This document shows, piece after piece, positions 1 through 64,000 of a stretch of 64,000 nt of DNA. Position 1 is the stretch's first letter; every line of letters begins with the position of its first letter. The position numbers and the translations under genes were made by a program. Origin of the DNA: Ulva prolifera (Eukaryota > Chlorophyta > Ulvophyceae > Ulvales > Ulvaceae); contig CM041197.1 in NCBI GenBank assembly GCA_023078555.1, positions 10,564,160 to 10,628,159 of the forward strand, given 5' to 3'. The notes under the pieces are model-generated. The model did no database searches and was not told the origin of the DNA. It saw nothing but the letters and a program-made list of their open reading frames with translations.

Positions 1-698
1 GTTTACTCTGTGTTGGTGCCTTGGGGCTGGACACACCGCCCGCCCGGCTGAATCGGTGTCCGTGTGTTGCATACAGACTCTACTTGGTGAAAGGAATTGA
101 CTCGCGGGTCGTGTTTGTGCACTTGCATGGCTCGCGCACCTGCTGTCTGCTCACCCTGTGTATCTGCCTTCCCCACATTTAGACGGGTGCACCTACGCGG
201 TGAGCTGCACGACAGCAGGGTGCACGATTCAGGTGAGCCAACAGCAACAGTACAATTGATGAAATAATTCAGTGGTTCATACAGTAGCATTACCACATGT
301 ACACTCGGTAGTCGAATTTACATTGACCACTGTCAGCCATCCACCCAATCACCCATCATCGGCCAGGCCGTGGTACCAGTCCAATCGCGGGGCAGCAGCT
401 ATCCATCGCACACATCTACAGCTACCAAGGGGAATTTATCAATCAACACACAATCCCACTAACATCGCATGGACAACCACTGCCAAGTTGGGTGAGGTAG
501 GATCAATCCTGAAGAGTGTCGTCTTGAAGCACCGTATGAATGATAAAAAAATAGATATAATCTGAGCAGTCTTGGCAAACTGCATAAGCATAAGAGTCTC
601 AGTACGGTCAGATGTCGCACAAATAGCAATCGTGCCGTAAACGAGAACTTCATTCCCCAACATTACGTACAAGGGGTATCTGCTTACCTCTGCAGACC
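1..698. other. No gene recognised; possible end region of the large CACTA element
   Basis: No coding signal was found. Between about 100 and 240 several copies of a short motif occur in both orientations (GCGCACCTG, GCTCACC, GGTGAGC, CAGGTGAG). The same motifs cluster at 15.48-15.90 kb. This is the kind of subterminal repeat that CACTA transposases bind, so the stretch may be one end of the large element. No exact terminal inverted repeat was identified. Confidence 0.3.
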
Positions 699-1346
699 TC
701 ATTTGCGCGAACGTCTGGATTTCTTGGCTTCTGTCTTTCCTTGGTTGCGTGGTTTGCGCTTGGGGGCAACGGGAGGTGAAGCATTGTCCTCGACAGCCTG
801 GTGTGCCTGATCTGCGGCCGTTGCTGCCACCTGCCAGCACAACTCCCTTGTTGATTGGAGCCAGTGTCCTGTCACACCTTACAGTCATAAGCAACCGCAT
901 GCATCAGCAAGTTGGAGTTGTACCTCGGTTGATATGCCTGTAGCTGATAACCCAGCTGTCTCTGGTTCATGTGTCGATTCCAGCTTCTCGGACGCGGCGA
1001 CTTCGGTGAAATGTGTAGAAGACGATCCTTGCTGCAGCGCCCGTTTGCCTTGTTTCACAGTTTCTGATCTGCGTTGGACGCGCTGTGCTCTGGCACTGGT
1101 TGAAGCGCCACCTCGTGTTTCGGCTTCATCGCCCGAGTCCAGCTCTTGGTCTGATGGCATTATGTCTTCGAGATCATCAGCCTCTTCCTGGATAACCACG
1201 CCCGCTTGGACTGGGGTAGTGTGGGCCAGAAGCTCAATGAAAGTCTGCAGCTGTGTGGGGGCAGGCATTCCATGGGCTTCGAATAGCTCCTCCTGCATCA
1301 TGAAAGGGTTGACCAAATTCAGCAAGATGCCGAGTGCCGGTCCGTA

Positions 1347-1354
1347 GCATCGTA
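1347..1354 (-). other. Frame-breaking 8-base insertion, footprint-like
   Basis: On the minus strand TACGATGC is followed directly by TACGGACC. Leaving out the first eight bases joins two long open frames (…SPLPY and GPALGILLNL…) without a splice site. An imperfect 8-bp duplication resembles the footprint left by a transposon that makes 8-bp target duplications, such as hAT. It could also be a simple replication error. Confidence 0.45.
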
Positions 1355-2244
1355 GGGGAGGGGGCTGACCACAAAGGGCATCATCTCCACGAGCATCAGG
1401 ACGCCCGCAACGAGCATGTAGCCACTCTTGGGCCCCTTGACTTCAATGTCCACAATTAACTTCTTTGCCGGGTGATGCAGACTCACAGGTGTCACGTCGG
1501 TGGCATCGTTGCCCGTCTCTTCTGTGGCCTCGTCGGTCTCGTTGCCTGCTTCTTCTTGCGATTTGTCGACCGGCACACATGTCTTCTCAGCTGGGTCAGG
1601 AAGGGGCACCCTCCAAACAAGCAAATTGTGTAAGTCACGGAAGAGGTGGAACCCTGCGGGTGCATTTTCACCATGGGCCATGAACAATTTGGCAAGGGTG
1701 CAATGCTTCTTGTTCGCCAGAAGGGCTCTGTCTGTCTGGTTCTCGGGTTTGGGGATGGCGCGATCAGAATGCCAGAAAGCAAAGGGACACTCCGGCGAGT
1801 TGTCGCCGAGGGCTCCCCACTCCACAGGCCACAGCAGCAAGTCTGCATACTTCAGAGCGCTGTCACACCCCTTCACTTCTGGCATGGTGTGCACCCGTTG
1901 CGTGTCCATGGTAGTGTCCTCCAGAAACGTCTCGATGAAAGCGAGATACAACGCTCTGAGACCCTGCATGGTGCTGCCATGTAGCAAGTGTTCATGATTG
2001 TGCATGCACATGTAGTTCAGTCGAATAGCATTGTGCACTCGGATCTTTGCATGCAATTCAATGCGCCCTTGTGCGACTTTGCTGCAAGTACAAACTGCGT
2101 TTGCATCGGGACACACCATTTCTGTAGATTCTGAAGCAGCCATTCCGGCCAGAGCTGTACGCAGGGCAATTCTGTACTGCTTGGCGTCTTTGCCCTTCCC
2201 GACCTCGGCACTGGTGTCCACAGCACCTTGGAGAGCTGTCTTGA

Positions 2245-4785
2245 CACTAGCAGCACCGAGTTGTCCTTACAGCAGCACCACGCGATCCTTACGTATGGAC
2301 GTCCGAATACCATCCTTATGACGTCCATGTGACTTACACGAGCCATACGGGCGACAGGGCTGCAGCACAATGTCCGTAAGGACACATGATGTGGTCATTA
2401 AGGGTAGGACCAGACTGGGCTGGAATTGGGACACACATTGCTGCTCTGTATGGACCGAATAGTGCCCAGCTTGTGGCAGGAACAGTGGGAAGCTGTGAGG
2501 ACAAAGTGAGGAGCTGGTCAGGCTCAAGCGGCGACAGTTGTATACGCCGTAGTCGTGATCATGGAGTATGTACATCTCGTACTACAGTTACTGTATGCCG
2601 TGGTGGCAATGTAATCTGTCAAGAACTGCTCCCCTATGTGATCAGACAGCAATGGGGACAGGCGAGGTGAGCCTGAAGTGTCAGAACTGGTCACAAACCC
2701 AACAGTACTAGTGTTGCCACTTGACATTATACAAGACTGTTTCATCATGAACACCGACGTGCAGCACATGCCATGAATTGTGATCGGACGATCCCTGCGC
2801 CCATAATGTCGATGCTGTCCGAACACCAGCAGCTCAAGGCGCTTGAATGCGAGGCCAGATGCTTGCGCTTCGCTCTCTAGATTCATCCATGATAGCGAAG
2901 TATGCTCGCGATGGGTCTACTGTGTCCTTTGGTGGGCGGCAGGCGTGCCTGCGCCAGACATGGGGTAAGCCTGTCGCCACCGAACCTCAGGAGTGGCGCG
3001 GTGCCGCATGAACAATGAAGTGACACAGCGCAAACAACCACATAAAGCAACGAACGCATGTACGTCCGATGAATCGCTTTGGCATATCGTTCATTATAAT
3101 TAATTAAGCAAGGTGCAGTTAGGCACGCGTAACGCTGTGGCACAGTAGCGCGGGTGGCACGATTGGTAGCGATCGAGCCAGAGTATGTCTTGGACCGTAT
3201 CGATTGCAGTTCCGTACTAATCACAGAAATATTCTTCCAGTGAGGAGCGTGATCGCGAGCGTGTTGCTCTCAGTTCGCGGTACTCTTGTTAGCAGCAGCT
3301 GAAGAAACTCTCCACCGATGCCTAGGCCACAACGATCCGCTGTCCCGGTTGTACCTGAGGTGAGACCATGTAACACTGACGACTAAACGTCTTTTTGGTT
3401 TGTGATTGCAGTGCACAGGTGTCTGGAACAGGCGTGCGACGGTGATGCACGACTGCACACGTCGAACACATCGCATCATCGGTCGACGTCTGACTTTGCA
3501 GCGCAACAATCCTTTCTTCAAGTAATTTGAAAGTTTTTTGTCAACAGTCCAGCAAGGGTAGCCGATTCCAGTGAAAAGCACCGCTGTAGTTGCTGGTCAG
3601 CGCATAGGTCCTAGCACATGTCCATCCAACGCAGACCCGCATTCACAGGGAGGTGATGCACTGAGTTATCTTTTCTGTCGAGCCCGTGCAACTAAGTGAT
3701 AGCGTCCGGGGGTTTCGCTCGATCTCTCTCGAGGCACCGTCAGCTTCGCCCCACCATGCAATCAGTTGCAGCTTACCAACTGTGCTTGCACACGGTGTCA
3801 GCACATACGGATAACAAATTTCTTGTTTGTGCTAGTTGTGAAGCAGTGTCGGCTTATCTCGTGATGTTTACATTGCATTGTGCATTGAGTCTTGAAGCTT
3901 GTTCCTGTGTCCCGCATGATGTGAACTACTGTGGATCGAGCGCTTCTGCTTCAACTACATGAGTTTCTTTCAACGAGTATGTGCACAATGTGGAATATGG
4001 ATGCAGATCTTTCCTGGACACGCTACGGAAATGGCAGGTGCAGGGAGGTTAAGACGCATCTTTAATTGCAGTTCACCAGCTTTTGATTCAGCCTCTGCCA
4101 CCGGCATGCCGGAGCGGGCTGAATGCACAACAGAGAGGCTACAATGTGCCGCAGTGAGCAGCAGTGGTGCATAGTAAGCTGCGGTACTCGAAGATAGCTT
4201 GTCATGTGGCTGCTTCAGCACAACTACGTGTGGTCATGCTGAAGGGCATGACATGGTTGTGGCACGCACACAGTTGACTTTTGTGGCCGGCTGGCCATAG
4301 CTAGCAAGCCATCAAGGTAGTGCAGTGAGCAGCGCCACCTAGGGAAAGACTGCCTGTCATGCCGCTTCAGCATAGCCACATGTGGTCATGCTGAAGGGCA
4401 TGACATGTACGTGCTGCCCCTAGGTGGCCGCTGCTGGCCACCACCAATCAGCCGATGAACCAGCCACGACCAGCTGGTCCTAGAGTGCACCTTGAGAACA
4501 ACCAAAAACCTCACAGTGTCATGACATGGTCCTAACATCCCACTGGCATGGTTTCCATTTTCAGTCCCATCCGTAAGGACAGGAAATGTAAGGATTACCT
4601 TATCATAAGGCAAGGAGCTTGACCAATCCTTATGCCGCCTATGATGGTCCTTACATAAGGACCAGGACCATGCCTCAAATCCCGAAGTTGTCCTTAACCT
4701 GGCCCTATACCGGCCTTACGCCCCATGTGAGGACGAGGTAAGGTCGCTGTAAGACCGCCATAAGGACAACTCGGTGCTGCTAGTG
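2245..4785. mobile_element. Non-autonomous CACTA element 1 with 3-bp target duplication TGA
   Basis: The left end reads CACTAGCAGCACCGAG and continues TTGTCCTTA. The right end is its exact inverted complement over 25 bases, ending in CTAG TG at 4785. The flanks 2242-2244 and 4786-4788 are both TGA, the 3-bp duplication typical of CACTA elements. Removing the element and one TGA restores an open frame (…ALELF then KTALQ…). Both ends are rich in CCTTAC/GTAAGG motifs. No transposase is encoded. The interior resembles element 2: 2750-3110 matches 5975-6290, and 3240-3620 matches 6470-6830. Confidence 0.93.
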
Positions 4786-5184
4786 TGAAGAGCTCCAGAG
4801 CCTCTGCATCGAGCTGTGATGGCTCGCCTACGAGGACTCTTTCAAGATCACCAGACTTCTTCATGTCATATGCCCATGCCAGTAGTAGCAAGTCCTCTGA
4901 AGCTCTCATCTTTCGCGCGTTGTTGCTGTCGTCGGATTTGGAGATATTGTTGAATACAGCTTTAGCTTGAGTTGCAGCAGCGGGGGTGTGTGTCTGTTCT
5001 GATACGCGGCGGATGTAACTGTACACCAGCCGGAATACTTCTGTCTTTGCTTTCTTCAACATAAACGCATCTCGCAGTTGTATCTTTCCTTCCTCGTCCT
5101 GCAGTCGCCAAAAGGTATCATATAGCGGAGTGGTGTGAGTCTGGTGCCACCTGTGTGTTTTCACAACTAATAACCGGATTGATA

Positions 5185-8052
5185 CACTAGTAGCACTGAG
5201 TTGTCCTTACAGTAGCACCACGCGATCCTCACGTATGGACGGCCGAATATCATCCTTATGACGTCCATGCGGCTTACATGAGCCTTATGGGCAACAGGGC
5301 TGAAGCATAACGTCCGTAAGGACACACTATGTGGTCATAAAGTGTAGGACCGGATTGGGCTGGAATTGGGACACATGTTGCTGCTTTGTAAGGACCAAAC
5401 AGTGCCCAGCTTGTGGCAGGAACATTGGGAAGCTGTGCACTGTCACGTGAGGACATACTGAGGAGCTGGTCAGGCTCACGTGGCGACAGTCGTATACGCC
5501 GTAGTTGTGATCATGGAGTATCACCATGTCATACTATAGTTACGGTATACCGTGGTGGCAATGCAATCTGTCATGAAGTGCTCACCTACGTGGTTGACAG
5601 CAATGGGGACAGGCGAGGTGAGTATGAAGTGTCACAACTGGTCACAGCCCCAACAGTGTTTTAAATGCCACTTGACATCATACAAGGATCTATCGTGGAG
5701 CCAAGTGTCAGAAAGCAGTGATGTCTGCAGGACTCCACTGATGCACAACAAGCACTCACGTGCTAGCATCAGCAGGACAGCATGGGAAGCACGTTGAACA
5801 TCTGCTTGTCCGACCTGACGTTCTTGTTCTGACTGGTCACTTCTCACGAACGAGTCCGCGCTCCTGGTTCGGTGATTTGCAGCCCATACCTACGGCGTGT
5901 TGTACAGCGCTGCAGTATCGTGCACGTCAAGACACTGGCAGCATCGTTCAAGAAGCATTTGCAGACTGCTTCATTATTAACACTGACGTGCAGAGCATGC
6001 CATGAAATGTGATCGGACGATTCCTGCGCCCATAATGTTGATGCTGTCCGAACGCTGCGCAGTGCAAGGCGCTTGAATGCGAGGCCAAAAGCTTGCGCTT
6101 CGCTTTCTAGACTTGTTCACGAGGCAAAATATGCTCGCGATGGGTTTCATGTGCCCTTTGGTGGGCGGCAGACGTGCCTGCGCCATACATGGGGAACGCC
6201 CGTGGCCACCGAGCTTCGCGGGAGTGGCGCAGTGCCGCATGAACAATGAGGTGATACAGCGCGAACAACCACATAAAGCAGCGAACGCATGCAAGTCTGA
6301 TGAATCGTTTAGGGCATATTGTACATTCAGCAAGATGTAGGTAGGCACGCATAATGCTGTGGAATAGTCGCGCGGGTGACACAGTTGGTAGCGATCGACC
6401 CAGCGTATGTCTTGGACCGGAACAATTGTGATTCCGTACTCATCATAGAGTTCCTGATCCAGTGAGGGGCGCGATCGCGATTGCCGTGTTGCTTTCAGTT
6501 CGCGGTGCTCTTGTTAGCAGCAGCCGAAGGGACTCAACCCCGATGCCCAGGCCGCAACGATCCGCTGCCCTGTGTATACCTGAGGTACGAAATTATAACG
6601 TTGAAGACTGATCGTATTTTTCTTTGTGATTGCAGAGCACAGGCGTCTAGAACAGGTGTTCGACTGTAATGCGCGACTGCACACGCTAAACACATCACGT
6701 CACCGGTAGACGTATGATTCTGCAGCGCGATATCCTTTTCTTTAATATTTTGCAATCTTTTGTCAACAGTCCAGCAAGAGTAGCCGATTCCAGAGAAAAG
6801 CAACGCTGTAGTTGCTGGTCAGCGCATATGTCCTAGCACATATCCATCCAACGCAGACCCGCATTCACAAGGAGGTGAAACACTGACTTATATTTTCAGT
6901 CGGGTCCTTGCCACTAAGTGATAGCGTCTGAGGGTTTCACTCGATCTCTCTCGAGGCACCGTCAGCCTCGCCCCACGATGCAATCAGTTGCAGCTTACCC
7001 ACTGCGCTTGCAAACGGATTCAGCAGATACATATGACAAGTTTTTTTGCATGGGCTAGTTGCGAAGCAAGGTCGGCTCGTAATTTTTACATTGCAGTGTG
7101 CTTTGAGCTTGTTGCGGTGTCCTGCATGCTGTGAAATACTGTGGATCGATTGCTTCTGCTTCAACTACATGAGTTTCTTGCAATACGTGTGTGTGCACAA
7201 TGAGGCATATGGGTGCAGATCTTGCCCGGATACGCTACAGAGATAGCACGCCAGGAGCTGAAGACGCATCATTGAATTGCAGTTCACCAGCGTTTTTTTA
7301 TTCAGCCTCTAGCAGCGGCATGCCAGAGCGGGCTGAGTGCATGACAGCGAGGTTGCATTGTGCTGCACCGAGCAGCAGCGGTGCATAGTAAGCAGCGCTA
7401 CTCGAAGACAGGTTGTCATGTGGCCGCTTCAGCACTACGTGTGACCATGCTGAAGGGTGTGACATGCACACGCTTGACTTCTGTGGCCTGCTGGCCACAG
7501 ATAGGAAACCATCAAGGTAGTGCAGTGAGCAGCGCTGCTTAGGGAAAGACTGCCTGTCATGCCGCTTCAGCATAGCCACATGTGGTCATGCTGAAGGGCA
7601 TGCCACGCACACGCTTCCCCTAGGTGGCCTGCTGGCCACAACCAATCAGCCAATGAAGCAGCCATTGCATGTTGCAACAGCATCATGTGGTGGCGATTGC
7701 ACAGTGTGCAATGCACACTACACACGCATGCACTACACACGCATGCACCACACAGACACTACACAATCCTTGCATGGTCAATACACAGTCCATATTTGCC
7801 CCAAACACAGTCCATACTTGTAAGGACTGCAATCTAACAAATAAGGACTGCGATCGTAAGGACGTCCATATCGTTTGGACTGACCCCTATTTATCCAAAC
7901 GTGTCCTTGCCCAGGCCTTGCGTAAGGACTAGGGCTATGCCTGAAATCCACATGTTGTCCTTACATCAGCCAAATATCGGCCTTACCTCGCCTGTGAGGA
8001 CTGGGTAAGGCCGACATGGGGCTGCTGTAAGGACAACTCAGTGCTACTAGTG
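5185..8052. mobile_element. Non-autonomous CACTA element 2 with 3-bp target duplication ATA
   Basis: The left end CACTAGTAGCACTGAGTTG is mirrored at the right end, …CAACTCAGTGCTACTAGTG. Flanks 5182-5184 and 8053-8055 are both ATA. The element is a diverged sister of element 1, with C/T differences in the terminal repeats. Subterminal CCTTAC/GTAAGG motifs are dense at 5200-5330 and 7800-8040. It lies in a predicted 37-base intron of the minus-strand gene. It has no recognisable coding region. Confidence 0.92.
7700..7768. repeat. Short tandem repeat inside CACTA element 2
   Basis: About three imperfect copies of a 15-17 bp unit built from ACTACACACGCATGC are visible. The related fragment at 17.6-18.0 kb lacks this expansion, so it arose or contracted after the copies separated. 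Confidence 0.6.
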
Positions 8053-8380
8053 ATACACACCAATTCTGCTTCGTAGAGGCGCCAGCCGTCTACATCCACA
8101 TGTCGGAGCAGAGCCCGGATGCGATTGGAAATCACGACGCCCAATGACAATGACGGGCCTTTCTTGAGTGCATCAATTCCCATGGTCGCTAGCACGTGCA
8201 GGCGAGCCTCAGGCGTCATTCGTGGCATCAGTATTCCAATGTTTCTCTGCAGCTGCGTCTCTGCCTGCAGAAGGAGAGGCGATCAGGTGGACCTGGCATG
8301 ACATGCTCTGGTTTGGCGGAATAACAATGTCGCGAGTTGTCGCACAGAACAACACCGGTCAAAGCAAGGGCTCAGCTTAC

Positions 8381-8779
8381 CTTTGTAATAGTCCTGACAT
8401 TTTTTTCACCTCGTCCTTTGGAACCCTTCGATGTGGTGGCCGTTTGCTCTCCGGAGCGGGAGGGCTCCAACCGAATAACGCCAGTCTTGTCCCGAACGGC
8501 GCCTGTCCATATCTCGCGATTCTCGTACGGAATGATGTAGATAGCCTCGAATACGTCCTCTGTTTTATCATCGCCTAAGGCTGCCGCGCCAGCGACGCTA
8601 TGAAACCGGCGGGTTGTGATTTTGTGGACCCTCCGCGTGAATTCTTCCTGTCGATCGTCGAAAAAGTGTGCCAACGATACCGACTCCCTCTTTCGGAGAG
8701 GCAATTGGAACGACTTGTCGTCGATGTAGACCGACAAGGCCTGTAAGTCTCGCACGGCTACCTGCACTGGTTCAGACAT
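8381..8779 (-). CDS. First exon of the unrecognised minus-strand gene
   Basis: ATG at 8779 opens 133 codons and ends at a good donor (ACAAAG|GTAAGC). The next exon begins after TTCTGCAG at 8264 in the same phase 0. The peptide begins MSEPVQVAVRDLQALSVYID and contains FFDDRQEEFTRRVHKI and EAIYIIPYENREIWTG. It ends in a Ser/Gly/Lys-rich linker. No family was recognised. The region above 8780 is lower in GC and non-coding in appearance, which supports this start. Confidence 0.55.
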
Positions 8780-9960
8780 CGTTCTGTGCCTAATTAAAGC
8801 TATCGAATGGTCACGCTAGATTCCGCAACAAAGTGTCCGATAGCGCGCATCGCGTAAACATCCTGATTTCATATTCCTGCTTTGACCAACCGCATTTCAA
8901 AAAAGGCGCTTCCCGATATCTGAACAGAGCATGTGCCCTGTAGACACAGTGCGGCTGCGGCATGACTTGCCCTTCGTCGACTTCAGTTCTTCGCACAGTA
9001 GTGTCTAGTCGACATAAAGTGTAATCATATCCTTATCTCTTAGTCACTCGTAAATATGTGCATGTCGCTGGACGAACAGGGGGCTGCAAATAGGACTCTC
9101 GTGGGAGCTGGAACCCATGTTTCCCCGTATTACCTAAATCATTCCAGCCATGATCTACTCGTTGGTATAAATAATTTGCATGCCTCTGGGATGTCCCTTG
9201 AGGACAGGCCTGCCCTATTGCCCGTGCTGGGTCCAGAGCAGAGGAGTGGCGTAGCTAAGTTCGTCGAGGGTGTCCTCCAGCCCACTACTTTCGAACGGTG
9301 GGATCCTTACTAATATTATTGAGCAATCTGTAATGTTCACCATCTCTGAGTAGCCGTGTCCGGCCTTGCAAGTCTGCAGACATCACCCCTTCCCCAGACA
9401 GTGTTTTCATGTACAGGAGACGTCTCTGATACCTTACGGCCATTAACTCGCCGCACAGGTGAAAATGCAGAAGAAGTGCAGAAGGATGGGATGTGTGTGG
9501 TGGTTGTTGGCGGTAGCAAATGGTGCAGCTGCTAAATGTATTACACTTGTTCATGACAAACCGGGTAAATTCACCGCAATCCGCGGGGTTGTATCTTGAC
9601 TTGAGTGTCTTCTGATGCATCCTGGAAGATAGTGTCACTCATGTTCATGTTGCAGAATGAATGCACAAGCCAATCTATTGGCATATGGCTGTGCTGAAGC
9701 ACAGCTCTGATGAGGCTCACCTTTGGACACTCAGCAGCCTTCCTACTGTTCATAATGTATTCCATTGCCCAATTGCAGCTGCAAAGCCAGTACATTAAAT
9801 TAATTAGAACTTGCTGCAATGTATGCCCCCACGTAGACAATGCACTGAAAAAAAAATAGTAGCAGGTACTGTGTCATTGCAACACTTATGTGTGGCTCAT
9901 GACATGTGCGTGCATGTACATACAACACGAAGACAATATCACTTGAGATGCACACCGACC

Positions 9961-10668
9961 TTACAAAACAGTGTCAGTTCGTGCATCATCTCGAGATGAT
10001 CCACCTACGGCATCCGGCTCTGCCACACCAGCCTCAAATAACATGTCCGTCCTACCATGAAACCCCATTTTGCTCAATGTAATAAACATGTCGCCAGCCT
10101 TATCAGGTATATACACACAAGGACAATGGATTTGTCTTAGATGCACGACGTACTTGTACCCAGCCTTCCGTTTGGACGGAGTGCGCAACAGTACTCTGGG
10201 CACACAGCACGAACCATAGACAGGGTCATCATTGAACATGGTCTCCAGAGCTGCCCCGTTACCAATCCTCAAATGGTCCCAAATCTCTCCTACGGCCAAT
10301 CGTGCCTCGTTGTTTGGCCACCCCATATTCTCCCGGCACACAAGCACAATCTTCTCTATCTTCATCACGCACGCGTTGTGAGTTGTACCCGATCTGAATG
10401 GTATGTATACATACTGATCTGTGTGGGTCTGCCCGTGCATGGAGGACCCGCTGTCAGTGCGCACAACGAAAGCCCCATGCGAGATTGTAGCTGAATGGGC
10501 ATGGTACACCATAGGCGCGTTGGTCACATCCGTATGCACGATTTTGCCTGTAACTGCGGACCTTTCGCCTTGAATCTCTTTAGGTGTGAGAATGCCTGCA
10601 AGTTCTAGTTCACCCTGGACTCGATGACTTCGCACAGCCTTATCGGCCATGCACTGCAAATGGCTCAC
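9961..10668 (-). CDS. C-terminal part of the CACTA transposase gene
   Basis: An open frame of 235 codons follows the DUF4218-like part on the same strand. It contains GAFVVRTDSGSSMHGQTHTD, IEKIVLVCRENMGWPNNEAR and RTPSKRKAGYKYVVHLRQIH. CACTA transposases of algae and plants commonly carry a poorly conserved C-terminal region like this. The join to the preceding exon lies somewhere between 10.67 and 10.78 kb and was not fixed. The 3' end of the gene may extend toward 9.6 kb. Confidence 0.45.
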   Translation of the reverse strand: MSHLQCMADKAVRSHRVQGELELAGILTPKEIQGERSAVTGKIVHTDVTNAPMVYHAHSATISHGAFVVRTDSGSSMHGQTHTDQYVYIPFRSGTTHNACVMKIEKIVLVCRENMGWPNNEARLAVGEIWDHLRIGNGAALETMFNDDPVYGSCCVPRVLLRTPSKRKAGYKYVVHLRQIHCPCVYIPDKAGDMFITLSKMGFHGRTDMLFEAGVAEPDAVGGSSRDDARTDTVL

Positions 10669-10773
10669 TAACGTGCTAACCTACACGACCAGTGCCCCTC
10701 TTCAATACCAATGGAGCAGCGTTGCATTCACCGCGATCGCGAAGCACATACACCTTCGGTGTAGTTGATAGGA

Positions 10774-11698
10774 TTAAAAGCACACCACATCACCTTCCTC
10801 TCCGGTGTAGGCAGACAGTAGCTGATGAAGTTGTACCCCATAACTGTCGCCGTTGTCACTTGGCCGGGACCTTGCAACCGGACGTATCCTCAAAAGTGGG
10901 CCGTCAATACCAGGATGTTTGTGTTGCGATAGGCGGAGCCCCATCTCTGTGAGACAGACATCTGCCGAGGCTCTTGCTGCCTGCTGTGTCGAGTGCCCTG
11001 TGATGCGGCTCTTGGTTCGGCGCACTAGCCTTTCCCCCCAGTCTTCACGAAGGAAAGCACCTGGCATCGTTGCAAGGACATGAAGTGGAATGTGAGCATA
11101 GCATCGATGTACCAAGCATGTCAAAGTCTTGCAATGCAGATGCTGCTCAGCATACTCTCCAAACTGGAATATTTCCTGTTGAGCTGCCAGAACTTGTGCT
11201 TCTGTGTGTTGGCCGGGCCGGTAATGCAAAAAGTATAGAGTGAACTTACGCAAATGACTCCACATTTTCATGACTCCAGGATGCACTTCTTTCCTGGCAA
11301 CGTAAAAACATGCAGCTCCCGTGACTTCCACGAATGTATTGAGTTCCTCAAATAGCCATTTTGAGATGGGCACACCCCTACATATGGCTGACGTGGTTGG
11401 ATGCGGAACTGCAACGTTCGACATATGTTCGTGTACCATTGCAAGACTGTGAATCATCTAAGAGCACGCACCTGCGCAACTTCGGGGGACGGCGGTTGAA
11501 TGCACTGGGGTATTGAATCTTATCTGAAAAACGGTCCATCCTATCCTGTAGATCAGATGACAAACAGAAGCTGCGACCTCCAATCTCGTATCCATTAGCG
11601 GTATGACATATGAGTTCCAAGAATCCGCGGACCAAACTATATAGGATGGAATGGGACATCGGCTCTTCAAAAGTCAATTGAAAGCTGCAAGACACCAC
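10774..11698 (-). CDS. CACTA transposase gene, DUF4218-like region
   Basis: Two open stretches are joined here. The first, 11698-11470, contains PMSHSILYSLVRGFLELICH and DLQDRMDRFSDKIQYP. The second, 11457-10774, contains KWLFEELNTFVEVTG, MWSHLRKFTLYFLHYRPGQH and LTCLVHRCYAHIPLHVLATM, then EDWGERLVRRTKSRITGHST. The order (His-rich helix, short linker, Glu plus basic helix) resembles the DUF4218 module that follows the Tnp2 core in CACTA transposases. It was recognised by pattern only. A frame change between the two stretches implies an intron near 11.46 kb. Confidence 0.5.
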
Positions 11699-12002
11699 GA
11701 TCAGGTTCCAGGAGTATGGAGGGACCGCTCTAAAAGCTAGTGGTGCCAGGATACAGAATCACACTCATATGACTTCAGGCCACTGGCTTGAAAGGGGTTC
11801 ACGCCCCTGCAGCCGATCTCCTTGTGCTTCTCGTTTGCCCAGTTGTACCGAGACTCCCATTTGATCTCACAGTCTATGAGAGCATACCGAGTCAGGCACA
11901 AATTGATGCGGGGTGGTCGTTCACATTCGAAGTCACTGCCACTCCATGCATATGTAACCAGCAGATCTCAAATGTTGTACATAGTGCACCCCATGACTGA
12001 GA

Positions 12003-12251
12003 TCACACAAGAGAGAGTCTACCTCGTGTGAGCCTGAATTGTTCCTTTGTGTTGGGATCACTGCCTAACGCACCCCCACATCGGGCTTGCGCAGGTAGGG
12101 GGTATTTGGTTTCAGCGGTACATGTGAAGGCCTCAGCCTGCGTGCTCCTTATGCGATGCTTGTCATCGGTTACCAAGATCTTGGCCAGTGCAGCCTGATC
12201 CGGCACCCCATTCTTGCCCAGTTGGATTGTGATAGTGTCCCACTTCTGCAT
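12003..12251 (-). CDS. Probable internal exon of the CACTA transposase gene
   Basis: The frame reads KWDTITIQLGKNGVPDQAAL and KILVTDDKHRIRSTQAEAFT, then an Arg-rich end. It lies between the exon with the Cys-x2-Cys motif (12440-12746) and the exon at 11.7 kb, on the same strand. A further weakly coding stretch at 11.78-11.96 kb may also belong to the gene. Splice sites were not settled. Confidence 0.4.
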   Translation of the reverse strand: MQKWDTITIQLGKNGVPDQAALAKILVTDDKHRIRSTQAEAFTCTAETKYPLPAQARCGGALGSDPNTKEQFRLTRGRLSLV

Positions 12252-12439
12252 AGGTGCATATAAGGGTCAATGTCAGCTGCGCATGACATGAGTCCGGTTA
12301 CTTGAGTTGGTAAAACGACGTCCACAACACAGTACGGACAAGAGCAATCCTCAAACAATCGAACTTGCACAAATAGCCAAGGATACGCAGGCAGTTTTGG
12401 ACAAGGAACCGGTGACACAAGTGTCAACACTACACAAGC

Positions 12440-12746
12440 AGTATGACAAACAATACCTTCTTGTCTGCATTCAAGACGACGGCTTCACATGGCCGCTTGT
12501 ATCCAGTAAAGGCTGTCCAGCCAATCTCAACACCATCTGGCAAAGAACGTGTGCCTCTGATCCCACACTTGTCGCACCCACTGAATCCGGTTGCGCCAAT
12601 AGTGAGGTTCCAGCTCCTCCGGGCCGGTGTGTCAGCGAAAGCGAACACAAACACAGGGAAAACTTTGCGCAGCTTCTTCCTGTAACTGTCATAGACTTCT
12701 ATTGGGTCGCCTCTGACATGGATGGCACCTACAAAGGAGGAGCATC
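12440..12746 (-). CDS. CACTA transposase core exon with CDKC zinc-binding motif
   Basis: After an acceptor near 12747 (CTTTGTAG) the frame reads AIHVRGDPIEVYDSYRKKLR, then FVFAFADTPARRSWNLTIGA, then GFSGCDKCGIRGTR. In Tnp2/Transposase_21 proteins the central Asp-x-Pro-Ala segment is followed by a Gly-rich stretch and CxxC, and the same order is seen here. It is one of the strongest diagnostic parts of the gene. Confidence 0.62.
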
Positions 12747-12794
12747 AGGAATCAAATGACCGAAACCAACGCTGGAAGACTCAGCTTGGGAACA

Positions 12795-13700
12795 TCATCC
12801 ACTGCCCATTCGGGCCCCAGACACAGATTGTGTGACTGACGGGCAGTATGGGAAGTAGTAAGGAAGCATGCCTTTGTCATCTACCCATCCGTCGGGCTCA
12901 TGGTTCTTGAATTGTTTGAGGATGATGGCCATGATCTCTGACATGTTGGTGGGCTCCTTACTCCCGCCGATGAACGCGAGCGGATAGCTGGCCAGATCTG
13001 TGTTACACAGGAAGCCCGGGAGATCAAGACACTTGACTCCCACGACAGTGGTGGTGGCCCTTCCGTGAGCATGTAATTGCACGCCATCCACAAACAGGGC
13101 AAAAAACAAGGTCATGGTATCCCCGTTTTCAGTCATTACCTCATCGATGGGATCTGCATTTACAGAGTCAGGCACCTCGGTTGTTGGACAGGCACCAATA
13201 CTGGAAGGAGAAGCAGGAGATGCAGCGCCCAAAGCAACATTTGAGTTGTTTCCCCGCGTTTGACCTGCTGAGCCTGGTGAAAGGGCAGATATGGCTCCGT
13301 TGTGGGTGTGGTCCAAGTGCTGGTAAAAGTCAGAGTCAAGAAAAGCATGGGTACGGGTGCCAGCGAACTTGGCAAATGCTTCCACTCCAAACAAGTGACG
13401 AATAATGTCCGCTAGCTTTAGGATGTATGCACTGCACCGCACCGAACCGATGAAGCAGATGAGCATGCTTTTCTGTAACAGTCGTAGTGGAGCTTCATAC
13501 CTACGGGCTGCCTTTACTTGATTATTCCGTTTCACATACCGGAAATTGCCACATCTTTCGCACCTCTGGCCCTGCCTCCTCAATCTGTCGGTCGTTGGCA
13601 ATTGAGGCCCATAGACAGTGGGACACTGCCCATTATCACACATGTCCCAGGCATACATGTCCGGGCTCTGTAGGCAGAGCACACCATTGACGATATGTTG
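12795..13700 (-). CDS. CACTA transposase gene, Tnp2-like catalytic region
   Basis: The open frame starts with a Cys-rich part (GQRCERCGNFRY, preceded by CDNGQCPTVYG) and continues through KSMLICFIGSVRCSAYILK. An Ala/Ser/Gly linker follows. It then reaches FFALFVDGVQLHAHGRATTT, GVKCLDLPGFLCNTDLASYP and AFIGGSKEPTNMSEIMAIIL. The spacing Phe-x-x-Asp-Gly, Leu-Pro, and Gly…Glu-Pro resembles the Tnp2 core (SDG…NLPP…PGP). Assignment is by motif order only. The frame stays open to 12795, but the true splice boundary may come earlier. Confidence 0.6.
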   Translation of the reverse strand, partial: QHIVNGVLCLQSPDMYAWDMCDNGQCPTVYGPQLPTTDRLRRQGQRCERCGNFRYVKRNNQVKAARRYEAPLRLLQKSMLICFIGSVRCSAYILKLADIIRHLFGVEAFAKFAGTRTHAFLDSDFYQHLDHTHNGAISALSPGSAGQTRGNNSNVALGAASPASPSSIGACPTTEVPDSVNADPIDEVMTENGDTMTLFFALFVDGVQLHAHGRATTTVVGVKCLDLPGFLCNTDLASYPLAFIGGSKEPTNMSEIMAIILKQFKNHEPDGWVDDKGMLPYYFPYCPSVTQSVSGARMGSG

Positions 13701-13759
13701 AGATCTGCAGCACACCCCGGAGATGTGATAGACAAGGATACTGCTACAGGTTCTACCGA

Positions 13760-14275
13760 TCACTGCATTGGAAGACAGGTGCATAGCGCGTACTTAGGCA
13801 TCTTATTACAATCCCCTCCTAATAACCCACCGAAAGAAAGGAGCTTACAGAAGCTGTCCAGACATTGTCCCGTCATCCCACCACGGAGCTTCAGGGCAGC
13901 CAGAACAAAACATGCTTGCAAGACAGTGACATTGCTTTCAGCAGATATGAGCTCATGGGCGTTTTCCTGGTACCATCTCACGGTATAGGGGACAGGAGGA
14001 GGCCTGTGGTCATTCAATTGATGTGCTCTCTGTTCCTCCATCCGGGCCTCAAGTTCGGCCCGCAGCACCTCCATACTAAGGTCAGGAGACACATACAATC
14101 CTGCATCCATAGCAGCCATCAATACAGCATCTGCGTCCACACCTCCACGTGTACGCCACTCAGATTCCCCAAAAGCGATGAGCTCTCCTATGTCCTGCAT
14201 GGATAAGAGTGGATCAACATGGATTCCGCAGTCTGATGTCCACGGGGGATGAGAGAACAACATGTCCGCAAGCAT
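13760..14275 (-). CDS. CACTA transposase gene, N-terminal linker exon
   Basis: The frame contains LFSHPPWTSDCGIHVDPLLS, EVLRAELEARMEEQRAHQLN, ESNVTVLQACFVLAALKLRG and LDSFCKLLSFGGLLG. It lies between the C2H2 exon and the catalytic exon on the same strand. The frame differs by one from the C2H2 exon, so either a very short intron or a frameshift lies near 14.28 kb. No GT-AG pair of normal intron length is available there. Confidence 0.45.
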   Translation of the reverse strand: MLADMLFSHPPWTSDCGIHVDPLLSMQDIGELIAFGESEWRTRGGVDADAVLMAAMDAGLYVSPDLSMEVLRAELEARMEEQRAHQLNDHRPPPVPYTVRWYQENAHELISAESNVTVLQACFVLAALKLRGGMTGQCLDSFCKLLSFGGLLGGDCNKMPKYALCTCLPMQ

Positions 14276-14288
14276 GAGCAGCTGTAGA

Positions 14289-14822
14289 TCACACCGCAAA
14301 AGCGTAAACATGGGACTCAGCAGATTGGGAGAGATTCAGCTGAGACATGGAGTCTTCGATGTCATTTGTCTCCCAGACGAATGGACCACGTTCTTCACCC
14401 TCTGTTGGCTCATCCACCAGGGGAATCCTAGGTGGCGCCAGCGTGGGGTCGTCTCTGTCAACATCAAAGTCATCGTTGTATACTGCAACATCCAAATGAT
14501 CTATTGGGATCGTTGCAACATCGCTTCCTGAAGCAAGCCCGGGACTAGCGGGCCCTCCATCTAGCAATGGTCGAGCATCACGATCGACGTCATGAGGAGC
14601 AGATACGGAGTAGCGACAACTTTGGCGTGTGACAAGGTCCGGCGGTGGATGGTACACTGGATTACTAGAGCTTAATGCAGCGGCGACTGTGTCTCGGTGA
14701 CCAGGCGAATTGAGGTGCCTTGACAAATGTTTGGTATACTTGAACTGAAGCCCACAGAATGTGCAATGGAACCAATTAAAGGGCAGTTCTACGAAGTAAT
14801 CTCGGGCCCGTTTCCCTTGCAT
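14289..14822 (-). CDS. CACTA transposase gene, 5' exon with C2H2 zinc finger
   Basis: The start MQGKRARDYFVELPFNWFHC is chosen at 14822. An in-frame Met at 14873 also exists, but it adds a hydrophobic run unlike a DNA-binding protein. The finger is CTFCGLQFKYTKHLSRHLNS followed by PGH, a C2H2 type. An acidic linker with many Asp residues follows (YNDDFDVDRDD). CACTA and related transposases often begin with such a finger, which is thought to bind the element ends. No promoter motif was identified upstream. Confidence 0.55.
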   Translation of the reverse strand: MQGKRARDYFVELPFNWFHCTFCGLQFKYTKHLSRHLNSPGHRDTVAAALSSSNPVYHPPPDLVTRQSCRYSVSAPHDVDRDARPLLDGGPASPGLASGSDVATIPIDHLDVAVYNDDFDVDRDDPTLAPPRIPLVDEPTEGEERGPFVWETNDIEDSMSQLNLSQSAESHVYAFAV

Positions 14823-15479
14823 CCTACGCTCGACGGGACGCCCGCTAACGAAGAGGATCAGCACGAGCAGCACGATGAGTCTGTGTTGTCCTCCACACGA
14901 TTTTTACGCATGATACATATGCCGACTGACACGCGTCGCACTGCACTAAGGCCGGTGGCCGATTGGCAAAATACAGCAGCGTGCCGAGCAACGAGGGAGC
15001 CCATTACACGCGTGCATCCCATGCAGCAGTGGCATGCCTTCCGAAGACAGCAGGTCAAGACGATCGGATCCGCTGAATGGCTCGACATGTACAGGCCATA
15101 TGTCTGGCATGTCAGCTCACGTGCAAGGAGAATCTAGCTAGCTAACGGAGCCACCAGACGCAGTGTACCCCGATCATACAGCACCCAGTGCATGACATTG
15201 CACAACCCATGCTTGCGCATGCACTGCCACGGTTCATACTTTCTTCATAAAGTTGAGAGCCTCGGATACGAAGCAGTCGAACATACCGCACCGTCCATCT
15301 ACCTTTGATGCACCGCTCTGAACACTGGTGCCGAGGCGTTTGCACCAACGCGAATTCAAACCACAACCGGCCCACGAAGGATATGAGTTGGGACGGCATA
15401 CATGACTTGTTAAGGCGGGGAGTTCCAGGATCACGTCCATCGGGCAACGCAGACTTCCCAACGTGCGCGCACCCAGCTC

Positions 15480-15905
15480 TGCACACCACGCAGGGCCGCG
15501 CGCCCACCCGGTGAGCTCGCCCTCCAGCTCAAAACTCACCAGCTGCAATAAATTTTAACTTCAAGCCGACCAGGCGCTCGCATATATATCTAAAGACATT
15601 GCTTGATCCGCATGTAAACACACACGCAAGGTTACACGACCCTTGCCACGCTCCCCACCTGTTGGCCGCTCACCCGTGCACTATGCGCACCTGCGATGGT
15701 GCGCAAAGTCAACTTACTAGCCACCAGAACATCGCAGATTAGAGGGATGTGGACATCACATAGCTCCGAAAAAGCAACACAGCACACTACAGTCACCCTC
15801 CTGCCAGCATAGCACCATTTTGACACTTTCAGACCAAGCTGCTGTGTCGCTCACCCACGCTTCGCGCACCTGGGAAGAGAGCGCACCCAGGTGAGTAGAG
15901 TAGGC
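15480..15905. repeat. Cluster of GCGCACCTG / GGTGAGC motifs upstream of the transposase gene
   Basis: The motifs GCTCACCC, GCGCACCTG and CAGGTGAG recur in both orientations here, for instance around 15510, 15665-15705 and 15848-15895. The same set occurs at 100-240. Such clusters are typical of CACTA subterminal regions, but the exact outer end could not be placed. Confidence 0.4.
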
Positions 15906-15925
15906 TGTAGTCTCTGTGAAGGTGA

Positions 15926-15983
15926 GCCTGCCATGCGCCATTATCATTGCCACGAGTGGCCATGCGAATGGGCATGGCGGGAA
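15926..15983. repeat. Dispersed hairpin-forming element, copy 1
   Basis: CCTGCCATGCGCC is followed by CACGAGTGGCCAT and then GGGCATGGCGGG, so the outer parts can pair. A second copy occurs at 52148-52204 with the same core but different bases at the stem ends that still pair. Function unknown. Confidence 0.5.
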
Positions 15984-17582
15984 CACAACAGCCCTGGGTG
16001 CCCTGCTGGCCACCAGCATGGGTGTAAACCACAACTAGCACCATGATGCATCGCCGGCATGCGCACCCATAGTACAGTGATTGTGAATGAACGCCACCAT
16101 GATCATGCACCATTCACCGTGGAATCCCAGTTTTGCACACACACACTCCATGTCGCACATCCACTGTGCATCGCTATATACTGTAGGATGGAAATGATTC
16201 AGGCTTTCGTGTGATGTCAAGAGTCCCGCATGGCTGCCGTTATTTCATAGTGGACACCACTCAGTAATTAGTTATGGGCGAACATTCTCATGGTGGGGGG
16301 TGGACATTCCATGATGGACTAAACCTGATGCACACCCACAGCATCTTCCTAAACGGTGTGTGCAAGTCTGGTATACCCATGCCCCAGCATGGGGAATTTT
16401 GGTGATTGTTTGTATGAAGGGGTGCAGACAGTCCACAGTGGACCAGAGGTGATGCACACCCAATGTGGGTTTTAGAGAGGGGTATGCAAATATGGTCAGC
16501 CCTTAAGCCAAACCAATGCACTCTGCCATGGGCTGAGATGGTCTTTGACCCATCATGGTCAGGCTGCTCACCCTTGTGGACCGCAATTTTAGCATGCTGG
16601 CAGAACATCTCATGCATGCCAGCATGGTACTGTATGAGGCTCATGCTACGATGCATTATGTACTTTCCGGGGCGATCCCGATGGAAAGTGTGCTATCCAC
16701 ACCGGAATGCCCTGGTCCACACTGCCAAATACAGCACTCAAATACAGCGAAGGCAGACTCGGGTGAGGACCTCGATAAACAGGTCTGAGCTCAGCTTGGC
16801 CCGGAGCCAAAGCCTGGCAACAGGCAATCCCGGTAGCCACCATCGGTCTTCTGGTCCCCAGAATGTTACTGCCTTCGGCAGAAACTTGACCTCGACGCGA
16901 TATTCGGAATCGGCCTTCAATGCTGCCTTCAGAGCTACCTTGGACAGGCTTGATGGCATGTATGCTATAGTTGCCAGCCAATGTTTAATTGACACGTTTG
17001 CCACGATTTGCGCCATAGGTGGAAGACTTCCAGCTCGATCCCGCCACCACGAACACCACCCACCTCGGCGACTTCCAAGCATGCATCCAGCCGTCCAGTA
17101 CCGAAATCCCGTACACCACACAGCGCTGCATATACTTACGCAAGTACCTACATCGCCCACTGCTTCCCCATCGTTTATACGTTATAAGCATTGCGCGTAG
17201 ACCGGCCAAACATAATTATTGCCCCACGGAGCTAGGCTCTGTTTGATCCGAAGCGATCGCTGCACGCCAGAGTCGCCGCTTGCCACCACATACGGACCTG
17301 TTACATTTCATGTACTTGATGTACTGAATGGATCTCGATTCTGTACAGAATAACGCCACTCACAGCCGCAGCTGGCTTCAGCCCCTTGCCAGTGTCAGCC
17401 TGTGATAGTCCAGTGATAAGACCGCTCTACCACTGGGCCCTTGCACGTCGCCATACAGCCCCAGAGTTCAGGCAAATGTGCCCCCAGTGCTACACTCGGA
17501 CTCATGGATGATCATCCAACTGCCCCAAGTGCGCCTTACAATGTGCCCCTTCTGTGAGTCTGGACCAGTCAGGTTTCTTGTA
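15984..17582. other. No gene recognised
   Basis: Long open stretches on both strands (for example 16463-17200 plus and 16738-17160 minus) show no family motif and overlap each other. The short phrase GTGATGCACACCCA/CTGATGCACACCCA occurs twice (about 16328 and 16450), within a loosely duplicated segment of about 120 bases. Nothing else could be assigned. Confidence 0.5.
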
Positions 17583-18023
17583 GTATGCAGAAGGGCATGA
17601 CACGTACACGCTTCCCCTAGGTGGCCTGCTGGCCACAACCAATCAGCCAATAAACCAGCCATTGCATGTTGCAATTGCATCATGTGGTGACGATTGCACA
17701 CTACACGCTCCTTGTATGGTCAATACACAGTTCATATTTGCCCTTAAAACAGTCAATACTTGGAAGGACTAGAATCGAACAAATAAGGACTGCGATCGTA
17801 AGGACGTCCATATCTTTTGGACTGACCCGTATTCATCCAAAAGTGTCACACGTGCGATCGTAAGGACGGTCCTTGCCCATGCCTTGCGTAAGGCCTAAGG
17901 CTATGCCTGAAATCCACATGTTAACAATTGTCCTTACATCAGCCAAACATCGGCCTTACCTCGCCTGTGAGGACTGAATAAGGCCGACATGGGGCTGCTG
18001 CAAGGACAACTCAGTGCTACTAG
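17583..18023. mobile_element. Right-end fragment of a CACTA element of the nested family
   Basis: The sequence matches the last about 440 bases of element 2 (from about 7590), including CACGCTTCCCCTAGGTGGCC, the CCTTAC/GTAAGG cluster and the end AAGGACAACTCAGTGCTACT. The terminal TAGTG is altered to TAGAT. No left end is present, so this is a truncated copy. It abuts a reverse-transcriptase pseudogene, into which it probably inserted. Confidence 0.8.
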
Positions 18024-18089
18024 ATGCATGCCTCCCTGTGCTAGAGGCAGAAGGACAGGACCGCCCACTTCGACTGCGCCGGCAGTGGC

Positions 18090-18768
18090 AGCCTGGTCAG
18101 CTTGTCGATGTGCGCCGTTGTGTGTGCTGGCAGCGCTGCTTCACGTGGGCTTCAATGAAGGCCTCGCGATGCCGAGCGGCGTGACGCAGACTACATTCCC
18201 ATCCTCGGCGACCGTAGCCTGCAACTGCGCAGCCACATGGCGCGCATTCTCCGGATCGGTGCAGTACACGCCGGATTTCGCGCGGCTGCATGGATGCCAT
18301 CCGGATCCAGTGGCGCGTGAGGATCGCATTCGCAGCAGCCACCACACTGTCCGCATCGCCCTGCACATACGTATCATCGTGCCAGGATGCGACAAGGGCG
18401 TTGGGGGCAAGCCGCTTCGCCTCTTTCAGGGTGAGGAGGTAGGCGAGCGCAAATAATAGTGGCCCTAGGGGGTCGCCCTGCCGCACGCCTGTCTCGCTCC
18501 GCAGCTCCACGTAGGTGCCATCCAGGCGGTGGGCGAGGAGGGCGCTGCTCTGCCCATACACCGTTCGGAACGATGCGGCAAGCTGCTCCTCCATTGCCTC
18601 CCGGGACATCACATTGAAGGCACTCTGCAGACCGTGGACACCGTGACGGTGTCTGACTTCGTAAAATGTGTGCTGCGTGTGGCTTGTTCCCCTGGTTGCT
18701 GCTCGCGGTGCTACCTGCCCTGCTTGCTTTGTCACCTCCGCCGAGTCTGCAGCTGGCTGTACATGCAT
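18090..18768 (-). pseudogene. Reverse-transcriptase pseudogene related to LINE-B
   Basis: The minus strand encodes GLQSAFNVMSREAMEEQL, then ETGVRQGDPLGPLLFAL, then ASWHDDTYVQG. This matches the reverse-transcriptase order of LINE-B (NAFNIMSRAAI, GVRQGDPISPLLFAL, AYHDDCTIAG). The first catalytic Asp is missing, because LDW is replaced. The homology continues in another frame near 18.28 kb (PENARHVAAQLQATVAEDG, GIARP) and returns to the first frame near 18.18 kb. At least two frame changes and the lost Asp mark it as dead. Confidence 0.75.
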
Positions 18769-18998
18769 GTTGACATGTCAACACACAGCTGACTGTACAA
18801 GTGCGCACCGTTGCGAGACATGCCCGCGCCCATGGCCTGCCATCGTTCGCGAATGCTCAGGTCTATCTACATTCTACGTGTGGTCTGTGGCCACCCGACG
18901 ACATGCCGTTCCGACATGTCATCTTCAAGGTAATCGCAGAGCTTGCGTGCGTCTGAACTTGTTGCAGTAGAAGAGGTCCGCGTGGACACAACACGAAG

Positions 18999-19045
<47 letters not shown>
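18999..19045. repeat. 47-base C homopolymer (G on the minus strand)
   Basis: An uninterrupted run of 47 C residues. Its true length may be uncertain because sequencing of such runs is error-prone. It lies just upstream, in the sense of the minus strand, of the reverse-transcriptase pseudogene. Confidence 0.9.
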
Positions 19046-19046
<1 letters not shown>

Positions 19047-19980
19047 AATAACAGTGCAGATGAGTGAACGGGAGAACGCAAATACCATGGAAGATTCTCA
19101 TCCAATTCAATAACCCCATCCCCGAACCAGCGTCAACGAACACAGCGACAATGCTGCGGCGTATAGTTCCTGATGGAATTGTACATGGAATAGATCAACT
19201 ACCAGCAAGCCGTAACCGGCTTCCTCCGTGTACGACCTGAAAACGAGCTACTGAAAGGCGGTGATTACTGCTGTCACGTCACAGACTTACAGATGTAATG
19301 GCGCAGGCAGGGTGGCGTGTCGTTAGGCGTAGTAGCTACCCTGCACGGACCAGGGCGTTATCGCTGTGGGGGGAAATGGGTCTGAGTTACATGTCATTGC
19401 AATGTACAATGTCACAGCTGCTTAGCTAGCCAGAGAGGCTGGGAGCACAGCCCACTTCACACGCATGAGTTGGCCAGTACACATGTGTGGCTGCGTTATG
19501 AGTGTGACCATGACTCATTCGGAAGCTGCTTCACATGTTGGTCTTGTGTTCTGTTGACACGACTGGTGTTGACTTGCAGCCTGGTCACATTGTTACCACT
19601 CTCCTGCAATGGCTGCCGGACATGCATAGGCAGCGGTCGGTCTTCATGCAAACCACTGTGAAATTGGTGTAGTGGCATAGACACTGAAACAACACTCAAC
19701 TCAAGATCAATGCCTGTACTTTACAGCCCACAACACAAACAAGATCCACAGGGACGCACATGCGAGTTCAGTCAATAATCGTGTACATGATAGCTCTGGC
19801 ACATGCTGCCACAGCTCAGGAGCTGCATCGTGGGCACAACCCATGCATGCAACTGTCTGCCAGTTTGAACATGGCCACTGTCAGTGCGCGGACACCGCTG
19901 CAGCTCTCGCGCTCACATCAGAGAATATGATTTTGCTGGCCTTGAGCTCGCAGCCAGCTGCCTCTGAACCTGAACAGCAC

Positions 19981-22497
19981 TCAAGCTGGTGCAGGAGTTG
20001 GCGCCATTGCTGCCATGGCTCCGCCTGGACCTGTCCTTCTGCCCATTCCCATTCCCATGTTCGTGCTTGGGGATGAACTCGGGTTGGGGCTGGGGCTGGG
20101 GCTGGGGCTGGGGCTAGGGCTGGGGCTGGGGCTGGGGCTGGGGCTGGGGCTCGGACTCGGGCTCGGCCTCGGGCTTGCTGCTTGCCCCTCAGCGCGGTCT
20201 CCGGGCTCTTCGCGGGTGCTGTTAACCTGAGATGCAGTGGTAGAAGCCGGTGGAGGACTCGAAGGCACAGGGGCAGGGGATGGTACTGGCACTGGCGTAT
20301 CATTGACGCCTTGTGCTGAAGAAGTACGGCTCTCCGATGGAGCAGGCGACAACGCCTCGGTCGGCGCTTCGGTGCTCGAGTTCCCGGAGTCGCCGTCCAT
20401 GTCACCACCAGCACTGGAGCCAGATGTGGCATCGTTGACACTCATGACGATGACTGGCTCCTCTTCGTCGTTGCGGCTTCTGTTCCTGTCCGATTCTCTC
20501 GGCGCGCGCACGGTGCGATTCAGCATTGCGGGCGGCGGCGGCGTCTCCGGCTCCCCCGGCACCGGGCCGCTGGATGGCTCAGCGTTTGAATCGCGAACGG
20601 CATCTGAACGGCTCACTGGGACAGAATTTGCATTCGTTCCAGCGGTGCAGACGTCCGGGCCGCTTTCTGCGATCTCCTCTGTGATGTCGGTGAGGAGGAT
20701 GATGACCGTGTCTTCGACGACTCTCGCCGCATTGCCTACTGTGAAGGGCTCCCCTGAGAAGACGAATGTCCCCTGCAACAAAGTTGACGATGTTTGCACA
20801 AACCGTGGGACGGTTGTACGAGATGCCAAGTAATCACCCCCCAAAATACGCGTACGACTCAGAGGCTACGCACACCCTTCCAGTAGTGCACTGGTCGGCA
20901 GCAGGCGCCAGCATCTATATGACTATGATGCCACATACACGGCCGCAGTCACACCACAACGATGTGCAACGCTGTCAACAGGAGCTGACACTGGGTTCTC
21001 CGTCGAAGAACTGGCAAACATGCACCTACGACTCCAGGAATCAAACAGTCAAAAACGGCAGCAGCCTGGCCAGGCGGTCACACATTGATGCTCGCCTCCG
21101 CAACGGCAGTCACCGGCATCGCCTCGATGGCAGCAGCGAAGGCCGTCAGCGCCGGCTCACACGCGTCGCACACTCCAGAGGCGGCGATGATGGCCTCCGA
21201 GGCCACGCCGACGGCCTCCGCGCGGGCCACCGCCCGCGAGCGCGCCTGCACCGTCAGCCGCGCGTCCCCCTCTCCGGAGCACTGCCCAGATACCTCTGCC
21301 ACCGCGGTGGCAACAGCAGAGGCGACGAGGGAGATGCTCTCGCCGAAGGTGCTGCTCAGGGTTCCCCCTGCGGCGGAGGCGCAAACGGCCTCCGCGATGT
21401 CTATCACTACACAGTGCCACGGAGTATTGGGTTGTCGGCCATGCGGCTCACATGCATAGCGGCTATGTATACCTGTGGGAGACTCATCAATTCAAAGCGT
21501 GGTTTCATGTGTCTGGAGTATTTTGCATTGCATTGGCTGCATTTTGTGTGGTGACATGCACTGTTGCAGTGACCAGGATGATACAGAAGTGCTAGTTTGC
21601 AATGTCCGCGTGACGTACACCAAGTCCGTGCCCTTCACAGGGCCTGTGTGGCGAACGGTTGTCAACTGCATCAGGGATGAATTCAGAGCTACCAGCAACA
21701 GGAACCTGTGGCATCGAAGGGTGTGTCCCTAGTGCAGCAGCTATAATGGAGGCCAGCGGAGACTCCACACCCGTTAACACCCGACAAGGTGGGAGTTCAT
21801 GCAGCACAAGAACACCCGCAATGCATGGATCGTCCACCATTCACACCACGCTGATTTGCGAATCCATGCAACCACATCCAGAGATCCAGCCCATGCCGTA
21901 CATGTGCTGCTGGTCAAGTGGGATGGTGGCTCCCGGTCAGACATGAAATTAGAGAGCCGCACATGCATCGGCGTACCCCTCCTGCTCCGCAATGCTCCTC
22001 CTCGTCGCGGAGGTGAATCGGCACTGCACGCGGTTTCCCTGCGCGGAGACCATGCAGCCTGCACAGACACCCGCCCCGGCCCTTCATGACATGTGTATTA
22101 TTCAGACGGGGATGAATCAGAAAACAGTCTTCACTGCATTGGTCTGTGTTGTCTCTGTGTGGATTCATTCAGTCATCGCCGCCACTGCCATCGCAATCGC
22201 GAGCTGCAGTGGTGCCCCTCGTCAGGGACGCAGTGCGTGGCCACCTGTAGCCGCACCTCTCCTCTGGTTTCGCGATGCAAGTATGATCCTCTTGATCCAG
22301 TAGCGTGCCCAGGAACTTTTGTACCTGAGTATAAGATGACCCAGATATGGATGCACCGAGGTGTGGAGTGGACGCAGCAGCCATGAAGTCGCACCTGAAG
22401 CTGCGATGAGAAGTCCAATGGCAACGCCCAACAGCCCTTGTGGCCTCTGTGCACGCGGCTTTATGTTCACCATCTTTGGCGCAGCTCTCAAACGCAT
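19981..22497 (-). CDS. Secreted Ala/Cys-rich protein with Pro-Ser repeat tail (4 exons, 437 aa)
   Basis: Exons are 22497-22395, 22058-21963, 21406-21084 and 20772-19981. Donors are GTGCGA, GTGCGG and GTGTGA, and acceptors GTGCAG, GTGTAG and TTGCAG. Phases 1, 1 and 0 match across all three introns, and the last exon ends in TGA. The N-terminus has basic residues and then GLLGVAIGLLIAAS, a typical signal peptide. Next come a small Cys part (GNRVQCRFTSATRRSIAEQE) and an Ala-rich region with Cys pairs (SGQCSGEG, SGVCDACEPALTAFAAAIEA). An exon starting GTFVFSGEPFTVGNAARVVE follows, then a disordered Ser/Pro tail with (SP)n and a final Met/Gly/Pro-rich end. Algal cell-wall and matrix proteins often carry (SP)n, which is usually O-glycosylated. 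No specific family was recognised. An in-frame ATG eight codons downstream is an alternative start. Confidence 0.68.
20083..20160 (-). repeat. GGGGCT hexanucleotide repeat coding for (Ser-Pro)n
   Basis: About twelve copies of GGGGCT with one GGGCTA variant. On the minus strand they encode alternating Ser and Pro in the tail of the secreted protein. The six-base period keeps the frame, so length changes would vary the tail without breaking the gene. Confidence 0.88.
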
Positions 22498-23149
22498 GCC
22501 TGCACCATCAGCCACAAATGATCAAATTCAAGCGCAGTCTCTGTACCCACATACTGTACAGCCGTGTCTGACTGGTGATGACAAGCCCAGAATCTGCCTG
22601 TCAGCTGCGTGGCACTGTAATCCAACATGCGTGCATTTCTACAGTTAGACACAAATGTGTTCGGATGATTGTACAAGTCTATCCTGCTGCGAAAATATTC
22701 TATTGAATTTACGCCAAATCTTTGCAGCAATTGAATCAATGTAGCTTCAGTTGAACTATTGCAACTGGGGCATGGGTGTCTGACCGGCTCCAGTCTGCAC
22801 TGGCCTTGTAGCCACATGCAATCTGCTTACTCCATGACCAACGCTCAGGATAACTGAGAGGCACCAGAGTTCTGTGTGACGGGTTGAAAGGTGGAAGTAT
22901 ACGTTGCTGTTACTGCAGCACAAGTACGTGCACTCCTGACTGCGAACAGCAGCACTGTCTTTGCTGGCCAGGCTGTGGTGCCAGATCCATGTGTTTGACG
23001 GATTGCAATCTCGGAGACCTTCAGTATGCTTTGTGCATTTTACTCAACGCGGCAGGTGGGTGGGGATACGGCAAACTTAGGACAGTGCAGCAATGGAGCA
23101 GGCGTGAACGTGGCTGTGGCTGCGTGCCGGTGCCGGCCCTGGTCAAATG
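22498..23149. other. No gene recognised; upstream region of the secreted protein gene
   Basis: No coding family, repeat or clear promoter element was identified here. It would contain the promoter of the minus-strand gene that starts at 22497. Confidence 0.4.
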
Positions 23150-23732
23150 TCTTGCTGTGAAGACACTGTCAAACAATGAAAATCTCTTTCAAGCTGCTTA
23201 TCGCGTGCCTGTGTCAGCGTTAACCAGTGCTTGCACGAGTGGGATGCGTCCAGACCCGAAAGGCACGAACAGGGCAACGGGCACACCTGAACCTGAACGA
23301 CGATCGAGCTCGATGTAGTTTCTCTCAGGTGGATCCGAGCCAAGGAGTCGAATAACGTTGAGTCGAAGCAGGATTGATACCGCGCTGCGAAGCCATGTCC
23401 TCTCGCTCGGGTTGACAAGCCAGCAAGCAGAGCAAACCAAACCTCGGCTGATCTTCCGAGAGTACGGGTTTACTACGATGTGTTTGCGCCCGGGAGCTCT
23501 AGGGAATGCGACTGCATGAGCGGTACATTCTCGGAGTTGCATCCGCGTGTGCAGGCAGCGCCGCTTCCGCAATGTCGACTGCAACGAGGCCGTTGCGGGA
23601 TCCTCGATAGATGTGATCATGCTGTGTACTCTGGTTTTCTGCCAAACTCGTTGTGTTCACATCCAGGTTTGGCATGACTCAGCAGAGTGAGGCCGAGCGA
23701 GCCCGCCATGCCAGCCCCCAATTCCAGCAGCT
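23150..23732 (-). pseudogene. Possible remnant of a METTL-type methyltransferase
   Basis: After an AG at 23733 the minus strand reads LLELGAGMAGSLGLTLLSHA, which resembles the SAM-binding motif I of the lysine methyltransferase (METTL21/FAM86-like) group. In other frames come ITSIEDPATASLQSTLRKR, as expected for the acidic motif II region, and CFDSTLFDSLARI, which resembles the later SD-x(n)-LFD-x-L segment. The three pieces are in the expected order but in different frames with stops between. It is either a decayed gene or one with exons not resolved here. The call rests on short motifs only. Confidence 0.3.
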
Positions 23733-23759
23733 ATGCCTGGCACTTGTATGAGTAGCACA

Positions 23760-26700
23760 TGTAAATTATGTGGCAGGTGGGATCCATGTGTGGTGCTGTC
23801 CACCTCCAAATATGCCCAAAAACTGACTTTTTCAATTCTCAGTGCAAGGATGTTTGTGGCAGGCCACTGTGACACCCAGAGTGCATTACCACTGATGTTG
23901 TGTTGTGAAAATTCGCAGCCTCAAGGCCAAACAACCAACATGCAGCTCGACCAAAATCCGCCCGATCAGCACTTCACATATACCTCAAGTGATCACCTGT
24001 TCGAATCTGAGCCTCAATCCTTGCACACCAGCTCCAACAGCTATTCTGCGTGTGCTATCGAGCCCGAACATGCGTGTGCTTCACCATTTTCGGTGCTGAA
24101 AGTTGCTGTGCACTCAGTCTCACAAATCGAATGCATTCACCAGCAGCTTTTTTGCGTGCTTCGCGAATCTGCAATCCAGTTGTCAACACTGATCTCGTGG
24201 AGTGCATGGCGTGGCGGTGTGGTCAGTGGTGTCGCGTGACGCACGCCCCATGCGAGATTCCAACACCCCGAGTTTGGCTGAAAACCGGTGTGTACATGGC
24301 GGGCCGCAGCTGTGCGCAGTCGTGGAGGAATCCCGCGCGAAAGCATCGGTGGACGCCGCAAAAACGGCTGCCGAATAAGCGATGATGGACTGTGGCGAAA
24401 GCAATTGGCAGCATCTCGTGTTTTGCCCACGTTCAATCGCACCAGGCTAGATGCTACGCCCCCCTTTGGCTGCAGCCAGGTGCAGCAGGTAGATGCTGGC
24501 GCGGCGCCGTGCACGGTCCCGCGGCATGTAGCGCGGCAATGCTGAGTGTGCATTCTTTCTGTGAACAAACTTGAATGGCAATGCAGTGCATCGACTGTGC
24601 ATGCGCATCAAGCAGTGACAACACATATCCTGAAAAGAGGAGTGGCGGCTCCGATTCAGCCGCCTGTTGCAGCACAGTACGAAAACAGCTCGAGCTCTCC
24701 GGGCCTTAAGTGAGCGCTCTCACGAATTCGCATGAAACGCAATATATCTCGAGTTAGGCAGCAGCCCACAATCGTACAACCGACTTGGTTCGGTGCGTGT
24801 TTCGGATGAGATTCGGTTTCAGCGTTTGTTTTCTCCCGTTCACTCTTTTGTAATACTTGGTTCGGTGCGTGACGTTGCGGCCGCTTGCTGTGCCCGTCGC
24901 CGGGTACCCTGCATCTGTATCGCCAACAAAACAGAGTCCTGCGGTCAGGAAATGCTAATGGGGCCATTCAACTCTGTGAATCATCAGGCCCCACCCGCAG
25001 ACTGCCTGGCGGAATGCACAGCAATCAAGCCCTGTAGACTCTAAAGCAAACTATACTGTTTGCATCCAAAGGACAGTATTGTTGCGCAGCTGTGGCCCGT
25101 GCGGCGGGGGTGTCAGAGCGGTGTATGGGTGCTATGCTGCACCCCCGGGTGGCAGCCAAGCCTACTGAGAGCGCAATCAGGCCCAACCACACAGATCGCC
25201 TGATTTATCTCTGAAAGTTTTACAGACAACAGATCACCCACTGCCTTATGTCTCCACAAACTCTCGCCGGTACAAGACTCCGTACCAGCCCGGTGGCTTA
25301 TCAGACTCTCTACAGTCGCCCGGTCCACGGCGGCGTTCGAAAACTAATCCAGCACCATCTTGCTATCATGGATCCTAGATCTGGCCAGCGAACCCACCAC
25401 AGGCTGCGCGAGAATGGTTGTTCTCAGGGCAGTCAACCCGCCATTCCGGCCCGCACAGTGCACCATATGACCTGTGCGAGCATCATGAGACTCACAAAAA
25501 CGCCCTCTACTCAACTATGCCATCCACACCTGCTCTCGTGCACTACAGATGCCTGTCGTTCTGGGCGTCGCTCTCCCATGCATACGAGCACATGCACATC
25601 GTGCGTGCTGGTGCGCCGCTTGTGCAAGCTTGACCCACCTTGGATGCTACTTACAGTGTCGTCTACAGCGAATGGCCCCATTAGCGATTTTCTGACCGCC
25701 TGTTGTATCTGTCGATGGTCTCGTCGGAATCTCATGTGCTAGTTTATGGGTAGCCCACGACATCATTCAGCCCAGTGCACATCCTGCCGAATCCGGCTTC
25801 AGCTGCGACTTCTGAAGGATCCTCTCAGAGGTTGGGGGCTGTGAGGGAGGCTGTTTTTCTGGTGGTCCCACAGTTATGCTGCAGAGTGGCGTACTCAACT
25901 GCGTAGGTGCGCATGCTGCAGCTGCGTGGTAGTACTTAGACGCAGTGCATACATACAACGTTGTATGCACTGTTTAAGCAAACTACTTGTGCACCATCGA
26001 GCCAGCTTCCGTATGGTGGACATGTTCTTGGGCTGCCCGTTGATGTTGCGGTGCTGCGTGCCCTCGCTGCTTGCACCACACACATGTGCATTTGATTCCA
26101 GCTTCAATATGGCAGTTTGCATACAGCGGGCGTGAGGACCACCAGATTGCAGTGGCGATGCCAGTGGTTGGCTGTTCGGTGTGTGATGCCAGAACCCCAC
26201 GCGACCTGCCTCACGGGTCGGCCCCAACTGGTGCACACACCCAGACAAGCAGATGTTGCGGTGCTGCCCGACTTGCTGCCTTTGTCCTTGTAACACACCC
26301 AGACAAGAAGCCTCAATATTTGAATGCCACATGCCAAGAATGAATCAAGAGCAAATTGTTTTTAGTGCTCAGCTTCTGGTTTGATTATTAAATTGACTAT
26401 TGATTTGCAGAACAAGGCACCGCACCATCACACTCCGCTCTCACCAACTCATATATATGAGTTGGATATCGCCATCAGGTCCATCAAGGTAGCTAGCATA
26501 GATGTACGAGACACCCTTTGAATAAGCACGTACCGAGACAACAACTGTTCAGGCCAAAGCTGCATCACGATCAGCGACCGTCGATACCTTGCCCCAGCTT
26601 ACTACTTCCAGCGTGCATCCCTGTCCAACGATCAAAGCACCAGCACTGTGCTACCCTCTACCTCAAGAGTGCAAGCTGCTAATTAAAAAACAGTCATGGC

Positions 26701-27050
26701 TCAGGGAGTATGGTCTTCAGACATCGCTAAAAGGTATAAAGTCCGACCTTGCCAGGGCACATCGACCACAGCAGGCCCATGGTGCCTTGAGGCATACGCG
26801 TCTAGATGGCCAGACGTGACTAGATGTGCATTGGTAGTTCTTGAAGGCGATCATCGAATGAATGCCGAGCCTGCATAAACCGGGAATGTCATGCGCCAGA
26901 CCAAAAAAGCCACAGCTACACTGTGGTCATCATGACGCCCATGGTGAATAGCAAGGTACTGGTAGATGCATTCAGGTATCTTGTGGTAACAGTAGCTTGC
27001 AGGCAACAAGCGCACATGCGGACGCTGGTCGTAGGGTCGCACCTTCAATC
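23760..27050. other. No gene recognised
   Basis: Open stretches on both strands lack family motifs. Two short related segments on the minus strand, about 26049-26080 and 26243-26290, contain GCAGCACCGCAACAT. The second also matches the start of LINE-A at 32.8 kb (TTACAAGGACAA, GGCAGCAAG, CGGGCAGCACCGC). Confidence 0.4.
26444..26465. repeat. 22-bp perfect palindrome
   Basis: CCAACTCATAT is followed directly by its exact complement ATATGAGTTGG. There is no gene nearby to suggest a role. Confidence 0.85.
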
Positions 27051-27061
27051 TCAAACTTCCC

Positions 27062-27430
27062 TCACACGACCGCAAACCGGCCTCCGTGGTTGCTACCACA
27101 CGAAGCTCCTGTAATAGGCTCAGATGGCAGCCCTGCAGATGTGCCGTTGCCTGAAGCTTCTGGAAAGAGGCATTTGTCGAGGCGCTCCTCAATGCCCGTG
27201 CAGCGGACGTCCGTGGCCCACACTATGGACGCAGCACCTGCGGCCACATTGCTACTCACCAAAGGCAGTCTTGTGCCGCGCTTCGGCCTTGAGTCAAGGG
27301 GAAGCCAAGCTGCCGGCTAACTTCGGCGGCGTCTAGCTCAAACTCATCCGGCTCGACGCCATACATTCCTAAGCAGATGCGGCCCCATCGGCCTTGGTTC
27401 CATCTCGTCAGGCATCTCGTCACACTCGGC
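27062..27430 (-). pseudogene. Decayed SRCR domain related to the eighth SRCR of the plus-strand gene
   Basis: The minus strand reads WNQGRWGRICLGMYGVEPDE and DAAEVSRQLGFPL, then after a frame change IVWATDVRCTGIEERLDKCL and FPEASGN. The eighth SRCR domain of the plus-strand gene has GLWGRICSSPFGAAEPDF, NIVCRQLGFPFG and IVWATDVVCTGKETRLDECF. The usual Cys before RQLGF is Ser here, and the later Cys is missing. The frame breaks in the middle. This points to a dead relative of that module in the opposite orientation. Confidence 0.7.
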
Positions 27431-27869
27431 TATTGTCTGAGCCTGGCTCAGCATGCCTGTGCTCAGGCAAGACGAGGACGTCGCCTTTGGCTACCGGTGC
27501 ATTGCCGCTGCTTGCTGCTCATCCTACATCCCAAGGCCATCGTTTCTCGCACCCATTGGGACAAGCTTTACCGGTCAGCAGACGAAACGAGTTACCCGAC
27601 ACTTTGCGCTACACATGCAATCTCTTCAGGCACAGCATTTGCATGTATCAAACTCACAGAATATGTCTTCGCGTGCGCACACCAATAGCAATACACCTGG
27701 GGTTGCCGGGGCTTGGGTGGCAAGATTCTGGGAATTGGCCGCAACATCAGTACATAGGGTGGGACACCCACCGGATGGATCGCTGCATGCGACAGCCTGT
27801 GCTGAGCGGACGAATGGGGTGCCTCAAACTCTCTGATGATCCGGTACTTCTCCACGACACGATTCACCT

Positions 27870-28169
27870 GGCCCGAGATGTCACAGTCACTGGCACTCGG
27901 GTCAGCCTCACCCCCTGCACACTCGATGTTTCGGATCCGACTGGCCTCTGACGGCGGCTCCGACAGCGCCCCGTTGTCGCCCGGGAAAAAGAGCTGCACG
28001 CCAATGCCGAAGCCGAGGGACTGGCAGGCGACGGCGGCGGCGGCGCCGTTGAGGCGCGACTCGGCGAAGATGAAGCCGTCGTGCACCTCCATGAGGCCGT
28101 TTTGCCAGGCTGGCGGCGCTGCTGAGTCAGACTGCCCCCCCACCAGACGGGCTTCTCCCAGCCTGTCAC
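27870..28169 (-). CDS. SRCR-domain exon, minus strand
   Basis: After the acceptor GGTGCAG at 28170 the frame enters in phase 1 and reads GEARLVGGQSDS, GLMEVHDGFIFAESRLNGAA, VACQSLGFGIGVQLFFPGD and RIRNIECAGGEADPSASDCD. These are the N-terminal strand, the Cys-x-x-LGF motif and the late Cys of an SRCR domain. SRCR domains are extracellular, disulfide-bonded modules that bind proteins or microbial ligands in animals; their role in algae is not known. The final Cys strand is not seen, so the domain is either split by an intron (a GTGAAT donor follows CDISGQ) or damaged. With the decayed domain at 27.1-27.4 kb it may be the rest of a second SRCR gene. Confidence 0.65.
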
Positions 28170-28249
28170 CTGCACCACCAAAACGTGTCAAGTAGAAGCC
28201 AGGGGTAGATACCCCGCGAACAGTATTGCATATGAATGGCCACAAGATT

Positions 28250-30886
28250 CGGATGTATCAGCGCTAGCGTAACAGATAATTATCTAAAACAAAGTGAATA
28301 GCATGAAGGTGCTCGGTCAAATTGCCTGGAGTGTTCAGGAAAGAGATTCATCAAACTGTTCCGAAGTCAACTCTCGGATGTGTTGGCTGCTGTACAGCTT
28401 ACACATTTGCCGCGAGTCGCTCACACAATGCAACATGCGGGAGAGGGCTTGCAAGGATCGTGATTCCCATGGAGAATTGCGTTTTATACAGTGCTATGCC
28501 CCCCCCTCAGCTGAGACATGTCCATGCCGTGCAGAGCAGACTCCATCGCCTGAGCAGGAACAGCCGGCCAAGGCACACTGCGTTTGCACATGTATACAAC
28601 GCGTGTGCCAAGAAACCTGGTTGTAACGCACTCGCATCGAAGGACCTGCAGCTGAGCCGCAGCTGTGAGTCCACGCATTCCTGGGTGTCACCGAAGAGCA
28701 CATCTTCACACCCCGTGACCTCCTCGAAGCCTGGTGTTACGCCTTTCAGGGCATGTCGCGACAGTGCAGCCTACGTCGGTAAACATCCCGGCCCGCGGCG
28801 CACGAAACCAGCCAAACACCGCAAACGAGCGATCATAGCTTTTTATCAAACAGTTGAAACATTTCATGCGGTCTAGGAGATGGTTTGAGCGTTCTGTGGG
28901 CAGATCCTCGAGGAGATCCCAAGGACACGTGCACAACCCATAAGGCGGGCCGTCACGGGCGATTTTTTGCTTGTCAGGCCGCGGAGATGGTCCATCAGTG
29001 ATGCTTGCGGGTATCAGATGGGCGTCATGCCGCGTGGTCACGTCGTCAAAATGCGGTACCGCCTACGGGTATAGCATGTAGTACACCGTATGAATGCCAG
29101 GACGTTTATGCTGAAGCTGTAGGCGCCTTCTTGATTGCTGGCGCCCGCAATTATCGCAAGTTCGCACAATTGGGTGCCATCTGTCTCTCTGAGGTACGAA
29201 CCAGCATCATGCCAACTTGCATGAAGTGCTAGCATTGCATAAAGGATCAGCATCGCTGATTCAGCGACCGCCACAAGCGGCGTCCGCAAGGCGTCAACCT
29301 TGAGCTTATGAACACCAGGAAGCCAATTACCACAGATTTACGTTCCTGCTCGCCAACACAGCGATAGTGGAATTTACAGAGGATATTAACTGTGGGCCAG
29401 GAGCAGCAGCCGGCCGCTGAACACGGAGGTGCGCTCGAACGTGGTTTCGCAGCGATGAACTTGCCGCTCTCGTGTGCATTCACTCGAGTTCACAAGACAC
29501 AAGCGTAATTGATACATCATAAAGTATATTCCTGTGAATGCGCTCGGACATCCGAGCATTGATTCATATCGTACTGCGTGGCCCTCGAATGCCGTAACCT
29601 GCATCAGGCTTCGGCACTGTGCTCTACAGTAGAATCTTGATGCGGACATCATTGCTAGACGTGATTAAATCGTGATTGTCGAAGTCCAGTTGTGGGGGTT
29701 TCTGGCCTGTTTACGGAGTAGCCCGCTTGAGTTGTTCAGCTTCAGCGGACGTGGTGCCGTGGCTCATATGATTGACCAAGGCTAATCGACACCTATGCGA
29801 GATCGCACAGAGGCACAGTAAAGTCTATAGAAAGTCTACATGTATGGCCTGCTGAAAGCATCCGCTTGAGGTTCGTGAAGCGGACGTTACGGCGATGGCT
29901 ATATGCCACAGCAGCGACGATCACCAGTTTCAATTCGCATCCTTCAGACGCGTTGTTAAATCTGTAGATGTACATAATTCCGTGACGCTTACATATGACA
30001 CACCAGGCTCAGCCCGCCAGTGCAGTGCAGTAGGTACCGCTGTCCCAGCTGCAGTGTCGACATGTGCAAGGGGTGACATCTTGGCAGTGGTAATCTTGAA
30101 CAACCTTTCAAGTGGTGTCGCATCCCCAGTGACGTCATGGGATCCCACCATGGGGTCCTCATCATTGCCATGCACTGCATTGCACTGCACAATATGGCCT
30201 ATCGGACTGCACTTTAAATACTTCAAGTTATAAGTTATATGTGATGCACTTTGTCCACCCCTTTACCTTTGACGTTGCCCTTCAGCATGCTGCCATACAG
30301 CTTGCAATTGAGTACCACTCCCATGTTTACACATGCGCAGCCTGCTAACATTGCAGCCTGGGGGGCCTAGCAACCTCAGTTCATAGGCACCCCCAGCAGG
30401 GCGAGCAGGATTCGCAAGGCCAGTTGGACCATGCATGCATGCATACTTCCAGCATTGTGGCACAACCATGGGACAACCATGGGACAAAGTATCCCCAGAT
30501 GGGGGGGTCAGGTGTCATGCTGTAGTAAACCTTGTCTACCACCCCCATGTGTTGCAACCACAACGGCAGCACTACAGTCAATGTAGAGCCGCACATCGGC
30601 ATCACCCTGGCCACATTGGTGTAGCCAATCAAACCACCAAGCAAACCATCTGCAACAGCCCCCCCCAAGGCAGTAACATCGTGTTGTGTCAGGCCCATAC
30701 CCATCCAGGCCCTCCCCCAGGCCCGACCATTCACGTGCTGCGCCAGCCCCATGTCTGAGCCTCCGCACACTGCACCCTGCACACTGCACCCTGCACGCCC
30801 AGCGCTCAGGCTGCTTCGAACACGGCGGGCTGAATCCGTGCACTGCAGGGGCCAACTTCTCGTCACCTCTCCAACGCAGCTGACTC
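28250..30886. other. No gene recognised; upstream of the SRCR gene
   Basis: No coding family or repeat was found. The stretch separates the minus-strand SRCR remnants from the start of the plus-strand SRCR gene, whose promoter it should contain. No certain TATA box or other element could be named. Confidence 0.4.
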
Positions 30887-30931
30887 ATGCATGCTGTGCT
30901 GCAGTTGGCTGCACAGCACAGGTGCTCTGCT

Positions 30932-31199
30932 ATGCATACGGCCGCGGTGGTCCTCACCGTGCTCCTCGCCGCCGCCCCGGCCTGCGCCGATGTGCCATCT
31001 ATTGATTTGACAGTCGACAGCAGCCGGAACCCTGGGCGGCCGGTGCGGCCCGCCCGCCCAACGCGCCCCTCACGCCCCGGGCGCCCCAATCTGGCCCCGG
31101 CTCCGGGGGGGGGCGATACCATCGTGCCCGACCCCGCAACGCCAGTCATCGAGCCGCCCGCAGGCACCACCCCAGAGGCGCCGCCGACAGCTGTCCCAG
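30932..31199 (+). CDS. Exon 1: signal peptide and Arg/Pro-rich linker
   Basis: MHTAAVVLTVLLAAAPACAD is a good signal peptide, with likely cleavage after ACA. A linker with NPGRPVRPARPTRPSRPGRP follows, then TPEAPPTAVP. It ends CCAG|GTGGTG in phase 1. An in-frame ATG at 30887 would add 15 residues before the hydrophobic core, so the later ATG fits better. The basic-Pro linker probably spaces the SRCR array from the N-terminus. Confidence 0.75.
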
Positions 31200-34100
31200 G
31201 TGGTGTGAGGCTGCAGCCTGCCCGCTCCAGATGCAGCACATGCATGGTGAGCCATGTAGCCTGACTTGGCTTAGTACATTTCGTGATTAAGCACGTAATG
31301 CAAAAGTACACGTATGGTATGTTTGCTCCAGCTAGGGGGGGTTGACCAGTACGCTGCATAGGCTACATCACTGGCTTGGCGCCGGAGGCAAGATAAGGTA
31401 ATGCAACTCGTATTAATGCAACTCTGCATGTAGCCACGTGCCTGCTACAGCCAACTGCTACTCAGCTCACCGTCGAACAAGAATGTGTGGCTGATATGCT
31501 GGGACTCGGGTCACCTCAAGTACTGCCTTAATCACCACCCAATGCGTAGCTTGGAGATAGTGTCAAATCAAGTGTAGGTCAAGTTGGTGCCGAGCCGTTT
31601 GTGTGTTCCTAGGTGCACGGCGGAACGGGATAGGGTGGAGATATGGTGAAGTAACAGGCCCCCAGACTCCTGAGGCATGCCACAAAGTGCTTATGCATGC
31701 ATCACTGTGTAGTTTAGTCGCGCATATCTGCCATTGCAGGCTGCTCTGCCATCAATACATGTGCATCGAGGCGCCTGAACCTGTTTCAGGCTGTATTGCC
31801 AGAGCTTACCGCCGGCATGCATGTGCAGAGGAGGGGGGCTTGAGGCTGGTGGGGAGGGTCGATATCAACGGCTTTGCCACGGGAGCGCTCCAACTCTTCC
31901 ACGACGGCGCCTACGGCGCAGTTTGCATTGAAGGCTTTGACGCAGCGGCCGCAGATGTCGCGTGCCGGCAGCTGGGCTTCATCGGCGGCACCAACATCCC
32001 GCTGGCCATCAGGGGTAACTTGGACAGTAGGCAGATACGCTCTGTCATCGAGGTCCGTGCCTTCTCCATGTAAGACGTAGGTACTGCTTTCAGATCACAG
32101 GATGCTCTACCCCGCAGGCTGCTGAGCAGTGTCGGAGTTGGGGCTGGTGAAAGGTGTGTACTCGAATGCCTTGACAGCGCCATTGGTCCGCCTGTGTTTC
32201 ATTTCATGACAGCGGGAGCTCAGTGAACACAGTTACAGTGTGGGGAGTGACCAGTCAGGGCATACCACACCTGTCATGTCAGCGGGAGCTGAGTGAACAC
32301 GGAAGTGTTCACCTGCTACAGTCTACCTGTATGCAATCAATATACCCAACTGCCATGACTCTCTACACAGAGCTGATCAGACCTATGCATGCACATGCAT
32401 ATGCACACAGTGCACTAGACTACACAGCAACTTCTCAAGACAATTCATGCAAGTGTGGGAGTCATGGATGTGTGCTTGTGGAAGTGTCCAGCCTAAGAAT
32501 GGCTGGGTTCAGATGGAGCTGCTTTCCTGCCTCTGTGCATGCTAGCCAGAGCATTTTGACCTCCTGTATGTTGGGTTTGATATCTTGGAACCGTTGATCC
32601 GACGATTTCTTGGAACTGTTGATCCGAGTCTGGAAATTTTGTGACGTGATGCTTTACTTGATGACACAGCTGTAGGCTACACAGCTGTAGGTGTTACTGC
32701 TGTCATTGCTATGTGAATTTTCGCAGTGACACAGCTTTGGCAGTTTTGCAGCCCTGACGAGCATTCCAGGCTCGGATATGTGCTCAGTGTATCGTTTGAG
32801 GTGGTGCTGTGTTACAAGGACAACGGCAGCAAGGCGGGCAGCACCGCGAAAGAAGCAAACAGACGAAGCAAACACACAGGAGACAGTCGCAAAATTTGAG
32901 ACAGCCCTGCAAGCGCCCCTTGCGCAGTTGCTGCACGACATGGACTCATGTAGCATGCCGCATGCTGAAGCTGCCAACACTTTCACATCTGCCCTGGCAA
33001 ACATCCTACGTACCGCAGGAGAGCAATGCTTTGGGAAACACCAGGTACGGACCCATCGCGTGCAATGGTGGAACAAAGAATATGCAGACCTCAGACGCGA
33101 ATGCTGGACCCTTCATGAGACACATTGCCGGACCGGCAGCGACACTGACAAGCTAGCATTCCAGCAACGCCGAGGTGCAAAGAACCAGCTGAAACGCGAT
33201 CTTAAACGTGCATACACCAAACAGCAAGCCAACCATGTCTCTAAAACGTGCACGCCAGGACTTGAGTCTAAAGTTTCATGGGTGTCTGCGAAACGTTTGT
33301 TGAAACTGCTAACCAGGGGTGGCTCGACGGCCGAGCACCCCGTGCCTTCTGTTATGTCTGGGGGAGTCCCCACTGATAATATAGACACAGTGATGCAGGT
33401 TTTCTCGAATCACTACCAATCTGAAATGAACCCGGTCCCACATGCCACATTCTGCGAGCAAACTGATGCACATGTCAGAGACACATTGCACGCATGGCGC
33501 CAAAATGAGCCTCCACACAACCAAGAGATGGATGATGCCTTCACACTTCACGAACTTCAACAAGCACTTGCTACAATGCACAACTGGAAAGCCGCAGACC
33601 ACGATGATATCATCTGCGAACTACTGAAGGCCGGGGGGCCGCAATTGCAAACCGTCGTCCTGCAGCTCCTCAATTTCTGCTGGACGCACGAAACCATTCC
33701 CAATGCGTGGTCACTCGGAACAATTGTAAGCCTCCACAAAGCCGGGGATGCAACAGACCCCTCCAACTACCGGGGTATCACACTGCTTTCAATATTCCGG
33801 AAGCTTTTCAGCACACTACTCAGGTCCCGCCTCCAAAACAATATAACCCTCCATGAGTCCCAAGCCGCATTCCGCGAGGATCGCGGCTGTGTAGACCATG
33901 TCCACACCTTTGCACGCATTGTCCGGGCGGCCGCCGCGGCGGACACTCCACTTTATGCTTTCTTCCTGGACATCCGGAAAGCATATGATACTGTGTGGCG
34001 CGACGGTCTGTTGTACAAACTACTCCAGAAAGGAGTGACAGGCCGCCTCGGTCGGGTCATCGCACACATGCTCTCAAACACGAAATCGAGGGTGCGCTTC

Positions 34101-37100
34101 CAAGACCAGGAATCACCATACTTCCCCATCACCCTCGGGGTCGGCCAAGGCGACCCCCTGTCAACCATTCTCTTTGATGTGTTCATTGATGATCTGCTCG
34201 CAACACTGCACACCCGTCCAAAAGAACTCTGCATTCCCCTTGACTCACCAGACACCGATAAAATTTCCGGACTCACTTATGCAGATGATGTCAATGCAAT
34301 GTCCTTGACACCGGCAGGGCTTCAGGGACATATTGATACAATCGATAAATGGTTGTTTCAATGGCGCTCCTTACCAAATGTGTTGAAGTCTAAAACTATG
34401 GTGTTCAATCAGCCGCAGGGCGGCGCACCAGTTGTCTTCCAGCTGCGGGGGTCGCAGTTGGAGACTGTTCACACCTACAAATACTTGGGTGTTTTCTTCC
34501 AGTCAAATGGCTCTTGGTCTGAACATATGCATCATGTACGCGCAAAGATGAACAAGGCACTTGGCGCGTGGCGGCCAGTGCTGCGTTGCCACTACCTCCC
34601 GGTGACCGCCCGGCTCCGCCTTGTTTATGCGTTCATATATACTCCTGCTTTGTATGGGGCTGAGGTATGGATTGGCCCAAAAACTGAACTCGACAAACTT
34701 GATACCATCTGTAAAAAGGCAATCCGCATGGTGTTTGGTCTGCACCAGTTCGATTGCAGGGAGGAGATTCTTTTTTCCGACACGGGCCTCCTGCCTGTGA
34801 GCTCAATGATCAAGGCAGCTAAACTTTGCTGGTACGCAAAGCTGACACACATGGGGGCGGAGCGATTCCCGGTTGCGGTGGAATCCACCGCGATTCGGGG
34901 TCACTCTCAACGGGGGCCGGGGGTGGGCGGGGACTTTCACTCCCGCATCACGGCCATTGCGGCAGAACTGAAACGATATGCACACATCAGACTTGCCTTA
35001 CAGGCTCCACCCGAGCCTGAGCATCGCCGCCGACGTGGGCCACCCAGGGTGTCCAAACGTCTCGGCATGCATGATCAGCCGTCCAAACAAAGCCCTCTCA
35101 CAATCACGTACTCAAATCTTACCCGTGAGAAGGTCGTGGCTGTCATGTGGTTGGCATACCTTGAACAACGATTTGAGAAGCGTGGTCGCGACAATAAGGT
35201 CACTGGAGAGTGGTTGCGTGGTGTGATAACACACGAACTAGGGTCACTAGCCCCGTTTATGGACTCCGTTGAGCCCGGTCTTGTGCGTGTGCTAATGTCT
35301 GCTCGTTCGGGTCTGTCTCCTTTCTTGTGTAGGCACCGTAGTGAAAAGCATTTGGAATATTCACGTGCTGCTGATGTCTTCACATCCTACATCGCACGTG
35401 CACCCATCGGGGCAGTTCTGCCACCTGTCCCAGTGGCACATCGTGATCGGCATGTCTCCGCCGTTGCGGTTTTGGTGCGGTAGTTGCTCGCACGGCCAGG
35501 TCCTTATGACAGTGCCTCTGGTGTTTCGTGGTCTGATGTAGCGGTTGTGCTTATTGTCGGTGTTGATGGTGTTGGTGGTGATGCTGGGGTGTCGGGTGTT
35601 GCAAATCGCCCGTCCCCTCTCGGTGAATTGGCTCGTGTTGTTGCATTCTGTGGCGCAAGTCAGAGTTTGCGGCAGCATGTTGCTTGGATGCCTCTTTCGG
35701 TCCCGGATTTCGGAGTTGTCAATGTCCAAATGGATACGGCTATGTAATCATGCATACATACATACATACGACTGCGTGAGTGGATTTGCGTGTGTATTCC
35801 TGGCAACGGCTCGCTGCCCGGCCTCTGTCCTTTGTAACTACATACATACATACATACATGCCATCTGCCGTATCTTTATCGTACGTCTGTCGTCTGTGCT
35901 GTGTCGTGGTCCCGATGTAGACGCATGCCAAAAGAACCCGGCTGCGGGAGGCAGCAAAAAGAAAACGAATAGGCCCTTAGTTGTGTTCTGTCGTCCGCTG
36001 TCGTGCAGCTGCAACGAATACGCGCGCCAGCTGCCAGTGTTCCGTCGTTCTGCAGCCCCACTAGAATGCCAGCGGACTGACCGCCAGTGGCCTGCAGCCT
36101 TGCCCATTTGGAACACCTAGATGTCTGTTCTATGTTTCGCCTGGCCTTCCTGGTGACCCGCTTGGCTGTGCAGCCGTCATGTCGGCGCGGGCCGCTGGCT
36201 GCCCGCGTGCCGTTGTCCGGCAGTCCCACTGGCAATCCTGCGGACTAGCCGCAGGTGATCTGCAGATTTGATTCGTTAAAAGTGTTGTGTGTTTGTTGTT
36301 TTAGTTTTGTGCCGTCTGGCCGGTTCAATGGCCCGTTAGACTGCACCGTTAGTGTGTCCGCTTTCAGCGGAACGAGTCCCTGCGTATGAGCTTTCAGTGT
36401 CCATATGACGGATGCAGCGCTAGTCTCTCCTCCCATTCAAGTCTGTTCACCCACATCCGAGGAATCCATCGCGACGGGCCGAGGCTGCCCACTGCGAAGC
36501 TGCACGAACTCAATGCCGCGTACTGCTCTCACTGTGGCATATTCGGCTCCACCAAGACCCCTAAGGCGCATAAATGTGTGGGAGGTCAGAACAGGAGCTT
36601 GAGGTCAGGTCACTGCGTGCTGCCCGCCACACATCCGGCCCGACAGCCCGCCCCAGCCCAACCCGCCCCAGCCCAGCCCGCCCAGCCGCAGCCCGCCCAG
36701 CCGCAGCCTGCCCAGCCTGCCCAGCCGCACCCCCATCAGCCACCCCGTCACTTCACCGAAGCCCCCGCCGCCGCCCACAACACCGCCCAGCCCAGGCCCT
36801 CCCCGAAGGTCCCGGACACCGTCCATCCGGAGTTCGGCGACGCAACGGCCGAGCTCCTCAGAGATTTCAACGATGCCAGCGACGCGTCAAACATCGACGG
36901 AGCACGACTGGCCCTGGGCCGCGTCCTCGACTTCCCTGGTAAGGTTCTGTCGCTGAAGGGAGGGGACGGCACGGCGCGCCGCGCTCGTACATGCATCACG
37001 CTGTTCATGGACGGCGAGGAGCCCAGGCTGGCGGAGCCCACTCCGAGCCAGAAGCGCAGAATGAATCAGAACCAGGATCGCCGCCTGGCGGGCTCCGTCC

Positions 37101-40100
37101 ACAGGTCACTGAGCGACGGTAATGTCCGCAAAGGCGCGGAGAAAGTGGAGGCGCCGCCCAACGCCAGGTACACCCCGGAAGTGCATGAGACGCTGCGGCA
37201 CCTGCATCCCGCAGAAGCGCTCCCCCCCGACACCCAGCCCGCCGAGCCCGCGCCCCCGCTGCAAATCGACGAGGCGACGCTCCGCGCACTGCTCGACAAG
37301 CTGCCGAAGGGCAGCGGCCCAGGCCTGTCGGGGTGGACGTATGAGCACATCCGGGCTGCTGGCACGGCCTCCACGGCCGCATTCACGGAGATTCACCGCT
37401 TCGTGAACGCGGCCCTCGCCGGCCGGCTGCCACACCTCCCGCGCTTGCTGGACTGCCGCCTCCTCCCGCAGGAGAAGCCACAGGGAGGCGTCCGCCCTAT
37501 CGCCATTGCAGAGACGTGGCAGCGCCTGGTAAGCCTGTGCGCCATGACCATGTGCAGTGGCCTGGGTGCCTCCCTCGCGCCGCTGCAGGTGGGGGTCGGG
37601 GTGCCAGGGGGCGCGCAGAACCTGGGCCATGCTGCGCGCGCCGTGCTGCAAGCGTGGGACGATGTCGTGCTTGTGCAGCTGGACTGGAAGAATGCATTCA
37701 ACATCATGTCCCGTGCAGCCATCTTGGAGGCCGTTGCGTCTCACAAGCCTGCGCTGCTGCCCTTCGCCACCATGCTTTACAGGTTCCCCGCAAATCTCTA
37801 CATCGAAGGCGCACCGCCCGGCACCGCTGCAATCACGTCGCAGCGCGGCGTGCGTCAAGGCGACCCCATCAGCCCGCTGCTCTTCGCCCTGGCCCTCCAG
37901 GGCCCCCTCCAAGCAGTGCAGGCCCAGCACCAGCCGCCCGGGAGGGAGGTCACGGCCGCCCTCATGGCGTATCATGACGACTGCACCATCGCCGGGCAGC
38001 GCGTGGACGCCGCCGCCGCATTCCGTGCGCTGGTCTCGGCAGCAGAGCCCCTCGGGCTGGAGCCCCAGCTGCACAAGTGCACGGCCTACTCGCGCGACCC
38101 CCAGCATGCGGGATCCGTCGCGGCCGCGCTCGGCATAACGCATGCCACGGAGGGCACCGTCATCACCGGCACGCCCATCGGCACCCCGGCGTTCGAGTCG
38201 GCGCACGCGGAAGCGACGGCCGACAAGGTGTGCGCCACCATCGAAAAGATGATGCGCTTGCCCCTGAAAGCGCAAGACCAGTTCTTGCTGCTCACGATGT
38301 CCTGCCAACGCCGTATGCTGCACTACGCCAGGGCGGTGCCGTGGGCGCACATTTCCGATCACATGCGCCGGACGGAGGCGTCCGTCCTGGCTGCGGTGAA
38401 TGAAATCATGCGCGTCCCGCGGGACGACACTCGTGCGGCCGCACAAGCCGTCCTTCCAGCGCGCCTCGGAGGCCTGGGCGTCACGTCCACGCCGCAGGAG
38501 GTCGCGGACGGAGCGTACCTCGCTGCAGCGGCGGTGAGCCAAAAGGCGTTCGCAGGAGGCCCCGAGTGCATGCAGCCGTACCGGGGGCCGCACGGGCAAC
38601 AATTGCAGGAAACCTGGCAGGCCCTCAACGTCGCTCAGCAGCTCCATCCGGAGCTGCCCGGGCCAGCGAGCGGCGACACCATCGCCAAGGTGTTACCTGG
38701 TATGCAGCAGCGTATCACAAAGTTGGTTGCCCTGCGCCGCCGGGCAGCTCTGCTTGCCAGCCATGACGTCGCCACGCTCGAGGGTGCATGCAACTTGGCA
38801 CGGCTTCGCAGCTGTGCTTGCCGTGCAGCCACCCTTTGGTTGAGCACCCTGCCGCTCTCCCAGGCGCTGCGCATGACTGACATTGAGTTCATGCTGTGCA
38901 TCAGGTATCTCCTGGGCATGTCCCCAGCCCCTCCCAATGCGGTCGGCTCGCGCTGCGAATGTGGCACTCTCATACAGCCGCATGATCTCGATCACGCGAT
39001 GAATTGCACACACAATGCGGGGACCTGGACTTCGCGCCACAATATCGTTGAAAAACAATGGCGCGAGATCGGGTCCCACGCGTGTGTGGCATCCACGCGC
39101 ATCCCGCGCACAGCGCCGTTCGTCCGCGCGCAGCTCGCGGCCGCATCGAGGCAGATCCATGCTGGCCCGTTGGGCCCGCCCCCCCCTGCTCCGCCCCAGC
39201 CCGCCTCCCAGGTCGCGGGCCCTTCGCGTGGGGCAGCCTTGCCCGCGGCGCCGATGCCTGCAGCCCCGCCGCCGCCGCCGACCGCGCGTGCGGATGAGGC
39301 GCCGGCACCTACGCCTGCTCCGGCCGCCGACGCCGATGCTGGACACAGCGCCCACATGGGGCGCCACGCGCCAGACGCAGCGCAGGCTGCGGCCCTGGCG
39401 GCGGCGGCGGCGCCGGGTGGTCAGGGTCCAGCGGGGCCTGGGGAGCAGGCCGCTGCCGCGCAGGCAACGGCGCTGGATGAGGTGTTCAGGGCAGTGGCCC
39501 AGGAGAAACTGGGGGACATCATGTTTATGCCGCCGGGCGACCCTTTGTGCATAGGAGATGTGTCGGTTGTGAACCCCTGTGCTGGTTCCTATTGCGGCCG
39601 TGCGGCCCGCGAGGACGGGGGTGCTGCGGAGACGCGGGACGTGCAGAAACGCACTGCTTATCGTTTGTACGACCCTGATGCGTATAGTTTCGTGCCGTTG
39701 TCGCATGAGACGCATGGTCGCTTGGGGCGGCCTGCCATGAATCACTTGAATCGGCTGGCGGAGGTTGCGTCTCGGTGTGGTAAGGTGAACCGTGCTTTGT
39801 TTGTGACGAATGCTCTGCGCCGGTTGAGTGTGGCGTTGTGCAAGGGGAATGCTCTTGTGCTCCGTGCGGGGCTTCAATCTTTGGCTGGCATCACCGGCCG
39901 AGCTGTGGTACGTGCTCGTGCCCGGCCTAGTGCCATGACTGCGTGAGTGGATTTGCGTGTGTATTCCTGGCAACGGCTCGCTGCCCGGCCTCTGTCCTTT
40001 GTAACTACATACATACACAGGCCCCACTATATGTCTGCAGCCCCAACGACATACGGCCGTCGTTCTTTGTCGTACGTCTGTCGTCTGTGCTGTGTCGTGG

Positions 40101-43100
40101 TCCCGATGTAGACGCATGCCAAAAGAACCCGGCTGCGGGAGGCAGCAAAAAGAAAACGAATAGGCCCTTAGTTGTGTTTTGTCGTCCGCTGTCGTGCAGC
40201 TGCAACGAATACGCGCGCCAGCTGCCAGTGTTCCGTCGTTCTGCAGCCCCACTAGAATGCCAGCGGACTGACCGCCAGTGGCCTGCAGCCTTGCCCATTT
40301 GGAACACCTAGATGTCTGTTCTATGTTTCGCCTGGCCTTCCTGGTGACCCGCTTGGCTTTGCAACCGTCATGTCGGCGCGGGCCGCTGGCTGCCCGCGTG
40401 CCGTTGTCCGGCAGTCCCGCTGGCAATCCTGCGGACTAGCCGCAGGTGATCTGCAGATTTGATTCGTTAAAAGTGTTGTGTGTTTGTTGTTTTAGTTTTG
40501 TGCCGTCTGGCCGGTTCAATGGCCCGTTAGACTGCACCGTTAGTGTGTCCGCTTTCAGCGGAACGAGTCCCTGCGTATGAGCTTTCAGTGTCCATATGAC
40601 GGATGCAGCGCTAGTCTCTCCTCCCATTCAAGTCTGTTCACCCACATCCGAGGAATCCATCGCGACGGGCCGAGGCTGCCTACTGCGAAGCTGCACGAAC
40701 TCAATGCCGCGTACTGCTCTCACTGTGGCATATTCGGCTCCACCAAGACCCCTAAGGCGCATAAATGTGTGGGAGGTCAGAACAGGAGCTTGAGGTCAGG
40801 TCACTGCGTGCTGCCCGCCACACATCCGGCCCGACAGCCCGCCCCAGCCCAACCCGCCCCAGCCCAGCCCGCCCTGCCGCAGCCCGCCCAGCCGCAGCCT
40901 GCCCAGCCTGCCCAGCCGCACCCCCATCAGCCACCCCGTCACTTCACCGAAGCCCCCGCCGCCGCCCACAACACCGCCCAGCCCAGGCCCTCCCCGAAGG
41001 TCCCGGACACCGTCCATCCGGAGTTCGGCGACGCAACGGCCGAGCTCCTCAGAGATTTCAACGATGCCAGCGGCGCGTCAAACATCGACGGAGCACGACT
41101 GGCCCTGGGCCGCGTCCTCGACTTCCCTGGTAAGGTTCTGTCGCTGAAGGGAGGGGACGGCACGGCGCGCCGCGCTCGTACATGCATCACGCTGTTCATG
41201 GACGGCGAGGAGCCCAGGCTGGCGGAGCCCACTCCGAGCCAGAAGCGCAGAATGAATCAGAACCAGGATCGCCGCCTGGCGGGCTCCGTCCACAGGTCAC
41301 TGAGCGACGGTAAAGTCCGCAAAGGCGCAGAGAAAGTGGAGGCGCCGCCCATCGCCAGGTACACCCCGGAAGTGCATGAGGCGCTGCGGCACTTGCATCC
41401 CGCAGAAGCGCTCCCCCCCGACACCCAGCCCGCCGAGCCCGCGCCCCCGCTGCAAATCGACGAGGCGACGCTCCGCGCACTGCTCGACAAGCTGCCTAAG
41501 GGCAGCGGCCCAGGCCTGTCGGGGTGGACGTATGAGCACATCCGGGCTGCTGGCACGGCCTCCACGGCCGCATTCACGGAGATTCACCGCTTCGTGAACG
41601 CGGCCCTCGCCGGCCGGCTGCCACACCTCCCGCGCTTGCTGGACTGCCGCCTCCTCCCGCAGGAGAAGCCACAGGGAGGCGTCCGCCCTATCGCCATTGC
41701 AGAGACGTGGCAGCGCCTGGTAAGCCTGTGCGCCATGACCCTGTGCAGTGGCCTGGGTGCCTCCCTCGCGCCGCTGCAGGTGGGGGTCGGGGTGCCAGGG
41801 GGCGCGCAGAACCTGGGCCATGCTGCGCGCGCCGTGCTGCAAGCGTGGGACGATGTCGTGCTTGTGCAGCTGGACTGGAAGAATGCATTCAACATGATGT
41901 CCCGTGCAGCCATCTTGGAGGCCGTTGCGTCTCACAAGCCTGCGCTGCTGCCCTTTGCCACCATGCTTTACAGGTTCCCCGCAAATCTCTACATCGAAGG
42001 CGCACCGCCCGGCACCGCTGCAATCACGTCGCAGCGCGGCGTGCGTCAAGGCGACCCCATCAGCCCGCTGCTCTTCGCCCTGGCCCTCCAGGGCCCCCTC
42101 CAGGCAGTGCAGGCCCAGCACCAGCCACCCGGGAGGGAGGTCACGGCCGCCCTCATGGCGTATCATGACGACTGCACCATCGCCGGGCAGCGCGTGGACG
42201 CCGCCGCCGCATTCCGTGCGCTGGTCTCGGCAGCAGAGCCCCTCGGGCTGGAGCCCCAGCTGCACAAGTGCACGGCCTACTCGCGCGACCCCCAGCATGC
42301 GGGATCCGTCGCGGCCGCGCTCGGCATAACGCATGCCACGGAGGGCACCGTCATCACCGGCACGCCCATCGGCACCCCGGCGTTCGAGTCGGCGCACGCG
42401 GAAGCGACGGCCGACAAGGTGTGCGCCACCATCGAAAAGATGATGCGCTTGCCCCTGAAAGCGCAAGACCAGTTCTTGCTGCTCACGATGTCCTGCCAAC
42501 GCCGTATGCTGCACTACGCCAGGGCGGTGCCGTGGGCGCACATTTCCGATCACATGCGCCGGACGGAGGCGTCCGTCCTGGCTGCGGTGAATGAAATCAT
42601 GCGCGTCCCGCGGGACGACACTCGTGCGGCCGCACAAGCCGTCCTTCCAGCGCGCCTCGGAGGCCTGGGCGTCACGTCCACGCCGCAGGAGGTCGCGGAC
42701 GGAGCGTACCTCGCTGCAGCGGCGGTGAGCCAAAAGGCGTTCGCAGGAGGCCCCGAGTGCATGCAGCCGTACCGGGGGCCGCACGGGCAACAATTGCAGG
42801 AAACCTGGCAGGCCCTCAACGTCGCTCAGCAGCTCCATCCGGAGCTGCCCGGGCCGGCGAGCGGCGACACCATCGCCAAGGTGTTACCTGGTATGCAGCA
42901 GCGTATCACAAAGTTGGTTGCCCTGCGCCGCCGGGCAGCTCTGCTTGCCAGCCATGACGTCGCCACGCTCGAGGGTGCATGCAACTTGGCACGGCTTCGC
43001 AGCTGTGCTTGCCGTGCAGCCACCCTTTGGTTGAGCACCCTGCCGCTCTCCCAGGCGCTGCGCATGACTGACATTGAGTTCATGCTGTGCATCAGGTATC

Positions 43101-46100
43101 TCCTGGGCATGTCCCCAGCCCCTCCCAATGCGGTCGGCTCGCGCTGCGAATGTGGCACTCTCATACAGCCGCATGATCTCGATCACGCGATGAATTGCAC
43201 ACACAATGCGGGGACCTGGACTTCGCGCCACAATATCGTTGAAAAACAATGGCGCGAGATCGGGTCCCACGCGTGTGTGGCATCCACGCGCATCCCGCGC
43301 ACAGCGCCGTTCGTCCGCGCGCGGCTCGCGGCCGCATCGAGGCAGATCCATGCTGGCCCGTTGGGCCCGCCCCCCCCTGCTCCGCCCCAGCCCGCCTCCC
43401 AGGTCGCGGGCCCTTCGCGTGGGGCAGCCTTGCCCGCGGCGCCGATGCCTGCAGCCCCGCCGCCGCCGCCGACCGCGCGCGCGGACGAGGCGCCGGCACC
43501 TACGCCTGCTCCGGCCGCCGACGCCGATGCTGGACACAGCGCCCAGATGGGGCGCCACGCGCCAGACGCAGCGCAGGCTGCGGCCCTGGCGGCGGCGGCG
43601 GCGCCGGGTGGTCAGGATCCAGCGGGGCCTGGGGAGCAGGCCGCTGCCGCGCAGGCAACGGCGCTGGATGAGGTGTTCAGGGCAGTGGCCCAGGAGAAAC
43701 TGGGGGAAATCATGTTTATGCCGCCGGGCGACCCTTTGTGCATAGGAGATGTGTCGGTTGTGAACCCCTGTGCTGGTTCCTATTGCGGCCGTGCGGCCCG
43801 CGAGGACGGGGGTGCTGCGGAGACGCGGGACGTGCAGAAACGCACTGCTTATCGTTTGTGCGACCCTGATGCGTATAGTTTCGTGCCGTTGTCGCATGAG
43901 ACGCATGGTCGCTTGGGGCGGCCTGCCATGAATCACTTGAATCGGCTGGCGGAGGTTGCGTCTCGGTGTGGTAAGGTGAACCGTGCTTTGTTTGTGACGA
44001 ATGCTCTGCGCCGGTTGAGTGTGGCATTGTGCAAGGGGAATGCTCTTGTGCTCCGTGCGGGGCTTCAATCTTTGGCTGGCATCACCGGCCGAGCTGTGGT
44101 ACGTGCTCGTGCCCGGCCTAGTGCCATGATTGCGTGAGTGGATTTGCGTGTGTATTCCTAGCAACGGCTCGCTGCCCGGCCTCTGTCCTTTGTAACTACA
44201 TACATACACAGACACCCACGCACGCGAAACCCACCACGCCCAAAAAAAACAACCCCGCAGCACCGGCGCAGAAGACACAGATCCGTAGACCGCCAAGCAC
44301 ACACCCACACACCCACAAACCCAAACCCACACACGCACGCACAAACCCCACGGCCGACACACAACACCACAACCACCAGCACGACAACGCCCGCCGCCGT
44401 ACGACAAGGCCAAACCCAACACACTGCCGCTTGAGGCCGCCCATCATGGCCACCCGATTGCCGGGGGCCGCCCTGGCCCCAAGACCCACCCTCACACCAC
44501 CGAGCCACAGCACACCACGCCAGCCCGGCACACCGCCGCGCAGCCTCGCCGGCCCACGCCGAACCGCACCCAGGACAATGCATCGCCCAAGCCGTCTCCG
44601 CAGGCCCTGCACATCCAACGAAGTTTGAGGTGGTGCTGTGAGAATCTGTGTATCTGTGTCAATTTGAAGTCAGGATCCATTGGTCCAAGCCGTTGCAGCT
44701 GGCGTGAAGGTTTCGCGTGGGTCGAGCCACTTGATACTGACTCGTTCGCAAGAACCCGCACGGAATTCACAAATTTCCAGCATATTTGGTTGCTTCGCCT
44801 TTCATCATCAAGTCTGCGTTGTACTCCAGAAATGAATGGTGCCAGCTTTGAGCCAGTTCAGCTGCATGCAGTCCATCCTGGCCCCCATGGTGCTGGAGAA
44901 CCTGGCGTGCACGGGCACCGAGGAACGCCTCGTGGACTGCCCCGGCTCCCGAGACCCTCCAGACTACGCCTTCATGACCCCTAACTTTGACCCCGATTAT
45001 GTCTACACATACTACGGCGCCAGGACCGAAGGCTGCGACCCCCTCGGGGCAACGTACGCCTTTGTGGCCTGTGGCACTGAGACTGGTCCAAGTGCGGTGC
45101 CCTGCTGCTCGACGTGACGTTCATGCATTGGCACATGCATTGCAGCGTCGGCTCCATGCAGGCGGCAACGTCGCACTGGGTGGTCGCGCATAAGTATGGG
45201 ACCGGCCTTATGCGCGGAATTATGAGCGTGCGACACACCATGTATTTCTCGAAAAGGCTGGCAAGCACCGTCGCCATATGACTGCACAGCGCCGTAAACC
45301 AATCGTGCGCATCCTGGGCCGAGGTAAATACTGTATTTCGGCACAGTTTTGACTTCCGCGACGCTTGGTCGTTGACTCCGGGAGCGATCGGGCAAGCGCA
45401 GCTACGTTAGTGCCTACGCGAACGAATGTACAGCTCCTACATCAGGCTTCCTTGAATCAACGATAACGAGTACTTACAAAGGCACAGATCTGTAATTGCA
45501 GTTATGGCTGCGACGAGAGGCTGTTCACATGGGCCTTCTGCGGGAGCTGTTCAGTGCTCAGGCCTTACATGTTCTCCAGAGGGCTGAAACTGCTCCAAAG
45601 AACGACAAAAAGGGCTTCAAGTTGATCAGTTCGTGTTTTCCAAACAATCTGGACTTCGTCGATCTTGTTCCCGCTCGTTGACGGCAGGTCAAGTGTCCGG
45701 AAGGGCACCCGTCAGACCCGCGGCGCAATCATGATTTGACTTCAATGATTCGCCTCGACTACAACTTGATACGGTATCAGTTTACGACATCAGCTTCTAC
45801 AGGCGGCATGCATCGACCTGTCCTGACCTTTTCGCGTCTTTCGATGTGCAGTGTCGCCTGTGATCCGTGCTTGACAACAAGTGGCGCAGTCCCGATGGTC
45901 AGCTGGTTTCAATGTCCTGGCGTCCGGCCTTGGCGTGCCCGTCATGCCAAGATGTCACAAAGTGTTTCAGACTGATGCAAATCGAGATGGTCATAACGTT
46001 CAAGCGTATCATCGTCAGATCGTGTGCTGCATTTACCGGACACATGCAAATCGTATCCGCCTTCTCGCCAACAACTTCTGCCGATCCGCCTCAGAATGAA

Positions 46101-49100
46101 CATCTCCTGCATTTCTGATACCGCAGTTTGGAGAGATGGTTCCGTAGGAATGCCTTGATGCATTGATTGTATGCTTTTGTGTCAACCCATCGTCACCACG
46201 AACGCACCCGATACAGGTACGCCTCGGATGAACCCATCAAAGGTCTGTTTCCGGTTAATATATTTGTTGAGGAGAAGTAAGTGCCCATGCGGTGAAATTC
46301 TGTATGTCATCCATGCGTTGTTGTTTCAGTTCCATATGCCAAAGCTACCTCGAATCGCACTTGCAATCAATACATGTATGAACTGCGACTGACATGACGC
46401 ACAGTTAAGTGTCAATCATATCACATGACTGTCACATCCCAGCCATGTTTGATTCATGGCAATTTCTTAACCGTTTGGATTGGTACTGATCCGTGATCAC
46501 CATACATCGGGTTATCAGGTCAGAACCTGCATCCATCACAATTGGTGAGAGACACGCGCGAACACATGGGAAGTTTTCTTGTGCAGGTGGACTGAGACTG
46601 AGGAAAGCTAACACAAGAGTAAATCTACATTGTGCCTCAAGTTCCAGTTACACCTGAGTCGTATGCAAAACCATCCGAACTGGTGGGACGAATGATAAAT
46701 ACTTGTAGGCGTGTAAGGTTGCTTTACATGGTGGAGAGATGCAATATTGGGATTGTTCATCCTCAAAACATGCCATCGAGCTTCGCAACCAACATTGACA
46801 TGCCTACCCGATGATACAATCCACATCCTGCGGCAAATGAATTGGCATTAAGTGACTGGCATCAAGCAGTAGTATCTCGAGGCAGTCGCGCGTATCGTGT
46901 CGAGCCTGTTGCTCCAATCTGGGGCGTGCCAAGGTATGGACATGCTCGGCGCCATCACACCGTGACGCCATCTGCCATGAAGTGCTGCTGTGCATTCACA
47001 TTTGCACACTGCGGATCAATAATGTGCAGAACTTTAGCTTGAATGGAGTAGCACTGCACCAATTCTCAGCTTGATGAGAGCAGGCTGGGTATGGATGTCT
47101 AGGCAATGTGCCCACAATGTATATTGCTGCGTGCCAGCACGGATACCAGCATCTGCCATGAAGTGATTATATCAATTCAGATGCAAACCAGGATACAATC
47201 AGCGAGTGCATATACTGAAGTTGCACTGCACCAATTCTCAGCTTGATCAGAGCAGGCTGGGAGTGGATGTTTAGGCAATGTGCCCACAATGAGTATTGCT
47301 GCGTGCCAGCACGGATACCAGCATCTGCCATGAAGTGATTATATAAATTCAGATGCAAACCAGGATGCAATCTGTGAGTTCATATACTGGAGCAGCACTG
47401 CACCAATTCTCAGCTTGATCAGAGCAGGCTGGGAGTGGATGTTTAGGCAATGTGCCCACAATGTGTATTGTTGCGTGCCAGCACGGATACCAGCATCTGC
47501 AATGAAGTGATTATATAAATTCAGATGCAGACCAGGATACAATCTGTGAGTTCATATACTGGAGCAGCACTGCACCAATTCTCAGCTTGATCAGAGCAGG
47601 CTGGGAGTGGATGTTTAGGCAATGTGCCCACAATGTGTATTGCTGCGTGCCATCACGGATACCAGCATCTGCAATGACGTGATTCTATGAACTCAGATGC
47701 AAACCAGGATACAATCTGCGAGTGCATATACTGAAGTTGCACTGCACCAATTCTCAGCTTGATCAGAGCAGCCTGGGAGTGGATGTTTAGGCAATGTGCC
47801 CACAATGAGTATTGCTGCGTGCCAGCACGGATACCAGCATCTGCCATGAAGTGATTATATAAATTCAGATGCAAACCAGGATGCAATCTGTGAGTTCATA
47901 TACTGGAGCAGCACTGCACCAATTCTCAGCTTGATCAGAGCAGGCTGGGAGTGGATGTCTAGGCAATGTGCCCACAATGTGTATGGTTGCGTGCCAGCAC
48001 GGATACCAGCATCTGCAATGACGTGATTCTATGAACTCAGATGCAAACCAGGACACAATCAGCGAGTGCATATACTGAAGTTGCACTGCACCAATTCTCA
48101 GCTTGATCAGAGCAGGCTGGGAGTGGATGTTTAGGCAATGTGCCCACAATGAGTATTGCTGCGTGCCAGCACGGATACCAGCATCTGCCATGAAGTGATT
48201 ATATAAATTCAGATGCAAACCAGGATCCAATCTGTGAGTTCATATACTGGAGCAGCACTGCACCAATTCTCAGCTTGATTAGAGCAGGCTGGGAGTGGAT
48301 GTTTAGGCAATGTGCCCACAATGTGTATTGTTGCGTGCCAGCACGGATACCAGCATCTGCAATGAAGTGATTATATAAATTCAGATGCAAACCAGGATAC
48401 AATCTGTGAGTTCATATACTGGAGCAGCACTGCACCAATTCTCAGCTTGATCAGAGCAGGCTGGGAGTGGATGTTTAGGCAATGTGCCCACAATGTGTAT
48501 TGCTGCGTGCCATCACGGATACCAGCATCTGCAATGACGTGATTCTATGAACTCAGATGCAAACCAGGATACAATCTGCGAGTGCATATACTGAAGTTGC
48601 ACTGCACCAATTCTCAGCTTGATCAGAGCAGCCTGGGAGTGGATGTTTAGGCAATGTGCCCACAATGAGTATTGCTGCGTGCCAGCACGGATACCAGCAT
48701 CTGCCATGAAGTGATTATATAAATTCAGATGCAAACCAGGATGCAATCTGTGAGTTCATATACTGGAGCAGCACTGCACCAATTCTCAGCTTGATCAGAG
48801 CAGGCTGGGAGTGGATGTTTAGGCAATGTGCCCACAATGTGTATTGCTGCGTGCCAGCACGGATACCAGCATCTGCAATGAAGTGATTATATAAATTCAG
48901 ATGCAAACCAGGATACAATCTGCGAGTGCATATACTGAAGTTGCACTGCACCAATTCTCAGCTTGATCAGAGCAGGCTGGGAGTGGATGTTTAGGCAATG
49001 TTCCCACAATGTGTATTGTTGCGTGCCAGCACGGATACCAGCATCTGCCATGAAGTGATTATATAAATTCAGATGCAAACCAGGATACAATCTGTGACTA

Positions 49101-52100
49101 CATACAATGGAGCAATGCTGCACCCAATGGCAGCTTAATCGAAGTATGACTTGGCATGGTATTCCTTTGTACTGTTTGTTTCACGTCTGATCATGCATCC
49201 AATAAATGCCCTGCTTCACAGGCAATCAAGGCTCCTGTGACTCCTGCATCCTGCGAGAGCCTAGATCCTCCGTGCATGTATAAGTTAAGGTGGCAGCTCG
49301 CCCTGTACATGTATTATGTCTATCGTGCTTGGTTGCTCGTTGTACGGAGCTGTGTGTTGGCCGAGGTGTAAAGTAAGTAAATCTAAATTTACTGAGCCGA
49401 ATCCTATTGGACTTTGAGGTGTGTTATCGTGCGTTTCCACGGCCAACGCAGTAATCCTTACACAAAGATGGCGACGCCGTGCACTGTGAATGAAAGTGCA
49501 AGCATCCACGAGAAATTATGCCACTGCAATGAGCTGCACACACCGCTTGGGCAGGTACAGTAGGAGGTCATCTAGCACCGCTGCAACATATCATCACGAT
49601 CCCATTTTCATGCTGTAGGAGGCATATTGTAAATTTGGCATCGAGACAGTGAGGCTATAGCTCATGTGGAATGACATTCACTGCGATCACGCCACGCACA
49701 CCAAACCGTTTGTGCCTTTCCCCGAGCAAAGCGGTTTTGACATAACCTTACATAGGAGCTACTGTAAAGTACCTGTAGAAAGCTTGGATGCAGCCAGCGA
49801 CGTGCAGTCACCGTAATTATGCGTAAGATGCACGGACGGGAGGCCCGTCTTCAAACAATAGAAATTCATACTGTACGCCACACAGACACCGTACGCGAGC
49901 GCATAGAACATACGATACAGTTGACACGATCACATCACGCATGCACTTAGCAATGTCTGAAAGCGGCGCATAGTCCAATGCTTCGAACTCGTGCACTGTT
50001 GCCTGCAACGCTGCATGATTGCCTGTTCCAACCTTGCGCAAATATCAGAAGATATTTCCACTGAACTCTTGAAGTATCTACGATGGTCTGGAGGCAGCAC
50101 CGGTTCTGCGTTCTGTCGGTTGTCCAAACCACCAGCTCGGGCGGGCCTCATGCATGTTGCCGTGGCGTCGAATGTCCCCATGCAACAGTAGCCTGGGCGA
50201 GGCGCGATCACCGCCCGCTAGCTTTGTTGCCAGTAAAGGTTGTGAAACACGCGTTGATACTTCATTGCTTGAACCACCATCTTGAGCGATGAGGTGCTGG
50301 CGAATGCGGTAGGCACCACATGTTCCCGCGGCGTACTGAAACGTTCGCTGCAACTGTTCGACAGAAGTGGGCGCTTCGCAGACACGAATACTTGTCTTGA
50401 TGGCATTGATTGTAATGGTTACCGCTTACGGCATTTAGTCTGTGATTCCATCCCGTTTAGGCCGACGTGCTTTTGTTAGCTTCTCACAATCACAAGAAAG
50501 TCCGACCGCTGCCCAGCCAGCGGGCAGTCTAAGATCTCCAAATTATGTTCATAGTATGGTTTCTTCTAGCTGAAGTGCAGTGTGGTGGGCCTTTTGGCCG
50601 TTTACAGGTGTCTGATACAGGGGCTGTCGTTTTGACGACGCTCAACACTGGTCCGTGTGACATGACGCCTCTGCGGCATTGCACGTTAAATGCTGAATTT
50701 TGTTATCCTTACATCAGCTGCTGATTGCTCCGTCGCAGCAGTGGCGCTTGGTCGCCAGAAGCACGTTGCCGTACGACATAGTTGCCATTCAGTGCAATTT
50801 CCCAAGCCTCTCTCCTTCCAACGCAACCACTTAGACAAGCATGCAGTGTAGCAGATCAAATGATATGGTGCTTGTCTGGAACAGCTCCATGGCCACACAG
50901 GTGTACGGAGTAGCAAGGTCGATGCACTGTTGTTGGCATGTCATCGTTGTTGACGCTCGTGAAAAACCCACGTCCGCATATGAAGGACATGTGGTAGGTA
51001 TCCGCTGTACAGTGTATCGAGTGAAAGCAGTTGCGGTGCACTGGCGCCGCGATTTGCGTTGTTGACAACGCGATGGTTCGCAGGTCGACGACATGATCAA
51101 CGGTAAACTACGTTGGCAAAGCGCACACACCACAGTAATTGTGTTTCAAGTCTCTGATGGATCGGGATGGTGCGATACTCAGCCATGTCCATGTCGTCGC
51201 CGTGTGCGTGTGTTGAATGGTCTTTGCCGCTTGCCATACATTAGATGATTGATGTTCGATTTCTTTTTCGCAGCTCCAGAATTGCGTCACCGTGGATGCA
51301 GCTGCGATTTCCAACACTGTGTTGGGGCCTCGTGGCGAAAGGCACGCGCTGCCTTCGATGTTGCGACAGGGCTGTTACGAGTTCCGCGGGCGCCGCGGCA
51401 CTAGTGGCACCTTGCAGCGGCGGTGCCCTGTTGCCACAAGAGTGCCACGAGTTCCGCGGGCCCCGCGGTACTAGCGGCACCTTGCAGCGGCGGTGCCCTG
51501 TCGCCACAGGTGCGCCACGGGTTTCGCGGGCCCCGCGGTACTGTCGTCACATGGCTACAGGGATCCCCGAACGATTGGACGTGCAGACCAACGTACGCCG
51601 TGATCACGCCATGCCTCCTAACAAGACACATCATGTTGCAGGATCAACAGGCACGCTGTATGTTTCTGCGAGACAATATGATGGATGTCCATCGGTTGAA
51701 CAAGGTCACGCAAGCAGACCCGCCTAGCTACGCTGTACCTATCCTTGGCCCCTACTGTGTCATGGCGTGCCTTCTATTGATTTGTAGTGCAGTACGTAGT
51801 CTTGGAATATTGCAGATCGGGTGCTCTTCTCATGAAGCAAGGTAAGAGACACACAACTGCACGAGCTGCATTTATCTCTAAGATATCCCACGTTGTACTG
51901 AACAAGAGCCACAGTCGCTTTATACATAGCTCACTGATAACTGCACAGACGCCACTCACTTGAAGTTGACTTTGTGAAGTTGCATGCCGACATAGCTTGT
52001 GTCTGGGTCGTACCAGCCGCTTGCATGGCCGGCGACTGCAGGCAGCCCAGTCAATGTTCTGCGATTAACATCATTTGAATAAGAAACTGCTGTCACTGTG

Positions 52101-55100
52101 CGGAGGCGTACTCACGTGCCGTGAGCAGCGCTACGCAGAGGTCGTTCGTTTGCCATGCGCCTTCAGATTCGCCACGAGTGGCCATTCTGGTGGGCATGGC
52201 AAACGCACGACTTCTGTGTAGCTCTGCTGGCCACGAGATTGCGTCACGGCGGCGGCGCAGATCAAACTCTTCTGTCTCGTTGACACAATGAAACAGCGTG
52301 CGAGATGCACTGCGGGGAATAGCGTCTTTGACGGTACACACAGCCCACCTACCAAAGCAGAGTATCGCCGATCCCCCGACCCGGGATCATAAACACGCGG
52401 TGCCCGCGCATAAAGATGCCTCGAATGGGTAAGGGGATAAGTGCGGATTTATGCGCGGGCTTATGTGGCGGTCATGTCATAATTATGGCTCCAATATGCG
52501 CGAACACCCACTTAGACGAACCCCACCGCAGTTGCTCTCTGTTCTAGCGGCCGCGTGCATGGACTATCCACCAAGGCTTGAACTCGCAATGATATCATAT
52601 TGCAGAGCTTCGGCTCTGTTATAGGTGGCTTCATGAGACCTGAAGCTGCGCAGCGCAGGCTTTCGAGCTGCGACTGTGTCGCCACTGTGTATGTATGCAT
52701 GCTGTATATGTACCGGGCGGCCGTACACAAGCACATGTTCTGCCGAGTCGTGTCTGAATGTGAAGGGGAACCACTCCTGCAGCCACCGTCATGCATGCGA
52801 ACGGGGCCATGCCTGGCGCGATGTCATATCGCACCTTGAGAGCTACTTCAGTACATGCCATTTCAGTTATCTCAGGCTGCAATCTGGTGTGCACACAAAC
52901 AAAGTGCAACACCATGTGCGCCCAGACGGCCGTAGCTAGACAGACAGTGTGCGCAGCGACCTACAGTCACCTGTAGCAATCCATCTGCTGCATCTCATAT
53001 CCCATCCAATCTGGTAATGCTTCTTGACCGCATTGCAAGTTCAGTGAAAGATAATGAAGGGGGGAGCCATCTGTCATGCTTGCGATTCATCTCGTCGCAC
53101 GCGTGGAGCCTGCCTGCTTGCATGGTTCCAGACGAAACGTGCAGGGATCGCCGTTGCGGTATCGTCCAGGTTCATTATAGCATGCTGTCAACATTGTGCA
53201 GATGCGGGCGACCTGAGGCTGACCGGAGGCTTGAACTCCGAGGACGGCAACTCGCAGTTCGGGCGGCTCGAGGTCTTCAACAACGGCGGCTGGGGCACCG
53301 TCTGCGACCGCACCGGCCGAGAGTTTCGCCGAAACATTGGTCTCACAGCGTTTTCTGACGAGTCGGTGGATGTCGCCTGCCGGCAGCTCGGGTTCGCTCA
53401 GGGCTCCAAGACCAAGCTATCTGTGCGCCCCTTAGCCACTTTCCGGCTGACCATTCTTGATTGAAAACCAGCCTCTCCAGTGGCTGCTAGCTCAGCCGCG
53501 GTGCATGCTCGGGCGCCCTGTCTGCGTACTCATGGTACCCGGCAGCGTGCTGCTTGCGGTTGGCCGTCTGTGTTGATGGCGGTGGCGTGCATGGCATGCA
53601 CACACACATTCATATACTGGGGGCCCGGCCACTGTTCTTTGTAATTATATATAACGGCAGTGCTGTGGTACGCGTTCGTGCCCGGCCTAGTGCCATGAAT
53701 GAGCAAGTGGGTATGCAAGGGGATCCGAGAACCAGCTTCATGCCCGGCTCTATCCTTCGTAGCTACATATTCACAACATTCAGTTACACGTGATTCTTTA
53801 AAGTAGACACTCTGCTGGCGCCGGCCGGCTAAATCAGATAGTGCACCATGTATTGTGAGCTCTAGTAAAAGCACAAAATATGCGCATGACTGAGTTCGTA
53901 GTCTCAAGAGAAGTGCATATGCGGTGGTCGGAATCCTGTCGCTTGCCACATCTTACACCTTTGCTGTATCGTGAAGCACACTGTTGTTGCCTCTTGCTAT
54001 ATCTTGCACTAGCCGGCCTAAGAAGAGGCTGTAGCGTTTCACCAAACATCTGTTGTTATTAACATGCGAAGCTCACTGACTTCACCACAGCATCAAGCCA
54101 CTATTACAACTTCTTGATGCTACGATACACAGTTCCTGGCTGAACGTGCTAGCTCTACACCTGCCAGGAAATGGTTGTGTCAAAGCTCTTCAACGGTGCA
54201 ATTGTTGCAAGAGCGTGCCTGGGTGAGGTTCTTGGTGGGAGGCCTTGTCTCATGGCCTTTTTGTCTCATGCTTTGGGTGTGCATGCAGCAGCCGACCATA
54301 TCGCTGGACGACAGACGCGTGCCGACGTGGCTTGCCGGCGCGGCCTGTGACGGCACCGAGGCGGCCCTCACCGACTGCCCAGGCGTGGCCTTCGGTAACA
54401 ACACCCAGGCCTGTGGATTGGGTGATGTGCTGGTGATTTTGTGCTTCAACAGCGCTCAATCTAGTGGTATGTCTCTTCCACTGCGTCACAATGGTCTTGG
54501 CTGTTTCTTGTTGTCTCGAACAAGTGCCGCATGACGGTGTGGCCCGCCCAGATGGTGGCGAAGTAAGCCTAGGGCTACTTAAGGCGGACGTCGTCTGGTC
54601 CACAGCCTAGTGCGCTGCGATTCCTGCTCACGTGTTTGCCATGCTGCGATAATTAACCCTGGCGATGATGACTCTTTTCCACAGGGGCATGTACTAAGCA
54701 TCTTGGCCGGTATTCAACACAGACGCTCCTGTGGCTGTACAGGCAGAGATGGCGAGCTGCGCCTCGTGCAAGGTGGCGCGGGCCCAGGCTACGAGTACGG
54801 CCGCCTGGAGATCTTCCTGCGGGGCTTCTGGAGCACCATGTGCGACACGGACGGCTTCACCCCCGACTCGGCACAAGTGGCCTGCAGCATCCTCGGCTTT
54901 GATGGCGGCTCCTCCATCCAGTTCAGGCAGCCATACTCCGGCTTCGAGAACCAGGTAGGTAGTTCAGTATCAATGTTTTGCTGATTGCATTTGCATTGTA
55001 CCTGTCTAGACAAGGGCAGTTCTGAAGGCGTGGCCTTGCCGTGGAGTCCAAGCTTTCTGCAGTGCAATGCACTGGACGGCTAACATGTTCATATGTTGCT

Positions 55101-58100
55101 TGGCTGATAAAGGCTCTACCGTACTCGACCTTGGCGCTCCGTTCGCAGGTGCTGGCAGCCAGCTTGCCGGTGGGGCTGGCCTCTGTGGACTGCAACGGCA
55201 CCGAGACGTCCATCCTGGACTGCACCTCCAGCCAAAATGACCTACAGCAATGCGGCATTCCTGACACCAACCTCACAGATGCCACAGTCCTCGCCTGCGC
55301 AGACACGTTACACAGTGCGCTCTCCATGGTATCAGACCAGAATCCCGAGTAGCCCTGGCTTTTCGAGCCCTGCTGCCTTTTGCTGCTCTACAATCTGCGT
55401 CGTAGCATGGTAAAAAGTCCTAGCTCCATACCACATGTTAATGTACAATATCTCGGCTTACCACCAATGCGCGCCTACAAGGGAAGACAAAGACCACTCA
55501 ATGAAGCAGTGGTGTGCGGCATTTGGTCTTAATGCTCCGATCTCCACAGCTGCATAAGCTGCCACTCACTCATTTGGCTGAAATGTGCATGCTGGGTCGT
55601 GGAACATGCATGCAAGCATATCTCTGTGTTGCCAGATTGGCGCTGGGCTCTGGCCTTCCAATTGCGCCATTTGTTGTCTTCTCATTACGTGAACGAGCTA
55701 TGCAGGCTGCGACAAGACACCCCCAATGGAGGAGGGCTCGGTCCGCCTGCGCGGCGGCTTCGGCACGCCCTGCGACCCCGTGCACACCGGCTTCGTCGAG
55801 GTCTTTCACTTTGACGAATGGGGCGCCATCTGCGGAGGCGCTGACGGAAGGGATAGGCTCGCCGCGGATGTCATCTGCCGCCAGCTCGGCTTCCCCCACG
55901 GCACCCTTGTCGACCCCCTGACCAATTCGGCCGACCGTGAGCCCACGCCGAATGAGTACGGCGGATACGATTACCCATCATACATTCCCGAGGAGGAGGA
56001 AGCTTCGGAGGAGCAGGATCGCTTCTGGCTGAACTGGGTGCAGTGCCGGGGACCCGAGGAGAGGCTGCTTGAGTGCAACCTCGGCCAGGGCTTCCGCAAC
56101 ACTGGCCGCTGCACAGGGGACAGGGTTGTGCGGCTGACGGTGGCGTGCCGCACGTTCCCCGTGACTGAGGCCCTCGAGGACGTCACCACCCCGGGAGCAG
56201 GTGCGCTGTTGCTATCTCTGCAATGACGTGATGTTGTCTCAGGCTGCTGCTGAGGTGCCGACCTGCTGCCTCTGTATGTAGTGGGTTGACTGTGCAGCAG
56301 GGATCCAGACTCTTATACAATAGCAGCGTCTGCCCTGCTTGAGATGCCGCCTATTCCAATTGCTGTAGGTGCTTCGCAAGTCGGCCGATGCTGTGGCAGC
56401 AGCTTGATATTGACGACAAGTGATTCACCTGATAGAACGGACAGCCACTATGCCAGCGTAAGCAGCCGACAACAAAAGGCCCAATAAAAAGGTTTAGGCT
56501 CGTCAGCCGTGTCCACAAGGACGTCTGCAATCAATTTGTGTTGCGACCACAATGACTTTGCAGAGGAGGGTGACTTGCGGCTGGTTGATGAGGTGTCCGT
56601 CTCAAACTGGAAGCTTGGCCGCCTCGAGGTCTTCTTCGAGGGCTCCTGGAGCCAGGTTTGTGCCCGGGGGTTTGACGGGCCCGATGCAGACGTCGCCTGC
56701 CGCCAGCTCGGCTTCGGCGCCGGCTCGGTCGGACCGAACCGCGCCAACGGTGCCCCGGCAATGTCCGACCGCCTGGTCTTCCCGGAGGTGGCACTGACAA
56801 CGCCCGGCTGTAACGGCTCCGAGGACTCGCTGCTGGACTGTGGCCCCTTCACCGGCTTCATCTCGCGGTCCGGCGAGCGTGGCTGTTTCGGTGAGGACGT
56901 CCCAGGGCTCACGCTGGCCTGCGTCGCCACGCCTGAACAAGGTGTGCAACGTCATCATATGCCTGTGGTCTGCAGCTGATCATCCGGCAATGCTGTGGCG
57001 TGTTGTACACTACATCCCATGCAGCATACGGTGTACGAGAGCGCAGTGTGCTGCTGGCCGCAATTGCCGACATCCAACCGATATCACAACTCTCACAGCG
57101 CTGGAGATGGCTTGGAACGAACCAGGCACAGCTGCCTCCATTTTATGAGCCATCTGCTCACAGCATGAGGTCTGTGAGGGGGGTCGGCACTCGGGCATCA
57201 TGCACGTCCAATTGAACCGCGAGCACCACAGATCCCCAGGCAGCGCTGGGAACGTCTATAGGCTCACAGTAACCTCATAAATGCTGCTGTATCTATGTTT
57301 TAAGTCGCTGGGCGAAATCGACCTTTGGCCCGAAATCCGCGTGCATGGCTGGGCAAAAGGCCCCATTGTGCCCAGCGAGCGCGAGAACGCGCCCAGCGGC
57401 ACCGGAAGCATGCCCAATGGCTTTGGAACACCATAATATGCCTGTTGTGCATCCTGATGAGTTATAAATGGTCTGTTGTGTTGCTGCGGGCGGCACAGTG
57501 CATGCTCTGCCATGTTTGCTTCCCTGGGACGCCATCGACCGCGTCGCTAGAAGCTGGTATGCACAGAATAATCACCGGAGGTATTTATGATGGCTTTTCG
57601 GGCCTGGCGAGACTGTTGCTTGCGCTCTGTTGCTCTGGCTTGGGGGCAGGCTGGCTGTTGCATTTTGTACTCCACAGCGCTGGGCGTTGTCAACAGTTGA
57701 TCACGACAGAGCCAAGCACAGACTCTGCAGCACATCTGATTGGCATGCCCTGATAGCATGTGTGACACTTGTCCTTCCATCCAGCTCACGTGTGACGACC
57801 TGGTCGCATACGTGTGTGACTCTGTACCACTGGAAAGCAGTGTATCGCCCTCGTCAGGCATGTTTAGGACCATGGCAGGCTGTAACACTGTGCGTGGCCA
57901 GGGGGGTGGGCACTCAAGCCTCATGCACGTCCACCGGGAGCGCGGGTACCTCAGAACGCTCTGGAAAGCGCTGGGAACGTCTACAGACTAATTAAAGCCT
58001 TCCGGGTGCCACTATACCTTTGTTTCAAGTCCCTGGGCAAAGTCGCACTTTTCCGGCAAAATCGTATGCATGGCTGGGCATAAAGACAAGTTTTGCCCCA

Positions 58101-61100
58101 CGCTGCCCAGCGCTCGCCCATCGGGCTCAGAACATCCATTATAGTTATACATGGCCCATAACGAAGTTATCTTGGTATTTGATGGTGCTGTGGGCGGTTC
58201 AGCAGCAGTTTTGACATGTATGGGTCGCTGCACACCACCTGCAGCCTTCTTGGAATTCCGAAGCTACACTGCACGAAACAAGCACCGTAGAGGTGTGACG
58301 TCAAGTATTGAGCTCTCCTGCTGATGTACATGCTATTGCGCTGCCTCGATGGCTCAGGAAGCATTGTGCAGTGAGCAACACACTAATCACAGAATCAGTT
58401 AGCAGTACATGGCTGGCTGCTCACATCAGTATCAAAGGCTGGGTGGTTTACGAGCTAAACCTTGCTCGGGTCGTGTGACACTGAAAACATCCAGTTGTGT
58501 GACAATTAAACCGCTTCTGTGTGACACAAGATTCTGTGTGACACAAGACGTGTGTAGATGCCATGAGTCCATATGATGCTGCTGCGTCTTTCAATCGGAG
58601 ACTTATCAATTGTTGCGTCCGGTGTGGAGTCAGCTATGTTTTGTTGCAAGCCACTCCATGTGTGAGCACATGTAGGCGTGCTGACGTGTTTGTGAACGTG
58701 CACAAGACATAGGTCTAATGCATCAGGGGATGTACCGCAGTGAGACACAGCTGTTACTTCATGGTATGAGGAAACCAAAGCAGGATGCGTTGTGCGTCAC
58801 TCTCATGGCATTGAGCACTGCACGCCAGATCAATGCTGAAGGCTTGGCCTCAGCACAGCCTTTCCGTCTTGTGAATTCAGAATCAGTGGACCACGGCCAG
58901 TAATGGACCGCTTCTTGCCTAGTGGCAGGTACTGATCGGAAAGTGACACGTAAAATTCGCTCTGGTTGAGTCTGGATATCGAGCTTTCAGCTCGAAGCCA
59001 GGATGGTGTCCTCATCAACCTGTTCCGGCCGATTGACACAAATTCTTTGTAGAATATGTAACAGACATAATATTCAGCAATACATGCCTAATCGTGGTGA
59101 TCAGCCCCAGCGAGCTGGTCGCTGTCGTCGCGACCCGTGCCGTAGAGTCAGACGGACTCTCAACAAGCAGCTGACTTATCAATCATCACCAGTGACACAT
59201 ATTATGGTGTTTTCGAGGTGTTCTCGGCCCACCGAGCACAATGGGCATGCGCTGGGCGCCATTCGACGCCATTTGAGCCGTGCTGGGCAAAACAGCACTT
59301 TTGGTCAAGAACCCCTCGTTTCGCTGGGCATTCACACCTGTTTCGCCCGGTATGCTTAAGACCGATTCAGGTTGTTCTACTCAGTCTATAGCTCTTGAAA
59401 GCGTGTTCCAGAGCTTTCTGAGGCGCCCTCGCTCCCGGTGGACGTGCGTGCAGACCGAGTGCCCACCCCCCTGCGTGGCCCTACTGCATGTTAGTGTGGA
59501 CTCAGGCGAACAATGACTTGCCTACGCAAGCCTCCCATGTTGTAGAGTGGTGCTTGCTTGCAGTCCATGCTGATGATAGGCATGTACATTTCAAGTTAAT
59601 ATCCTCATCGCTATTGAAGAATATATCTGATCGGTGGTGCTGCTGTCCCTGCGATCTCAAGGTGTACAGGATCACTAGTATTCAGTGTAGCATGCTACAT
59701 TGACTGATCCAGAGGTTCACTCAGTACTGTATGGACAGGAATCAAAGTATAGGTAGTCTGACAACAATGCTATCTTAAGATGAAGCTCACAACACTGTAG
59801 CTGCGGCGATGTTTCGAGTCTCTCAGCAAGGAGCACGTCATCCACCTGCTCTTTGTTTACCACACAAGACAGCTGCATATTTGCTAATAGTCCAGTAAGC
59901 TCATCGGAATCATGGTACTCGTTGGGATTCGTCTCGCTAGTACTCACGCCCGCCATGGTGCTGGTCGGACGCGAACACCGCACGGTGACACAAGTGGAGT
60001 CGGCAGACAGTGGAACAGCAAGGCATCATACCATAGTGTTTTTCTAGTGCTCTCTGCCCACTAAGCACGATGGGCATACGCTGGGCACCATTTGAGGCCA
60101 TCTGAGACGTCGCTGAGCAAAACGGGGGGTTTGCACGGAAAACACCGATTTCGCTGGGCGTTTTCGCCTGTTACGCCCAGACTGCGTATAATCGATGCAA
60201 GAGGTTACTGTGAGTCTATAGGACTTCTCCTTGTGTTCTGGAGCTTTCTGAGGTGCTCGCGGTTCAATTGGAGGTGCATGAGACCTGAGTGCCGACCCCC
60301 CTGGTCTGTGACATCGTCCGTGGCAACCTTTGCGGCCGAGGGGGATTCCGGTGATCCTCATGTTCTGGTGTGTTTCAGCCTGTTGCTGTCTGAGTTGAAG
60401 CTGAACCCTTCAATGCTAAGCTTTGAAGGGTTCAGCTTCAAGCCCTGGTAGATCAACTGCTTTTTGAATTGGACAAAGCGAAAGCACGCCTCAGCCTGCA
60501 GGGGAGGAGGGAGCTCTGCGGTTGACGGACGGCGGGGACGGCGGCACCACCTCAGCAGGTCGAGGGGTCCTCCAGATCTTCCACGCCGGCGCCTGGGGCA
60601 CCTTCTGCGAGGGCGAGGGCGCCTTAAGGATGTATGACTATGGGCCAGCCGTGACCGAGGTGCGCCCCCCGGTACTCAGGCGCAGAATCTCTAACTCTAC
60701 TAGTTGTAACCCTTCCATGCCGTCCAAGGAGCAGTGTTGGGCCGCCATGCGGCAGTGTTGAGGCTCCCACCCCGAAAATTGATCTGAGTAATCTGAATTA
60801 TTCTATGTGATCAGGACCCGACAGGACCAAGGAGATGACCGTCAGCAACGCATTGGTTGCTGCTTTGACCCGATGTGATTAGATTGTGTAGATGTGGAAG
60901 GAGGTCACATGATGACGCCACACATTCTTCCTCTCTCGGCCTGTATGCATGGAACCTCGTTGATCACCTCATCTGCGCAAGTGGGGCCCACTCCTAGCTG
61001 GATGCTACAGACAACTTTATCAACAACTTTCTTTTTGTGTTTATGCAGAGTGCCGCGGCGGTTGCATGTCGCGAGCTGGGCTTTGAGGGCGGCGTCTTTG

Positions 61101-63022
61101 GAGACGTGACGGCGGTCCCGGCGAACGTCACGCTGCCTGCCTGGCTCGGGGCCGTGCCCTGTGTCGGTATTGAGGCGACTCTGGCAGACTGTGGCCCCCT
61201 GCAGTTCGGCAACACTGAGACGTGTGGCCTGACGCAGCGCCTCGTGTGCACATCCGCCGCCGGCCCTGGCTCAGGTTGGCCACTGCCAACTGCACATGCC
61301 ATAGCTTGTGCCGATTCCCATGACTCCAGCATTCTCGAACGCACTACTGTAGCTATAGCTTGGAAGCGCATGCACAGGTGTCGTCATGTTGATCGTTATG
61401 AAGTGACCCGTTGCGCATTGTTGGTACACAGTTCAGTGTGTAGCAACAGGCCCCAGGCACTCCTTCATGCACCACGCAATCTCACAGCAACAGCCTCGCA
61501 GCGTTCACGGTTGAGACTACTGTACAAGGAAATATGTGGTCTGGATCATGAGTGGCTCAAATCCCCCCAGTCCTGATGCCTCAGCTCCTATGGCTCACAT
61601 GTATGCACAACAGGAATCAGACGCTGACTCCATGTTTCATTGCAGGCCCGAGCCGGGGCGAGGCTCGGCTCACCGGTGGCAGTGCCGACCCCGGCGGCGC
61701 CTGGGCCTACGGCCGCCTCGAGGTCTCCGACGGGGAATTCTTCAGCTCCATCCGCGAGCAGATCGAGAGGGAGCGGATCGGCCGGCGCGGCGTACAGGTC
61801 GCCTGCCGCTCCCTCGGCTTCTCTGCCGGCGCACAGATCCTGTCCACCAGACTGTCGGCGCTGCCGGGGCCGTCCGGGGAGGTGGACACACTTACACGCA
61901 TCGAGTGCCAGGGCGATGAGGCGACGCTGGCGGACTGCGAGTTGGCAGGAGACGACAATACCGACTACGGCGCGGCGCTTGACGCCGCCTCGGTGGCGGT
62001 GCTCTGCAGCAACCCGTCAGGTGCGACTTGCAGAAGCTGTGCATGAATGTGACTTGTGAAGTGAACATATCTCACGTGCCTTGGCGCCGCCAGTCAAAGC
62101 GCGCACTTCTTGATGGACACGAACTTATCCCAGCGTCTGGACTTGTACGTTAAGAGGCATAGACCAGCTGTGCCGGGCAATACTCACAACTCACCCTGGC
62201 TGTGCGCCTCTGGTTCGGCTGCGTCATGCTCGCGGATGTTCTATGCATTAGTTTTTTTTAGTGGCTGTGCCGTTAGCTTGCTTGTTTCTTTTACAGGGAG
62301 TTTTGCGTGTGCGGTCAAATCGTGCCTGCATGAATCATGTAGTGAGTGAACAATTGTACACAAACACGCCACACGCATCTGGATTGAATGCAACAGTTGT
62401 ACTGACGTACCCTTGCAGAGGCTTGTGCTGTTCATGTACACGTCTCCGTTGTTGTGTCACAGCTGTAAGACTCGTACGGCGTTCAGATCAGCTGGCGACG
62501 CATCAAAACTTGCAGGGTGCTCCAGCAACGACAGTTCCCCGTCTCAGGGAGACGTCCGCCTTGTAGACCTCAGCGGAGTTACCGCTGAGACCGCCCCCTG
62601 CGATGCCGTCCACTTTGGCGGCGTTGAGTTTTTCAACGATGGCCTGTGGGGCCGCATCTGCAGTAGCCCCTTTGGAGCCGCGGAACCGGACTTCACCATC
62701 GATGCGAACATCGTCTGCCGGCAGCTCGGCTTCCCCTTCGGCAGCCTCATTGACATCGACGAGCCCCAAAACAGCAGCGGCATCACTGTTGGCGCTGACT
62801 ATGGTGACTACAACGCGCCGGGGGACATCGTGTGGGCGACAGACGTGGTTTGCACAGGCAAGGAAACACGCCTAGACGAGTGCTTCTTTCCTGAGGACTT
62901 TGGGGATGCGCCCCGCAACAACGACTTTGGGCTGCCGGTGGAGAATGGTGTGCGTAGGGCGCAGTGCAGGCGCCGGGATGGCAAAGTCCTTGTGGTCGCA
63001 TGCCGCCAGTTCAAGATTGAAG
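30932..63022 (+). CDS. Multi-SRCR secreted protein gene: 13 exons, 8 SRCR domains (3' end not found)
   Basis: Exons: 30932-31199, 31829-32052, 44872-45085, 53202-53422, 54289-54466, 54743-54954, 55149-55314, 55706-56200, 56564-56941, 60502-60659, 61049-61274, 61646-62020 and 62516-63022. All introns are GT-AG and every junction agrees in phase, giving about 1207 codons. A signal peptide and an Arg/Pro-rich linker come first, then eight SRCR domains. Each SRCR module begins and ends at a phase-1 intron. Modules 1, 2, 3 and 6 also have an internal phase-0 intron. The protein should be secreted or face the cell exterior, with Cys-rich modules available for ligand binding or adhesion. The last exon ends at a phase-1 donor, so the gene probably continues past the window. 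The introns of 12.8 and 8.1 kb are filled with retroelements and satellite. Confidence 0.85.
31829..32052 (+). CDS. Exon 2: N-terminal half of SRCR domain 1
   Basis: Enters in phase 1 after TGTGCAG and reads EGGLRLVGRVDINGFATGAL, LFHDGAYGAVCIEGFDAAAA and VACRQLGFIGG. It ends in phase 0 at ATCGAG|GTCCGT. The second half lies 12.8 kb downstream at 44872, beyond the retroelement block, in the same phase. Confidence 0.85.
32794..32811 (+). repeat. 18-bp direct repeat, left copy
   Basis: GTTTGAGGTGGTGCTGTG is identical to 44623-44640. The two copies bracket the whole retroelement block, as a target-site duplication of the outermost insertion would. Confidence 0.75.
32812..35483 (+). CDS. LINE-A reverse transcriptase (N-terminally truncated)
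   Basis: An APE-type LINE polyprotein without its endonuclease. It opens with the usual basic linker (WWNKEYADLRRECWTLHETH, KNQLKRDLKRAYTKQQANHV). The reverse transcriptase follows: LGTIVSLHKAGDATDPSNYR, GITLLSIFRKLFSTLLRSRL, FFLDIRKAYDTVWRDGLLYK, GVGQGDPLSTILFDVFIDDL and LTYADDVNAMS. The catalytic Asp residues (LDIRKAYD and YADD) are present. The thumb region has KYLGVFFQSNGSW. The frame is intact to the stop at 35483, which suggests a fairly young copy. No RNase H domain was seen. Jockey- or CR1-like affinity is possible but untested. Confidence 0.85.
32812..35769 (+). mobile_element. LINE-A: 5'-truncated non-LTR retrotransposon
   Basis: The element carries one long open frame to 35483. 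A 3' UTR ends at a run of CATA repeats (about 35751-35768). The first base after an 18-bp direct repeat (32794-32811) is taken as its 5' edge. That repeat recurs at 44623-44640. The frame begins in the linker that normally follows an APE-type endonuclease, so the 5' part has been lost, as is common for LINEs. Confidence 0.8.
35770..35860 (+). mobile_element. LINE-B 3'-end stub between LINE-A and LINE-B1
   Basis: From GACTGCGTGAGTGGATTTGC to CTGTCCTTTGTAACTACATA the stub matches the last about 85 bases of LINE-B1 (39937-40015), followed by a longer ACAT repeat. It is a heavily 5'-truncated LINE-B copy that starts directly at the CATA tail of LINE-A. Confidence 0.85.
35861..40015 (+). mobile_element. 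LINE-B1: full-length non-LTR retrotransposon with RLE-type endonuclease
   Basis: It begins right after the ACAT tail of the preceding stub and ends in its own ACAT tail (TGTAACTACATACATACA). About 520 bases of 5' UTR precede one uninterrupted 1186-codon frame. The 5' UTR holds a degenerate internal duplication: CAGCGGACTGACCGCCAGTG near 36071 and TGCGGACTAGCCGCAGGTG near 36239. LINE-B2 follows directly and is almost identical. Confidence 0.88.
36386..39946 (+). CDS. LINE-B1 polyprotein: zinc fingers, reverse transcriptase, RLE-like endonuclease (1186 aa)
   Basis: A C2H2 finger (C5, C10, H23, H28) and a CCHC knuckle (C47, C50, H62, C64) open the protein. A Pro/Ala/Gln-rich linker follows. The reverse transcriptase spans about 300-650: QEKPQGGVRPIAIAETWQRL, LDWKNAFNIMSRA near 431, GVRQGDPISPLLFAL near 488 and YHDD near 529. 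The second catalytic motif is YHDD rather than the usual YADD. Near 856 CECG…HDLDHAMNC…RHN is the Cys-Cys-His-Cys motif found before restriction-like endonucleases. After an Ala/Pro-rich linker come DVSVVNP (about 1057), QKRTAYRL and SHETHGRLG, consistent with a PD-(D/E)XK nuclease. This layout is that of R2/CRE/NeSL-type elements. The frame is intact, so the copy may be active. Confidence 0.85.
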   Translation: MSFQCPYDGCSASLSSHSSLFTHIRGIHRDGPRLPTAKLHELNAAYCSHCGIFGSTKTPKAHKCVGGQNRSLRSGHCVLPATHPARQPAPAQPAPAQPAQPQPAQPQPAQPAQPHPHQPPRHFTEAPAAAHNTAQPRPSPKVPDTVHPEFGDATAELLRDFNDASDASNIDGARLALGRVLDFPGKVLSLKGGDGTARRARTCITLFMDGEEPRLAEPTPSQKRRMNQNQDRRLAGSVHRSLSDGNVRKGAEKVEAPPNARYTPEVHETLRHLHPAEALPPDTQPAEPAPPLQIDEATLRALLDKLPKGSGPGLSGWTYEHIRAAGTASTAAFTEIHRFVNAALAGRLPHLPRLLDCRLLPQEKPQGGVRPIAIAETWQRLVSLCAMTMCSGLGASLAPLQVGVGVPGGAQNLGHAARAVLQAWDDVVLVQLDWKNAFNIMSRAAILEAVASHKPALLPFATMLYRFPANLYIEGAPPGTAAITSQRGVRQGDPISPLLFALALQGPLQAVQAQHQPPGREVTAALMAYHDDCTIAGQRVDAAAAFRALVSAAEPLGLEPQLHKCTAYSRDPQHAGSVAAALGITHATEGTVITGTPIGTPAFESAHAEATADKVCATIEKMMRLPLKAQDQFLLLTMSCQRRMLHYARAVPWAHISDHMRRTEASVLAAVNEIMRVPRDDTRAAAQAVLPARLGGLGVTSTPQEVADGAYLAAAAVSQKAFAGGPECMQPYRGPHGQQLQETWQALNVAQQLHPELPGPASGDTIAKVLPGMQQRITKLVALRRRAALLASHDVATLEGACNLARLRSCACRAATLWLSTLPLSQALRMTDIEFMLCIRYLLGMSPAPPNAVGSRCECGTLIQPHDLDHAMNCTHNAGTWTSRHNIVEKQWREIGSHACVASTRIPRTAPFVRAQLAAASRQIHAGPLGPPPPAPPQPASQVAGPSRGAALPAAPMPAAPPPPPTARADEAPAPTPAPAADADAGHSAHMGRHAPDAAQAAALAAAAAPGGQGPAGPGEQAAAAQATALDEVFRAVAQEKLGDIMFMPPGDPLCIGDVSVVNPCAGSYCGRAAREDGGAAETRDVQKRTAYRLYDPDAYSFVPLSHETHGRLGRPAMNHLNRLAEVASRCGKVNRALFVTNALRRLSVALCKGNALVLRAGLQSLAGITGRAVVRARARPSAMTA
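40016..44210 (+). mobile_element. LINE-B2: second full-length copy, in direct tandem with LINE-B1
   Basis: It starts at the ACAT tail of LINE-B1 and has about 45 more bases at its 5' end than B1 (from AGGCCCCACTATATGTCTGC). It ends with the same 3' UTR and tail (TGTAACTACATACATACACA). UTRs and coding region match B1 with few substitutions and no frame breaks, pointing to recent insertion. Confidence 0.88.
40577..44137 (+). CDS. LINE-B2 polyprotein (1186 aa)
   Basis: Same length and domain order as the B1 product. About a dozen substitutions were seen by eye, for example DASGASN for DASDASN, DGKVR for DGNVR, MTLCSG for MTMCSG, FNMMS for FNIMS, GEIMF for GDIMF and YRLCD for YRLYD. None touches the reverse-transcriptase or endonuclease motif residues. 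The pair is near 99% identical at the protein level, and both copies look potentially functional. Confidence 0.85.
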   Translation: MSFQCPYDGCSASLSSHSSLFTHIRGIHRDGPRLPTAKLHELNAAYCSHCGIFGSTKTPKAHKCVGGQNRSLRSGHCVLPATHPARQPAPAQPAPAQPALPQPAQPQPAQPAQPHPHQPPRHFTEAPAAAHNTAQPRPSPKVPDTVHPEFGDATAELLRDFNDASGASNIDGARLALGRVLDFPGKVLSLKGGDGTARRARTCITLFMDGEEPRLAEPTPSQKRRMNQNQDRRLAGSVHRSLSDGKVRKGAEKVEAPPIARYTPEVHEALRHLHPAEALPPDTQPAEPAPPLQIDEATLRALLDKLPKGSGPGLSGWTYEHIRAAGTASTAAFTEIHRFVNAALAGRLPHLPRLLDCRLLPQEKPQGGVRPIAIAETWQRLVSLCAMTLCSGLGASLAPLQVGVGVPGGAQNLGHAARAVLQAWDDVVLVQLDWKNAFNMMSRAAILEAVASHKPALLPFATMLYRFPANLYIEGAPPGTAAITSQRGVRQGDPISPLLFALALQGPLQAVQAQHQPPGREVTAALMAYHDDCTIAGQRVDAAAAFRALVSAAEPLGLEPQLHKCTAYSRDPQHAGSVAAALGITHATEGTVITGTPIGTPAFESAHAEATADKVCATIEKMMRLPLKAQDQFLLLTMSCQRRMLHYARAVPWAHISDHMRRTEASVLAAVNEIMRVPRDDTRAAAQAVLPARLGGLGVTSTPQEVADGAYLAAAAVSQKAFAGGPECMQPYRGPHGQQLQETWQALNVAQQLHPELPGPASGDTIAKVLPGMQQRITKLVALRRRAALLASHDVATLEGACNLARLRSCACRAATLWLSTLPLSQALRMTDIEFMLCIRYLLGMSPAPPNAVGSRCECGTLIQPHDLDHAMNCTHNAGTWTSRHNIVEKQWREIGSHACVASTRIPRTAPFVRARLAAASRQIHAGPLGPPPPAPPQPASQVAGPSRGAALPAAPMPAAPPPPPTARADEAPAPTPAPAADADAGHSAQMGRHAPDAAQAAALAAAAAPGGQDPAGPGEQAAAAQATALDEVFRAVAQEKLGEIMFMPPGDPLCIGDVSVVNPCAGSYCGRAAREDGGAAETRDVQKRTAYRLCDPDAYSFVPLSHETHGRLGRPAMNHLNRLAEVASRCGKVNRALFVTNALRRLSVALCKGNALVLRAGLQSLAGITGRAVVRARARPSAMIA
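44211..44622. other. C/A-rich, G-poor segment closing the retroelement block
   Basis: The plus strand is dominated by C and A (CACACCCACACACCCACAAA, CCCAAAAAAAACAACCCC). It lies between the LINE-B2 tail and the right copy of the 18-bp direct repeat. It matches nothing else noticed in the window. It could be the far end of the outermost inserted element. Confidence 0.5.
44623..44640 (+). repeat. 18-bp direct repeat, right copy
   Basis: Identical to 32794-32811. Together the two copies suggest a target-site duplication around an 11.8-kb composite insertion. Confidence 0.75.
44872..45085 (+). CDS. Exon 3: C-terminal half of SRCR domain 1
   Basis: Enters in phase 0 after GCATGCAG and reads SILAPMVLENLACTGTEERL, VDCPGSRDPPDYAF and LGATYAFVACGTET. 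The pattern Cys…EERLVDC…VAC is the end of an SRCR domain. It leaves in phase 1 at ACTG|GTCCAA. Confidence 0.82.
45086..46950. other. Intron sequence without recognised features
   Basis: First part of the 8.1-kb intron between exons 3 and 4. No gene, retroelement or repeat was identified before the satellite. Confidence 0.5.
46960..49125. repeat. 172-bp satellite, 12 monomers, with 5-monomer higher-order repeat
   Basis: The start CACCAATTCTCAGCTTGAT recurs at 47057, 47229, 47401, 47573, 47745, 47917, 48089, 48261, 48433, 48605, 48777 and 48949, exactly 172 bases apart with no indels. Marker variants recur 860 bases apart: GCCATCACGG at 47648 and 48508, and CAGCCTGGGAG at 47768 and 48628. The array is therefore partly a duplicated block of five monomers. 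A diverged edge monomer precedes 47057 (CATCTGCCATGAAGTG near 46968) and another follows 49121. Confidence 0.95.
49126..51350. other. Intron sequence without recognised features
   Basis: No gene or repeat family was recognised. Open frames here are short and on both strands. Confidence 0.45.
51361..51550. repeat. GC-rich 70-bp minisatellite, nearly three copies
   Basis: GTTCCGCGGGCGCCGCGG, GTTCCGCGGGCCCCGCGG and GTTTCGCGGGCCCCGCGG start at 51381, 51451 and 51521, exactly 70 bases apart. TTGCAGCGGCGGTGCCCTG lies between them. Each unit has a CCGCGGG-CCCGCGG palindromic core. Confidence 0.9.
52148..52204. repeat. Dispersed hairpin-forming element, copy 2
   Basis: GTTTGCCATGCGCC pairs with GGGCATGGCAAAC around the core CGCCACGAGTGGCCAT. 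The core is shared with 15926-15983. The stem ends differ between the copies but pair in both. Confidence 0.5.
53202..54466 (+). CDS. Exons 4-5: SRCR domain 2
   Basis: Exon 53202-53422 reads AGDLRLTGGLNSEDGNSQFG, RLEVFNNGGWGTVCDRTG and VACRQLGFAQGSK, ending in phase 0 (TCT|GTGCGC). Exon 54289-54466 enters in phase 0 after GCATGCAG and reads PTISLDDRRVPTWLAGAACD, GTEAALTDCPG and LGDVLVILC. It leaves in phase 1 at AGTG|GTATGT. The intron holds two dead LINE-B 3' ends. Confidence 0.82.
53580..53660 (+). mobile_element. Dead LINE-B 3' end, copy i
   Basis: GGGCCCGGCCACTGTTCTTT followed by GTAATTATATATAAC corresponds to the LINE-B end GCCCGGCCTCTGTCCTTTGT, AACTACATACAT. It is strongly diverged and 5'-truncated. 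Confidence 0.6.
53661..53778 (+). mobile_element. Dead LINE-B 3' end, copy ii
   Basis: GCTGTGGTACGCGTTCGTGC and CCGGCCTAGTGCCATGAATG match the end of the LINE-B coding region. Then GCCCGGCTCTATCCTTCGTA and GCTACATATTCAC match the 3' UTR and tail. It starts right after the A/T tail of copy i, repeating the tail-to-head arrangement of the large block. Confidence 0.78.
54743..55314 (+). CDS. Exons 6-7: SRCR domain 3
   Basis: Exon 54743-54954 reads GELRLVQGGAGPGYEYGRLE, GFWSTMCDTDGFTPD and VACSILGFDGGSS. It ends CAG|GTAGGT in phase 0. Exon 55149-55314 enters in phase 0 after TTCGCAG and reads VLAASLPVGLASVDCNGTET, SILDCTSSQNDLQQCG and DATVLACADT. The exit donor is weak; CACA|GTGCGC in phase 1 is the one that fits the next exon. 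Confidence 0.8.
55706..56200 (+). CDS. Exon 8: SRCR domain 4 (unsplit)
   Basis: Enters in phase 1 after CTATGCAG and reads EEGSVRLRGGFGTPCDPVHT, GFVEVFHFDEWGAICGGADG, DVICRQLGFPHGTL, FWLNWVQCRGPEERLLECNL and VVRLTVACRTF. An acidic/Tyr-rich insertion (YIPEEEEASEEQ) lies in the loop before the second half. It leaves in phase 1 at GCAG|GTGCGC. Confidence 0.85.
56564..56941 (+). CDS. Exon 9: SRCR domain 5 (unsplit)
   Basis: Enters in phase 1 after TTTGCAG and reads EGDLRLVDEVSVSNWKLGRL, GSWSQVCARGFDGPDADVAC, RQLGFGAG, NGSEDSLLDCG and PGLTLACVAT. It leaves in phase 1 at CAAG|GTGTGC. This is a complete set of the usual SRCR landmarks. Confidence 0.86.
57166..57430 (+). repeat. Intronic CGCTGGGC repeat, copy a (forward)
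   Basis: Shares GGGGGGTCGGCACTC, CCAATTGAACCGCGAGCAC, TATAGGCTCACAGTAACCTC and the CGCTGGGC motif with the complement of copy d (60030-60315). One of four copies in the intron between SRCR domains 5 and 6. Confidence 0.75.
57885..58140 (+). repeat. Intronic CGCTGGGC repeat, copy b (forward)
   Basis: GGGGGGTGGGCACTC, CACGTCCACCGGGAGCG, CCTCAGAACGCTCTGGAA and CTGGGCAAAGTCGCACTTTT are seen. The closest relative is the complement of copy c. Confidence 0.75.
59200..59490 (-). repeat. Intronic CGCTGGGC repeat, copy c (inverted)
   Basis: TTATGGTGTTTTCGAGGTG opens it. CGCTGGGCATTCACACC, GAGCTTTCTGAGGCGCCC and GAGTGCCCACCCCCCTGCG follow. It is the complement of the copy a/b sequence. Confidence 0.75.
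60030..60315 (-). repeat. Intronic CGCTGGGC repeat, copy d (inverted)
   Basis: CCATAGTGTTTTTCTAGTGC opens it. CGCTGGGCGTTTTCGCC, GGAGCTTTCTGAGGTGCTCG and GAGTGCCGACCCCCCTGG follow. It forms an inverted pair with copy a. Confidence 0.75.
60395..60441. repeat. Perfect 19-bp inverted repeat with 9-base loop
   Basis: TTGAAGCTGAACCCTTCAA (60395-60413) is followed by TGCTAAGCT and then the exact complement (60423-60441). It lies 60 bases before exon 10, so the transcript could form a strong hairpin near that splice acceptor. Confidence 0.92.
60502..61274 (+). CDS. Exons 10-11: SRCR domain 6
   Basis: Exon 60502-60659 reads EEGALRLTDGGDGGTTSAGR, GVLQIFHAGAWGTFCEGEGA and ends GAG|GTGCGC in phase 0. 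Exon 61049-61274 enters in phase 0 after TTATGCAG with SAAAVACRELGFEGG, then VPCVGIEATLADCGPL and TQRLVCTSAA. It leaves in phase 1 at TCAG|GTTGGC. Here the internal intron falls before the CRxLGF motif, not after it as in domains 1-3. Confidence 0.83.
61646..62020 (+). CDS. Exon 12: SRCR domain 7 (unsplit)
   Basis: Enters in phase 1 after ATTGCAG and reads SRGEARLTGGSADPGGAWAY, GRLEVSDGEFFSSIREQIER, VQVACRSLGFSAGAQ, RIECQGDEATLADCELAG and AASVAVLCSN. The Cys normally found after the WG-x-x-C segment is missing: the segment reads FFSSI instead, so one disulfide may be absent. It leaves in phase 1 at TCAG|GTGCGA. Confidence 0.84.
62516..63022 (+). CDS. Exon 13: SRCR domain 8 (unsplit)
   Basis: Enters in phase 1 after CTTGCAG and reads GDVRLVDLSGVTAE, VEFFNDGLWGRICSSPFG, NIVCRQLGFPFGSLID, IVWATDVVCTGKETRLDECF and VLVVACRQF. 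It leaves in phase 1 at GAAG|GTGTGT. It is longer than the other domains, with an inserted loop around VGADYGDYNAPGD. It is the closest relative of the decayed minus-strand domain at 27.1-27.4 kb. Confidence 0.85.
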
Positions 63023-64000
63023 GTGTGTGTTACTTCTCTTCTCTGGTCCTTGCTGTTGCAGGGCAAAACAGGTTCCTCAAGGTTGAGGCGCACTTGTGAG
63101 TGCTTGTGAGTGGAGTCGAGCATGCATCTTCCCTTGTACGGCGATGTTGTGTGCTGCTCCAGCCGTGGCCTGTGAATTGGTGAGATACTTGGAACATACA
63201 TCCCTCGTCTGCATCATGTTCCGTACATGGGATTACAGCGTCAATCATTGCTCCTGTGTTCGCGTCAAGTGGGCTGCTGCTGTGCAGAGTCTAATGTCAT
63301 CCGGCGTCTCTAGTGCCGTCACATACAGTAGGCAGTCATCTGGAGGGCGATTTATGACCTGGGACGGGACTACGCTCCACCCCAAGGATAGCACAAGACA
63401 TTCTTGACTGAAACATGGAGCTCAGTGTGGAACTTCAGATGCCTTGATGCAGCACAGGCGCTGCATGCTCCATGCGTTGTACTCCTGGATGCCATCTGAA
63501 GTTGAAGCGTTAACCTGCGAGGAGCCACCATTGCCAGTGGCACTGCCATAGTTTGTGCAACAGACACTGGCTGTGCGCTGTAGTGACTGTTGCACGGGAA
63601 TTGATTTTGAATAAAACAGCCTATCGCATGTGACACGTGCGGCACGGCTGCTGACAGATAGGTCGTTGCGGCTTCTCGGTTGCGAATGCATAGCCGCAGT
63701 ATGGACTGCGGTCTCCAGTGCACCTAGGCAGGCACAACTCCCTGATAGGTCTCACTAGTATCCTGGAAATTTGGAATGAACATGGTCGCCGGACAGCCAT
63801 TCATTTAGGCTTGCATAGGGAGGCACGTGAAATGGTATCATTATCGTGTTACGGGCCTTCAGTACCTCGGAAAAACAACTCTCATCTACAACACTTGCCG
63901 GGACAGAAGTGTGTCATGTATATAGAGGGCCGGCATGGGGATTGTAGATCATGCAGGCATGCGGAGCTTGCTACCACTACAGCAAGCCTACTTGTTATGG
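63023..64000. other. Intron or 3' region; nothing recognised
   Basis: No further SRCR exon or stop-bearing terminal exon in the right phase was recognised. Because exon 13 ends in a phase-1 donor, the gene likely continues beyond 64000. Confidence 0.4.

Follow-up and report, generated by a model that had tools for sequence, protein, structure and literature searches.

Same-orientation chains of a target-specific LINE in Ulva prolifera point to repeated insertion at a surviving landing site

The stretch of Ulva prolifera DNA analyzed here (64,000 nucleotides, hereafter the window) is part of contig C2 of the 88.9-Mb nuclear genome and contains several LINE units lined up in the same orientation, which raises the question of how such a chain is assembled and which of its units came first. 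Direct reading and BLAST agreed with the preliminary description that a same-orientation chain is present: between positions 35751 and 44211, the (CATA)n tail of one element (LINE-A) is followed by a 69-bp stub of a second element (LINE-B) and then by two LINE-B copies, B1 and B2, all on the plus strand (Table 1). The cores of the two copies, 4,125 bp each, are 99.3% identical. They do not sit flush at the repeats, as had been proposed, since gaps of 42 and 66 bp, each made of a target copy and a variable 5' leader (26 bp in B1 and 51 bp in B2), separate the units. The LINE-A terminus reads ...GTAATCATG(CATA)n, with the repeats at 35751 to 35768, and TACATACA(TACA)n occurs directly 3' of each LINE-B core, B2 being flanked on both sides by the 15-bp TACATACATACACAG. 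The flank of the stub matches the stub-B1 spacer over 15 bp, versus 12 bp for the B1-B2 spacer, in repeats only. An Rfam search of positions 32000 to 46000 of the window gave no match up to an E value of 0.5.

Table 1. Units of the LINE chain and their target copies (positions in the window)
Feature	Position	Strand	Evidence and remarks
LINE-A, 3' part	32730..35750	+	RT ORF, bounded by stops and running to 35483, then 3' UTR ending ATGTAATCATG; RVT_1 E 1.5e-24
LINE-A (CATA)n tail, serving as landing site and as the chain's left target copy	35751..35769	+	Direct reading
LINE-B stub, last 69 bp, 5'-truncated	35770..35838	+	BLAST, 97.1% to LINE-B core 4057-4125
Target copy (TACA)n and B1 5' leader TACATGCCATCTGCCGTATCTTTATC	35839..35880	+	Sequence reading; leader also present in L016
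LINE-B copy B1, core	35881..40005	+	ORF 36386-39946 (1186 aa)
15-bp target-site duplication TACATACATACACAG (40006-40020) and 51-bp B2 5' leader	40006..40071	+	Identical 15 bp behind B2
LINE-B copy B2, core	40072..44196	+	ORF 40577-44137 (1186 aa) with RT, a weak C2H2 match at the N terminus, and a Cys/His and putative nuclease region at the C terminus
Right-hand copy of the B2 target-site duplication, TACATACATACACAG, followed by flank	44197..44211	+	Sequence reading

LINE-B carries one ORF of 1186 amino acids with a central reverse transcriptase (Pfam RVT_1, E value of 8.2e-11 in B2), preceded by an N-terminal zf-C2H2 match (E value of 0.042) that lies under the curated Pfam cut-off. The three matches to solved structures up to an E value of 0.1 are all R2 proteins and fall in the reverse transcriptase stretch; 9dou and 9nl3 are the closest, with the R2Tg structure 9dou_A aligning to residues 303 to 571 (E value of 1.2e-5). 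No C-terminal nuclease was matched in Pfam, and the structure predicted for residues 836 to 1186 reaches a pLDDT of 41 only. Elements of the restriction-like-endonuclease type (R2, CRE, NeSL, R4, and HERO) carry a C-terminal CCHC motif and a PD-(D/E)xK nuclease; by eye, the C terminus of LINE-B displays a CxC...H...C and a D/E-x13-D...K pattern, which may correspond to these. LINE-B is probably a non-LTR retrotransposon of this type, its endonuclease being putative. R2 elements likewise have a strict target and a single ORF, in which the reverse transcriptase is preceded by an N-terminal finger and followed by a C-terminal nuclease region (finger and nuclease both putative in LINE-B), but the match between the two covers the reverse transcriptase only, and the rDNA target of R2 is not that of LINE-B.

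An ORF of 1186 to 1196 amino acids was present in 14 of the 17 LINE-B copies read; the ORF is broken in L017 and L018 (less than 1,000 amino acids, excluded from the protein alignment) and in L027, which was aligned but is not counted among the 14. When the protein was searched against its own genome, the best 39 of 8,552 candidates were scored and all of them were LINE-B copies with 95 to 100% identity, so distant relatives are out of reach of this search; 38 of the 39 matches are free of stops. The family looks young.

What LINE-B recognizes can be read from its junctions. Its 3' terminus, ...TTTGTAACTA, is followed by a target-site duplication of about 10 to 25 bp, plain non-repeat sites included. 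Duplications in unique letters measure 12 bp in L018 (TACATCCGCGCA), 18 bp in L051/L105 (TACATACATACATACACG) and in L107 (TACATGCATGCAAGCCCG), 19 bp in L049 (TACATACATTATACATTAT), 20 bp with two mismatches in L095, and 22 bp in L104 (TACATACCAACACCCGCCCGGC), while L097 has 23 bp with one mismatch (TACATGTGGCTGCCGGCA.GTCC). Several copies (e.g., L096, L098, and L021) gave a short or no duplication match by the method used. This survey covers the loci other than L001 to L008, which overlap, and the duplicate stretches L035, L038, L075, L079, and L082, and two spurious plus-strand matches (L012 and L016) were removed from it. The ACAT repeats that had been described as LINE-B's own tail are duplicated target instead, because copies at non-repeat sites carry their own duplicated target at the 3' side (TACATCCGCGCA, TACATGTGGCTGCCGGCA, and TACATGCATGCAAGCCCG, for example), and these lone sites rule out that LINE-B encodes an ACAT tail.

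Furthermore, TACAT starts the 3' flank in 111 of 120 LINE-B ends, a set in which some stubs are very short and one end, TTTGT in L012, falls within a leader, and in 85 of the 93 ends that had not been picked through the 21-mer described below. Where the target had no TA, as in CATG|CATACAGTGCC (L088), CATG|CATGCAGAC (L103), and CATG|CATACAAG (L106), the copies still end in GTAACTA before CAT, from which it follows that the TA belongs to the element, which ends in GTAACTA, and that the cut falls at R|CAT; TGCA or CATG recurs 5' of the cut. The target is therefore a short R|CAT motif and not strictly a microsatellite. Thus, the proposal that LINE-B targets (ACAT)n holds as far as target specificity is concerned but not for the motif itself: of the 38 exact ends listed first for contig C1, 10 have, by eye, a flank other than TACATAC.

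Across the 88.9-Mb genome, the 21-nucleotide LINE-B 3' end has 1,296 matches (638 and 658, up to two mismatches), with none for the reversed control, part of these matches being a partner element, NAB, rather than LINE-B. NAB is 904 bp long (L014:1433-2336), shares only its last 62 bp with LINE-B (92 to 94%), is interleaved with LINE-B in chains, and presumably uses LINE-B's machinery; its copies in L014 and L023 are 99.9% identical, and the best 40 of 103 candidates were scored in a genome-wide NAB search. Tandem LINE-B chains are common: of the 100 exact ends at the head of the list, which all come from contig C1, 60 belong to same-strand chains. The list requires the exact TTTGTAAC, so that mutated ends are missed. 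For the same 100 ends, we counted 41 same-strand neighbors within 5 kb, and 3 neighbors on the opposite strand; 2,000 random placements gave 2.2 same-strand neighbors on average and never more than 8. The same-strand clustering is not due to chance, and random insertion is rejected.

The place where many of these chains begin is the tail of LINE-A. Of the 80 LINE-A tails examined, 56 had LINE-B or NAB within the tail or immediately after it, in LINE-A's orientation in all 56. The claim that chain units share their orientation is likewise supported. In the first set (the best 40 of 297 candidate 3' ends, 99 to 100% identical), LINE-B occupied 24 tails: 15 of 30 fetched loci by BLAST, a very short stub recognized by eye in L049, and 8 of 10 loci analyzed earlier; in one of the 24 (L021), LINE-B stands at the LINE-A end with the left CATA repeat copy missing. 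The second set, which has no overlap with the first 40, was drawn from 100 listed of 185 LINE-A tails (up to three mismatches) with the known chain loci excluded, and 32 of its 40 tails were occupied (30 by LINE-B and 2 by NAB), the occupancy of L147 being known beforehand. The independent events are somewhat fewer than these counts, since a few tails are near duplicates (L051/L075, L139/L140, and L142/L143; L123 and L146 are alike). When the 38 exact LINE-B ends listed first for C1 were classed by eye, 19 fell in LINE-A-tail chains (older LINE-A-like tails included), 11 elsewhere, and 8 stayed unclassed, for which the 5' end of the chain lies beyond the fetched sequence. Moreover, long (TACA)n mostly accompanies these elements: for 20 of its 22 tracts on C1, a listed LINE-A or LINE-B end is no more than 100 bp away. 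LINE-A tails are LINE-B's main renewable landing pad.

The order of insertion can be recovered where unique letters are involved, since the duplication made by an upstream insertion should take in the 5' letters of an older downstream unit. In L013, a 23-bp duplication, TACATACATGCCCGCCCCCCCCT, occurs before the upstream copy and again across the downstream junction, where 14 bp of it belong to the downstream LINE-B, at its 5' end. In L104, the duplication takes in 7 bp of the downstream stub, which is 83.7% identical to the reference, the upstream copy being 98% identical, and in L023 it extends 11 bp into the 5' leader of the NAB that lies downstream. The same order is read in chain interiors in L016 (7 bp) and L026. 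The upstream copy thus reads as the younger at the five loci where order is readable by eye, in three of which (L013, L104, and L023) it is the first unit of the chain; the opposite order in unique letters was not found among the chains compared for order.

These observations run against the view of the preliminary description that every unit entered the tail of its predecessor, LINE-B going into the (ACAT)n behind an existing LINE-B and chains growing downstream. In keeping with that view, GTAAC|TACAT often stands directly 5' of the target copy of interior units (the own-tail junction reads GTAACTACATACAT), and in L009 the first spacer is one TACA longer than the second, a hint of the reverse order that the model allows; the hint lies in pure TACA repeats, which can slip, so that repeat lengths say little. 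Among the chains compared for order, no case outside pure repeats requires growth at LINE-B's own tail, the first-in-chain unit is the younger in L013, L104, and L023, and lone sites show LINE-B without an ACAT tail of its own. We consider this explanation unlikely, although insertion into LINE-B's own tail may have occurred in chain interiors.

A second alternative is that unequal crossing-over or replication slippage multiplied a single insertion into an array. Local duplication is likely at two loci, namely, L011, with two identical 33-bp stubs, and L045, where neighboring units 305 bp apart share the start 3835 and the spacer, and for these two it is retained. As a general cause, recombination is rejected as highly improbable: 50 distinct starts occur among 57 truncated units (a set without the 19 units that begin at the 5' end and the 9 that begin at the NAB boundary, 4064), spacers vary in length and letters within one chain, and NAB units are interleaved. 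In L017 and L019, the comparison found common LINE-A and LINE-B stretches only and gave no evidence for one duplicated chain. An assembly artefact, to which near-identical repeats are prone in general, can be practically dismissed, as chains of differing composition occur at many loci spread over several contigs, and truncation points and duplications are particular to each chain.

We therefore favor, with a probability of roughly 0.8, the reading that LINE-B is a single-ORF, target-specific non-LTR element whose repeated insertion at a surviving site gives rise to same-orientation chains with the newer copy upstream. It is possible to hypothesize that the LINE-B protein would nick the strand opposite the R|CAT motif, best within TGCATACAT or (CATA)n, that reverse transcription would be primed at the nick on a template RNA ending in ...TTTGTAACTA, and that second-strand cleavage about 10 to 25 bp downstream would duplicate the target. 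The sequences themselves show a target copy on both sides of the insertion, so that the landing site survives and the fresh copy leaves the same spot open to reinsertion in the same direction. Judging from the junctions, the same place has been entered repeatedly, mostly by 5'-truncated copies, which yields the same-orientation chains. Since the upstream copy is the younger where order is readable, chains seem to grow through the regenerated upstream site, and we infer that the end which extends is the upstream one, where CATG persists from the original context.

A subfamily, B', bears on how the target may be chosen. Its four copies are 95% identical to LINE-B over the first kilobase, and their 3' flank is TAT in all four and TATATATA in three, indicating TATATA-type sites instead of CATACAT. 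The ORF is intact in the two B' copies read, and these two ORFs differ from the 14 LINE-B ORFs at 39 fixed positions (42 columns when the broken L027 is included), two of which fall in the finger (residues 13 and 24) and none beyond residue 1034. The location of these differences, taken from two B' copies, makes the finger or the linker a candidate for target choice. A more tentative proposal, which we hold at a little short of even odds, is that LINE-B would be a hyperparasite of the LINE-A tail, that the second-strand cut would regenerate the upstream pad so that a single tail would stay available for insertion indefinitely and chains would grow 5'-ward, and that a few protein changes outside the nuclease core would have switched the young subfamily from CATACAT to TATATA.

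Several known retrotransposons offer points of comparison. Dong targets (TAA)n and Waldo targets (ACAY)n. Zepp is an L1-clade element with poly(A) tails that uses its poly(A) 3' tail as a nested target, whereas LINE-B ends lack poly(A), an A-run starting 0 of the 120 flanks and TACAT 111 of them. In green algae, Zepp and ZeppL form nested, mostly 5'-truncated insertions into existing copies and tandem clusters, with one Zepp-type cluster per chromosome in Coccomyxa (excerpt of PMC8226300). LINE-B shares with them, as there described, the nested 5'-truncated insertions at existing copies and the tandem clusters but is dispersed where Zepp is clustered. In Magnaporthe, MoTeR is a nuclease-type non-LTR element in a simple-repeat telomeric TTAGGG target, whose tandems are always head to tail, with TTAGGG spacers of varying length, and whose mixed arrays include a defective partner (excerpt of PMC7367193). 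The simple-repeat target, head-to-tail tandems, variable target spacers, and partner element in mixed arrays described in that excerpt recur in LINE-B; different from the telomeric MoTeR, LINE-B is interspersed along chromosomes, at another LINE's tail and at lone R|CAT sites, the 100 listed 3' ends spanning 0.27 to 11.25 Mb of the 12.7-Mb contig C1. Microsatellites are the target of some HERO families and of Togen, with (TG)n, and transposons are also named among LINE targets (excerpt of PMC4640811). LINE-B has a simple-repeat target in common with these microsatellite-specific LINEs, as far as that excerpt describes them, but also takes single non-repeat motifs, and the excerpt mentions no chains that re-enter one regenerated site. 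In a literature search, the titles and abstract openings among the matches listed contained no TACA- or CAT-targeting LINE chain. We regard LINE-B chains as belonging with known types, such as MoTeR, Zepp, and the microsatellite-specific LINEs, and the TACA/CAT-targeting chain as a new variant of them.

The chains naturally document successive insertions into one site, with target copies, truncation points, and, in places, the order of age preserved. Furthermore, with two 95%-identical subfamilies that have different targets and intact ORFs in the copies read, the part of a LINE protein that chooses the target becomes testable. Finally, the tail of one LINE can serve as a renewable refuge for another LINE.

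Interleaved in the chains of LINE-B, the target-specific LINE that inserts at the (CATA)n tail of LINE-A, is a non-autonomous partner element, NAB, of about 0.9 kb, which has only its last 62 bp in common with LINE-B. Near-identical NAB copies exist, and one locus, L023, holds two of them head to tail. A LINE-B subfamily, found at L089, L090, L036/L080 and L037/L081, differs in its target, which is TATATA or a similar sequence; in both of the copies read, the ORF is intact.

Distant full-length LINE-B copies share short 5' leaders, 20-50 bp before the core (for example, window copy B1 and L016, L030 and L031, L023 and L024), as if transcripts had begun upstream and taken the flank along. At L012, about 125 bp separate the duplicated target TACATCTGGGGCC from LINE-B, upstream of the copy; this stretch includes a second LINE-A 3' end and perhaps reflects a template switch onto LINE-A RNA.

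Elsewhere in the window, a relative of the LINE-B 3' end is either an older member of the family or a related LINE. Since SRCR domain pieces flank the LINE chain on either side, the 12-kb LINE composite seems to be hosted by an SRCR gene or an intron of one.

Coordinates of NAB copies, the L012 locus and other window features
Feature	Location	Basis or remark
NAB	L014:1433-2336	
NAB	L023:2940-4795	
NAB	L026	
NAB	L013	
L012 (contig C3)	C3:1750200-1760000	minus strand
Poly-C run	window 18999-19045	47 C
SRCR piece	window 31561-32073	Pfam match, SRCR positions 8-47
SRCR continuation	window about 44850-44970 (near 44.85 kb)	by eye
Satellite	window 47044-49114	172-bp unit, 12 copies, 92% matches
LINE-B 3' end relative	window 53655-53761	77%, BLAST
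Further SRCR ORF	window 62350-63099
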